From Candidatus Zipacnadia bacterium (GTDB lineage Bacteria > Armatimonadota > Zipacnadia > Zipacnadales > JABUFB01), in assembly GCA_029821745.1 (NCBI GenBank), contig JALGSS010000006.1, positions 1 through 39,774 of the forward strand: a stretch of 39,774 nt of DNA. Direction: 5' to 3'. The translations under genes and the position numbers were made by a program. The notes below the pieces were generated by a model, which was given only the letters and a program-made list of their open reading frames with translations, did no database searches and had not been told where the DNA came from. This document shows positions 1 to 39,774 of this stretch, in pieces (within the stretch, counting starts at the first letter, position 1; the number at the start of each line of letters is the position of its first letter).

Positions 1-227
1 TGGAGAAGCCCTGCCACGCGGCGGTGAACATCTTCGGCCCCCGCGTCTGGGACTACCTTGCGCCGGGCCTGGACTTTGGGTACGATGTTATCCCCGCTAT
101 GCTGGAAGCGGGCGAGGACGTGCGGGGGTTTCTCGACCGGGACGCGTGGTGGATGGATGTGGGGCGGCTGTCGGACCTCGACGCCGCGAATGCCCTCATG
201 CAGTCCCACGGAGACACGGACGGTTGA
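1..227 (+). CDS. Sugar nucleotidyltransferase, C-terminal fragment (5' end outside window)
   Basis: The reading frame is open from the left edge and stops at TGA 225-227, so only about the last 75 residues are present. The visible pattern is an Asn-Ile-Phe segment, then Phe-Gly-Tyr-Asp with Ile-Pro-Ala-Met-Leu, then Trp-Met-Asp-Val-Gly and Leu-Asp-Ala-Ala-Asn. This matches the end of the catalytic domain of NTP_transferase enzymes such as mannose-1-phosphate guanylyltransferase and glucose-1-phosphate thymidylyltransferase, which make NDP-sugars for glycan synthesis. The Asp of the WMDVG segment is typical of the family's sugar and metal binding site. There is no left-handed beta-helix tail after it, so it is a short enzyme without an acyltransferase-like extension. 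The exact sugar cannot be told from this end. The next gene starts about 95 bases downstream. Confidence 0.75.
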   Translation, partial: EKPCHAAVNIFGPRVWDYLAPGLDFGYDVIPAMLEAGEDVRGFLDRDAWWMDVGRLSDLDAANALMQSHGDTDG

Positions 228-322
228 GGCCATGTGCCGCCGGAACCAAGTCGACGCCACACTCACCGTTGGCCGACGCGGAATCCCTGTGGCTCAGACC
301 AAGGGCAGCGAGTACCGCCATT

Positions 323-1615
323 ATGATGCGACGTCGACAACAACTGCCGCTTGTCTGCCTGTGTCTGGCCCTCGTCATCGGGGGCGGCGCGGCTTCTGCT
401 GCCGATATTGTGCAGCAGATCATCAGCCGCGTCCCTGACCAGCCCAGGACATATGAGGCCATGCGCGCCACGCTCCTGCGGCTTGCGGAGTCGGAGCGGG
501 TGTCCCTGGTCAACCTGGGCCGGAGCGTCGGCGGGCGCGACATCCTGTGCGTGGCTCTCCATGCGCCGGGGTCCGTCTTCGGGCAGACCAAGCGCCTGTT
601 CGTCGTCGCGAGGCAACATGGCAACGAACCGTCCGGGACCGAGGCCGTAATGGCTCTCATTGAGCACTTCGCGACTTCGCAAGGCGCTCTGGAGCAGGAG
701 ACACTCCGGCGGCTGACCTTCATCTTCGTTCCCATGGCGAATCCGGACTCTGCCGACCGAAGCCGTCGGCGCAACGGTCGGAATGCCGATCTCAACCGCG
801 ACTGGCAGGCGCTCTCGCAGCCGGAGACATTGGCCATCGAGAAGGGCGTGCGAGCGTGGAAGCCGGACGCTCTCGTTGATCTCCACGGGCTGCCGCGGTC
901 AAGTTCGAGGGCCTCGTATCGGGAGAACTTCGTGGAGACGATCGGCCAGGGCGGCGGGATCCCGGCGTTCGTCAGCAACACCACGATTCCAGTCTCGTCC
1001 GACCTGGCGTCGTGGTTGCGGATCTACGGGCATCGATACAACATATATTATGACGGGCCCGGCAAGGACCGGCGACTGTGCCACCGGCATTTCGGGCTTG
1101 ACCACGGCATACCCAGCTTCCTGTTCGAGGCGAAAAACGGCCCGGGGCGCACGCTGAAGCACCGGGCGGGCTTCCATTCGGTCGGCCTCTTGGTCATCGC
1201 GAACCATCTCGTGAACAACGCCGGCCCAACGGGGGGCAGCGCACAGACGCTGTGCCGGGCCGCCGATGGGACAACGCCCTCAGTCACGGGCCGCCGCGCG
1301 GCTCCCGCCGGCCCACGAATCCCCACCAGCGTAGCGCTGCAGCAGGAGCTGGCTGAGTTCGGCCAGGATGGGACAGGTGGCCAGTTGCGGGCTGTGGTGG
1401 CGGGCAGCGACGAGGTGCGGTATGTCAAGTTCTACGTGAACGGCAGGCTGTGGACCGTCACGAACAGCGAACCGTATAATTGCGAGCTCGACCCGACAGA
1501 GCTGGGGACGGGCCGCCACCAAGTCAAGGTGGACGTGGTCGGCCAGGCCGGGAAGGTCCTGGCTCAGGCGCAGGGAATTGTCGACTTGGACACGGTCCAG
1601 GCGGCGGGAAGGTAG
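323..1615 (+). CDS. Secreted M14-family zinc carboxypeptidase with C-terminal Ig-like domain
   Basis: 430 residues. The frame is open upstream, but ATG 323 gives a clear signal peptide (basic RRRQQ, then a hydrophobic core ending near GAASA, about residue 27), so I place the start there. The M14 zinc site is visible: His99-x-x-Glu102 in a HGNEPSG segment and His188 in VDLHG, with Asn158-Arg159 as the usual substrate-carboxylate binder and Glu269 in FLFEAK as the candidate general base. The set is complete, so an active metallo-carboxypeptidase outside the cytoplasm is likely. Residues about 330-425 look like a bacterial Ig-like beta-sandwich (KFYVNG and VDVVGQAG segments), which often positions secreted enzymes. 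Family knowledge allows cleavage of protein C-termini or of peptidoglycan peptides (the DL- or LD-carboxypeptidase branch), and I cannot choose between these. The VanZ-like gene begins two bases after the stop, suggesting co-transcription. Confidence 0.85.
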   Translation: MMRRRQQLPLVCLCLALVIGGGAASAADIVQQIISRVPDQPRTYEAMRATLLRLAESERVSLVNLGRSVGGRDILCVALHAPGSVFGQTKRLFVVARQHGNEPSGTEAVMALIEHFATSQGALEQETLRRLTFIFVPMANPDSADRSRRRNGRNADLNRDWQALSQPETLAIEKGVRAWKPDALVDLHGLPRSSSRASYRENFVETIGQGGGIPAFVSNTTIPVSSDLASWLRIYGHRYNIYYDGPGKDRRLCHRHFGLDHGIPSFLFEAKNGPGRTLKHRAGFHSVGLLVIANHLVNNAGPTGGSAQTLCRAADGTTPSVTGRRAAPAGPRIPTSVALQQELAEFGQDGTGGQLRAVVAGSDEVRYVKFYVNGRLWTVTNSEPYNCELDPTELGTGRHQVKVDVVGQAGKVLAQAQGIVDLDTVQAAGR

Positions 1616-1616
1616 G

Positions 1617-2000
1617 ATGTCGCGACGCTCGGCGTGGGTGCCGGTCGGCGTTTGGCTGCTCATGATGCTCACGCTGACATCACTACCCTCGCTCCCGTCG
1701 GGGCCCGATCTGCCGAACGCTGACAAGTTGGCGCACGTGGCGGTTTTCGCCGTGCTCGGTGGCCTGCTGCGGCGCGCGTTCGGTGGACGGCAACCAGGAC
1801 TCTCTTGGCAAGCGGCGGGAGCGCGCTCCTTCGCCGCCGGGTTTGCTTACGGTGTACTCGACGAGCTACACCAGATCCCGATTCCAGGGCGCACGTGCTC
1901 GCCATGGGACCTGCTCGCCGATGCGTGCGGCCTCGCCTGTGGGATAGCAGTTGGGTACTTTGTGGAATGTTTGACCCGCGGGAATCGTCAGGAAGGGTAG
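1617..2000 (+). CDS. VanZ-like family membrane protein
   Basis: 127 residues. ATG 1617 follows the carboxypeptidase stop directly and has the purine-rich GGGAAGG just upstream as ribosome-binding site; an earlier in-frame Met at 1578 would overlap the previous gene. The protein has a hydrophobic N-terminal helix (about 9-27), then DKLAHVAVFAVLG, then FAYGVLDELHQ followed by Pro-Gly-Arg and WDLLADACG, and a last hydrophobic helix. This Asp-Lys-x-x-His ... Asp-Glu-x-x-Gln ... Asp-x-x-x-Asp arrangement is the signature of VanZ-like membrane proteins. The founding member confers low-level teicoplanin resistance, but most chromosomal relatives have no defined role. Its position next to a peptidase that could act on the envelope hints at a cell-wall role, which is inference only. 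Confidence 0.8.
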   Translation: MSRRSAWVPVGVWLLMMLTLTSLPSLPSGPDLPNADKLAHVAVFAVLGGLLRRAFGGRQPGLSWQAAGARSFAAGFAYGVLDELHQIPIPGRTCSPWDLLADACGLACGIAVGYFVECLTRGNRQEG

Positions 2001-2048
2001 TTGTGTTTCAGATAATCCGGGCAGTACACTCAAACTGGAGGAATTTGG

Positions 2049-2378
2049 ATGGCGAACATGCAGGAACTCTCCGACGCAACTTTCAATGATTTCGTGAAGA
2101 ACACCGACAAGCCCGTATTGGTGGATTTTTGGGCCCCGTGGTGTGGGCCGTGCCGGATGGTCGGGCCGATCGTCGCGGCGATAGCCACGCGCTACGGCGA
2201 CAAGATCGTCGTAGCGAAGGTCAATGTCGACGAAGCCGGGGCTGTGGCCACGAAGCTCGGCATCCGCAGCATCCCTACGCTCATGGTCTTCAAGGACGGC
2301 GAGGTCGTGGCCCAGGAGATCGGTGTCCAGCCCGAGGACTCCCTTGCGACCATGGTCGAGAAGGCGCTGGCAGGCTAG
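2049..2378 (+). CDS. trxA: Thioredoxin
   Basis: 109 residues, the normal size of a single-domain cytoplasmic thioredoxin. The active site WCGPC is complete (Cys32 and Cys35) and the cis-proline before strand 4 is Pro76 in RSIPTL. The buried Asp in VDFWAPW is present. It reduces protein disulfides and donates electrons to enzymes such as ribonucleotide reductase, recycled by thioredoxin reductase, which is not in the window. The start is fixed by GGAGG at 2037-2041, seven bases before ATG 2049. No signal peptide is seen. A strong hairpin at 2418-2460 follows, so it probably forms a short transcription unit. Confidence 0.95.
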   Translation: MANMQELSDATFNDFVKNTDKPVLVDFWAPWCGPCRMVGPIVAAIATRYGDKIVVAKVNVDEAGAVATKLGIRSIPTLMVFKDGEVVAQEIGVQPEDSLATMVEKALAG

Positions 2379-2751
2379 TCTTCACGCACAGCCGCTTGCA
2401 GCCATCACCGGTAACGACGGCAGCCCCTCCGCCCGACAGGGCCCAGGAGTAGGGCTGCCGCTTGCGTTCTGCTCTCGCTTTCCCGTGGCAAAAGTGTCTC
2501 GAATTCGGAAGTTACGCCAGGCCTCATAGGCGTTACTACCCAAGATGAGAGATGCCTGGGTGAACCTAGCCTCGTGGTCCGGGACAGCGAACCTTCGAGC
2601 CCCGCTCCACGTCAATACGGAAGCGACGCCTTCCGCGAGAAGTCCCCGCTAGCGCGTGACGGATGCGGCCGAGGGATTTGGCCATCCGATGCATTCACAG
2701 ACACGATTCCGGACATGTTGAGGCACAATCCGAATAGGAGGCACTGTACCA
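2379..2751. other. Intergenic region between trxA and htrA
   Basis: This 373-base stretch has no convincing gene. It holds the hairpin at 2418-2460 and the htrA ribosome-binding site AGGAGG at 2736-2741. The reading frame entering from 2574 continues out of frame into htrA and does not resemble a protein. I see no promoter with good -35 and -10 boxes, although htrA should have one here. Confidence 0.5.
2418..2460 (+). terminator. Long GC-rich hairpin after trxA, probable terminator
   Basis: Nine bases at 2418-2426 pair perfectly with 2452-2460. Inside, CTCC 2427-2430 pairs with GGAG 2446-2449 and GCCC 2431-2434 with GGGC 2439-2442 around a gaca loop, leaving only small bulges. There is no U-run after it, so it is either a GC-driven terminator or an mRNA 3'-end stabiliser. 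Confidence 0.5.
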
Positions 2752-4299
2752 ATGACGAGAGGTTCCATCGCGAATCGACACTCCCACATCACCATCATTC
2801 TGCTCAGTGTCCTGGTTGGGGCTGTACTGACGGGGCTGGTGCTCTACTACCCGAGGGCGCAGGCTCCGGTAGTCGCTCAGGACACCGTCGAGCCGGCGGC
2901 AGCCGCCGTCGCTCTGGAGAACACCTTCGTCTCCGTGGCCGAGCGCTGCTTGCCGGCGGTCGTAAGCATCCACGTCGAGACCCGGGGGCCCTCAGGCAAC
3001 ATCGGCGAGTTCGAGGAGTTGTTCAAGGACCACCCGTTCTTCGAGCCGTTCTTCAAGGACAAAGAGGGCGGCAAAGCGCCCAGACAACGACCCAAGGGCC
3101 AGAGCTTGGGCACCGGCTGGATCTATCGGGACGACGGCTACATTGTCACGAATTCCCACGTAGTCCGTGACGCCGAGACCATCAAGGTCAAGCTGCACGA
3201 CACCAAAAACAGCAGCAAGACCTACACGGCCACTCTTGTCGGCAGCGACCCGAAGACTGAGCTGGCAGTGATCAAGATCGACGCCGGCCGCAAGCTGCCG
3301 ACTATCAAGCTGGGTGCCTCCAACAAGCTGCGCGTCGGGCACTGGGTCATGGCGATCGGGGCCCCGTTCACGCTCGAGCAGACTGTCACTGTCGGCGTCG
3401 TCAGCGCCAAGGGCAGGTTCCTCCCCGGGCAGGATCCCCGCTACATCCGCATTGGGGACATCATTCAGACAGATGCGGCCATCAACCCCGGCAACAGTGG
3501 CGGCCCCCTCGTAAACCTGCGTGGCGAGGTCATCGGGGTCAACGTGGCGATCATGTCCAGCAGTATGAGCCAGGGGAACGTCGGCATTGGGTTCGCCATT
3601 CCCGCTGACACCGCCCAGACGGTTGTGCCGCAGCTCATCGAGCACAAGAAGGTCGCTCGTGGTTGGCTGGGCATCAGCATTTCTGAGTTGGAGGACAATG
3701 ATCAGGACTTCTTCGGCGCTCCGGACGGCGGCGTACTGGTTGAGGACATCAATAAGGAAGGTCCAGCGGCCAAGAGCGATCTGAGGATGCATGACGTCAT
3801 TGTCGCCGTGGAAGGCCAGAAGGTCTTGACGACGTGGGATGTTCAGAAAGCGATCTCCGGCGCCGGCCCCGGCACGGTGGTCACGATCGACATCATCCGC
3901 GACAAGAAGCCCGGGCAGGTCAAGGTGAAGCTCGGTGAGATGCCGGCGAAGTACACCGGGCTTGAGGAGATCAAGGACGAGGCTACCGTGCCCGAGGAGG
4001 TGTCCGCTCTCGGCATCACGGTTGAGGGCATGACGGCGAACACCGCCGAGGCCCTGGGCTTCGAAGGCCGCGACGGGGTGGTTGTTATGAAGATTGATCC
4101 CGACGGCCCCGCCTTCGGCAAGCTGAGACGCGGCGACGTGATCTACATGATCAACCGCGACGAGGTTGCTAAGTTGGCAGACTATGAGAAGGCTCTGGAG
4201 AAGGCCAAGAAGAACGGAAACTACGTGATGGTGTTCTACCGCAGAGCCCTCGACGGAGAGTGGGCCAAGCAGCACGTAAACGTCCAGCCGGAGTGGTAA
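2752..4299 (+). CDS. htrA: HtrA/DegP-type serine protease with two PDZ domains
   Basis: 515 residues, similar to DegP plus a longer N-terminus. Residues 13-33 form one membrane segment after a basic, His-containing start, so it is a signal anchor or uncleaved signal peptide facing the periplasm. The trypsin-like domain spans about 60-290, with His136 in TNSHVV and Ser249 in NPGNSGGPL. The usual catalytic Asp position, in the stretch aligned to DegP SDIAL, is Glu170 (codon GAG 3259-3261), a notable substitution. PDZ1 covers about 303-398 and PDZ2 about 418-500. The family degrades or refolds misfolded envelope proteins, with PDZ domains gating activity. AGGAGG at 2736-2741 lies ten bases before ATG 2752. 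A classic terminator follows at 4328-4363, so it is likely monocistronic. Protease or chaperone mode cannot be decided from sequence. Confidence 0.93.
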   Translation: MTRGSIANRHSHITIILLSVLVGAVLTGLVLYYPRAQAPVVAQDTVEPAAAAVALENTFVSVAERCLPAVVSIHVETRGPSGNIGEFEELFKDHPFFEPFFKDKEGGKAPRQRPKGQSLGTGWIYRDDGYIVTNSHVVRDAETIKVKLHDTKNSSKTYTATLVGSDPKTELAVIKIDAGRKLPTIKLGASNKLRVGHWVMAIGAPFTLEQTVTVGVVSAKGRFLPGQDPRYIRIGDIIQTDAAINPGNSGGPLVNLRGEVIGVNVAIMSSSMSQGNVGIGFAIPADTAQTVVPQLIEHKKVARGWLGISISELEDNDQDFFGAPDGGVLVEDINKEGPAAKSDLRMHDVIVAVEGQKVLTTWDVQKAISGAGPGTVVTIDIIRDKKPGQVKVKLGEMPAKYTGLEEIKDEATVPEEVSALGITVEGMTANTAEALGFEGRDGVVVMKIDPDGPAFGKLRRGDVIYMINRDEVAKLADYEKALEKAKKNGNYVMVFYRRALDGEWAKQHVNVQPEW

Positions 4300-4327
4300 T
4301 GCCCGCCGTCTGGACCGCACCGAACAT

Positions 4328-4363
4328 AAAGGCCCGGCGACCCAGGAGGTCGCCGGGCCTTTT
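4328..4363 (+). terminator. Rho-independent terminator of htrA
   Basis: A perfect 15-bp stem (4328-4342 with 4348-4362) closes a five-base loop (cagga). It is GC-rich and ends in a run of T at 4360-4363. The arm begins with AAA and ends with TTT, so it may work in both directions. Confidence 0.9.
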
Positions 4364-4385
4364 GTGGTGAATGGGTCTCCTCAAC

Positions 4386-4393
4386 AGGAAGGA
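4386..4393 (+). promoter_or_regulatory. Ribosome-binding site choosing the ogt start
   Basis: AGGAAGGA lies ten bases before ATG 4404. It falls inside the longer open frame from 4371, whose ATG sits only eight bases from the end of the htrA terminator and has no such site. This favours 4404. Confidence 0.55.
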
Positions 4394-4403
4394 CTCAGAG
4401 GCC

Positions 4404-5048
4404 ATGGGCCGAGATAGTCAGACCGAAGAAACATGGAACCAGGCTGGCTGTCGACCGTTGATTCATGCAACGGTCCAGACGCCGATCGGGTGGTGTGCGG
4501 TGGCATCGCGGGGACAGGGCCTGTGGAGGTCCTGCCTGCCCCGGGACACCGAAACGGCGGCGCTCGCGGAACTCTCGCTGCCTGAAGTGTCTCAAAGTCA
4601 AGACGATGCCTTGCTTGAGCAGGCCTGCGCATGGCTGGTCAGCTATTTCCGAGGAGACGAAACGGAATTTTACACGCCGGGCCTTGATCTGGCGGATCTC
4701 ACACCCTTTGCGCGCTCGGTATTGCTGCAGTGCCGACGAATTCCTCGCGGCCAATGCGTGAGCTACGGCGAACTGGCCGTTCAGGTCGGGATTCCGGCCG
4801 CCGCGCGAGCCGTGGGACAGGTGATGCGCCGAAACCCGTTCGCGCCTTTCGTTCCCTGCCACCGGGTCGTCGGTGCGGACGGTTCACTGACCGGGTTTGG
4901 GGCAGGACTCCCCCTGAAGGCCTGGATGCTGGAATTGGAAGGGTTGACGGTCAGCTTATCGTCGCGGGGGACGGCCCGCATACGTGGCACGACAGCCGCA
5001 CAGGACAGGGCTACGCCAAGCCGGGAGGCCGCCTGCCGACCGTGCTGA
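4404..5048 (+). CDS. ogt: Methylated-DNA--protein-cysteine methyltransferase (O6-alkylguanine repair)
   Basis: 214 residues from ATG 4404; an in-frame ATG at 4371 is possible but lies against the htrA terminator. The active-site motif is PCHRV with acceptor Cys152. Upstream are the recognition-helix region (SYGELA, about 120-125) and the RAVGQVMRRNPF stretch carrying the conserved Arg and Asn, and downstream the GFGAGLPLKAWML segment. The protein removes alkyl groups from O6 of guanine by transferring them irreversibly to this Cys. The N-terminal 100 residues match the poorly conserved family domain in size. About 35 extra residues after the usual C-terminus are rich in Arg, Thr and Ala and look non-conserved. 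No Ada-type regulatory domain is present, so it is a stand-alone repair protein. Confidence 0.92.
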   Translation: MGRDSQTEETWNQAGCRPLIHATVQTPIGWCAVASRGQGLWRSCLPRDTETAALAELSLPEVSQSQDDALLEQACAWLVSYFRGDETEFYTPGLDLADLTPFARSVLLQCRRIPRGQCVSYGELAVQVGIPAAARAVGQVMRRNPFAPFVPCHRVVGADGSLTGFGAGLPLKAWMLELEGLTVSLSSRGTARIRGTTAAQDRATPSREAACRPC

Positions 5049-5055
5049 GGCGCGG

Positions 5056-5085
5056 TTGACTTGCTTGCTTTCATTGCGTTACAAT
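5056..5085 (+). promoter_or_regulatory. Sigma70-type promoter for the surface-protein island
   Basis: TTGACT at 5056-5061 and TACAAT at 5080-5085 are separated by 18 bases. Each box differs from consensus at one position. The predicted start near 5092 lies about 310 bases before the GTG start of protein A, giving a very long leader. Confidence 0.75.
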
Positions 5086-5091
5086 GGCCTG

Positions 5092-5389
5092 CGTCAAGAC
5101 TCGTGTCTATAGGCTGCTCTGGCGGCAAGGGATCACTGCGCCCACAGTGAGAGGGTGGAGCAGTAAGCGACGTTCTGTGTTTGGACGCCTAGGAAGTATG
5201 CCAAATGCAACGTGCGTGAGACGCCCGCTTCCGGCCGTGTTGTTGGAAGAGGCGTTCAGTGTGCGTCTGTTTGGCTGTTAGGACAAGAACACAGGCAGCA
5301 GAAGACAGCGTTCTCAACAACGGCCGGGTCTCGGGGTCAGACGGGGATTGCGTAGGCGAGCGGACGGGGATCTGACCACGCAACAGCCG
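5092..5389 (+). ncRNA. Long structured 5' leader of the protein A gene (possible cis-regulatory RNA)
   Basis: No protein is supported here. Several local hairpins are visible. CTGCTC 5114-5119 pairs with GAGCAG 5158-5163 and encloses TCACTG 5133-5138 / CAGTGA 5145-5150. GCGT 5214-5217 / ACGC 5221-5224 closes a three-base loop. CTTCC 5228-5232 / GGAAG 5245-5249 sits directly against GGACGCCT 5183-5190 / AGGCGTTC 5250-5257 (one G-U). Just before the ribosome-binding site, two stems interleave: 5335-5341 with 5371-5377 (7 bp) and 5348-5353 with 5378-5383 (6 bp). They must form a pseudoknot or exclude each other. I recognise no known riboswitch family. GC-rich sequence gives stems by chance, so the RNA role is an inference. 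Confidence 0.35.
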
Positions 5390-5395
5390 AGGAGG
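5390..5395 (+). promoter_or_regulatory. Ribosome-binding site fixing the GTG start of protein A
   Basis: AGGAGG lies nine bases before GTG 5405. The site begins seven bases after the interleaved stems of the leader, so folding of those stems could affect its exposure. Confidence 0.75.
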
Positions 5396-5404
5396 CAAAA
5401 GACT

Positions 5405-6964
5405 GTGCGTACCTCCAAGCCTCGAGTTCAAGACCGCGCACTGATCTCATTACTCCCGATTATTCTGGCAGCGGCGACGCTGATCCCGGTGGATCGGGTC
5501 TCGGCCGCAAGCATCGACGGGACTTGGGTCTGGCCGCCACTCGCGACCGCCAACTCCTGTCGCTGGGCCAGAGTGCAGGTGGGCCTCAGCGCCACCGAGG
5601 AGATCTACTCCTGCACCATCAGCGGACTCAGCGAGGCGGACGGCTACGCGCCTGGGTCGACCCTTCCCCTGAGGACGGTCGTCCAGTCCGGGACCAGCAG
5701 TGTCTACGGACGTCTGAATCAGGATACCACCGTCATGAACAGTTGGGGCCACAGCCCCAGGTTCCTGACAATCGGGCCCTTCTGCGGCAGGGCGAATGCC
5801 TTCAATGAGCGCCCCGCCGACTGGCCGTTCGTCGTCGGGTATGGCGGCTCCCCGGGCTCGAACACCACGCGGCCCACGAACGCGAATACCTACTATGTCA
5901 CATTCACCATCCGCACCTACAACACGGACAGCGGCGAGGTCTCCGACACCGTTCTAACGAGCCAGCCCGGTTACCGAACCGTACATGACAACGACGACTA
6001 CCTGGACTGGAACCGCCCGGGCCCCGGCGGGACGACTATCGACCCGATCAGCGTTGGGCCCGTAGAGGTCCTCGCCGACAGCGGCAGTGGCAGTTCAGCC
6101 TACAAGTTCCGTGTCCGCTATACCTCCGGCCTGTACTCCGGTCTGAACCTGCCTCCTCGGTGGCGGACCTCGGAGGACTTTCCGCCCAGCAGTTACGACA
6201 ACTCCTTCTACGACCGCGCGCGGGGATGGCCGTCACGTCGCAGCGACCCCGACTCAGTGACCCAGTTCAACTGGCTGTACGGCCGCACCACAGACCCGTG
6301 GCTGGACCAGGTGGGTTACGCTCGAAGCGAGTATGACCAACGCGGCGCCACTGAGCCACAGGTCCTCCTGGTTATTGACGGCCAGCACTGGGCGCCACAC
6401 TACATGATGCCGGAGGACCCTGCCGACACCACGTATACCGATGGCGCCATGTTCACGTACACGGTACGTCCCACTGACTACCTGAACTTCATCGACAACA
6501 TCTTCCTGTTTCCCTTCGACCTGCCGGGGCAGGACGCGTGGGACAACTACGCCGTACGTCTGGCCGGCCGGCCGGCCTCAAACAACTACGTATCACTCAC
6601 CGCCGGCCCACACACGTATGAGTTCTGGGCCACTGACGACTTCGCGCCAGTCGGTAACCGCGGCTGGGTCCAGGTAGGGTGGCCCGGCAACGACGCCCAC
6701 GTCGAGTACCTGCACCGGGTGGCCCCCGAAGCCCGCCGAGTGGACGGTCTGCGCTCCGGCGTACACCGCAGCCGCCAGAGCGTGTACAACCAGCAGCAGG
6801 GCGGGCCGGAGTACAGTTGGACGAACATGCGCCGGTTCGGCGATACCTCCGTCAACCAGCCTGACCCCTACGGTTACACGCTTAAGTCCCACAACGCGCT
6901 GTCCGACAGTGACATCCCCTCCGACCTGGAGGCCCTGGGCAGCTCAACGTCAATCCCGTCCTGA
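5405..6964 (+). CDS. Giant surface protein A, N-terminal part (gene split by -1 frameshift)
   Basis: 519 residues from GTG 5405, set by AGGAGG at 5390-5395. The N-terminus is a signal peptide: basic residues, a hydrophobic core ISLLPIILAAATLI, and a likely cut near RVSAA. The rest is beta-rich, Asn/Asp/Tyr/Gly-rich sequence without recognisable catalytic residues. It contains one copy of the repeat found in the downstream part: FRVRY near residue 230, VLLVIDG, then DTTYTDGAMFTYTV, then HTYEFWATDD. The frame ends at TGA 6962-6964 after about eight non-homologous-looking residues. In the -1 frame, coding-like sequence continues from about 6940 into the next entry. I read the two as one gene for a secreted protein of about 2400 residues. 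Function is unknown; adhesion or matrix roles are guesses from composition. Confidence 0.8.
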   Translation: MRTSKPRVQDRALISLLPIILAAATLIPVDRVSAASIDGTWVWPPLATANSCRWARVQVGLSATEEIYSCTISGLSEADGYAPGSTLPLRTVVQSGTSSVYGRLNQDTTVMNSWGHSPRFLTIGPFCGRANAFNERPADWPFVVGYGGSPGSNTTRPTNANTYYVTFTIRTYNTDSGEVSDTVLTSQPGYRTVHDNDDYLDWNRPGPGGTTIDPISVGPVEVLADSGSGSSAYKFRVRYTSGLYSGLNLPPRWRTSEDFPPSSYDNSFYDRARGWPSRRSDPDSVTQFNWLYGRTTDPWLDQVGYARSEYDQRGATEPQVLLVIDGQHWAPHYMMPEDPADTTYTDGAMFTYTVRPTDYLNFIDNIFLFPFDLPGQDAWDNYAVRLAGRPASNNYVSLTAGPHTYEFWATDDFAPVGNRGWVQVGWPGNDAHVEYLHRVAPEARRVDGLRSGVHRSRQSVYNQQQGGPEYSWTNMRRFGDTSVNQPDPYGYTLKSHNALSDSDIPSDLEALGSSTSIPS

Positions 6965-7005
6965 CCGCGCACCCGTTCTTCGGGCTGACGCACCGCGAGG
7001 GCGGA

Positions 7006-10000
7006 ATGACTACGCTGCTGCCGTCCCTGAACGGCACTTACGGTACGCCGGATTTCAGCACCGTCTGGAGCAGCAGCGATCCCATCGTCGCAGGTGGGTA
7101 CATCGACAACGATATTCCGAACAACGCCGCCATCCCGGGCGGGGCGATCGGCGCCAACCCCGACCCGTTTGCTCCCGAGACCGGGGTAGGCCCGGTCGAC
7201 CCGTGGAAGTACACCAATGATGACACGATCTTGCCGAACTTTGCGAATATCTGGAACGAGATCTCGCCGACGCCCTTCCGGGGCGGCAAGTGGACCGCCA
7301 GCACGAACTTCACGTTGCGGGTGAACTACTGGCACTCGGAGAACGTTGCGCCGCGGTTCATGCGTGTGTACATCCGCCGCAACGACCCGGACAGCACTCC
7401 GGGGGCGTGGTTCTCTTACACGATGGAGAAGGCGAGTCCGGCCGACAACGACTACACGGATGGCTGCGTGTTCCAGTACCAGGCCACCCCTGACCAGTTG
7501 CCGACGGCCTCGTCCCAAATGGGTGGCGGCATCGGGGAGTACAACTACTACTTCGAGGCCATCGACTCGACGCGCACGGCGAGATTCCCGGACCGCCCGG
7601 ACCGATACACCTTCCGCGATGAGAACAATGCGCAGCGAACTCTCGATGACCCGGGCGACGTCGGCGTACCTGTCAACGCCACCGGGCAGGACTACTACTG
7701 GTTCCGCGTGAATCAGAAGCCAATTCTCGAGAACGCGTCGGTCACTCCGACGGTGGGGAACACCGGAGACCCCTTCACCTTCCGCGTGACCTACCGCGAT
7801 GCGGACGGAGAGGCAAGCGTTGCCGGGGCCCTTGGCGATCGCCCCTTCATCGCCTACATGTACGTCGACATCTTCGGCGACCTGTACGGGACGAACTCGC
7901 TGTCGGTGGACCCGGTCAGCGAGTCTGAACTGAGCTACACGAACAGCACCGCCCACACCTTCACCGACAACGAGCTGGCGGGCCTGTACGTGGTCATGGA
8001 GGACGGGGCCGCCGTGCGTAAGACTTACCGGATCGTTAGCAACAGCGACACCACTATTAACCTGGTGGCCGACCCGAACGATCCGGACCACCCGGGGCTC
8101 TTGCAGACCGACGGCGCGGCTTCCGGCGACGTGTTCTACATCGCCCAACGGACCGCAATGGCCAAGGAAGACTCCAGCGACGACGACTACACCGACGGCG
8201 TCGTCTACGTATTCAACACGGGCACCAACATCATCCTGGGGCCCGGCAACCACCGGTACTTCTTCGAGTTCGCCGACGACTGGGGCAGCTGGACCCACCC
8301 GAATGACACCAACGTCCATGTCGAGGGAGAATACGTCCGCTTCCCGAACGCGCTGTCCTTCGCCGGCCCTCAGGTGATTGCGAACACAGCGCCGGAGCTT
8401 GTGGACTTCAGGTTCCTGCCGCAGGATGTGGGCAACGCGCCGGACGGCAGCACGTCGACGCCGTTCATCTTCTACGTCACCTACGTCGACCAGGAGAACA
8501 ACGCGCCCAGCTTCATCCGGCTTGAGCTGGACGGGACGACCACCCTGAACCTGTTCCCTGACGATCCGGGCGACACGGTCTACACCGACGGCGTGGTGTA
8601 TCGTAGTGCGGAAATCCAGTTGACCGAAGGCCAGCACTTCATGCGGGCCCAGGCGTCGGACGGCGAGGAGCGCTACCCTCCCCAGACGGCCTACCCGCCC
8701 AGTTCCCCGCTGCCCTTCATGGGGCCCGTGGCGAGCGTATCCGACCCAGTAGGCGCCCTGACCCTCGACTACAGCGTGGGCGGCAAGGTATTCCCGGACG
8801 GTCGCTTCGACGGCGGCGCCGGGATCACCATCCGGATGCTGGACGGCAGCGCGGCGGGGAATGTGTACACCATCGCGTCGAACGCCGGCTCAACACTCAC
8901 GATCGTTGACGACGCTGTTCCTCCGGCCCCGGCCGTCAACTTGGGCGGCGAGGGTGTCACCGCGGGTGACCACTTCATTTTCGACGCCGCCCCCGGTCCG
9001 AAGGTGGCGGCGAATACGTCGCCTCGGCTGGTCTTCCCGGATGACGACGACGAATACGACCCCGATCCGACCAGCCCGCAGTTCCCGGGGCTCGAGCCCG
9101 ACAGCGGTGTGCCGTCCGACCCGGCCTCAGGCACCCAGGGAACCGAGTTCACGTATACTGTCATCTACATCGACGATGACCTGTTCGCCGGCGTGCGAGG
9201 CAATCCGCCGACATATGTTCAGGTCTACATCGACAATGTCGCCCACGACATGCAGCCGGTCGACCCCAGCGACTCCGATTACACCGAGAATGGTGGCGGG
9301 GCGGAGTACACGTACACCGCGCCGGTGCCGCCGGGGCTGTCCGAGGGCACACCGCATACGTACTTCTTCATCGCCTCCGATGGGCTGGATACGGCGCGGC
9401 TCCCGGCTCTCGGCACTCTGCCGAACGACCGCTACAATGGCCCGATCGTGGACGGCCGACCCGACAACCCGGAGCAGTTGTTTGTCTTCGACACTCCCGA
9501 CGACAACGGCGATTCCATCCAGTTCCGCTTCAATGCGTCCCTGGATGACGGCGGTGGGGCCGACGACGTCGTCGAGTACCACCTGTACCGCAACGAGACG
9601 GGCGCGCCCTTCGCCGATCCGCCCGTTATCGTCATTGAGGCGGACAATAAGCCCTCGTACGCGGGCATTGATCCGCCGCCGGGCATGGACACGGGCCTGC
9701 AGAAGGCCGTGCCGTACTACTACATGGTCCGGGCGTACGATGGGCCCACCATCGATGCCGACAAGGACGGTCTGCCGGACAAGCTGCCGGACGACGGCGA
9801 TCCAGCGACGCCTGACCAGTATGTGCCGATCGACCCGCTTGATCAGTCCTTCGACTCCAACGTGGAGGGCCCGGTCAGCGCGGACGACAACATCTCGCCC
9901 GGAGCCCCGACGTTCCTGAATGCGGTGGATCCGGCTGACGGAGGCATCATCGACCTCAACTGGGGCCCGTCACCGGACGACGGTGCGGGCTACGGCGACG

Positions 10001-12669
10001 TCATCGAGTACCGCCTGTACCGCGAGCTCGACGCGGCCGACCTGGGCACCAACGCGCCGCTGTACTCACCGCTCGCGGGAGCGACCGAATACCGCGACAT
10101 GTCTGTGACGGACGGTACCGAATACTACTACGCCATCGCCGCGTGGGACGGCGTCAACGAGTCCGATCTGACCGCCGCGACGCCGAGTCCGGTGACCTCC
10201 AGTGACGCGGCGCCGCCGGAAATCCTGAACCTGAGCCCCGACGACGGCGATGCCGATGTCGCGCGCGACACGAACATTGAGTTCGATGTCCGCGACACGG
10301 GCGCCGGCGTAGACATTAACTCGCTGCAGCTCATCGTCAGCGTGAACGGGGTCCCGACGACCATCGACCCGGCGGACCTGACCATAACGACGACCGGCGA
10401 CACAAGCCATGTGGTCTATGACCCGCCGACCGACTTCGAGTACCTCGTGGCCATCCAGGTGCACGTCGAAGTCAGCGACCTTTCCGGCGACGCAACGGCT
10501 GACCCGATTGTGCCGCCGAACACGAGGACGCTGGACTACCGGTTCACGATCGCCGGCCCGCCGGTCTATGAGATCGAGGGCACCATCATCGCCCCCGACG
10601 CGCTCAAGGCCGAGGATCCCGACGTGCTTGAGGGCATCACGGTCCGCGCGTACCCCGTGACCGGTGGCTTGTTCATCGATGCCACTACGGACGCAGCGGG
10701 CAACTACGTGGTCGAGGGTCTGGCCGAGGGTGACTACTATGTGGTGCCCAGCAAGCCTGGCCTGGCGTTCACGCCGGCCCAGAGCGTACCGTTGCATGTC
10801 CCGCCGTCCCCACAGCGCGCTGACTTCACCGCGCAGAAGGGATACACGATGGTCGGCAGCGTGACGGACACGGACGATGCCCCGCTGCCGGGCGTGCGCG
10901 TATCGAACGGAGTCCGCGAAGTGACAACGGCGGCCGACGGAACGTACCAGATCGAGGACGTCGCCGCCGACGAATACACCCTGGTCGCGCAGCTTGATGG
11001 GTACGCTTTCGAGCCGCAGACCCTCAACGTCACCGTGCCGACCGACCCCGCCGACCCGATCGTGAACGTCCCGACGTTTGTCGGGGACGTTGAGCGCTTC
11101 TTCGTAAGCGGCACGATCTTGGCCTCGGACGGGTCACGCCTGGAAGACATCGTCGTGGAGTTGCTCGACCAGGACGGCCAGCCGGTGGCCTTCGAGGACC
11201 CAGCGGGACAGCCGATTGTGCACCGCACGAACGCGAGCGGCGCGTACTTCATCGACGGTGTGGCGGGTGGTTTCTACAGCGTTAAGCCCGGCGATGTCGA
11301 CTGGGTCTTCAATCCGGCCCAGCGAGATGTGAATGTTACCGGCAACACGCAGGACATCGACTTCACCGGCTATGAGGTATACAAACTGACACTGTCGCCA
11401 GGCCTGCAGATGGTCGCGATACCGGTGGTGCCGCAGAATCTGAACCCGGTGATGAATGTGCCCGCCGGGGTCGATGTGGCGCGCTGGGATCCGACAAGGG
11501 CCGGCGACGACAAGTACATCAAGGGAGACCCCGGGTCCCCGCTTCCGGTGCAGTACGAAATGACACCGGGCCGCTCCTTCTGGCTGCGGAACAACACCGG
11601 TGCCGACGCGCAACTGACGATCCAGACGCTGCAGCCGGTGGATACGAGCATCGACTTCAGCCTGAGCCTCGAAGGCGGCTGGAACATGGCCGGGAACATG
11701 CTCGACCGCTCCCTGCCGTGGAGCGCCCTGCATATATCGCCCGGACAGTCGGTTCGCGACTACGGGTTCCTGCATAACCCGCAGGGCCCAGACCCGTATA
11801 TCATCGTCACGGATATGCTTCCGCCGAGTGCGGACGGCACTCTCACGGACACCGTGCCGAAGAACGCGGGCTTCTGGATAAAGGCCGATCACAAGCAGGT
11901 CGTGACCGTGGCGACAGCGGGCCTCGCGGACGCCGAGAAGCCGTCTCTGAAGCTCAGCGCCGGCGACTACTTGGTCCCGATTGTTGTCCGCGCCGATAAT
12001 CGCGCAGACAGCCTGGGCCTGGCCGGCGTGGTGCAGGGCTCCGACGACAGCCTGCAGATCGAGAATCCGCCGGCCCTCTCGCCATTCGTTGACCTGTACT
12101 TCGCGAATAGCGATGGCGGGCGTCTGGCGTGCGACGTGCGCTCCGCGAGTGCCGGCAGCGATACGTGGGACTTCGTCGTGGCGACTGATATGGTCGGAGC
12201 GACGGTTGAGCTCGCGCTGCCTGACTTGTCGGGGGTGCCTGCCGAGAAGTCGGTGACCCTCGTCGATCAGGCCACAGGCAAGCGGCTGTATGCGCGGACG
12301 CTCGGCGTGTACAGCTACGCGGCCGACGAGAGTGGCACGCGCAAGTTCCGTCTGGAGATCGGTCCGAAGACTGAAAGTGGCCTGGTCGTCAGCGCCGCAA
12401 CTGCCCGACAGACCGGTACCGGCGCGGCCGTTGCATACACGCTGAGCACGGACGCGAATGTGACGGTCACGGTGATGAACATCTCCGGTCGTGTGGTGCG
12501 TGAAGTGGGAGGCGGGGCCGCAACCAAGGGCGCCAACACGGTCGCGTGGAACCTGCGGTCGCAGAGCGGGACTCGCGTCCCGTCTGGTCGCTACCTGGTG
12601 CGCATTGAGGCCGAGGCTGAGAACGGCCAGGTCGCTTCGTCGGTTACTGGCCTGCAGGTAAGCCGCTAG
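7006..12669 (+). CDS. Giant surface protein A, C-terminal part (multi-domain beta-sandwich protein)
   Basis: 1887 residues from ATG 7006, but coding sequence in this frame reaches back to about 6940 with no start codon and there is no signal peptide, so it is probably the continuation of the previous entry. Domains in order: about four copies of a repeat marked by YTDG-type motifs (residues about 90-810); fibronectin-III-like segments (about 829-920 and 966-1065); a Big_5-type Ig-like domain (1067-1184); three carboxypeptidase-regulatory-like repeats (1186-1280, 1281-1355, 1364-1455); a two-lobed domain with GWNMAGN (1460-1643); a domain with IENPP, LPDLSGVP and TGKRLYAR (1645-1788); and a FlgD-like Ig domain (1790-1887) with NISGRVVREV and PSGRYLVRI, ending in VSR. 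No catalytic motif is seen. The whole C-terminal 700 residues match protein B in order. The Shine-Dalgarno-like GAGGG before 7006 is weak. Confidence 0.85.
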   Translation: MTTLLPSLNGTYGTPDFSTVWSSSDPIVAGGYIDNDIPNNAAIPGGAIGANPDPFAPETGVGPVDPWKYTNDDTILPNFANIWNEISPTPFRGGKWTASTNFTLRVNYWHSENVAPRFMRVYIRRNDPDSTPGAWFSYTMEKASPADNDYTDGCVFQYQATPDQLPTASSQMGGGIGEYNYYFEAIDSTRTARFPDRPDRYTFRDENNAQRTLDDPGDVGVPVNATGQDYYWFRVNQKPILENASVTPTVGNTGDPFTFRVTYRDADGEASVAGALGDRPFIAYMYVDIFGDLYGTNSLSVDPVSESELSYTNSTAHTFTDNELAGLYVVMEDGAAVRKTYRIVSNSDTTINLVADPNDPDHPGLLQTDGAASGDVFYIAQRTAMAKEDSSDDDYTDGVVYVFNTGTNIILGPGNHRYFFEFADDWGSWTHPNDTNVHVEGEYVRFPNALSFAGPQVIANTAPELVDFRFLPQDVGNAPDGSTSTPFIFYVTYVDQENNAPSFIRLELDGTTTLNLFPDDPGDTVYTDGVVYRSAEIQLTEGQHFMRAQASDGEERYPPQTAYPPSSPLPFMGPVASVSDPVGALTLDYSVGGKVFPDGRFDGGAGITIRMLDGSAAGNVYTIASNAGSTLTIVDDAVPPAPAVNLGGEGVTAGDHFIFDAAPGPKVAANTSPRLVFPDDDDEYDPDPTSPQFPGLEPDSGVPSDPASGTQGTEFTYTVIYIDDDLFAGVRGNPPTYVQVYIDNVAHDMQPVDPSDSDYTENGGGAEYTYTAPVPPGLSEGTPHTYFFIASDGLDTARLPALGTLPNDRYNGPIVDGRPDNPEQLFVFDTPDDNGDSIQFRFNASLDDGGGADDVVEYHLYRNETGAPFADPPVIVIEADNKPSYAGIDPPPGMDTGLQKAVPYYYMVRAYDGPTIDADKDGLPDKLPDDGDPATPDQYVPIDPLDQSFDSNVEGPVSADDNISPGAPTFLNAVDPADGGIIDLNWGPSPDDGAGYGDVIEYRLYRELDAADLGTNAPLYSPLAGATEYRDMSVTDGTEYYYAIAAWDGVNESDLTAATPSPVTSSDAAPPEILNLSPDDGDADVARDTNIEFDVRDTGAGVDINSLQLIVSVNGVPTTIDPADLTITTTGDTSHVVYDPPTDFEYLVAIQVHVEVSDLSGDATADPIVPPNTRTLDYRFTIAGPPVYEIEGTIIAPDALKAEDPDVLEGITVRAYPVTGGLFIDATTDAAGNYVVEGLAEGDYYVVPSKPGLAFTPAQSVPLHVPPSPQRADFTAQKGYTMVGSVTDTDDAPLPGVRVSNGVREVTTAADGTYQIEDVAADEYTLVAQLDGYAFEPQTLNVTVPTDPADPIVNVPTFVGDVERFFVSGTILASDGSRLEDIVVELLDQDGQPVAFEDPAGQPIVHRTNASGAYFIDGVAGGFYSVKPGDVDWVFNPAQRDVNVTGNTQDIDFTGYEVYKLTLSPGLQMVAIPVVPQNLNPVMNVPAGVDVARWDPTRAGDDKYIKGDPGSPLPVQYEMTPGRSFWLRNNTGADAQLTIQTLQPVDTSIDFSLSLEGGWNMAGNMLDRSLPWSALHISPGQSVRDYGFLHNPQGPDPYIIVTDMLPPSADGTLTDTVPKNAGFWIKADHKQVVTVATAGLADAEKPSLKLSAGDYLVPIVVRADNRADSLGLAGVVQGSDDSLQIENPPALSPFVDLYFANSDGGRLACDVRSASAGSDTWDFVVATDMVGATVELALPDLSGVPAEKSVTLVDQATGKRLYARTLGVYSYAADESGTRKFRLEIGPKTESGLVVSAATARQTGTGAAVAYTLSTDANVTVTVMNISGRVVREVGGGAATKGANTVAWNLRSQSGTRVPSGRYLVRIEAEAENGQVASSVTGLQVSR

Positions 12670-12675
12670 AAGCTA

Positions 12676-12708
12676 ACCGTCAGCGCCGCGTCCCGCGGCG
12701 CTGACGGT
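12676..12708 (+). terminator. Perfect hairpin after protein A
   Basis: Fifteen bases (12676-12690) pair perfectly with 12694-12708 around a three-base loop, seven bases after the stop codon. It lacks a U-run, so it may be a terminator, an attenuator between A and B, or an mRNA stabiliser. Confidence 0.6.
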
Positions 12709-12769
12709 CGCCGATCAGCCGTAACGCGCAATCGTCCACAACTGGTTCGTACCCGGAGGGCTGGGAGTT

Positions 12770-12783
12770 GGGGAACGTTCCCC
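12770..12783. promoter_or_regulatory. Perfect 14-bp palindrome upstream of protein B
   Basis: GGGGAACGTTCCCC lies 52 bases before the B start codon and outside the preceding hairpin. A perfect even-length palindrome of this size is the form expected of an operator for a dimeric regulator, but no regulator or promoter boxes are identified here. Confidence 0.35.
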
Positions 12784-12835
12784 TGCGCCCCACCGCACTT
12801 GCTGCACTGTGTCGCACCTCCGAGGAGGAGATTCG

Positions 12836-15800
12836 ATGTCACACTCGAAGCTTCGACCCACTTGCATCCAGAGCATTCTGGGCGCGATGCTGGCCTTGCT
12901 GATAGCGCTGTCTGCGACGAGCGCGCAGGCGCGACTTATCAACATCAAGGTCGGCGATTCCCGCCGGCAGGCCGTCAAGTTCGAGCAGGGGAAGGTGGGG
13001 GTCTCGGGGGATGCCGTTGAGCGGTGGATGCGCAGCCAGGAGCGCGAGAAGAAGGTCCGCGTCATCGACGACCTGCAGTTGCCCGAAGGCGCGATCCTCG
13101 ACTTCTACACGGTGCGCAACTCCAACGACCCGGCGGAGCGGGTGGAGTTCGAGGGCCGGGGGCAACTCATCGACGCGTACTCCTACCTCGGGAAGCACTA
13201 CAAGCAGATCCTCTTCGGCCTGGTCAACACCGAGGAGCGCGCCGAAGCCATCAAGCTTCTGAAGCAGGCACGGGACCACGGCTTCATGGTGGTGCCCGCG
13301 GCCGGCGGCGGCCTGCTCCCGGGGCGCGTCGGCACGGCCTCGGTGCAGCAGATGAAGGTCATCGTTATCGCGCCGGAGTTCCCGCATTGGAACGACCCGC
13401 GGCCGACTGCTGCGGCTACGCGGAGCAGGAACGGCACGTACTACCTGACGGGCGGGGACTATGAGGCGCTACGCCAGCACCCGATGGACGGGAACAACCA
13501 CGCCTGGGAGGGCGCTGATCCGCCCCATTGGTTCGCGGACTCGCCGGGCGGAACGCTCTCTGCGGGGTGCCCCATTGGTATGGCCGGAACCGCCGGGTGG
13601 TCTGGGTCGGCGACTGCGACCTCCAACGCCTCTCATCCCAGAGCGGGCGGCGAGACGGGCACGAACTCGAAACCCGAGATGACGCTTCAGAACGACTGGT
13701 TCAACCTCGTCTTCAACAAAGCCAACCCGATGTCGCTGTACAACTACTACTACCAGAACTCCCACGGTCACATCAGCATTGAGGGAGACTACAGCAATAT
13801 CGTCGGCTGGGTGCACGACCACCATATCCTGGACCGGGCGCCTTATCCATTCGGCACGCACTACGCCGTGCAGCCGGGCACGCCGCTGCTGCGGCCCCAA
13901 GACCCGACCGGACCGATGATCGTCCGGGCCAGCCTGTACGCCGAAGGCGTCACCTTCTTCTTCCGCCAGCCGGTCGGGAGCCTGGGCACTGTCACAGTGA
14001 GCGTCTACCAGAGCCAGGACATCGACTCAGTTACGGCCGACACGCAGACCGGCACGGTGTCTCTCATACTGACGGGCGACCGCGTTCAGGACCCGTGGGA
14101 TAACCGCCGCTGGACCGTCCTGAACGGCGGCTGGGAGTTTGTCGATCAGGGCGACGCGACGAAACGCATTGATTACGAGCTGGTGTCGGGGGGGAGTTGG
14201 AGCGCGACGGCCGCGGGCGGTACCTGGAACAGTAGTAGCACGGGGTATCGTGGCCAGGGGCAGGGCTGCGGCAACCTGAGCAATACGACCTTCGGCACGA
14301 ACGACGTTCTTGGTTCGGCGGACGGTAACCGTCTCCTGAGCTTCTGCTACTACACCCACGACCACAACTTCGGCGGCGAGAGCGCCTACCAGTTGTCGAC
14401 GCTGATGCGGGGCAGCTACACCGACCCGATCGCGGGTACGTCTGAGGGATCGCACGTCGACCGACCGTGGCCTTACGACCACGACACGACCGACCACAAC
14501 TACCCGAACAGCGGGAATGTGTTCTCAGGCGGGCCCCACAGCGTGGGTGCTCTGCGAGGCGACGTCTACCAGACCCTGGCCGATCGGGGCATCACCACGA
14601 GCGGCTACAACCGGATCATTTTCCTGTTTCCTGATGCCGAACAGTCCGAGGGTGACCCGAACGCATCCATCATCCCCCACGCGGGCGGCAGCACGGCGAC
14701 CGTCCCCGAGGGAGCCGGCCTCACGCTGCTTGCGCACGAGGTGGGACATACCTTCGGTACGGTCGACCTGTACGACAAGGACTTCTACGCGAACCTGGGG
14801 GCCTACGGCCCTCCGCCGGTGCCCTTCTTCTTCGAGTGTGCGGCCGTGGGTCCATACTCTGTGATGGCCCATGGGGTGCGCATCGATCCGTGGCACAAGC
14901 TGAGGAATTTGGCCCTGGGCCCCTGGGCGCAGGAGACGCCGGTTACCCAGGACCTTGGGCGCACGGAGATATGGCAGGTCGAAACGACCCTGCGGGACCC
15001 GGTGATCCTGAAGTTGCCGGCGCACCCGCTGTCCGTCTACGCGAGCAAGAACCCGACGGCCCCGGCAGGCTGGACGCTTGGGCAGGGAAACTGGGACAAT
15101 CTCGCTAATCCCAATTCATGGCGCGAGTATTTCCTGGTTGAGAACCGCAACGTAAACGGTGGAAGCTACTTCGGCGATCAGTCACCGAAGGGCATGTACA
15201 TCTGGCACATTGACGAGCGGAACATCGGCGGTAATCAGACTGCCGAAGAGACCATGACGGTCATCATCGAGCAGGCCGATGGGCGCAATGAGCTGGAGAC
15301 CAACGGGTCGCGCACAGTCGGGGGCGGGTTCAGCGCATCGCCGGGCGACCTCCAGGGCGACCCCTTCCCGGGCTCCCTGAACGTGAGGAAGTTCGACGAG
15401 CGGCCGGTTGCACTCAACAATGGGTTCAATTCGCCGACGAGTTGGAGCCATGGCGCCCCGGACACCGGCGGCAGCACAATCCTGCCCGGCACACCGACGG
15501 ACTCCTTCGTCCGCATCGAGAACATCACCGGCCCGGCGACCAATGACGCCGGCATACCGAACGCGGCCGGCAGCCCGATGAGCGCCTACATCTATGTGGA
15601 GCCTGCCGAGGCCATCTGCACGCAGCCCGCGTCGCTCATCGCCCCGGGGACCCAGGTCGAGCAGGGCACCGAGGACTTCCCGGTGATGCTCCTCAACATC
15701 GAGAACGACGGGACCTACCCGAACCTGTCGACCAAGTCTCTGACGATCGACACGATCAAGGTCTACGAGGTCGGGACGAGCCGTGACGCCGAGAACATCG

Positions 15801-18800
15801 CGGTTGCGAAGCTGTACGAAGACACGAATGATAACGGCGCCCTCGACGTCGGTACCGACACGCTCCTGAAGACGGCGACGGTGGTCGACAACCAGACGAG
15901 CGCCGACTTCGACCATATCCTGTTCACCAACCTTGGCTATGTGCTGAACCTGAACAGCGACCAGAACTTCATCGTCGCCTACGACATTGCAGTGGACGCC
16001 GACACAGACCCCCGGATTACTTTGGGGGCGGAATTGACAAAGTACGACTTCGTGGTACCCAACCAGCCCGGCGCCGTGCAGATGCGGCAGCGCCTCGCCG
16101 CAACGTCGCTCGAGAGGGCCGGGTATGAATTCGGCGCGTATCGATTCCCAATCACCGCGAACACCGCGACGGTGATCGAATCCAGCGACACGCTGACAGT
16201 GAAGCGCAACGACGACCCAGATCTCGCCCCAGGTTCAGTTGTGCAGGGCGAGGCGGACGTTCCGATGATGCAGTTGGCCCTTTCGGTGGATCAGGACCAG
16301 GTGACGGTCAACGCCATAAAGGTCGCCCAGATCGGGACCTCCGAGGGCGGTGTCGATCTCTCGGTCTTGCGCTTGTGGCCCGATGCGAATGGCGACGGCC
16401 AGATCGATGACCTGACGGTCCCACCCCTCGGCGAGGCCGCCGTGATGGGACCCTCCGGCAACGGTGAGGCCAACATCACCGGTCTAAGCTTCACGGTGAC
16501 GGACGCCGCACCGAAGTACCTGATCCTGACCGCAACGGTAACGCCGAGCGCCACTCTCAACGCTACGATCCAGCTCGCGGTTGAGGACGCGTCTATCACC
16601 GTCGAGACCAACCCTCTGGATCCGACTTCGTCCCACGACGTCGTCGTATACGAGTTGCCGATCGAGTCCGGTGTGACGACGGTCACCCAGGGCAACCTGC
16701 CGCCGTATCCGGTTCCGGGTGACCCGGGCGACGACACCGGCCCCTACTACGGCGACTGGCTGCCGACCAACAACGAGCAGACAGACAACCCGCAACCGTC
16801 GATGCAGTTTCCTCGGGCAGGTGGCGACCCCAACCCGCCGGACCCGAACGCGACCGACACTGCGGACACTCTCAGTTACGTGGTCCAGTTCAGCCAGGAC
16901 GAATTTGCGACGGCGCCGTTCCACGAACAGACGATCGCGCCTAGCTCGAGCTTCACCCAGGTTGTCAACTTCCAGGTCAGCGTACCCCTGGCCGTTGGCA
17001 CGTGGGGCTGGCGCGTGAAGGCTGTTGACGACGAAGGCGCGGAATCCGACTGGTCGAAGACCTGGTTCTTCGAGATCACCCAGCCGCCGCTGCCCCCGCA
17101 GCCACCGAACGCACCCACTCAGCTCTGGCCCCGGGGTGGCCAGGAAGTGGCCGAGCCGAACCCGGTGATCTACTGGGTGCCTTCCACCGACCCGGACGAC
17201 GTTCCCGAAGACCTGAACTACGTCATTGAGCTCGACGACAATGACGACTGGACGGACGGCAACCTGTGGGAGGGCGCCGCGGCCGGTACGGACCTCCTGT
17301 CAGGCCAATGGGTGAACGTAAACGTGATCCCGGCCCAGCCGCTGGCTGACAACACGCAGTACTACTACCGGGTCAAGGCCATTGATCCCGACAACCAGGA
17401 ATCGGACTGGAGCGCGACGCAGAACTTCTGGCTGAACACGGAGAACGACCCGCCGCTGGCTCCGGACACCGGGTTCAGCCCGAGCAACGGCGACATCATC
17501 TGGTTCTCGCCGGTCAACGTGCGCTGCAACCACACGGTTGATCCGGACCCGACGGATCCGACATGGCCGGGCGGCCCGTACCTGAGTTATGTCTTCCAAC
17601 TCCAGCGAGACTCGGCTCCGACGGACACCAGCTACACCTACCAGTACACGGTGGTAGCCAACACGCCGCCGAGCACGGACCCGTTCGTGTCCGCACTGGT
17701 GACGGGCGATCTCGGGGCGGACGACCCCACGCATGAGCATCCCTGGTACTGGCGCGTCAGGGCCTTCGATGACGAGGGCGCAGAATCGCCCTGGAGTGAG
17801 ACCCAGTACTTCTACTACGACACAGCGAACCAGCCGCCGACGTTGTCGCCGGTCAACACCTACCTACAGACACTCGATCCGAAGTATGGCAACATCGTTC
17901 CGCCGACCCACTTTGAGTTTGAGATCGTCTACGCGGATCCGGAAGGCGATGCCCCGGTCGATGTGACCAACGGCGCGGACACAGGCGCGGTCTGGGTCGA
18001 GATCGATGGTGACCCCAACAAGCGGGTCCCGATGGGCAAGCTCGACGAGACCGACAACAACTACGCGAACGGCGTGACCTACGTCGTGGGCATGAACGCC
18101 GACAACGCGGCTCTGGGCATCGGTGGGCACACATTCCGCTTCTACACAGCAAGTTGGAGTGTGCAGTGGCCGCCTGTGTTCGATCCATCTCCGACCTTCC
18201 CCAGGTGGGGTCTGGGCCCGATCATCGGCACGGACAGCACATTGGAATTCACGGACGCCGCATGGGACCCGACGGCCATTCCGTTGCCCGGGTTCCCGCC
18301 TGACCCGATCCTCGAAAAGGGCTATGAAGAGGGCGTAGACGTGATCAGCGTCCAGTTGTTCGACGAGGACAAAGCGGACGAGACCCAGGTCACGGTGACG
18401 CTTGCGACCGATCCAAGCCGGCTGTTCACGGACAGTGAGATGCTCATTCTCACGCCGGCGGCCGGCGAACCGGCGGGCACTTTCCGGGGCCAGATGGCCA
18501 CCCTTGGTCGCCCAGAGCAACCCGGCGACGCAGAGAGCCAACTGCCCATCGGCGACCCGGGCCGCGTCCTGAATGTGATGTGCGGCGCCAACGGCAACGT
18601 CATCACAGTTACCTATCAGGACCCGGACGAGGGCCCCGACTTCCCGCCGAGCATGACGCGGGACATCAGTGTGGACAGCGCGCTGGTTGTTGACAGCACG
18701 CCGCCGCGGTTCATCGACACCAACCCCATTCTCGTGGTGTCCAGCGGCGCAAATCCCTATGGCAACAGCGACGGGTTGACCATCGACGTGACGTGGGTCG

Positions 18801-21800
18801 ACTACGTGCAGCCCGGCCCGCCATCCGACCAAGTGGACATTGCGGGATACGAGGTGTATCTGAGCGCGACCGCGCAGTTCACGGTGGAAGCGGGCGTTGG
18901 CGGCGGAGTGACATTCAATCCGGCCGGCTCGGCGATTCTCGTCAGAGACTTGCCTGCCGGCGCCACCCAGTACACCATCTCGAACAACGATGCCGCACTG
19001 GGCGCTGCGGGCATCACCATCCAACCGGGCCAGACCTACTACGTTGCGGTTGTGCCGTATGACGAGGTCCCGAACCGGGATCTCCCCGCCAATAGCGTCG
19101 CGGTCTCCACACTGGATGACCAGGCTCCGGTCCTGTCGAACGCCAGCCCGGCGAACGGCGAGGTCGAGGTCGAGCTCGGCACGCCGATCGCGTTCAGCCT
19201 GTCCGATCCAGGCACCGGCATCGACGAGAGCACGCTCGTCGTCAACGTGCGGCGCGCGTCGAGCGGTTCGCCGGCTGATACGGGCACCTGGTACCCGATA
19301 ACCGGTGACTCGGACTGGCAGATGACCGCGAGCGGAATCGGGACCGACCGGAACTACTCCTTCGCGTATGCGCCGGCCGACCCGAACGCGCCTGATTTCT
19401 TCTCCCTGAACCAGCGTGTGGAAGTCCAAGTGATCTGCGATGACAACCAGGGGAACCGCCTGGACAGTTGGAACCCGGTGGTGCCCTTCACACGCCAGTT
19501 CACCTATGAGATGAAAGCCGATCTGACACCCCCGTGGGTGGAGAATCAGAGCCCGGCTCCGGACGCAATGAATGTCCTGCCGAGCACGCCGATCACGTTC
19601 ACGGTGCTTGATGATATCGCGGGTGTGGACTCGGCCACGATCCAGCTTCTCGTCAACGGCAACCCCATTGACGCCGCCGCGGGGCTGCTGATCGATGCCA
19701 CCGATCCGCTGGCAGTGAAGGTCTCATATCCGGCGCCGACCGCCGACATCGTCCCATGGGGTCAACAGACCACTGTTCAGGTGTGGGCGACCGACAAGGC
19801 CGGCAACGCCATCCCGCCGGGGCTACCGGTCGTGTGGCAGTACGAGACACAGGCTGACGCGGTGGCGCCTGAGGTGGCCATCGACACGCTGATCCCGGCG
19901 GCAGACGAAACGAAGGTGCCGATCACAACGCCGATCAGCTTCAGGCTCATCGATGCGCTCTCCGGCATCTCGAAGGATGCCACTGGTGCGTACGAGGTCG
20001 CCGTGTACATCGACGTGAACAACGGCGGCGAGACACAAGTACCGGCTGCGGAACTCAACTTCAGCGGCACGGCGCGTAGCCTGAAGGTCGACTACCAGCC
20101 GCTGCAGCCGTTCAACTACAACGACCAGGTGAAGGTGCGGGTCGTTGCCAATGACGGAGCGGGCAACCCGCTGGCCGACGAAGATCCGGTGATCGGCGCC
20201 GATAACGGGTTCGAGTGGCGCTTCACCTGTGCGCCTCCGCCGACCTACCGCATCGCCGGAACGATCGTTGATCAGAGCGGTCTCCCGCTGCCCGGCGTCA
20301 CGGTCAAGGTCTGGCCGGACGGCGGTGACCCGGCAAACGCCGACATCGTGAAGACAAATGGGAATGGCACTTACATCTACGAGCTCGAACTGGGTGGAGA
20401 CTTCACCTTGATGCCGGAGCTCGCGGAATACACCTTCGACCCGGTTCAGCGTCAGGTCTCTGTCAATGGCGCGGACGTCATGAACGAGAACTTCACCGGG
20501 GCCTTGCGGACCTACAGCGTTAGCGGTCGCGTGATCGAGAACAACGTGGGTCTGGCAGGCGTTACGGTGAGCGCCGGCGGAGACATTACCCCGGCAGTGA
20601 CTGACGCCGACGGCTACTACACCATCACTGACGTGCCGAGCGGACGTTACACCGTCACGCCGACCCTGGCGAACTACACCTTCCGGCCCGGACTTCGCAG
20701 TGTGGTCGTCGAGGGCGCGGATTCTGCAGATGTCGACTTCGAGGGCATCGCGGACACCTACTCCATCTCGGGCACGGTGCGGGACTTCGACGGCAACCGC
20801 ACCAAGGGCGTCCTCATCTCCGATGGTACGCGGAGCACGATCACGAACGAGAGCGGGGAGTTTACTCTGAGCGATGTTCCCGCCGGAACGGCGACGCTGC
20901 GCGCCAGCAAGGCAGGCCTCAAGGTCGTGCCGGCGACGCAGGACGTCACGGTGCCGCCAAACGCGACGGGCATCGCTTTCACCGCCTACATCTCGTTCGC
21001 CAACAGCTTCCCGGTCGGGGAGAGTGTCCTGAACTTCATCGGTGTGCCCTGCTATCCCGCAGATGACGATGCACTTGCCGTGTTCGGCGCTGACGCCACC
21101 GTCTGGCGCTGGAACCCGAACGGGACACCTGCCGCTTACGTTAGAGCAGGAGTGGGCGGGAACCAGGACGTGGTTGATGTCCAGGCGGGGCGCGGGTTCT
21201 TCGTCCAGTTCGATGCTGGTAGCGTGGAGATAGCCGGCCGGCCGGTCAGCACAGGGCTTCCGTTCACCATGGCTCTGGGCCCGGTCTGGAACATGGCTGC
21301 GAACCCGTTCACCAACGCCCTGCCGTTCGCGAACATCAAGCCGGCGGTGGCCGGCTCGGTCCGCAGTTACTGCTACGCCTACGACGCAGTATCCTGCGGA
21401 TACGTTCTGATCTCGGAAGTGCCGGGGGTCAACGTCGGACGAACGGAGATCTACCCGTGGGAGGGCATCTGGCTGCGGACGAATGGCGGGTCGGCGACCG
21501 CGAATGTCGATGCGCCGACCGGCACTACCGCCGCTGCCGCCCCGCAGGCCCTCGAACTTGGCGCAGAAGGCTGGACGATCCCGATAGTGGCGCGCGCGGG
21601 CGGAAGCACTGACGCGACCAGCGCCGTGGGTATCGCGCCGGCCCTGGCGAGTCCGCTTGCCATTGAGAACCCACCGATGGCACCGCAGACCGTCGACGTC
21701 TACCTGACCGGTGCCGATGGCGCGTATCTGGCTCAGGACATCAGAGCGGCCGGTGCCGAGGGCGGCGCGTGGACCCTCACCGTCGTCACCGACATCCCGG

Positions 21801-22279
21801 GTGCGCAGGTACAACTGTCATTGCCTGACCTGAGTGGCGTCCCGAACGACAAGGCCGTCTATCTGACCGACCTCGGGACCGGCAAGCGTTTGTACGCACG
21901 AACGATGCCTTCGTACACGTTCAATGCGGGCCCGTCCGGCGCAAAGCGCGAGTTCAAGCTGCAGGTCGTACCGAAGGACGGCGCGGGTCTGGTCATCACG
22001 AACGCGGTGGCTTCGACCAGCCCAATAGGCACTGTGGTCACTTACAGCGTCTCGAAGGACTGCAAGGTCACGGCTGAAGTGACGAATATCGCCGGTCGCG
22101 TAGTACGCACGGTATGCACCGGCAAGGACGCATCCCAGGGCGTCAACAGCCTGAGCTGGGATATGACCAGCGCGAGCGGAACCAAGGCGCCGAGCGGCCG
22201 CTACATCATCCGCGTGACGGCCGTGAGTGAAGACGGGCAGCAAGTCAGCACCGTAACGTCCGCCATGGTCCGGCGGTAG
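12836..22279 (+). CDS. Giant secreted M6-family metalloprotease with multi-domain tail (surface protein B)
   Basis: 3147 residues. ATG 12836 has GGAGG at 12824-12828 and opens a signal peptide (hydrophobic LGAMLALLIALSATSAQA). The M6 (immune-inhibitor-A type) zinc site is HEVGHTFGTVDLYD: His634, Glu635, His638 and Asp644, with a Met-turn-like SVMAHG after it and the family's YIWHIDE segment. The usual M6 enzyme is about 600-800 residues. Here follow: two repeats with calcium-loop-like DTNDNGALD (about 994) and DANGDGQID (about 1182); three fibronectin-III-like units (1285-1660); one YxxG repeat shared with protein A (1680-1780); an unnamed domain (1822-1942); another fibronectin-like unit; three Big_5-type Ig units (2094-2465); three regulatory-like repeats (2471-2719); the two-lobed domain (2722-2899); the LPDLSGVP/TGKRLYAR domain (2906-3050); and a FlgD-like Ig (3051-3147) ending MVRR. 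It is expected outside the cell degrading proteins; the target is unknown. Confidence 0.9.
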   Translation: MSHSKLRPTCIQSILGAMLALLIALSATSAQARLINIKVGDSRRQAVKFEQGKVGVSGDAVERWMRSQEREKKVRVIDDLQLPEGAILDFYTVRNSNDPAERVEFEGRGQLIDAYSYLGKHYKQILFGLVNTEERAEAIKLLKQARDHGFMVVPAAGGGLLPGRVGTASVQQMKVIVIAPEFPHWNDPRPTAAATRSRNGTYYLTGGDYEALRQHPMDGNNHAWEGADPPHWFADSPGGTLSAGCPIGMAGTAGWSGSATATSNASHPRAGGETGTNSKPEMTLQNDWFNLVFNKANPMSLYNYYYQNSHGHISIEGDYSNIVGWVHDHHILDRAPYPFGTHYAVQPGTPLLRPQDPTGPMIVRASLYAEGVTFFFRQPVGSLGTVTVSVYQSQDIDSVTADTQTGTVSLILTGDRVQDPWDNRRWTVLNGGWEFVDQGDATKRIDYELVSGGSWSATAAGGTWNSSSTGYRGQGQGCGNLSNTTFGTNDVLGSADGNRLLSFCYYTHDHNFGGESAYQLSTLMRGSYTDPIAGTSEGSHVDRPWPYDHDTTDHNYPNSGNVFSGGPHSVGALRGDVYQTLADRGITTSGYNRIIFLFPDAEQSEGDPNASIIPHAGGSTATVPEGAGLTLLAHEVGHTFGTVDLYDKDFYANLGAYGPPPVPFFFECAAVGPYSVMAHGVRIDPWHKLRNLALGPWAQETPVTQDLGRTEIWQVETTLRDPVILKLPAHPLSVYASKNPTAPAGWTLGQGNWDNLANPNSWREYFLVENRNVNGGSYFGDQSPKGMYIWHIDERNIGGNQTAEETMTVIIEQADGRNELETNGSRTVGGGFSASPGDLQGDPFPGSLNVRKFDERPVALNNGFNSPTSWSHGAPDTGGSTILPGTPTDSFVRIENITGPATNDAGIPNAAGSPMSAYIYVEPAEAICTQPASLIAPGTQVEQGTEDFPVMLLNIENDGTYPNLSTKSLTIDTIKVYEVGTSRDAENIAVAKLYEDTNDNGALDVGTDTLLKTATVVDNQTSADFDHILFTNLGYVLNLNSDQNFIVAYDIAVDADTDPRITLGAELTKYDFVVPNQPGAVQMRQRLAATSLERAGYEFGAYRFPITANTATVIESSDTLTVKRNDDPDLAPGSVVQGEADVPMMQLALSVDQDQVTVNAIKVAQIGTSEGGVDLSVLRLWPDANGDGQIDDLTVPPLGEAAVMGPSGNGEANITGLSFTVTDAAPKYLILTATVTPSATLNATIQLAVEDASITVETNPLDPTSSHDVVVYELPIESGVTTVTQGNLPPYPVPGDPGDDTGPYYGDWLPTNNEQTDNPQPSMQFPRAGGDPNPPDPNATDTADTLSYVVQFSQDEFATAPFHEQTIAPSSSFTQVVNFQVSVPLAVGTWGWRVKAVDDEGAESDWSKTWFFEITQPPLPPQPPNAPTQLWPRGGQEVAEPNPVIYWVPSTDPDDVPEDLNYVIELDDNDDWTDGNLWEGAAAGTDLLSGQWVNVNVIPAQPLADNTQYYYRVKAIDPDNQESDWSATQNFWLNTENDPPLAPDTGFSPSNGDIIWFSPVNVRCNHTVDPDPTDPTWPGGPYLSYVFQLQRDSAPTDTSYTYQYTVVANTPPSTDPFVSALVTGDLGADDPTHEHPWYWRVRAFDDEGAESPWSETQYFYYDTANQPPTLSPVNTYLQTLDPKYGNIVPPTHFEFEIVYADPEGDAPVDVTNGADTGAVWVEIDGDPNKRVPMGKLDETDNNYANGVTYVVGMNADNAALGIGGHTFRFYTASWSVQWPPVFDPSPTFPRWGLGPIIGTDSTLEFTDAAWDPTAIPLPGFPPDPILEKGYEEGVDVISVQLFDEDKADETQVTVTLATDPSRLFTDSEMLILTPAAGEPAGTFRGQMATLGRPEQPGDAESQLPIGDPGRVLNVMCGANGNVITVTYQDPDEGPDFPPSMTRDISVDSALVVDSTPPRFIDTNPILVVSSGANPYGNSDGLTIDVTWVDYVQPGPPSDQVDIAGYEVYLSATAQFTVEAGVGGGVTFNPAGSAILVRDLPAGATQYTISNNDAALGAAGITIQPGQTYYVAVVPYDEVPNRDLPANSVAVSTLDDQAPVLSNASPANGEVEVELGTPIAFSLSDPGTGIDESTLVVNVRRASSGSPADTGTWYPITGDSDWQMTASGIGTDRNYSFAYAPADPNAPDFFSLNQRVEVQVICDDNQGNRLDSWNPVVPFTRQFTYEMKADLTPPWVENQSPAPDAMNVLPSTPITFTVLDDIAGVDSATIQLLVNGNPIDAAAGLLIDATDPLAVKVSYPAPTADIVPWGQQTTVQVWATDKAGNAIPPGLPVVWQYETQADAVAPEVAIDTLIPAADETKVPITTPISFRLIDALSGISKDATGAYEVAVYIDVNNGGETQVPAAELNFSGTARSLKVDYQPLQPFNYNDQVKVRVVANDGAGNPLADEDPVIGADNGFEWRFTCAPPPTYRIAGTIVDQSGLPLPGVTVKVWPDGGDPANADIVKTNGNGTYIYELELGGDFTLMPELAEYTFDPVQRQVSVNGADVMNENFTGALRTYSVSGRVIENNVGLAGVTVSAGGDITPAVTDADGYYTITDVPSGRYTVTPTLANYTFRPGLRSVVVEGADSADVDFEGIADTYSISGTVRDFDGNRTKGVLISDGTRSTITNESGEFTLSDVPAGTATLRASKAGLKVVPATQDVTVPPNATGIAFTAYISFANSFPVGESVLNFIGVPCYPADDDALAVFGADATVWRWNPNGTPAAYVRAGVGGNQDVVDVQAGRGFFVQFDAGSVEIAGRPVSTGLPFTMALGPVWNMAANPFTNALPFANIKPAVAGSVRSYCYAYDAVSCGYVLISEVPGVNVGRTEIYPWEGIWLRTNGGSATANVDAPTGTTAAAAPQALELGAEGWTIPIVARAGGSTDATSAVGIAPALASPLAIENPPMAPQTVDVYLTGADGAYLAQDIRAAGAEGGAWTLTVVTDIPGAQVQLSLPDLSGVPNDKAVYLTDLGTGKRLYARTMPSYTFNAGPSGAKREFKLQVVPKDGAGLVITNAVASTSPIGTVVTYSVSKDCKVTAEVTNIAGRVVRTVCTGKDASQGVNSLSWDMTSASGTKAPSGRYIIRVTAVSEDGQQVSTVTSAMVRR

Positions 22280-22305
22280 ACCGGCAACTCGTCGCGAGCC
22301 GATAG

Positions 22306-22345
22306 GCCGGCCAGTCGGTGATCCAGCACGCATCAACTGGCCGGC
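22306..22345 (+). repeat. Inverted repeat after protein B
   Basis: GCCGGCCAGT 22306-22315 and ACTGGCCGGC 22336-22345 are perfect inverted copies with a 20-base loop. There is no U-run. It may be a weak terminator or processing hairpin between B and the lipoprotein gene. Confidence 0.4.
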
Positions 22346-22376
22346 ATCAGCGAATCACCTGAGGGGAGAAATCTGT

Positions 22377-22820
22377 ATGTACAGCGCACGCCTGATGTCG
22401 CTCTTCGTGGCAGCTTTGTTCGCAGCGTTGGTTGTGGGGGCAGTGATAACGGGGTGCGGAGGAGACGATAACGGCGACGATGACGTCGCGTTGACCGGGA
22501 CCCTCAAGGGGAACTGCGTGGATGCAAAAACCGGTCTGGGCGTGGGCGGCGTGCAGGTGGCCCTCGGCAATATCGTCAGCGTGGCCGGGCAGGACATGTT
22601 CGTGCAGGCCGGCGTCTCGTCGTCTGTGACGCCGGACGGCGCATACGTGATTGGCGACATCCAGCCCGGGACCTACAAGGTGCTTCGCTTGACGCCGGAG
22701 CCGGAACTCTACGGTCCGGCACGCGATGTCAACGTCAACATCACGATCGGGGGCGGCCAGACCATCACGCTGGCTCCGCTTCTGATCCTCGACGAGTTCC
22801 CGCCGAACCCCGTCAAATAG
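22377..22820 (+). CDS. Small lipoprotein with carboxypeptidase-regulatory-like domain
   Basis: 147 residues. ATG 22377 follows GAGGGGAG at 22361-22368. The signal peptide has a hydrophobic core and ends in a lipobox VITGC, so Cys27 should be lipidated; the acidic GGDDNGDDD linker after it is typical of exposed lipoproteins. The remainder is a single beta-sandwich of the carboxypeptidase-regulatory-like type: GTLKGNCVDAKTG, GVQVALG, then DGAYVIGDIQPGTYKVLRL. The same fold occurs three times near the C-terminus of both giant proteins. No catalytic residues are seen. Lying between protein B and the propeller gene on the same strand, it may be a membrane-bound partner of the island's products, which is inference from location and shared fold. 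Confidence 0.75.
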   Translation: MYSARLMSLFVAALFAALVVGAVITGCGGDDNGDDDVALTGTLKGNCVDAKTGLGVGGVQVALGNIVSVAGQDMFVQAGVSSSVTPDGAYVIGDIQPGTYKVLRLTPEPELYGPARDVNVNITIGGGQTITLAPLLILDEFPPNPVK

Positions 22821-22856
22821 GGGAACGTCAGAGACTCGTAGCGATGAACGCGCCAG

Positions 22857-22878
22857 CGCCGTCCGCCGATGGGCGGCG
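22857..22878 (+). terminator. Short GC hairpin between lipoprotein and propeller genes
   Basis: CGCCGTCC 22857-22864 pairs with GGGCGGCG 22871-22878, with one G-U, around a six-base loop. Only two T follow, so termination is uncertain. Confidence 0.25.
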
Positions 22879-22916
22879 TTGGTGATGTCTCCAGCCATTC
22901 ATAGGGGTGCTCGACC

Positions 22917-24050
22917 GTGATCCGGCTGACGACCATGTGTCTGAGCCTCGCCTTACTCGCCGGCGTCGTCTGCGCCGCCGATTGGCCGATGATGTGTCAC
23001 GATTCGGCCCGCTCCGGGATCGCTGACACCCCCGGCCCGTCGGCGGGGACCGTCGCCTGGGCCGCACAGTTGGGCGGCAGCGTAGACGGATCGCCGATCG
23101 TCGTCGGGGGTCGCATCTACGTCGGGTCCTCCTCTGGTGAGTTCTTCTGCCTGAACCGTGCCGATGGAAGTGTCGTCTGGCACGCTCGCACAGGTGGTAC
23201 CATCACCGGCGGCGCCTTGCTGCGCGACGGGCGCGTCTTCGTTGGCAGCGGCGACGGCTTCGTGTATGCCTTCGAGGCGGACAGCGGGGACTTGCTGTGG
23301 CGGCACCGAACCGGACGCCCGATCCTCGCAGGTCTGGCGCTGACGCAGGATCACCTCATCGTGGGCAGCATGGATCGAACCCTCCGGGCACTGAACCAGG
23401 AGACAGGCAGGACTGCCTGGCGCATCGACTCCGAGGGCGGGATTAGCGCCCCACCGGCGATTGCCGGCGACGTGATCTACTATGGCGACGAGGTGGGGAG
23501 CGTGTCTGCCGTGGCTGCGAGCGAGGGGTCTCGGGTATGGACGGCGAAGCTGTCCGGGCGCGTGATCGCGGCACCGACCCTCGCAGACGGCAAGCTTCTG
23601 GTCCCCCTGATGAGCCTCAGCGCACTCTCACCACCCGGCGTGCAATTCCTGACCGCCTTCGACGTAGCGGACGGGAAGAAACTCTGGACGGTGCCCAAGC
23701 CGACGGCGGAGTCAGTGATGGGTTCGCCGGTGGTCTACAACGGGATCGCATGGGCGTTCACCGTTGAGGGGTACGTGTCATCGGGAATCTTGCGTGGCTT
23801 CAGCCTCGCCGACGGGGCCTTGATCGCGGAGCAGAAGAGGGGACGGCTGGTCGTCGACGCGTCGCTGGCAGTAGCGGGGGATACGCTTTACTACGCGGGG
23901 CAAGACGGGCAAATCTGCTTCAACGACGCGCAGTCGGGGGGCGTCACGAAGACCGTGCGGTTGGGCGGCAAGATCTTCTCCTCTCCGGCGATTGCCGACG
24001 CGAAGCTCTACGTGGGCTGCCAAGACGGCAAACTGTACTGCATCGAGTAA
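22917..24050 (+). CDS. Secreted PQQ-type beta-propeller protein
   Basis: 377 residues from GTG 22917, supported by AGGGG at 22903-22907; an ATG at 22935 is the alternative. A signal peptide (MCLSLALLAGVVCA) precedes ADWPMMCHDSARSG, the usual opening of outer-membrane-assembly BamB / PQQ-like propellers. About seven blades follow, each with a pattern such as DGSPIVVGGRIYVGSSSG then LNRADGSVVWHARTGG, including the Ala/Gly-x-x-Gly-x-x-x-W closing motif of PQQ repeats. No dehydrogenase catalytic module is present, so it is probably a binding or scaffold protein and not a quinoprotein enzyme. BamB itself is a lipoprotein; here no lipobox Cys follows the signal peptide, although Cys14 of the hydrophobic region is close. 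It closes the surface-protein island, ahead of a strong terminator. Confidence 0.85.
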   Translation: MIRLTTMCLSLALLAGVVCAADWPMMCHDSARSGIADTPGPSAGTVAWAAQLGGSVDGSPIVVGGRIYVGSSSGEFFCLNRADGSVVWHARTGGTITGGALLRDGRVFVGSGDGFVYAFEADSGDLLWRHRTGRPILAGLALTQDHLIVGSMDRTLRALNQETGRTAWRIDSEGGISAPPAIAGDVIYYGDEVGSVSAVAASEGSRVWTAKLSGRVIAAPTLADGKLLVPLMSLSALSPPGVQFLTAFDVADGKKLWTVPKPTAESVMGSPVVYNGIAWAFTVEGYVSSGILRGFSLADGALIAEQKRGRLVVDASLAVAGDTLYYAGQDGQICFNDAQSGGVTKTVRLGGKIFSSPAIADAKLYVGCQDGKLYCIE

Positions 24051-24076
24051 GACCTTGCGCGCATTCGCACAGCATC

Positions 24077-24113
24077 AAGAAGGGCCCTCTCGGCTTCGGG
24101 AGGGCCCTTCTTT
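24077..24113 (+). terminator. Rho-independent terminator after the propeller gene
   Basis: A 13-bp perfect stem (24077-24089 with 24100-24112) closes a ten-base loop containing cttcgg and runs into TTT. It marks the end of the surface-protein island. Confidence 0.88.
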
Positions 24114-24224
24114 CGTACGCGCCGTCACTCCTTCCGGCAATTCGCAGTCTCGGCGTCGGCGTCTCGGAGTGCTATTCCCCGCAGGTCCGTGCGGTCCTCC
24201 CGGCATCCGTGGCGCATGGCCCTG

Positions 24225-24233
24225 TGGTATAAT
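24225..24233 (+). promoter_or_regulatory. Extended -10 promoter of mnmE
   Basis: TGG directly precedes a consensus TATAAT at 24228-24233, which is the extended -10 form. No good -35 box lies 16-18 bases upstream. The predicted start is about 80 bases before ATG 24318. Confidence 0.65.
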
Positions 24234-24317
24234 CCGAGCGGCAGCAAGGCGGTCCGGAGCCGCCCAGCCCGCCGCCGGCCAACGAGTCTGTACGCACCCG
24301 ATTAGGAATGCATTGGG

Positions 24318-25706
24318 ATGGATCTGCACACCTTTGATGACACGATCGTGGCCCTCTCGACCCCGCCCGGCCAGAGCGGAATCGGCATCGTTCGGATTAC
24401 CGGGCCGGAGGCGATCGCCATCGCAGAAGACGTCTTCGTGCCTGCCGGCCCCACGCGGCGCCCGTCGCAACTCCAGTCCTTCACGACGGCCTACGGGCGC
24501 GTGGTGGACGGCGAGAGAACGGTCGATGAGGTCATCCTGACGGTGATGCGTGCTCCGAAGACGTACACGACACAGGATGTCGTCGAGATCAACTGCCACG
24601 GGGGGATCGTCCCGCTCCGGCGTACCCTCGAGCTAGTGTTGGCGCAGGGAGCGCGTCTGGCCGATCCCGGCGAGTTCACCAAGCGGGCGTTCTACTTCGG
24701 TCGGATCGACCTCGCTCAGGCGGAGGCGGTTGGGGACCTGATCAACGCCCGAACCGTCGAGGCCCAGGCCGCCGCGATGGACCAGTTGGAGGGCAAGTTC
24801 TCCCAGCAGGTGAACGGCCTGCGCGACAGCCTGGTCGACTTGACGGCTAGCCTGGAGGCCGCGCTGGATTTCGGCGAGATGGATATCGAGATGATGTCGA
24901 AGGCGACCATTCTCAACGCCTGCGATGGGATTGCGGCGCAGCTCACCACACTCATCGATTCGGCTGAAGTCGGACGCGTTCTGAGAGAGGGCGTGAAGAC
25001 GGCGATCGTCGGGCGGCCCAACGTGGGCAAGTCGAGCCTGATGAATGCGCTGCTGGGCCATGACCGGGCGATCGTGACGCCGATCCCGGGGACGACACGG
25101 GACGTCGTCGAGGACACGATCAACGTGGGCGGCGCGACGCTGCTCCTCGCCGATACGGCGGGCCTCCGGGAATCTCAGGACGTAGTCGAAGCTGAGGGGA
25201 TCCAGCGCACGCAGACGGCGATGCAGAAGGCGGACCTGGTGCTGCTTGTCATGGATGGTTCGGCGCCGTTGGGGGAGGAAGACGTGGCGCTCATGGGGAC
25301 GGTGCCCCGTGACAAGACGATTCTGGTGATCAATAAGGACGACCTGCCCGCGGGGTTCGAGGAGCAGGCGCTGGCAGCGTGGGGCGACCGCGCGGCGGTG
25401 CGGATATCGGCCAAACTTGGCTCCGGTATCGACGAGTTGAAGGACGTCATCAGCCAGACGATCTGGGGCGGCGGGGCGGGGCCCGGCTCGAGTACGCTGG
25501 TCACCAACGTTCGCCACAAGGTCGCTCTTGAGCGGACCCGTGACCATGTGATCGCCGCTCGCGGGGCTGCTGAAGCGGGCCTCACGGAGGAGTACATTGC
25601 CAGCGACCTGCGGGAGGCGTTGGACGCCCTCGGCGAGATCGTCGGTGTGACGCTCGCCGAGGACATCATCGACCGCATCTTCGAGAACTTCTGCATCGGC
25701 AAGTAG
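24318..25706 (+). CDS. mnmE: tRNA uridine-5-carboxymethylaminomethyl modification GTPase MnmE
   Basis: 462 residues, the normal MnmE length. Domains: N-terminal folate-binding domain (about 1-120, beginning DTIVALSTPPGQSGIGIVRI), a helical domain, and an inserted G domain (about 220-380). The GTPase motifs are complete: G1 GRPNVGKSS at 232-240, G3 DTAG at 279-282 and G4 NKDD at 339-342. The C-terminus FCIGK carries the conserved Cys459. With MnmG, which is not in this window, it installs the cmnm5 group on the wobble uridine of several tRNAs. It has its own extended -10 promoter and is convergent with the next gene. No clear terminator is visible in the 29-base gap. The gene looks intact and ordinary. 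Confidence 0.97.
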   Translation: MDLHTFDDTIVALSTPPGQSGIGIVRITGPEAIAIAEDVFVPAGPTRRPSQLQSFTTAYGRVVDGERTVDEVILTVMRAPKTYTTQDVVEINCHGGIVPLRRTLELVLAQGARLADPGEFTKRAFYFGRIDLAQAEAVGDLINARTVEAQAAAMDQLEGKFSQQVNGLRDSLVDLTASLEAALDFGEMDIEMMSKATILNACDGIAAQLTTLIDSAEVGRVLREGVKTAIVGRPNVGKSSLMNALLGHDRAIVTPIPGTTRDVVEDTINVGGATLLLADTAGLRESQDVVEAEGIQRTQTAMQKADLVLLVMDGSAPLGEEDVALMGTVPRDKTILVINKDDLPAGFEEQALAAWGDRAAVRISAKLGSGIDELKDVISQTIWGGGAGPGSSTLVTNVRHKVALERTRDHVIAARGAAEAGLTEEYIASDLREALDALGEIVGVTLAEDIIDRIFENFCIGK

Positions 25707-25735
25707 CGCGTGAGTCCTGAGGGGAATGGACCGGA

Positions 25736-27040
25736 CTATTCTAGGAGTTGCTGCAGCGTGTCGACACAGGTGTCGACGAGGACGCCTTCGGTGCCCGAGG
25801 CCGCCTTCGCCGTGCGGGCCAGGCGCGTCTCATAGCTGCCCTCGGCGAGAGCCTTGTCGGTGGGGATGTAGCCGCAGTAGTCGTTGGCGAGCTCGACCAC
25901 GAAGGTGCGCTCGAATGGCGAGCGGCGCTTGACCGCCAGACCCATCTCCACGAAGACTTCGCCCGGCATCCCGACGATTCCGGCGCTGCCGATCCGCAGC
26001 CCGCCGATCACCGTCTCGCGTTCCACGGGCTCCCGCGATACCTCGATGACCTCTCCCGCGTACATCCATTCACGGTCGGTGGGATCCTGCTTGCCCTCGC
26101 GGACCGCCCTGGCTGCGGCCAAGTCCTCCGGCGTGGCCTCCCTGCGGCGGAAAGTCATCGGGTTGGCCGCGGCCGCGAGGGTCGGTGATGGGTCCCAGTC
26201 ACGGATCCTTTGCCAGGCGCCATACGCCCTGGACGCAACCATGTCCGCCACGCGCTCCACCTGGTAGAACGGGTGAGGGTACTCGGGGCCGGGCGCGGTG
26301 AAGTCGCAGTTGTTGATGTCGCCGCAGCACCCGTTCATCATGACGGCGACGAATTCGTCTCCGGCCATTCGTTGCAGGGCACGGTCGAAAGCTCCGAAAT
26401 AATCCGCCGAGATGCTCAGCGGGAAGGGCCCGCCGACGTAGTGGAGGGAGTAGTTCGCGAGGGCCGCGATGGGTCTGGATTCGTCGTCCACCAGGGCGAT
26501 CAGACCGACCTCCGGATCAGTGGGCCCCGCGGGCTTGACGGCGTCCGGGTTTTGGTACCCGGGGTTCATGCGCACGGTCCCGTCGGTCATGTGCCGGCGT
26601 CGGTTGTGTGTTTCCTCCGGGCACGAGCCTGAGCCGTGGCCGACACGGGCGTCCCTGAGGCGGTTCTGGGCCAGCTTGACCGCGTCACCGGCCCGGTCCA
26701 TCGCCCAGTCCATGTAGGCTTCCTCGCGCGGGGCGTTGAAGATAGTGGTGGTGGCGGGTCCGAAGTGCGTATGGGTGCAGGAGATGAAGATGTTCTCGGC
26801 CGGGATGTCGGTGAGCCGCTCCGCGCGACGCTTCGCCTGCTCGCAGTCCGCCCGCGAGGCCATGATAAGGTCCAAGACGACAATCGCGATGGACGTGTCG
26901 CCATTCTCAAGCACGACGGCCTTCGCGAAGAGATCGTCGGCGATGTCTTCGGCAATGCGGTCATTGAAGTACCCGCAGATGTGGCAGCCGAGGTGCGGCG
27001 TGATGCAGGCGCGCGCAGCACCCGCGCGGAGACGAGACAT
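25736..27040 (-). CDS. Neutral/alkaline non-lysosomal ceramidase-like hydrolase
   Basis: 434 residues on the minus strand, starting at ATG 27040 and ending at TAG 25738-25736. The pattern matches the N-terminal catalytic domain of the neutral ceramidase family: an opening GAARACITPHLG, then a HTHFGP zinc motif near residue 90, the NYSLH segment with a further His, and NGCCGDIN. The family's C-terminal Ig-like domain is missing, as in many shorter bacterial relatives annotated only as ceramidase-domain proteins. There is no signal peptide, so it is probably cytoplasmic, unlike classical ceramidases. Such relatives occur next to Gfo/Idh and sugar-isomerase genes in polysaccharide-degrading bacteria and their true substrate is unknown. 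It is divergent from the Gfo/Idh gene with 164 bases between. I am confident of the family, not of ceramide as substrate. Confidence 0.8.
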   Translation of the reverse strand: MSRLRAGAARACITPHLGCHICGYFNDRIAEDIADDLFAKAVVLENGDTSIAIVVLDLIMASRADCEQAKRRAERLTDIPAENIFISCTHTHFGPATTTIFNAPREEAYMDWAMDRAGDAVKLAQNRLRDARVGHGSGSCPEETHNRRRHMTDGTVRMNPGYQNPDAVKPAGPTDPEVGLIALVDDESRPIAALANYSLHYVGGPFPLSISADYFGAFDRALQRMAGDEFVAVMMNGCCGDINNCDFTAPGPEYPHPFYQVERVADMVASRAYGAWQRIRDWDPSPTLAAAANPMTFRRREATPEDLAAARAVREGKQDPTDREWMYAGEVIEVSREPVERETVIGGLRIGSAGIVGMPGEVFVEMGLAVKRRSPFERTFVVELANDYCGYIPTDKALAEGSYETRLARTAKAASGTEGVLVDTCVDTLQQLLE

Positions 27041-27204
27041 GAGGGATCACCCTGAGATCAGTTGGAGTTTGGGTCGCTTGATCCGCGACGTCCCAGACTT
27101 CTCTGGGGGCGGACTGAGACCTGCAAGAAGGAGGCTGCGCGGACCGGGGGGAACAGGAAGCGACGCGCTAGTTGACACCACCGCGCGACGGAGGAGCTTG
27201 TGAG

Positions 27205-28314
27205 ATGAAGCAACTGCGAGTCGGAGTGACCGGCATCGGCTACATGGGCCAGCTTGAGGCCCGCATCTGCCGGGCGATGGAGGGCTTCGACGTCGTCGGG
27301 CTCCACAACCGGACTCTGGCGAAGGCCGAGACGCTGGCCGAAGAGCTTTCGTGCGCGGCCTACGAGACTGTCGACCAGCTTCTGGACGAGGCCGCGCTGG
27401 ATGCTCTCGTGGTCGCCACGCCCAACAACGCCCACTTGGAGCCAGTGACCAAGGCCGCGCAGCGCGGCGTCCACATCTTCCTGGAGAAGCCGATGGGCCT
27501 GCACGTGCAGGAGTGTCGGGCGATGATCGAGGCGGCCGAGGCCGCAGGCGTCCGGCTCTTCATGGGGCACCCGCAGCGGTTCATGGGCGCGGTTGCGCGA
27601 GTGAAACGGGCGGTGGCCGAGGGCGCAATCGGTCGCCCGGTGGCGCTGCGCGTCGAGCGCTTTTTCTGGGTGGATGTGCACCACAAAGCGCCGGGCTGGA
27701 AGACGAAGAAGAGCCTGTCGGGCGGGCACCTGTTCCACCACATCCACGAGATCGACACCGCCCGGTGGATCCTCGGTGACGTTGCGAGTGTGTTCGGGCA
27801 GATGGCGAACCTGGCCCACGAGGCAGCCGGGGACGATGCCGAGGACGACGTGGTGCAGGTGTCGGTGCGGTACGAGCAGGGCACGTTGGGCACCTTCGAG
27901 TTCGGCTCCGCGTACCGAGGGCGCAGCCATTTCTTGCGGATTGACGGCAGCGAGGGCACCGCGTTGATCAACTGGGGTGCGGATGGCGGCGGGAGGGCGT
28001 CGATCACCAGCGGGGGCGAGACAATGGAGCACCCGATGTATGACGACCCGGAGTGCCAACAGTCGGCGGCGGACGTTTACGCGGCGATCGCGAAGGGGAT
28101 CGTGCACGGGAGCGACAAGTGGGGCGCCCCGCTGTTCCTGCGACGCCTCGTGGAGGATGAACTGGCCTGCTTTCACCGCCTTGTCGACACAGGAGAGATT
28201 GACGACGACCTGCGAGGGCTCCTTGGCGTGGACGGCCTGAAAAGCGTGGAGATCGCCCAGGCTGCGTGCATGAGCAGTGACCAGGGCCGGATTGTCGAGC
28301 TGCCGTTGCTCTGA
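27205..28314 (+). CDS. Gfo/Idh/MocA-family NAD(P)-dependent oxidoreductase
   Basis: 369 residues from ATG 27205, placed by GGAGGAG at 27190-27196; the frame is open further upstream without a better start. A Rossmann motif GVTGIGYMG opens the protein (7-15), followed by ATPNNAH (71-77) and the family's EKP with Lys95, which is usually catalytic. The second motif is GGHLFHHIHEID at 173-184, where the family's catalytic Asp/His pair is expected; His181 is present and the usual Asp at position 178 or nearby is replaced by His, so the site is variant. The C-terminal alpha/beta domain binds substrate. These enzymes oxidise or reduce sugars and inositols with NAD(P). The exact substrate cannot be read. 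The propeller-SGNH gene begins 34 bases after the stop. Confidence 0.88.
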   Translation: MKQLRVGVTGIGYMGQLEARICRAMEGFDVVGLHNRTLAKAETLAEELSCAAYETVDQLLDEAALDALVVATPNNAHLEPVTKAAQRGVHIFLEKPMGLHVQECRAMIEAAEAAGVRLFMGHPQRFMGAVARVKRAVAEGAIGRPVALRVERFFWVDVHHKAPGWKTKKSLSGGHLFHHIHEIDTARWILGDVASVFGQMANLAHEAAGDDAEDDVVQVSVRYEQGTLGTFEFGSAYRGRSHFLRIDGSEGTALINWGADGGGRASITSGGETMEHPMYDDPECQQSAADVYAAIAKGIVHGSDKWGAPLFLRRLVEDELACFHRLVDTGEIDDDLRGLLGVDGLKSVEIAQAACMSSDQGRIVELPLL

Positions 28315-28348
28315 GCCGCTGATATCTCATACTGGAGTGCTGGGACGC

Positions 28349-29648
28349 ATGGGTCACCTCGCATTGCTCTGCCTGGCGTTGTGTGCGAGTGCGGCGCCGC
28401 CTCAAGACGTGACGCCCGCCGACCTCGGCCTCAGCAAACCGCGCGGCCTGTCCGTGGCGGGTGACGCGTTGTGGGTGGCCGACACCAACAACGACCGCGT
28501 GCTGGCGCTGCCGATCTCGGCGGATGGCTCACTGAGATCCCCGTCGTTGACCATCGCGGGCCTCAAGCAGCCCTTTGACGTGCTCGTGGCCGGCGGGAAG
28601 GTGTACGTGGCTGAGAGTGGCGCGAATCGGGTGGGGATCTTCGACTCGGCGTCGGGGGCCTCACTGGGTACCTTTGAGGCGCAGTCGCCACGAGCACTGG
28701 CGCTCCTGTCCACCGGGCGGCTGGCGGTAAGTTGCGCTGCGCCGGGGGATGCGGGGGCCGTCATTCTCGTGGACCCCGAGAACTCCGACGCGCCACCCGA
28801 GGTGCTCGCGAAGGGACAGTTCGATACTCCCTGGGGCATCGCGGAGGAGCCCGGCGGCGGGCACTACGTGGCGGACATGCAGCACAAGCGGATCGTGCTG
28901 CTCAAGCCTGACGGGACTGAGGATGGCGAGATCACTCTGAGCGGGGCGCATCCGGTGACGGCGCTCTTGAGGACAGGCTCCGTGCTGCTGATCGCCGAAT
29001 CGACGGCCCACCGCGTGGTCGCTGTCGACCCAGGGAACGGGGAGACTGTGGGCACCGTCAACACGGGCCCGAGCACCTACCCGCAGGGGCTCGCAGTTGA
29101 CGGACGGGGGCACCTGTTCATCGCGCTCACGGGCAGCCACCAGATCGCGATGTTGCCGGTGGACGATGCCGCGAAGCCGCGAGGGGAGACAACCGTGACC
29201 GATACTCAGCCAGACAGGGGGACGGTCCCCGCGCGGGCCCGAATCCTGAGCCGCGAGGCCCTGACCGTCGTGGCTTTCGGGGATTCGGTCACCTTCGGCG
29301 CGCACATGCAGGCGGGAGACACGTACCCGGAACAGCTGCAGGTGCTGCTCGACACGCGCTACGGCCCCAGGGTTGCGACGGTCATCAACGCGGGGATCGG
29401 CGGCAACACGAGCGGTGCCGGACCGGCGAGACTCGAACGTGATGTACTGGCGCACAAGCCCGACATCGTGCTCGTCAACTTCGGCTTGAACGACAGCGCG
29501 AAGACGGGCCCTCAGTGGGGGAGAGGCGTACCTGATACGCACCCCGGAGAACTCGGGCTCGCGGGATGGCGTGCACCCAACGCCGGAGGGCTACAAGGCC
29601 CTGGCGCTGGAGTTCTTCATGACCATGCGGCAACTCGTCGAGCGGTAG
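28349..29648 (+). pseudogene. Secreted beta-propeller / SGNH hydrolase fusion, disrupted near its 3' end
   Basis: From ATG 28349 the protein has a short hydrophobic leader (MGHLALLCLALCASA), then NHL-like propeller repeats (about 25-285; for example PRGLSVAGDALWVADTNNDR), then an SGNH/GDSL hydrolase with block I FGDSVTFG (Ser313), block II NAGIGGNTS and block III FGLND (Asn381). The continuing frame then loses similarity and runs to 29692, across the end of the nth gene. In the next frame the final SGNH block appears intact, GVHPTPEGYKAL at about 29568-29603 preceded by Asp, and ends at TAG 29646-29648, clear of nth. Only about 25 codons separate Asn381 from the Asp-x-x-His block, where SGNH enzymes need roughly 70 or more. 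So a deletion plus frameshift lies near 29505-29530. The intact ancestor would be a secreted esterase or acetyl-hydrolase. Confidence 0.75.
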
Positions 29649-29670
29649 CGCATTCCCGGCCCTGCGGGGA

Positions 29671-30360
29671 TCAGTGTCCCACGTCGGGATAGTGGCAGAA
29701 GTCGGCGATGGGGCAATCGTCGCAGCCGGGGATGCGGGGTCGACACAGCGCCCGGCCGTGGCTGACCATGTTGATATGGAGCTGATACTTCGCCTCGCCG
29801 GGAATCAGCGCCTCAAGCAGGTCCTGAGCCTTCTCGGCCGAGGCCTTGTCCGGCACCCAGCCGAGGCGGCGGCTAATGCGGTGCACGTGCGTGTCCACGG
29901 GGAAGACATGCAGGCCCAGATCGAACATGAGCACGCAGCCCGCAGTCTTCGGGCCGACTCCCCTGAATGACGTGAGGTAGCGCATCGCGTCGGCGACCGG
30001 CATGTCATTGAGCAGGGCCAGGGACAATCGCCCCTGGTCCTCGCGTATCTGCCGTAGGACCTCGATGATGCGAGGGGCTTTCTGGCGGGCCAGGCCGCCC
30101 GTCTGGATGGCCTGCTCGACCTCCTTGACGGGTGCATTCGCCACGTCATCCCAGGTAGGGAGCGCCTCGCGCAGACGCCGGAAGGCTTCGCGGGAGTTCA
30201 CGCCTGTTGTGTTCTGCGACAGGATCGTGCCCACGAGGCCGCCCACGGGGTCGCCGGGGCCGTCCCAGGTACGGGCCCCGTGCCGAGCCGCCAGCGCCTC
30301 ATCCACCAGCCGCACGATCTCAGGCGAGACGGGCGCGTCCCGGTCGGCGCGCGGCGTCAT
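29671..30360 (-). CDS. nth: Endonuclease III (DNA glycosylase/AP lyase)
   Basis: 229 residues on the minus strand from ATG 30360. The helix-hairpin-helix GPD core is intact: SFRGVGPKTA with catalytic Lys138, and VDTHVHRISRRL with catalytic Asp156. The 4Fe-4S cluster cysteines have the classic C-x6-C-x2-C-x5-C spacing (Cys206, Cys213, Cys216, Cys222). Length is near the E. coli enzyme (211). It removes oxidised pyrimidines and nicks the abasic site by beta-elimination. The start codon overlaps the stop of the isomerase gene by four bases (ATGA), so the two are translationally coupled. The functional link to that gene is unclear. Confidence 0.94.
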   Translation of the reverse strand: MTPRADRDAPVSPEIVRLVDEALAARHGARTWDGPGDPVGGLVGTILSQNTTGVNSREAFRRLREALPTWDDVANAPVKEVEQAIQTGGLARQKAPRIIEVLRQIREDQGRLSLALLNDMPVADAMRYLTSFRGVGPKTAGCVLMFDLGLHVFPVDTHVHRISRRLGWVPDKASAEKAQDLLEALIPGEAKYQLHINMVSHGRALCRPRIPGCDDCPIADFCHYPDVGH

Positions 30361-31151
30361 CCGAGCAGACCCTCCATGTACTCCCGGGCGACCTTCATGG
30401 CGGCGGACTTCTCCGCGTTGTCCTCGCCCGCGGCCCGTTCGAGAGTGTAAGGGCCCCGATAGCCGCCTTCCCAGAGGGCCGGGAGGATGGTCTCGTAATC
30501 GACCTCGCCCTCGCCGATGGCGGGGAAGTCATTGTTGCCCTGCCCGCCGCGATGGTCCTTCAAGTGCGTGTGCCCGATGAAGGGGATCAGTTCGGCCAGG
30601 CGCTCTTCGGGCTTGCGCCCCTCGTAGTAAAGGAAGTTCGCCGGGTCATACGCGAGCCGCACACGCTCGTGGTCGATGGCCGCCATGGCGTCCAGGCATG
30701 TATCCGCGTTGCCCGTGTACCCGCCGTGGGTCTCCAGGCAGATCGTGATTTCCAGGCCAGCCGCATGGTCGCCGGCACGCCGGATGCGATCCACGAACCT
30801 GGCGATCTCCGATGTGCGTTGCTCGCGGTCCTCGGCAAGCGGGATGGAGCCCGTATCAAAGACATGCACGTCGAAACGCGCGGCGGCATCGAGCTTCGCG
30901 ATCAGCAGGTCGAGCCCGTCCTCGGCCAGCAGGCCGACGCCCCCGTAGATCGCGCACAGCTTCAGGTCGCGTCCCGTCAGTTCGTGCTCCAGCCGGCGCT
31001 CGTCTTCAGGGGCCAGGTCCTCCAGGGGCAGATCGAGATAGCCCTTGTTGAAGCCGACGCCCACGTACTCGTACCCTCCGGTGGCGGCACCGTCGAGAAA
31101 TCCCTCGAAGTCCTGATTGCAGAAGTTGTATGCGGCAATGGTCGGGTTCAT
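30357..31151 (-). CDS. Sugar phosphate isomerase/epimerase (xylose-isomerase-like TIM barrel)
   Basis: 264 residues on the minus strand from ATG 31151; an in-frame Met 20 codons earlier lacks a ribosome-binding site, while GAGGA sits about seven bases before 31151. The TIM-barrel metal ligands are visible: Glu140 in LETHGG, Asp169 in YDPANF, His194 or His196 in GHTHLKD and Glu238 in YTLER. This matches the AP-endonuclease-2 / xylose-isomerase-like superfamily, which binds a divalent metal and isomerises or epimerises sugars, keto-sugars or inositols. The closing WEGGYRGPYTLER and short tail are typical. Neighbours of the Gfo/Idh and ceramidase-like type suggest carbohydrate catabolism. The stop overlaps the start of nth. 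Substrate unknown. Confidence 0.88.
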   Translation of the reverse strand: MNPTIAAYNFCNQDFEGFLDGAATGGYEYVGVGFNKGYLDLPLEDLAPEDERRLEHELTGRDLKLCAIYGGVGLLAEDGLDLLIAKLDAAARFDVHVFDTGSIPLAEDREQRTSEIARFVDRIRRAGDHAAGLEITICLETHGGYTGNADTCLDAMAAIDHERVRLAYDPANFLYYEGRKPEERLAELIPFIGHTHLKDHRGGQGNNDFPAIGEGEVDYETILPALWEGGYRGPYTLERAAGEDNAEKSAAMKVAREYMEGLLG

Positions 31152-31329
31152 GGGCAAGTCCTCGGTTGGGAATAGCACTGAAATGCAGTATTCGCCTTGC
31201 CGCACGGACATCCTGCCCTGAGAGAGCGGGAGGGGAGAGACGGCATGCGGCCTTCGGTCGGCCCGTCGGTGAAGGGAACCTGTGGAGACTTGCGAAGGTT
31301 AAGGCAATTGAGTCGCCGTTTCCGCGCAC

Positions 31330-31335
31330 AGGAGG
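31330..31335 (+). promoter_or_regulatory. Ribosome-binding site fixing the GTG start of the PH-like gene
   Basis: AGGAGG lies five bases before GTG 31341. The open frame runs back to 31197, but that part is non-coding in character and has no comparable site. Confidence 0.65.
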
Positions 31336-31340
31336 TCGCC

Positions 31341-31817
31341 GTGCCGACGCGAACACAAGCATCTGATCATGACACTGCGGCGCTGGTGTGGGCCGTCTGG
31401 CCTGTGAAGTACCGCTGGTCGGCGGCCATCGGTCTCCTGGTCGTCGCCGTGGCGTTCGGGGCCTACTGCACCGCCAACTTCCACCACATCCTCTACGGCG
31501 TGGCTGCGGGCGTGGTGCTCATCGTGGGCTCTGCGTCCTTCCTGTTGCCCTCCACGTACACGATCGACGGCGACGGCATCCGGCGGCGGGGCCTGTTGTC
31601 GTCGTCGCGGCGGTCCTGGGACGAGGTCGCCTGTTTCCTGTGCGGCGATGGCTTCATTGCCGTGAGCACCGAGGCAGAGCCGGACTACAACTCCGTGTCG
31701 CGGGGCATGATCCTGCGCCTGGACGGCAACCGCGACGAAATCGTGCAGCGCCTGCTGCAGCACATCCCCGAGTGGCGCAAGCCCGACGACGAAGACGACG
31801 ACGGCGAGGCAAGCTGA
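31341..31817 (+). CDS. Membrane protein with two TM helices and a PH-like domain
   Basis: 158 residues from GTG 31341. Two hydrophobic helices (about 28-43 and 50-69) sit after a short polar N-terminus, followed by YTIDGDGIRRRGLLSSSRRSWDEV, the pattern of bacterial PH-like domains of the YdbS/YdbT type in which a strand with Asp-Gly-Ile and an Arg-rich turn precedes Ser-Trp-Asp-Glu-Val. The C-terminus is amphipathic (DEIVQRLLQHIPEW) and ends in an acidic DDEDDDGE tail. No enzymatic motif is seen. It is likely a membrane-embedded accessory protein; partner unknown. It is divergent from the isomerase gene with a 189-base gap, and the R3H-AAA operon has its own promoter downstream. Confidence 0.65.
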   Translation: MPTRTQASDHDTAALVWAVWPVKYRWSAAIGLLVVAVAFGAYCTANFHHILYGVAAGVVLIVGSASFLLPSTYTIDGDGIRRRGLLSSSRRSWDEVACFLCGDGFIAVSTEAEPDYNSVSRGMILRLDGNRDEIVQRLLQHIPEWRKPDDEDDDGEAS

Positions 31818-31880
31818 CCCTCTCCAGCAAGGTCGCCGATCGCCTCACCCTCCCACCGATATCCTCCGCCGGGCCCTGAC

Positions 31881-31909
31881 TTGCCTTGGGGCCCACCATA
31901 TTCTATACT
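31881..31909 (+). promoter_or_regulatory. Promoter of the R3H-AAA / tmk / holB operon
   Basis: TTGCCT at 31881-31886 and TATACT at 31904-31909 are spaced 17 bases apart. The predicted start near 31916 gives an 80-base leader before ATG 31997. A GGGCCC inverted pair (31871-31876, 31889-31894) overlaps the -35 box. Confidence 0.6.
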
Positions 31910-31996
31910 TCCCATGTTGACCGAAGGACCCATCTGACCGTTGTGAGCGGCTCGTGGGCAGCTCGTTCGGGGGTGGTGGAGACATCGGGGTGAGTC

Positions 31997-33565
31997 ATGA
32001 GTCAGGAGCAGGAAACGATTACCGACGACGTCGTGCAATTTCTTGAGATTATACCTCTGCGGGCCCGGGAGCGGCTTGACGACCATCCGCAGTTGCTTGA
32101 GCTCATCGAGGTTGTCGTGGACCTTGGGCGGCCAATGGAGGCGCGCTTCGCGGACGGGTTTGAGTATCTGGCCGAGGATCAGGCGACGGCTGAGGACATC
32201 GGGTATGTGGTTCAGCGCATTGGTGAGTTCGACCGGGACAACCGCGCAGGCATTGAGCGGACACTGCACCGGATCGCGGCGATGCGCAACCGACACAGCG
32301 AGATTGTCGGGCTAACGTGCCGGCTCGGGCGGGCGGTGTACGGAACCGTTGACGTCATCCGCGACATTGTCGACACGGGGCGCAATATCCTCCTACTGGG
32401 CAAGCCGGGCGTTGGGAAGACCACGCGGCTGCGAGAAGTTGCGCGCATCCTCGCCGACGAAGCGGGCAAGCGCGTCATCGTGGTGGACACGAACAATGAG
32501 ATCGCGGGCGATGGGGACATCCCGCACCCGGCGATCGGGCACGCGCGGCGGATGCAGGTGCCGAACGACAAGCAGCAGCACGACGTGATGATCGAGGCCG
32601 TGGAAAACCACATGCCCGAGGTCATCGTGATCGACGAGATTGGCACCGATGCCGATGCCGCCGCAGCGCGCACCATCGCCGAGCGTGGCGTCCAGCTTAT
32701 CGGCACCGCCCACGGCACCAGTGTGACGAATCTGATGTCTAACCCGACCTTGGCGGACCTCGTCGGCGGAATCCAGGCGGTCACGCTGGGCGACGAGGAG
32801 GCGCGCAAGCGTGGGACCCAGAAGACCGTCCTCGAACGGAAGGCGCCCCCGACTTTCGAGACGATCATTGAGATCGAGGACATTCACAAGCTCGCGGTCC
32901 ACTACGACGTTGCGACGGATGTCGATCGACTACTGCTCGGGCAAGCGGTGAGTGTGGAGGTCCGCGAGCGCGGGGATGGCGGCGAGGTGAATGTGACCCG
33001 GCGGACCTCGGAGCCTGAGATCGAGACGCGGGGCGCCTTCGAGGGCGAGGCGGAGGGCGAATTCCGCATCTCCGAGCGCGAGCTGCCCGAGGACAGAACC
33101 ACCGACGAGAGCGCCGCGGCTGTCTTCGCCCTGGGAATCGGTCGCCGGAAACTCCAGCGCGCAATCCACGAGTTCCGCGCACCCGCTGTGGTGGTTCGGA
33201 ACCCGGCGGATGCCGAGGTGGTGTTCGCACTCCGGGGCGACCGGGAGGCGAAGGACCGGCTGCGCCATATGGAACAGGTGCGCGTGGTCCTGGTCCGCAG
33301 CGACACGTACACGCAGGTCTTCGAAGCAGTGAAACACACTTTCGGGGGCTCGCAGGAGGTGCAGGAGGATTTCGCCGTGCGGGAGGCCGAGGATGGTGTC
33401 CGGCAGGCTCTCAACGAACACCGGGTCATCGAGCTCCTGCCTCAGAACCCGTACCTGCGGCGGCTGCAGCATGAGGTCGCCAACCGGCACAAGCTTGAGT
33501 CCAGGTCCGTCGGCAAGGATCCGAAGCGCCGCGTGAAGATCTATCCGAAGCAGGTGGAATCGTGA
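31997..33565 (+). CDS. AAA ATPase with R3H single-stranded nucleic-acid-binding domain (Ycf45-like)
   Basis: 522 residues from ATG 31997, with GGGGTGAG just upstream. The central ATPase has Walker A GKPGVGKT (135-142; Lys141) and Walker B EVIVIDEIG near 208-216, and GTAHGT follows as sensor-like motif. This arrangement is the SpoIIIAA/Ycf45 type of AAA ATPase. The middle region (about 340-400) is Glu/Arg-rich and probably flexible. The C-terminal R3H domain has Arg488-x-x-x-His492 followed by SRSVG, which binds single-stranded nucleic acid in other R3H proteins. The family is known from cyanobacteria, plastids and other phyla but has no settled function. The stop overlaps the GTG of tmk by four bases (GTGA), so it is coupled to nucleotide and replication genes. 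Confidence 0.9.
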   Translation: MSQEQETITDDVVQFLEIIPLRARERLDDHPQLLELIEVVVDLGRPMEARFADGFEYLAEDQATAEDIGYVVQRIGEFDRDNRAGIERTLHRIAAMRNRHSEIVGLTCRLGRAVYGTVDVIRDIVDTGRNILLLGKPGVGKTTRLREVARILADEAGKRVIVVDTNNEIAGDGDIPHPAIGHARRMQVPNDKQQHDVMIEAVENHMPEVIVIDEIGTDADAAAARTIAERGVQLIGTAHGTSVTNLMSNPTLADLVGGIQAVTLGDEEARKRGTQKTVLERKAPPTFETIIEIEDIHKLAVHYDVATDVDRLLLGQAVSVEVRERGDGGEVNVTRRTSEPEIETRGAFEGEAEGEFRISERELPEDRTTDESAAAVFALGIGRRKLQRAIHEFRAPAVVVRNPADAEVVFALRGDREAKDRLRHMEQVRVVLVRSDTYTQVFEAVKHTFGGSQEVQEDFAVREAEDGVRQALNEHRVIELLPQNPYLRRLQHEVANRHKLESRSVGKDPKRRVKIYPKQVES

Positions 33566-34188
33566 CCGGATCGTTCATCGTGATGGATGGCGTCGAGGGC
33601 TGCGGGAAGTCCACTCAGATCAAGCTGCTGGCCGAGGCGCTACGGGCGGAGAACTACGAGGTCACGGTGACCCACGAGCCCGGCGGAACGCCTGTGAGTG
33701 AACGCGTTCGCGAGCTACTGCTTGACCCGCAGTACCCGGAGATGACCTCGCTCACCGAAGTCATGCTGTTTTGTGCCTCACGGGCGCAGCATTGCGAGCA
33801 GGTCATCCGCCCGGCCTTGCAGGCGGGGCGGATGGTCGTCTGCGACCGCTTCGCGTCGGCCACCTGCGCATATCAGGGCTACGCGGGCAGCCTGGGGCTG
33901 GAGCTCGTGGACTCGGTGAACCGCATCGCCACGGGCGGACTTGAGCCCGATTTGCTGTTCGTGCTTGATCTGGACCCGGCTGTCGGATTGCGGCGCAAGT
34001 TCGGCGATGATGAGGCCAGCGGCGACAGGATCGAGGAGAAGTCTCTGGGCTTCCATCGGCAGGTCCGCGAGGGTTTCCTGGAGTACGCGCGCCTGCGGCC
34101 GGAGCGCTCCGTCGTGATCGATGCGGACGCGAACGCCGACGACATTCACGCCGCGATCATCCAGTGCGTCAGCGAGCGACTGGGCTAG
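33562..34188 (+). CDS. tmk: Thymidylate kinase
   Basis: 208 residues, the usual bacterial length. GTG 33562 overlaps the preceding stop (GTGA). The P-loop is GVEGCGKST (10-18), followed by the family's HEPGGT (39-43 region) and CDRFASATCAYQG, with Asp95-Arg96 of the DR motif. The lid region near 150-165 carries Asp, Arg and Glu as in E. coli-type enzymes. It phosphorylates dTMP to dTDP with ATP, an essential step of dTTP synthesis. The tmk-holB pair is a common bacterial arrangement, and here the R3H-AAA gene is joined in front of it. Confidence 0.96.
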   Translation: MTGSFIVMDGVEGCGKSTQIKLLAEALRAENYEVTVTHEPGGTPVSERVRELLLDPQYPEMTSLTEVMLFCASRAQHCEQVIRPALQAGRMVVCDRFASATCAYQGYAGSLGLELVDSVNRIATGGLEPDLLFVLDLDPAVGLRRKFGDDEASGDRIEEKSLGFHRQVREGFLEYARLRPERSVVIDADANADDIHAAIIQCVSERLG

Positions 34189-34275
34189 TTTCGCACATAG
34201 TAGCACACGCACGACCGACAGATGCCAACGCCGGGAGGGCGCGGCTCTCCCCTGATTGAGGACACCGGACACTTC

Positions 34276-35415
34276 ATGTCCTTCTCCCATATCGTCGGAC
34301 TTGAGCAGCCTGTTGCCGTGCTTCGCCGCGCCATCGTCGCGGAGCGAGTGTCGCACGCCTACCTGCTCCACGGTCCGGCGAACATCGGCAAGACGCTGCT
34401 CGCGCATGAGTTCGCCAAGGCGGTCAACTGCGAGACCAACACCGCCATTGACAGTGTTGAGAGTGTGGACCCGTGTGATGAGTGCTCGGCCTGCCGGCGC
34501 ATTGACCAGGGCTCCCACCCGGATATCCGCGCGATCCGGCCGATGGCGAAGGTGCAGGCCGAGGATGAGGAGGGCGGGGCGGATGTGGTGATCGAGGGCG
34601 CGATGATCACCACAGAGCAAGTCGGTCACCTCGTCACCGAGGCCAGCTTGAAGGCCAGCCAAGCGCGGCGCAAAGTGTTCATCATCTCCTCCGCCGAGGC
34701 CATGAATCCGACCGCCGCGAACCGGCTGCTGAAGACGCTCGAGGAGCCGCCGCCCAGCACGACGCTGGTGCTGACCACCCAGAACCTGTCGCGCCTGCTG
34801 CCCACGATCATCTCGCGCTGCCAGATGGTCAAGTGCCATCCCGCGCCACCCGCTGTTGCGGAGGAGGGTCTGCGGACGAGATTCCCCGACGCGGACCCTG
34901 GCGCGCTGCGCTCCATGGTTGCCTTGTCGGGCGGGCGCGTCGGGTGGGCGATCCGCTTGCTGGACCACCCCGAGACGCTCGAACTGCGGGACCGGTTGCT
35001 CGACGCGGCAGCGTCCCTGCCGGCACGTGACTGGTTTGAGGGTATGGCAGTCGGCGAGGGGTTGATTGGCGCGGCTGAAGAGTGGTGGCTGGCGACGGAG
35101 GACGCGGAATTCGCTGAGAAGGCTCTCAAGGCCAGCCCGGATCGCGTCCGGCGGACCAAGATGAACGACGTCCTCGACGTGCTGTTGACGTGGTTTCGGG
35201 ACCTGTCGTTGCTGGCAGCGGGGGGCAATGTGGAACTCGTCATCAACGCCGACCGGGGCGATGAACTCGCGGCGATCGCTCGCGAGCGGCAGCCTGCACG
35301 GGTGCAGAGGGCCTGCGGAGACATCGAGGAGGCCCGCGCCCAGATCCGCGGCAACGCGAACCTGCGGCTCGCAGCCGAGGTCCTTGCCTTCAAGCTGATC
35401 CGCGCTTGCCGGTGA
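34276..35415 (+). CDS. holB: DNA polymerase III, delta prime subunit
   Basis: 379 residues from ATG 34276, chosen because the family begins MxFxxIxGxEQPV; an in-frame ATG at 34222 would add 18 unlike residues. Neither has a strong ribosome-binding site. The clamp-loader AAA fold is clear: GPANIGKT (33-40), a zinc finger with Cys52, Cys67, Cys70 and Cys73 (C-x14-C-x2-C-x2-C, with a longer first gap than E. coli), and KTLEEPP, the standard delta-prime/DnaX box, followed by an SRC motif (ISRCQ). Most delta-prime proteins have a degenerate P-loop; this one keeps GxxxxGKT, so ATP binding is possible. It belongs to the sliding-clamp loader that puts the beta clamp on DNA. Confidence 0.92.
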   Translation: MSFSHIVGLEQPVAVLRRAIVAERVSHAYLLHGPANIGKTLLAHEFAKAVNCETNTAIDSVESVDPCDECSACRRIDQGSHPDIRAIRPMAKVQAEDEEGGADVVIEGAMITTEQVGHLVTEASLKASQARRKVFIISSAEAMNPTAANRLLKTLEEPPPSTTLVLTTQNLSRLLPTIISRCQMVKCHPAPPAVAEEGLRTRFPDADPGALRSMVALSGGRVGWAIRLLDHPETLELRDRLLDAAASLPARDWFEGMAVGEGLIGAAEEWWLATEDAEFAEKALKASPDRVRRTKMNDVLDVLLTWFRDLSLLAAGGNVELVINADRGDELAAIARERQPARVQRACGDIEEARAQIRGNANLRLAAEVLAFKLIRACR

Positions 35416-35549
35416 CCCCCTGCCGCGCAATCCCACCCAGGCACACAGAGCACGGTGCCCGCGCTCGCCCACCGGGAACTCGGCGCGGTGGGGACCGGTA
35501 CGCTGACAGGGCGGCAGGTCATTGGGCCGGCCAAGCGAACTGTAATGTC

Positions 35550-35554
35550 GGAGG
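35550..35554 (+). promoter_or_regulatory. Ribosome-binding site favouring a TTG start
   Basis: GGAGG at 35550-35554 (continuing as TAGGG) is eight bases before the in-frame TTG 35563. The alternative ATG 35545 lies upstream of this site and has no comparable one. Confidence 0.5.
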
Positions 35555-35562
35555 TAGGGCTG

Positions 35563-35889
35563 TTGAGAGATAACGCTGGAAGGAACGGCACCCGGCTTTC
35601 CCGGGGACAGAAGCGCGTGCTGCTGTGGCTACCGATCGCAGGGCTCTGGCTGGTCTTGTTGTTGATCTCGAAGAACCCGGAGGGCGGTCGAGACTGGCCC
35701 AGCTTCGCGATGTTGGGCGTCCTCGGTACCGCTGCGGTTGTGGGCGTTTGGTCCGGGCTCCTGAAGCTCACAGAGTCCAAGCAGGCCGATGAACCGGACG
35801 CGGATGAGGCAGAGCCGAAGAGCCGGGCGGCATTGATCTACGGCAATTCGCAAGCGCCGAAGGCGGATGATGAACAGCAGGAGGAGTAG
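35563..35889 (+). CDS. Small membrane protein of unknown function
   Basis: 108 residues if the TTG at 35563 is used, 114 from ATG 35545. The protein has a basic N-terminus (RNGTRLSRGQKR), two hydrophobic helices (LLWLPIAGLWLVLLLI and a second through MLGVLGTAAVVGVW), and an acidic, Lys-containing soluble tail ending DDEQQEE. I recognise no domain. The next gene starts two bases after its stop, so it is probably transcribed with the heparinase-like gene. It may be an accessory membrane protein for that locus, by location only. Confidence 0.6.
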   Translation: MRDNAGRNGTRLSRGQKRVLLWLPIAGLWLVLLLISKNPEGGRDWPSFAMLGVLGTAAVVGVWSGLLKLTESKQADEPDADEAEPKSRAALIYGNSQAPKADDEQQEE

Positions 35890-35891
35890 CC

Positions 35892-37691
35892 ATGGACCCA
35901 CGCGGCACGTTGGCGCTCACGCCCTTTGTGGCGGCCGTTTGCCTGGTCGCACTGCCCGCAGTCGCGTTCTGTCAGGCCGAGTCCCCCGGTGAGGATCTGG
36001 TCCTTGCCGACTTCGAGGACGTGGCCGGGTGGACAGGCCTGGTGCTCGATTCGGACACGGTGAAGGTGGGCGCGAGCTCGGGTAAATGGAGCTCGATGGA
36101 TCAGAGCCCCCAGGCCGGCACGCAGGAAATCCCTCACGACTGGAGCGCCTATACCGGGCTGTCCCTGTGGCTCTACAACGAGAAGCGCCTCGAGGACGCC
36201 GCTTTTATGCTGATCATCACCTCGGAGCGCGAGGAGAGCGAAGGGCCGGACTACTACTCCCTGCGGTTCGACTTGAAGCGATGGGAAGGCTGGGAGCATT
36301 TCGTCGTTCCCTTTGAAGAGATGGGTGCCGCCCGGCAGCCGATGGGCTGGGGCCAGATCGATCGGATCGAGTTCACTGCCTCGGGTTGGGGCAACACCCC
36401 GCACCCCGAGGCAGTTGTGTATCTGGACGATCTCCGACTGCTGAAAATGGGCAAGGTCGATGGCCCCCGGCTGACGGATGAGGAGTTCTTCGGGGCGATG
36501 AACCTGGAGTACCCGGGCCTGGGCGAGGTGAAAGCCGCCGTCGAGGCCGGCGATTGGACTGCAGCGAAGGCGGCGTGGCTGGAGCACCTCAAGTCTCGGG
36601 AGACGCCGCGATGGTTCATCGACTGGCGAGACAAGCCCGAGCGCACGCCCGCACCGCAGACGGGTGGGTCGGAAGGCTGGGACTACTACGCGTACCAGCC
36701 GGCCGTCGACTGGACCGGGTGGAAGCACTTCTCGCTCAAGAAGTCGGACTTCAACGCCTCGCGGAAACCCATCGGCTGGCACTGGATCGATTACATCAGC
36801 ATCAACGCCGGCGGCTGGGGCCAGACGCCCGACCCGGAGACGATCCTCTACTTCGACGACATCAAGCTCGTCGGACCCGACAAGACCGTGGTCCTTGGCG
36901 ACTTCGAGGACGGCCCGGGGGACTGGCGTGGGCTCGAACTGGCCGAGGACGTGGCAAAGGAAGGCACGCGGTCGGGCAAGTGGCACAACATGCACGTGGC
37001 CAGCAGTCTGCGGTACGCGACCGAGATAACGGACTGGTCTGAGTTCGACGCCCTGGAATTCTGGTGCTACTCGCCCAAGGCCACGGGGGCGAAGTTCACC
37101 ATGGTGCTGGACAGCGATCAGCCGGCCCAGCAGAAAGCCGATGAGATCGTGAGGCATCTGATTCAGGGTCACGACTTCGGGCCCGACATCGACTGGTCGG
37201 CCGACCCCAACAACTACCGCGAGTGGACCTACGCCATCAACCGCTTCTTCCACTGGCGCACGCTGTGCGAGGCCTACTGGAGCAGCGGCGATGAAGTGTA
37301 TGCGAAGGAGTTCAGCGACCAGGTCGTGGACTGGGTGAAGAAGAACCCGGTGCCGCTATTCTCGTCAGGCAACGGCTCGTACACCTGGCGGACCATCGAG
37401 TGCGGAATCCGCACGCCGGATGTCGCGACGACGATGACCAAGAGCATGGTGGAGCACGCGCGGCACCTGATGATGTGGCCGATGAGCGGCAACTGGCTCA
37501 CGATGGAGAGCAATGGGCTGGGAACGCTGGGCATCTTGTTGCCTGAGTTCAGCGAGGCGCAGACGTGGTGGGACACCGCCGCTGGACAACCAGGTTTACC
37601 CGGACGGGGCGCAGATCGAACTGACCACGGGCTACCATCAGGTGTCCCTCAACAACTTCCTGGGGCTGGCGCGCACGGCGAAGCTCAATGA
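35892..37691 (+). CDS. Heparinase II/III-family protein, N-terminal part with carbohydrate-binding modules (gene frameshifted)
   Basis: ATG 35892 follows AGGAGGAG at 35879-35886 and opens a signal peptide (AVCLVALPAVAFCQA). Residues about 34-185 form a CBM11-like/galactose-binding sandwich (LADFED ... YLDDLRLL). Then a helical region begins (AAKAAWLEHLKSR), is interrupted at about 255-410 by a second module whose halves are in swapped order (C-half first at nt 36670-36890, N-half at 36891-37120), and resumes with QQKADEIVRHLI, HWRTLCEAYW and MESNGLGTLGILLPEF, the start of the alginate-lyase/heparinase toroid. Similarity ends at about SEAQTWWDTA (37560-37580). The tail to 37691 reads out of frame. 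The true continuation is the next entry. Confidence 0.8.
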   Translation: MDPRGTLALTPFVAAVCLVALPAVAFCQAESPGEDLVLADFEDVAGWTGLVLDSDTVKVGASSGKWSSMDQSPQAGTQEIPHDWSAYTGLSLWLYNEKRLEDAAFMLIITSEREESEGPDYYSLRFDLKRWEGWEHFVVPFEEMGAARQPMGWGQIDRIEFTASGWGNTPHPEAVVYLDDLRLLKMGKVDGPRLTDEEFFGAMNLEYPGLGEVKAAVEAGDWTAAKAAWLEHLKSRETPRWFIDWRDKPERTPAPQTGGSEGWDYYAYQPAVDWTGWKHFSLKKSDFNASRKPIGWHWIDYISINAGGWGQTPDPETILYFDDIKLVGPDKTVVLGDFEDGPGDWRGLELAEDVAKEGTRSGKWHNMHVASSLRYATEITDWSEFDALEFWCYSPKATGAKFTMVLDSDQPAQQKADEIVRHLIQGHDFGPDIDWSADPNNYREWTYAINRFFHWRTLCEAYWSSGDEVYAKEFSDQVVDWVKKNPVPLFSSGNGSYTWRTIECGIRTPDVATTMTKSMVEHARHLMMWPMSGNWLTMESNGLGTLGILLPEFSEAQTWWDTAAGQPGLPGRGADRTDHGLPSGVPQQLPGAGAHGEAQ

Positions 37692-38856
37692 GATCGCGCT
37701 GCCCGAGGACTACTATACCAAGCTGCGCCGGATGTTCGAGTACAACCTGTACGTGCAGATGCCCGACGGTCGCACGCCGGGCCTCAACGATGGGGGCATG
37801 ACCGGCATCACGGGCAGCATGCGGACTGCCTTCGAGCTGTACGAGGACCCGGTGTTCGAGTGGGCGGCAAGCCGGGGAGCGCACGGCACGCCGCCGGATC
37901 ACACGAGCCACTTCTTCCCGTACGCCGGGCAGATGGTGATGCGGTCCGGGTGGGAGCCCGACGCGCGGTACCTGCTGATGGACGCCGGACCCTTCGGGTA
38001 CGGTCACCAGCACGAGGACAATCTGAGCATCGTCGTCAACGCACTGGGCAAGGTGCACATCGTCGACCCGGGCAACTACGCCTATGATTCGAGCCCGTGG
38101 CGCCGCTACACCATCGACACCCCGGCGCATAACACGATCATGGTGGATGGCCAGGGGCAGCGACGCCGAGGGCTGCCCCGGAGCGAGTATGTGGTGGAGG
38201 AGCCGGTCGCGACCAACGTCTGGCTGAGTTGCGACAAGCTCGACTACGGTGCGGGTCAGTATGAGACCGGCTACGGGCCGAAGCGCGAGATACAGGTGAC
38301 GCACCGCCGGCAGATCGTGTTCGTCAAGCCCGACTACTGGCTCGTCATCGACACGCTTAGCGGCGAGGGCGAGCATCTGTATGAGTCGATCTTCCACTTC
38401 GACGCGGATGAAGCCACGATCGACGAGGACGGACTCACCGTCCGCACCATTGACCCCTCACCCAACTGTCTGATCGCTGTCGCGCCGCGTGACGGGCTGA
38501 ACGCGCGGATCGTCAAGGGCCAGACGGAGCCCACAGTCCAGGGATTCGTGGCGGCTCAGAAGTGGCGGCCAAGCTGGAAGGACCCGCAGGCTGAGGCGCC
38601 CGAACACGGCAAGCGCGCGGTGCCCACGGCCATCTTCTCACTGACGGCAAAGGCCCCTGTTCGGCTGGTCAGTGTGATACTCCCGTACCCGAAGGATGAG
38701 ACGCCTCAGGTGTCGGTGGAGGATATCACCGGCGAGGACGCGAAGGTTCGGGTGCGCGTCACGCTGCCGGATGGCACGGTAGATGAGATCGTCGTCGACG
38801 ACGGCGCGAGCGTCACCCGCAATGGTGAGCCCTGGGCCGAGTTGGGGCGCGAGTAA
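37582..38856 (+). CDS. Heparinase II/III-family protein, C-terminal part (continuation of frameshifted gene)
   Basis: This frame is open from 37513, but its first 20 or so residues are non-homologous; family-like sequence starts at LDNQVYPDGAQ (37582). It contains the YHQVSLNNF segment with a Tyr-His pair, then GYGHQHEDNLSI with the His expected in the heparinase II/III beta-sandwich domain, followed by HNTIMVDG. The last part is an antiparallel sandwich ending at TAA 38854-38856. These enzymes cleave uronate-containing polysaccharides by beta-elimination. The upstream part is in another frame; about eight residues seem to be missing between WWDTA and LDNQ, as judged from typical family spacing. 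No start codon or ribosome-binding site supports separate translation. An unbroken ancestor would be a secreted lyase of about 990 residues. Confidence 0.8.
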   Translation: MDNQVYPDGAQIELTTGYHQVSLNNFLGLARTAKLNEIALPEDYYTKLRRMFEYNLYVQMPDGRTPGLNDGGMTGITGSMRTAFELYEDPVFEWAASRGAHGTPPDHTSHFFPYAGQMVMRSGWEPDARYLLMDAGPFGYGHQHEDNLSIVVNALGKVHIVDPGNYAYDSSPWRRYTIDTPAHNTIMVDGQGQRRRGLPRSEYVVEEPVATNVWLSCDKLDYGAGQYETGYGPKREIQVTHRRQIVFVKPDYWLVIDTLSGEGEHLYESIFHFDADEATIDEDGLTVRTIDPSPNCLIAVAPRDGLNARIVKGQTEPTVQGFVAAQKWRPSWKDPQAEAPEHGKRAVPTAIFSLTAKAPVRLVSVILPYPKDETPQVSVEDITGEDAKVRVRVTLPDGTVDEIVVDDGASVTRNGEPWAELGRE

Positions 38857-38863
38857 TTGACAC

Positions 38864-38880
38864 CGCCCGATCATCGGGCG
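38864..38880. promoter_or_regulatory. 17-bp dyad between the heparinase and the next gene
   Basis: CGCCCGAT 38864-38871 and ATCGGGCG 38873-38880 are perfect inverted arms around one central base. It could be an operator or a short hairpin; there is no U-run. TTGACA at 38857-38862 adjoins it but has no -10 box at the right distance. Confidence 0.35.
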
Positions 38881-38890
38881 CTGATGCAAT

Positions 38891-38899
38891 GAGGTGATC
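38891..38899 (+). promoter_or_regulatory. Extended Shine-Dalgarno for the TTG-start gene
   Basis: GAGGTGATC matches the anti-Shine-Dalgarno end of 16S rRNA over nine bases and lies three bases before TTG 38903. It is the best ribosome-binding site seen for an otherwise weak start codon. Confidence 0.65.
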
Positions 38900-38902
38900 G
38901 CT

Positions 38903-39774
38903 TTGTCGAGAATCGCCATGGTCGTGATGCTATTGGCGGTCTGCATCTGGGCACCAGCTCAGGAACTTGAGCGCGAAGGGCCTTTCGAGAAGCTGGTGCT
39001 GCTTCGCGGGGCGGATGCGGACTCCTGGTCCGAGGCGGAAGCCACCATGACCCCGGATACCACCCGCGTGAAAACCGCCGACGCCTCCCACCACTTCCAC
39101 ATCGACGTAGACTTCAACGCCGGCGAGAAGGCCTACCCGATTGGTTGGCCGCGCACGAACGTCGCGCTGAAGCAGCCCTGGCAGCAGGACTGGACCGGCT
39201 TCGACTTCCTACGGTTCTGGGTCTACACGAAGACATCCCGCGACGCCCTGCCGTCGGCGCCCCTGGGTATCGTGCTGCACACGCCGACCCGGGCGAGCAG
39301 CCATCACGACACAGTGCCCGGCCTGAAGAAGGACGAGTGGGTCGAGGTGCTCATCCCTCTGTCTAAGATCGCGAACCACGATCAGGTGACGCTGTTTCAG
39401 TTCTTCATCGCCGAGTCGAACTACCGCGACCATGACGTGGTGGACTTCCACATTGACGATATCTGTCTTCTGCGCTATGCCGAGCCGCACGTGATTGACG
39501 CGACGATGCGCCCGCCGGTGGTCTTCTCGGACGCGGCTGCATTCGTGATGCGACTGCAGCTCTCGGGAATCGCGGAGGGCGAGCACGTGAAGGCGACCGT
39601 TTCACTTGAGCAGGACGGGCAAACGCTGACCACCGTGGCCCGCGATGTGACGCGCGGGACCAACGATATCGTGGTCAACCTGTCGGGAAGCGATCTGCCG
39701 GTCGGCGACTACACGCTGAAAGCCAGTCTAGCCGGCGGCGATTCGCGGGACTTCGAGCTGAAGGTCATCGAGAG
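38903..39774 (+). CDS. Secreted carbohydrate-binding protein, 3' end outside window
   Basis: The frame is open from TTG 38903 to the window edge (290 codons), with an extended Shine-Dalgarno GAGGTGATC at 38891-38899. The N-terminus is a signal peptide (SRIAMVVMLLAVCIWAPAQ). The next 170 residues resemble a CBM-type beta-sandwich: FEKLVLLRG, then WTGFDFLRFWVY, EVLIPLSKIA and a closing DFHIDDICLL, the same closing pattern as the heparinase modules. From about 200 a second, Ig-like sandwich begins (ATVSLEQDGQTL, then LPVGDYTLKASL). No catalytic domain is reached. Position after the heparinase gene with only a 46-base gap suggests a shared role in polysaccharide use. An ATG at 38918 is a weaker alternative start. 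Confidence 0.7.
   Translation, partial: MSRIAMVVMLLAVCIWAPAQELEREGPFEKLVLLRGADADSWSEAEATMTPDTTRVKTADASHHFHIDVDFNAGEKAYPIGWPRTNVALKQPWQQDWTGFDFLRFWVYTKTSRDALPSAPLGIVLHTPTRASSHHDTVPGLKKDEWVEVLIPLSKIANHDQVTLFQFFIAESNYRDHDVVDFHIDDICLLRYAEPHVIDATMRPPVVFSDAAAFVMRLQLSGIAEGEHVKATVSLEQDGQTLTTVARDVTRGTNDIVVNLSGSDLPVGDYTLKASLAGGDSRDFELKVIE

Follow-up and report, generated by a model that had tools for sequence, protein, structure and literature searches.

A domain of about 100 residues closes two large proteins encoded in the stretch of DNA analysed here (hereafter the window; 39,774 nucleotides of a Candidatus Zipacnadia genome). The same domain ends varied secreted proteins across the Armatimonadota, and it co-occurs and co-decays with a gene for a very large outer-membrane β-barrel. 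The best reading of these data is a sorting system peculiar to Armatimonadota that resembles type IX secretion (T9SS) and relies on a C-terminal domain (CTD). Type IX secretion uses CTDs together with SprA and shuttle barrels. Whether the last ~100 residues act as a C-terminal sorting signal, with the very large barrel helping to move proteins through or onto the outer membrane, we regard as evenly balanced. Under this proposal, tail proteins would cross the inner membrane via the Sec pathway, fold in the periplasm, present the FlgD-type CTD and, aided by the barrel, be moved across or onto the outer membrane, as in type IX secretion. If this is true, a second CTD system would be available, one with an evident partner barrel and with lineages that have naturally lost both components, CTD-guided export of folded proteins to the surface would have arisen or survived in a distant phylum, and a sequence rule for predicting Armatimonadota surface proteins would be at hand.

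The features of the window that bear on this reading are the following:

5348 to 6964, forward strand: N-terminal part of the gene of protein A, in another frame, with a signal peptide (tblastn; signal-like stretch, hydropathy 2.62)
7006 to 12669, forward strand: protein A, 1887 aa as read, with Ig/Fn3-like repeats, regulatory repeats and the shared tail
10562 to 11379, forward strand: three CarboxypepD_reg-like repeats of A ahead of the tail (Pfam PF13620 and SdrD_B stretches, residues 1207-1346; third repeat by eye)
11380 to 11919, forward strand: two-lobed GWN domain of A, without a Pfam or NCBIfam family (tail alignment; boundary approximate)
11956 to 12375, forward strand: IENPP/WPDLS/TGKR β domain of A, without a Pfam or NCBIfam family (tail alignment; AlphaFold2 pLDDT about 60-90 per 10-residue block; boundary approximate)
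12376 to 12666, forward strand: FlgD_ig CTD of A, ending in LQVSR (PF13860 E 3.3e-9; CTD profile; AlphaFold2 pLDDT about 90)
12809 to 22279, forward strand: protein B, 3156 aa, with a signal peptide, an M6-like metalloprotease region (TIGR03296 E 2e-8, below cut-off), Ig repeats and the shared tail
20282 to 20998, forward strand: three CarboxypepD_reg repeats of B (PF13620, three stretches; start approximate)
20999 to 21535, forward strand: two-lobed GWN domain of B (tail alignment; boundary approximate)
21536 to 21970, forward strand: IENPP/WPDLS/TGKR domain of B (tail alignment; boundary approximate)
21971 to 22276, forward strand: FlgD_ig CTD of B, ending in AMVRR (PF13860 E 2.5e-10; CTD-profile match E 1.5e-38)

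Judging from the reading frames, protein A as annotated is without its start, the frame being broken at about position 6960 in this assembly: the 5348-6964 ORF and A are both covered by a single 2450-aa ORF in the sister genome G001 (tblastn). The break (5348-7006) is either a real frameshift or an assembly error. No secretion gene is recognisable within the window.

The last ~430 residues of the two proteins (A 1459-1887, B 2731-3156) share 37% identity (E 1.3e-70), which bears out the common C-terminal architecture claimed in the preliminary description. In both, the order is CarboxypepD_reg repeats, GWN domain, WPDLS/TGKR β domain and FlgD-like Ig domain. The three regulatory repeats said to precede both tails are scored as three stretches by Pfam in B and as two in A, where the third was placed by eye. 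All motifs that had been listed (W-N-M-A, IENPP, LPDLSGVP, TGKRLYAR, PSGRY and the ends VSR and VRR) are found in the translations, but the wording of IENPP, LPDLSGVP and TGKRLYAR is peculiar to A and B, the family-wide pattern of this middle domain being the looser '..PP', 'WPDLS..P' and 'TGKR.YMR'. Neither the GWN nor the WPDLS domain has a counterpart in Pfam or NCBIfam, in agreement with their having been called unnamed; they might be structural stalks or docking modules that usually accompany the sorting signal. Where GWN ends is indicated by the proteins encoded next to the barrel, several of which stop at HMM positions 170-184.

The last domain, described beforehand as FlgD-like, belongs to the known family FlgD_ig (PF13860), above the gathering cut-off in A and B (37-42 bits versus 27) and matched in 9/10 tails of the window's own genome (E to 1e-12). 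A search of PDB sequences with the tail returned FlgD and PorU C-termini for this domain only and nothing for the middle domains. In nine of the ten tails the CTD shows sequence similarity to the C-terminus of PorU (best E 2.5e-6). The T9SS type A model TIGR04183 (cut-off 23) gives 21.5 bits with the tail of A alone, 23.3 with the whole of A and 15 with B, and weak matches in six of the ten tails (best E 1.7e-4). The AlphaFold2 model of the whole tail is not confident (pLDDT 71), and a fold search with it yielded generic β-sandwich matches besides FlgD, PorU and PorZ.

The distribution of the tail was followed with a profile built from ten tails of the window's own genome, a 7.0-Mb metagenome-assembled genome (MAG) that is 88% complete; a first scan of the genome contigs with B's tail had found no relatives. 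In this genome nine tails are complete and a tenth is truncated at a contig end; further proteins carry the CTD alone. Three short ORFs of 158, 92 and 70 aa (L012 C241, L013 C799, L014 C1087) contain CTD pieces that look like broken-gene ends or assembly breaks. The cargo ahead of the tails comprises S8 peptidases (subtilases), PD40 propellers, the M6-like protease B, a dockerin protein and Ig arrays. Every complete tail protein begins with a signal-like stretch, and C-terminal transmembrane helices are absent from all of them. A sortase-type or PEP-CTERM-type tail was rejected, as there is no hydrophobic C-terminal helix and the maximum C-terminal hydropathy is 1.4. The own genome also encodes a PEP-CTERM-like protein and a weakly PorV-like barrel of ~386 aa directly after a tail gene (L019:2125-2793 and 2830-3990).

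The resemblance of the two tails far exceeds chance: the same three-domain tail is present in all four genomes of the family, with 8-16 profile matches in each, and in most of the phylum. Among 251 sampled Armatimonadota genomes, 238 carry some part of the tail, although weak distant matches can be a single domain, and 219 carry the FlgD part. The matches are strictly C-terminal and occur on a wide variety of secreted proteins from one lineage, as the profile check proposed beforehand had anticipated: among 82 distinct full tails, 70 run right up to the stop codon and 79 come within one residue of it. Arg is the final residue of 74 of these 82 tails; for other genes at the same loci the figure is 43/325 (13%). 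A binomial test gives p 1e-55, which exaggerates the effect because the tail sequences are related. The terminal Arg is also kept in tails with low identity to that of the window. Random positions inside proteins, or membership of well-known unrelated families, had been named as grounds against a sorting tail. The tail is never at random positions and its two middle domains match no family, whereas its last domain does match FlgD_ig. None of the papers searched describes such tails in Armatimonadota.

Testing the T9SS models exposed a candidate partner. In four genomes the SprA model gave one weak match per genome, each time to the same protein of ~1200 aa, and in two of the four a tail gene lies just downstream. 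A profile of this protein finds relatives in 193 of the 251 genomes; those with names belong to the Armatimonadota, for the most part as MAGs of Candidatus Zipacnadia or candidate division WS1. In a separate collection of named loci, the gene is followed by a tail-type gene, full or GWN-only, in 23/23 loci whose downstream sequence extends for 2 kb or more. Roughly half of these neighbours carry only the first (GWN) domain. Neighbours that end right after GWN, with the WPDLS domain and CTD lost and the barrel kept, were seen at L165, L171, L173-L179, L187 and L189.

AlphaFold2 models the candidate, with modest confidence (pLDDT 69, pTM 0.60), as a very large β-barrel of ~36 strands (DSSP count) that carries two small insert domains. 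Foldseek retrieved many large barrels (MtrB, SlpA, LptD and four SprA entries) with low TM-scores that are not decisive (0.31-0.33 by query for SprA), and a PDB sequence search with the barrel found nothing. When 26 barrels were scored with the SprA model TIGR04189, 18 gave a match, confined to one insert of ~85 residues (best E 7e-7, far below the cut-off).

The preliminary description had also proposed looking for co-occurrence with a particular secretion gene, and across genomes the tail does track this one outer-membrane barrel gene. Of the 251 genomes, 189 have both CTD and barrel, 30 the CTD alone, 4 the barrel alone and 28 neither; the barrel is thus found in 189/219 CTD-bearing versus 4/32 CTD-less genomes (Fisher p 5.6e-17, without correction for phylogeny). 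All 13 genomes without any tail are also without the barrel. Several of the thirty CTD-bearing, barrel-negative genomes, though not all, look like missed barrels; two that have the neighbour gene and an intact CTD (G135 and G186) probably are.

A more informative comparison comes from one family, f21, most genomes of which keep a single CTD protein, the ortholog of a protein termed C194b. That this family keeps the barrel with usually just one CTD protein counts against the sorting reading. In all 18 barrel-bearing genomes of f21 the CTD of this ortholog is intact, with an Arg end and 42.5-54 bits. Where the barrel is missing and no neighbour gene was detected (six genomes), the CTD has decayed to 23-42 bits or been deleted (0.3 bits), a difference in CTD score with p 1.8e-4; three of these tails still end in basic residues. 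On a tree built from the rest of the protein, with the CTD left out, the barrel losses fall in three separate places (G120/G194/G205/G231; G217; G198).

Similarly, in the barrel-negative families f12, f15, f39 and f40 the tails end with the WPDLS domain and have no CTD. Since tails without a CTD persist in barrel-less lineages, it is the FlgD-type end and not the whole architecture that tracks the barrel. The ~700-residue tail, originally treated as one unit, is thereby narrowed to its ~100-residue FlgD_ig domain. The CTD is also gone from several of the proteins encoded beside the barrel. The earlier suggestion of a secretion or surface-sorting tail is supported in part: C-terminal position, varied cargo, signal peptides, gene adjacency, and co-occurrence and co-decay with the barrel are observed, and from these we infer that the barrel may bind the CTD, that transport may follow and that the surface may be the destination.

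Some tail genes lie in a conserved cluster. In three genera of the window's family it comprises genes for a propeller with tail, a 635-aa exported protein, a C11-like peptidase, a subtilase with tail, C194b with its tail, a 367-aa protein and a 661-aa invasin-Ig protein, and reduced versions surround C194b in several other families of the phylum. Because it is kept in these reduced clusters across families, C194b is a candidate machine component carrying its own CTD, by analogy with PorU and PorZ, which carry CTDs and are docked to barrels in T9SS (PMC10202324). The 661-aa protein may be a barrel: it follows the C194b tail gene across several families (L017:5915-7900 and orthologs) and has an invasin-type Ig domain and a possibly barrel-like C-terminal half, LptD-like by eye only. 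A clostripain-family (C11) peptidase is encoded between two tail genes of the cluster (L017:15642-16808; L096:8948-10123); it was rejected as a sortase or core part since none was seen in the reduced f21 clusters. With the cluster taken as part of the machine, Armatimonadota could possess a secretion or display system of their own, in which a giant-barrel translocon recognises the FlgD-type CTD with its Arg end, apart from or distantly related to T9SS; we hold this possible, if somewhat short of an even chance.

The main rival reading takes the tail as a surface-attachment module: type II secretion (T2SS) would do the crossing, and the CTD would then anchor the proteins on the barrel complex or on a surface polymer. 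We think this unlikely, but the present data do not separate it from CTD-guided export, as C-terminal position, terminal Arg and joint decay with the barrel are compatible with both roles. No sequence signature of T2SS substrates is known. A gene that by eye reads as csaB, for a polysaccharide pyruvyl transferase, flanks the barrel gene in f21 (L153:5345-6412, L155:2211-3281), which hints at a link to a surface polymer. Published work reports T2SS genes in Fimbriimonas ginsengisoli (PMC4072686) and in some sediment MAGs (PMC10290634), and the docking of PorU and PorZ through their CTDs is a precedent for attachment.

It is improbable, and already disfavoured, that the tail is an ordinary chain of β-sandwiches that ends proteins by chance and owes its link to the barrel to nothing more than common descent and genome size. 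The FlgD_ig domain is widespread, CTD and barrel both follow phylogeny, for which the Fisher test makes no correction, and a few CTD-bearing genomes have no detected barrel. However, the three independent barrel losses within f21 coincide with CTD decay in an orthologous protein, the barrel gene constantly adjoins a tail-protein gene, and the terminal Arg is conserved where overall tail identity is low.

Direct membership of T9SS was rejected, its core proteins being below cut-off or absent in the genomes searched. SprA (TIGR04189, cut-off 200 bits) reached at most 24 bits, over one segment, in four genomes; PorV (NF033709, cut-off 90 bits) at most 23 bits in four genomes; PorU (NF033707, cut-off 420 bits) matched in its C25 catalytic part only (best 104 bits); and GldM had no match in ten genomes. 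Consequently, no energy source, shuttle or sortase is assigned from these four models, and we class the system as a CTD-dependent sorting variant rather than as T9SS. A secreted C25 (gingipain-type) peptidase that matches the PorU catalytic part, has no FlgD domain and is encoded away from the tail genes is present in each of the four family genomes (L210:996-2612, C729 of the own genome; L211:8804-10549; L212:8087-9751). A true but very diverged T9SS with an orthologous SprA, a PorV-like shuttle and a C25 sortase is quite improbable: the sole SprA-model match in each of four genomes is the candidate barrel, PorV_fam weakly matches barrels of 340-400 aa in 4/4 genomes, one of them clustered with a tail gene, and the C25 match reaches E 4.6e-30, but all scores lie far below curated cut-offs, GldM is missing from the genomes searched, the C25 gene is undetected in several tail-bearing genomes and does not lie near tail genes, and the barrel has about half the length of SprA.

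Among known systems of a similar kind is the T9SS type A CTD (TIGR04183/PF18962), with which the Armatimonadota CTD shares a length of about 100 residues, an Ig-like fold, a position at the extreme C-terminus of Sec-exported proteins, varied cargo and, as with PorU and PorZ, occurrence on conserved, possibly machinery-like proteins. The Armatimonadota CTD differs in having FlgD_ig as its best family, usually two extra conserved domains ahead of it and a place outside Bacteroidota, to which T9SS CTDs are reviewed as restricted (PMC10202324). The barrel resembles Sov/SprA in its very large size, with ~36 strands in the model, one shared insert segment and a gene beside that of a CTD-type protein; unlike SprA, it has ~1000 (850-1250) instead of more than 2000 aa, scores about 21 bits against a cut-off of 200 and is similar over ~85 residues only. 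The Ig domain of the FlgD hook cap (PF13860) is a clear sequence relative and fold match of the CTD, which is, however, the C-terminus of secreted proteins and not part of a flagellar FlgD. Finally, in the pairs of PorP/SprF shuttles and type B CTDs, substrate and barrel genes also lie side by side (PMC12618676), whereas the Armatimonadota barrel is unmatched by the family models run and combines one barrel locus with many tail proteins encoded elsewhere in the genome.

Follow-up and report, generated by a model that had tools for sequence, protein, structure and literature searches.

A heparinase-like gene from Candidatus Zipacnadia bacterium carries two related carbohydrate-binding modules (CBMs), and in the second of these the C-terminal and N-terminal halves have exchanged places. 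With a probability of about 0.85, the second module is a genuine circularly permuted CBM11-like β-sandwich, nested in a loop of the host enzyme, that would have been captured a single time and would act as a second substrate-binding module. The gene lies within a 39,774-nucleotide stretch of contig JALGSS010000006.1, called the window here.

Architecture of the window gene

The heparinase-like gene occupies positions 35892-38856 of the forward strand and is split over two reading frames. The segments below include the first module (CBM1), the permuted module or insert, and the host segments H1 and H2 that flank the insert. The homologues L012 and L013 provide the reference for the two deletions.

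35892-37691, + strand: first frame of the interrupted heparinase-like gene, with the N-terminus, CBM1, H1, the permuted module and most of Hepar_II_III_N
36003-36227, + strand: N-half of CBM1 in canonical position (N-half profile match, P0001 38-112)
36234-36449, + strand: C-half of CBM1 in canonical position (C-half profile match, P0001 115-185)
36459-36638, + strand: H1, segment 1 of the heparinase domain (EFFGAMNLEYPGL...WFIDWRDKP), aligned in insert-free paralogues
36666-36875, + strand: C-half of the permuted module, placed first (half-profile order, rotation scan)
36882-37115, + strand: N-half of the permuted module, placed second (half-profile order, rotation scan)
37116-37580, + strand: H2 and the first part of Hepar_II_III_N (PF16889, P0001 409-563)
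37411/37412, + strand: 54 bp absent relative to L012 and L013, in frame, 18 residues (DNA and protein alignment)
37580/37581, + strand: about 20 bp absent relative to L012 and L013, causing a frameshift (DNA alignment)
37513-38856, + strand: second reading frame, with the remaining Hepar_II_III_N and Hepar_II_III_C (PF07940; Pfam)

Both domains of the catalytic region exceed their Pfam cut-offs, which places the gene in the heparinase II/III superfamily. Hepar_II_III_N (cut-off 22) scores 135.1 and 62.5 bits in the two frames and Hepar_II_III_C (cut-off 24) scores 105.6 bits. Two stretches of P0001 match Hepar_II_III_N, the better being 409-563. The HepC equivalog models give far too little for a narrower assignment, with 78 and 80.8 bits for NF045573 and 48.9 and 34.9 bits for NF045572 in the two frames, against NCBIfam cut-offs of 700 or 600 bits (NF045573/NF045572). 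The frameshift divides these scores, and even when summed they fall far under the cut-offs. CBM1 (36003-36449) has no Pfam match above cut-off, and H1 matches solved heparinase III sequences weakly.

Both deletions fall in the heparinase N-domain, downstream of the permuted module, and leave the module untouched. Third-position GC is 0.87 before and 0.85 after the frameshift region, and 447 codons of the second frame are free of stops. The similar composition and the open frame indicate that the damage is recent or reflects loss during assembly. The window gene is thus either a recent pseudogene or a victim of local assembly errors.

The order of the halves was established with one profile for each half of CBM1, both derived from the first modules of 11 proteins that include the window's. 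The N-half profile matches P0001 at 38-112 (106 bits) and at 336-408 (57.4 bits, E 5.7e-20), and the C-half profile matches at 115-185 (125 bits) and at 260-327 (82.4 bits, E 9.7e-28). CBM1 therefore runs from N-half to C-half, and the insert from C-half to N-half. BLASTP of CBM1 against the insert as found gives two crossed segments (45% over 69 and 37% over 78 residues), which are replaced by a single segment (40% over 150 residues, E 5e-35) once the insert is rotated. In a rotation scan, the global alignment score to CBM1 rises from 94 without rotation to 286 at the best cut, which falls at GPDKTVVL. For 300 shuffled inserts, with every third cut tried, the best-rotation scores average 3 and peak at 43. 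Swapped segments that merge into one contiguous alignment upon rotation are the sequence signature of a circular permutation.

A preliminary description of this DNA had reported the reversed order of the halves and had placed the module at 36650-37125, inside the heparinase domain. The order is confirmed by the crossed profile matches and the rotation scan. The nesting is confirmed by the Hepar_II_III_N match that follows the insert and by insert-free paralogues, which align across the gap. The module itself stands, with its limits refined to those of the two half-modules listed above. Two similar short stretches at its edges, PERTPAP and PAQQKADE, had also drawn attention; they are not conserved in homologues and look like chance. 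A target-site duplication at the insert edges was rejected on the same grounds.

Homologues and descent of the insert

A scan of the genome collection yields five loci, three of which match along the insert: L012 (Candidatus Anammoximicrobium sp.), L013 (Planctomycetaceae) and L014 (Kiritimatiellota). Seven further proteins from a set of 100 relatives and the window genome align in one piece across it. MAFFT alignments place the same half order at the same site in homologues from Armatimonadota, Planctomycetota and Kiritimatiellota. Judged by this distribution over three phyla, the permuted module looks like an old and conserved rearrangement.

Searches with an H1-insert-H2 profile scored a limited number of candidates per genome, and the resulting genome counts are lower bounds. 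In the window's phylum, at least 10 of 291 genomes, counting the window's own, have full-length matches, and at least 20 have any match at E 1e-20; the rest of these 20 genomes have partial matches only, to ordinary, tandem or host segments. Full-length matches also occur in at least 1 of 392 genomes sampled across the phylum of L012, this being L012's own, and in at least 2 of 199 of its family. In the class of L014, at least 18 of 197 genomes have matches, one of which is truncated at a contig end.

Removal of 11 second copies (L068, L069, L071, L072, L074, L075, L076 and L098-L101) from 45 profiled rows leaves 34 distinct insert-bearing genes; the insert copies G743:C7, G701:C371 and G703:C799 were left out of this gene set. 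The order H1, C-half, N-half is found in 31 of the 34 genes and the order N-half, C-half in none. Three genes could not be scored, either because the frame is split by a TGA (L117) or because a diverged C-half falls below 8 bits (L121 and L122). In the 34 genes, neither the gap from H1 to the C-half nor that from the N-half to H2 holds a spare half-module that scores.

Among distinct reading frames, 23 have the architecture N-C-H1-C-N-H2, 21 have N-C-H1-H2 and none has N-C-H1-N-C-H2. The preliminary description had suggested looking in homologues for the uninserted heparinase and for the unpermuted module. The former exists, the empty site being visible in 16 insert-free proteins where 7-19 residues separate the H1 and H2 profile matches, and no unpermuted module stands at the insertion site in the tallied architectures. 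At the insert-free junction, H1 often ends like WRxRP and H2 starts like ADxxL, with a short loop between them. Intermediate architectures such as H1-N-C-N-C-H2 were not found among the homologues, and the permutation point and host site are uniform throughout the aligned inserts.

Proteins L111-L122, from the class of L014, form a diverged subfamily with frames mostly of about 1260-1395 residues. Their insert is permuted in the same way and its halves score weakly, and the N-half of their CBM1 is barely recognisable.

When the inserts are rotated, the nearest modules of 24 out of 33 are the ordinary N-terminal CBMs of another lyase family (for example L064/L093). Tandem modules are nearest for 6, CBM1 of insert-bearing proteins for 2, and CBMs of insert-free heparinases for 1. 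Origin by duplication of the protein's own CBM1 is less likely on these counts. In a tree of modules, 22 inserts share one branch (91/95) with 9 modules of the other lyase family and one tandem module, and 11 diverged inserts lie apart. The CBM1 modules cluster with the CBMs of heparinases that lack the insert, among which the CBM1 of L117 is tallied although L117 bears an insert. L117 and L052, the latter with a shortened insert, were omitted from the 33-row alignment (A3) and from the insert rows of the module tree. In a smaller tree the window insert stands weakly with canonical CBMs (53/78), so that a change from canonical donor to permuted insert is an assumption here.

The permuted module might have been gained repeatedly, or moved among heparinase paralogues by recombination, and either process would explain its patchy distribution. 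Forcing all insert-bearing hosts into one clade, with the insert removed, is rejected (log-likelihood 262 lower, p-AU 2.6e-7). The host tree, made by a quick method without rows having under 200 residues after H2 (the window's gene excepted), needs 5 state changes, at least 4 of them forced by starred branches. In addition, the insert tree separates the four inserts of host group A1 from one another (p-AU 0.125 when they are constrained to one group). However, a tree constrained to keep all 33 inserts in one clade is not rejected and improves slightly on the unconstrained one (p-AU 0.55). The insert tree also reproduces the split between host groups A and B (support 96/95), and the permutation point and host site are constant throughout. 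Repeated gain or exchange is therefore judged unlikely.

Inserts that can be held as one clade, in hosts that cannot, suggest one old permutation followed by repeated loss. On the simplest reading, the module was permuted and inserted a single time, descended with its host and was lost in several lineages, although the trees are unrooted and a gain is indistinguishable from losses without a root. A canonical module like the N-terminal ones of another heparinase/alginate-lyase-like family would have been captured once in permuted form, perhaps from a tandem arrangement, and before the host lineages diverged.

The reading frames L066 (G012:C20), L067 (G007:C31) and L015 contain this CBM11-like module in tandem, in two to four copies. 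Such arrays are a possible source of a phase-shifted, permuted unit. A tandem N-C-N-C arrangement can also mimic C-N order by a shifted register, and G012:C20 and G007:C31 were set apart by their architecture. The heparinase copy L052 (G094:C297) has a permuted insert with a shortened N-half and perhaps represents a stage of loss.

Predicted fold of the insert

AlphaFold2 models the window insert alone (170 residues, 33-row alignment A3) with eleven strands, a pLDDT of 89.9 and a pTM of 0.84. These values mean that the two halves are predicted to form one domain. A circular permutant is expected to make one fold, and by this prediction the insert does so, which answers the proposal in the preliminary description to model the permuted segment. 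In a model of the L012 protein (pLDDT 78.6), the strand list of the insert is that of CBM1 rotated. The chain opening falls between strands that are consecutive in CBM1 (75-81 and 92-98), and a short link (VGPDKTVVLGDF) connects the ordinary C- and N-ends within the insert. With an opening between adjacent strands and a short link, the new ends leave from consecutive strands, an arrangement that suits insertion into a loop.

The best match to the L012 model is heparinase III 5jmf (Z 33.3, 579 residues, 4.2 Å). Foldseek returns no PDB match to the insert with an E-value of 0.001 or lower, and a solved structure of it was not found. Compared in sequence order, the insert is structurally closest to concanavalin-A-type lectins (Z 7.3, 131 residues, 3.3 Å). 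This suggests that the modelled insert resembles a jelly-roll, and a Z of 7.3 says no more. Concanavalin A is itself a circularly permuted legume lectin, yet its identity to the insert is 4-5% and the Z value lies in the common jelly-roll range. Comparison with the solved CBM11 structure 1v0a gives E 0.16 and TM 0.24, in a search that is hampered by the permuted order.

These models bear on the proposal that the insert consists of two degenerate half-modules, left by deletions in a former tandem insertion and forming no working domain. Tandem arrays of the module do exist, and permutation through duplication followed by trimming would traverse such a state. A remnant of this kind is nevertheless quite improbable. 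The predicted fold is single and of high confidence, 33 genes keep both halves in alignment, and there are no leftover outer halves. Moreover, the join, counted as residues between profile ends, is 1-5 residues long in nearly all inserts (9 in L120 and 10 in L052), compared with 6-41 in tandem arrays. Of the options offered in the preliminary description, a broken remnant is thus disfavoured by halves that are predicted to fold together and are kept, and the half-module idea may still describe how the permutation arose. The option of a circularly permuted module is upheld by the conserved order, the confident single-domain prediction and the lack of a canonical-order copy.

The order N1-C1-H1-C2-N2 would also permit a domain swap, in which each half of CBM1 pairs with the complementary half of the insert and the two modules interlock. 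This arrangement is very improbable, because the insert on its own is predicted to fold with high confidence and because L077 (G261) has an insert and no CBM1 that could be found. Finally, an assembly or binning error, to which a genome of 1168 contigs with 88% completeness and 6.6% contamination and a gene with a 54-bp gap and a frameshift might seem prone, is scarcely credible as the cause of the swapped order and can be excluded as a third option of the preliminary description, since independent assemblies from three phyla have the same order at the same site and the insert occurs in one single-contig genome and one of about 40 contigs (G261 and G002).

Related modules and possible role

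The insert as it stands has no match in Pfam, CBM_11 included. After rotation it scores 17.6 bits against CBM_11 (E 0.004) over residues 27-109, which span the restored join at residue 79. CBM1 of the window scores 12.8 bits. Neither value reaches the family 11 gathering score of 27 bits (PF03425). Canonical relatives are CBM11/CIA30-like β-sandwiches (PF03425, PF08547), represented by the two-module L015 at 50.1 bits, which is above the 27-bit cut-off, and by the N-terminal part of L064 at 23.5 bits. They differ in having canonical order, whereas the insert is permuted and the window sequences lie under the curated cut-off.

The catalytic region is like that of heparinase III (5jmd/5jmf BT4657, 4mmh HepC and 4fnv), with a profile E of 4e-78 to 5jmd. 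In contrast, the H1 region of the solved chains runs almost directly into the toroid, with neither CBM1 nor insert; profile matches in 5jmd end at 57 and resume at 75.

Natural permutation between CBM families, permuted carbohydrate-active enzymes and an engineered permuted CBM are already known. CBM36 and CBM60 were reportedly described by Montanier et al. in 2010 as natural CBM families related by circular permutation. These appear to be two separate families, whereas the permuted copy described here is nested in a catalytic domain beside a canonical copy. The periplasmic α-amylase MalS, whose domains are permuted as C-A-B-A-C, is presented as a natural circular permutant among carbohydrate-active enzymes (PMC10223318). 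There the enzyme's own C-domain is split around the catalytic domain, and the N-terminal CBM69 is not called permuted in the portion of that account consulted (PMC10223318). An engineered circular permutant of the starch-binding CBM21 is described as still folded and still able to bind (PMC3511584). It is laboratory-made, whereas the heparinase insert is natural. A search of open-licence literature found neither a CBM nested in a heparinase nor a permuted CBM11, which is weak evidence of absence.

The permuted module occupies a loop of a heparinase-III-like lyase, at the point where H1, the first helical segment, passes into the remaining toroid (H2). There, tethered at both ends, it would be a further substrate-binding module in addition to the ordinary N-terminal CBM and would hold an acidic polysaccharide against the catalytic domain. 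Because both of its ends are tied into the enzyme, its orientation would be fixed, unlike that of the N-terminal CBM1. Polysaccharide binding by the insert is putative and is extrapolated from the binding expected of its CBM_11-group relatives; CBM11 binds β-glucans. In L077, 112 residues precede H1 in the frame examined, and the presence there of an insert without a detected CBM1 fits an insert with a role of its own. As a tentative and somewhat doubtful extension, the permuted module may serve a distinct heparinase subfamily as an integral exosite that arose once and was kept at one place beside the catalytic domain in three phyla, because permutation gives the ligand face an orientation that is unattainable in unpermuted form.

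Canonical modules, permuted modules, and insert-bearing and insert-free hosts, several of them in one genome, make up a natural comparison set. The set allows one to ask how circular permutation and domain insertion combine, whether the orientation of a binding face is what preserves a permutation, and how frequently nested domains vanish cleanly. It also exposes an annotation gap: Pfam is blind to the permuted module as it stands, so surveys of CBMs can miss such modules.

The gene that follows the heparinase in the window (38894-39774) opens with another β-sandwich-like domain (DWTGFDFLRFWVYTKT ... FHIDDICLLRYA). It has a weak Ig-like match and is truncated by the contig end.
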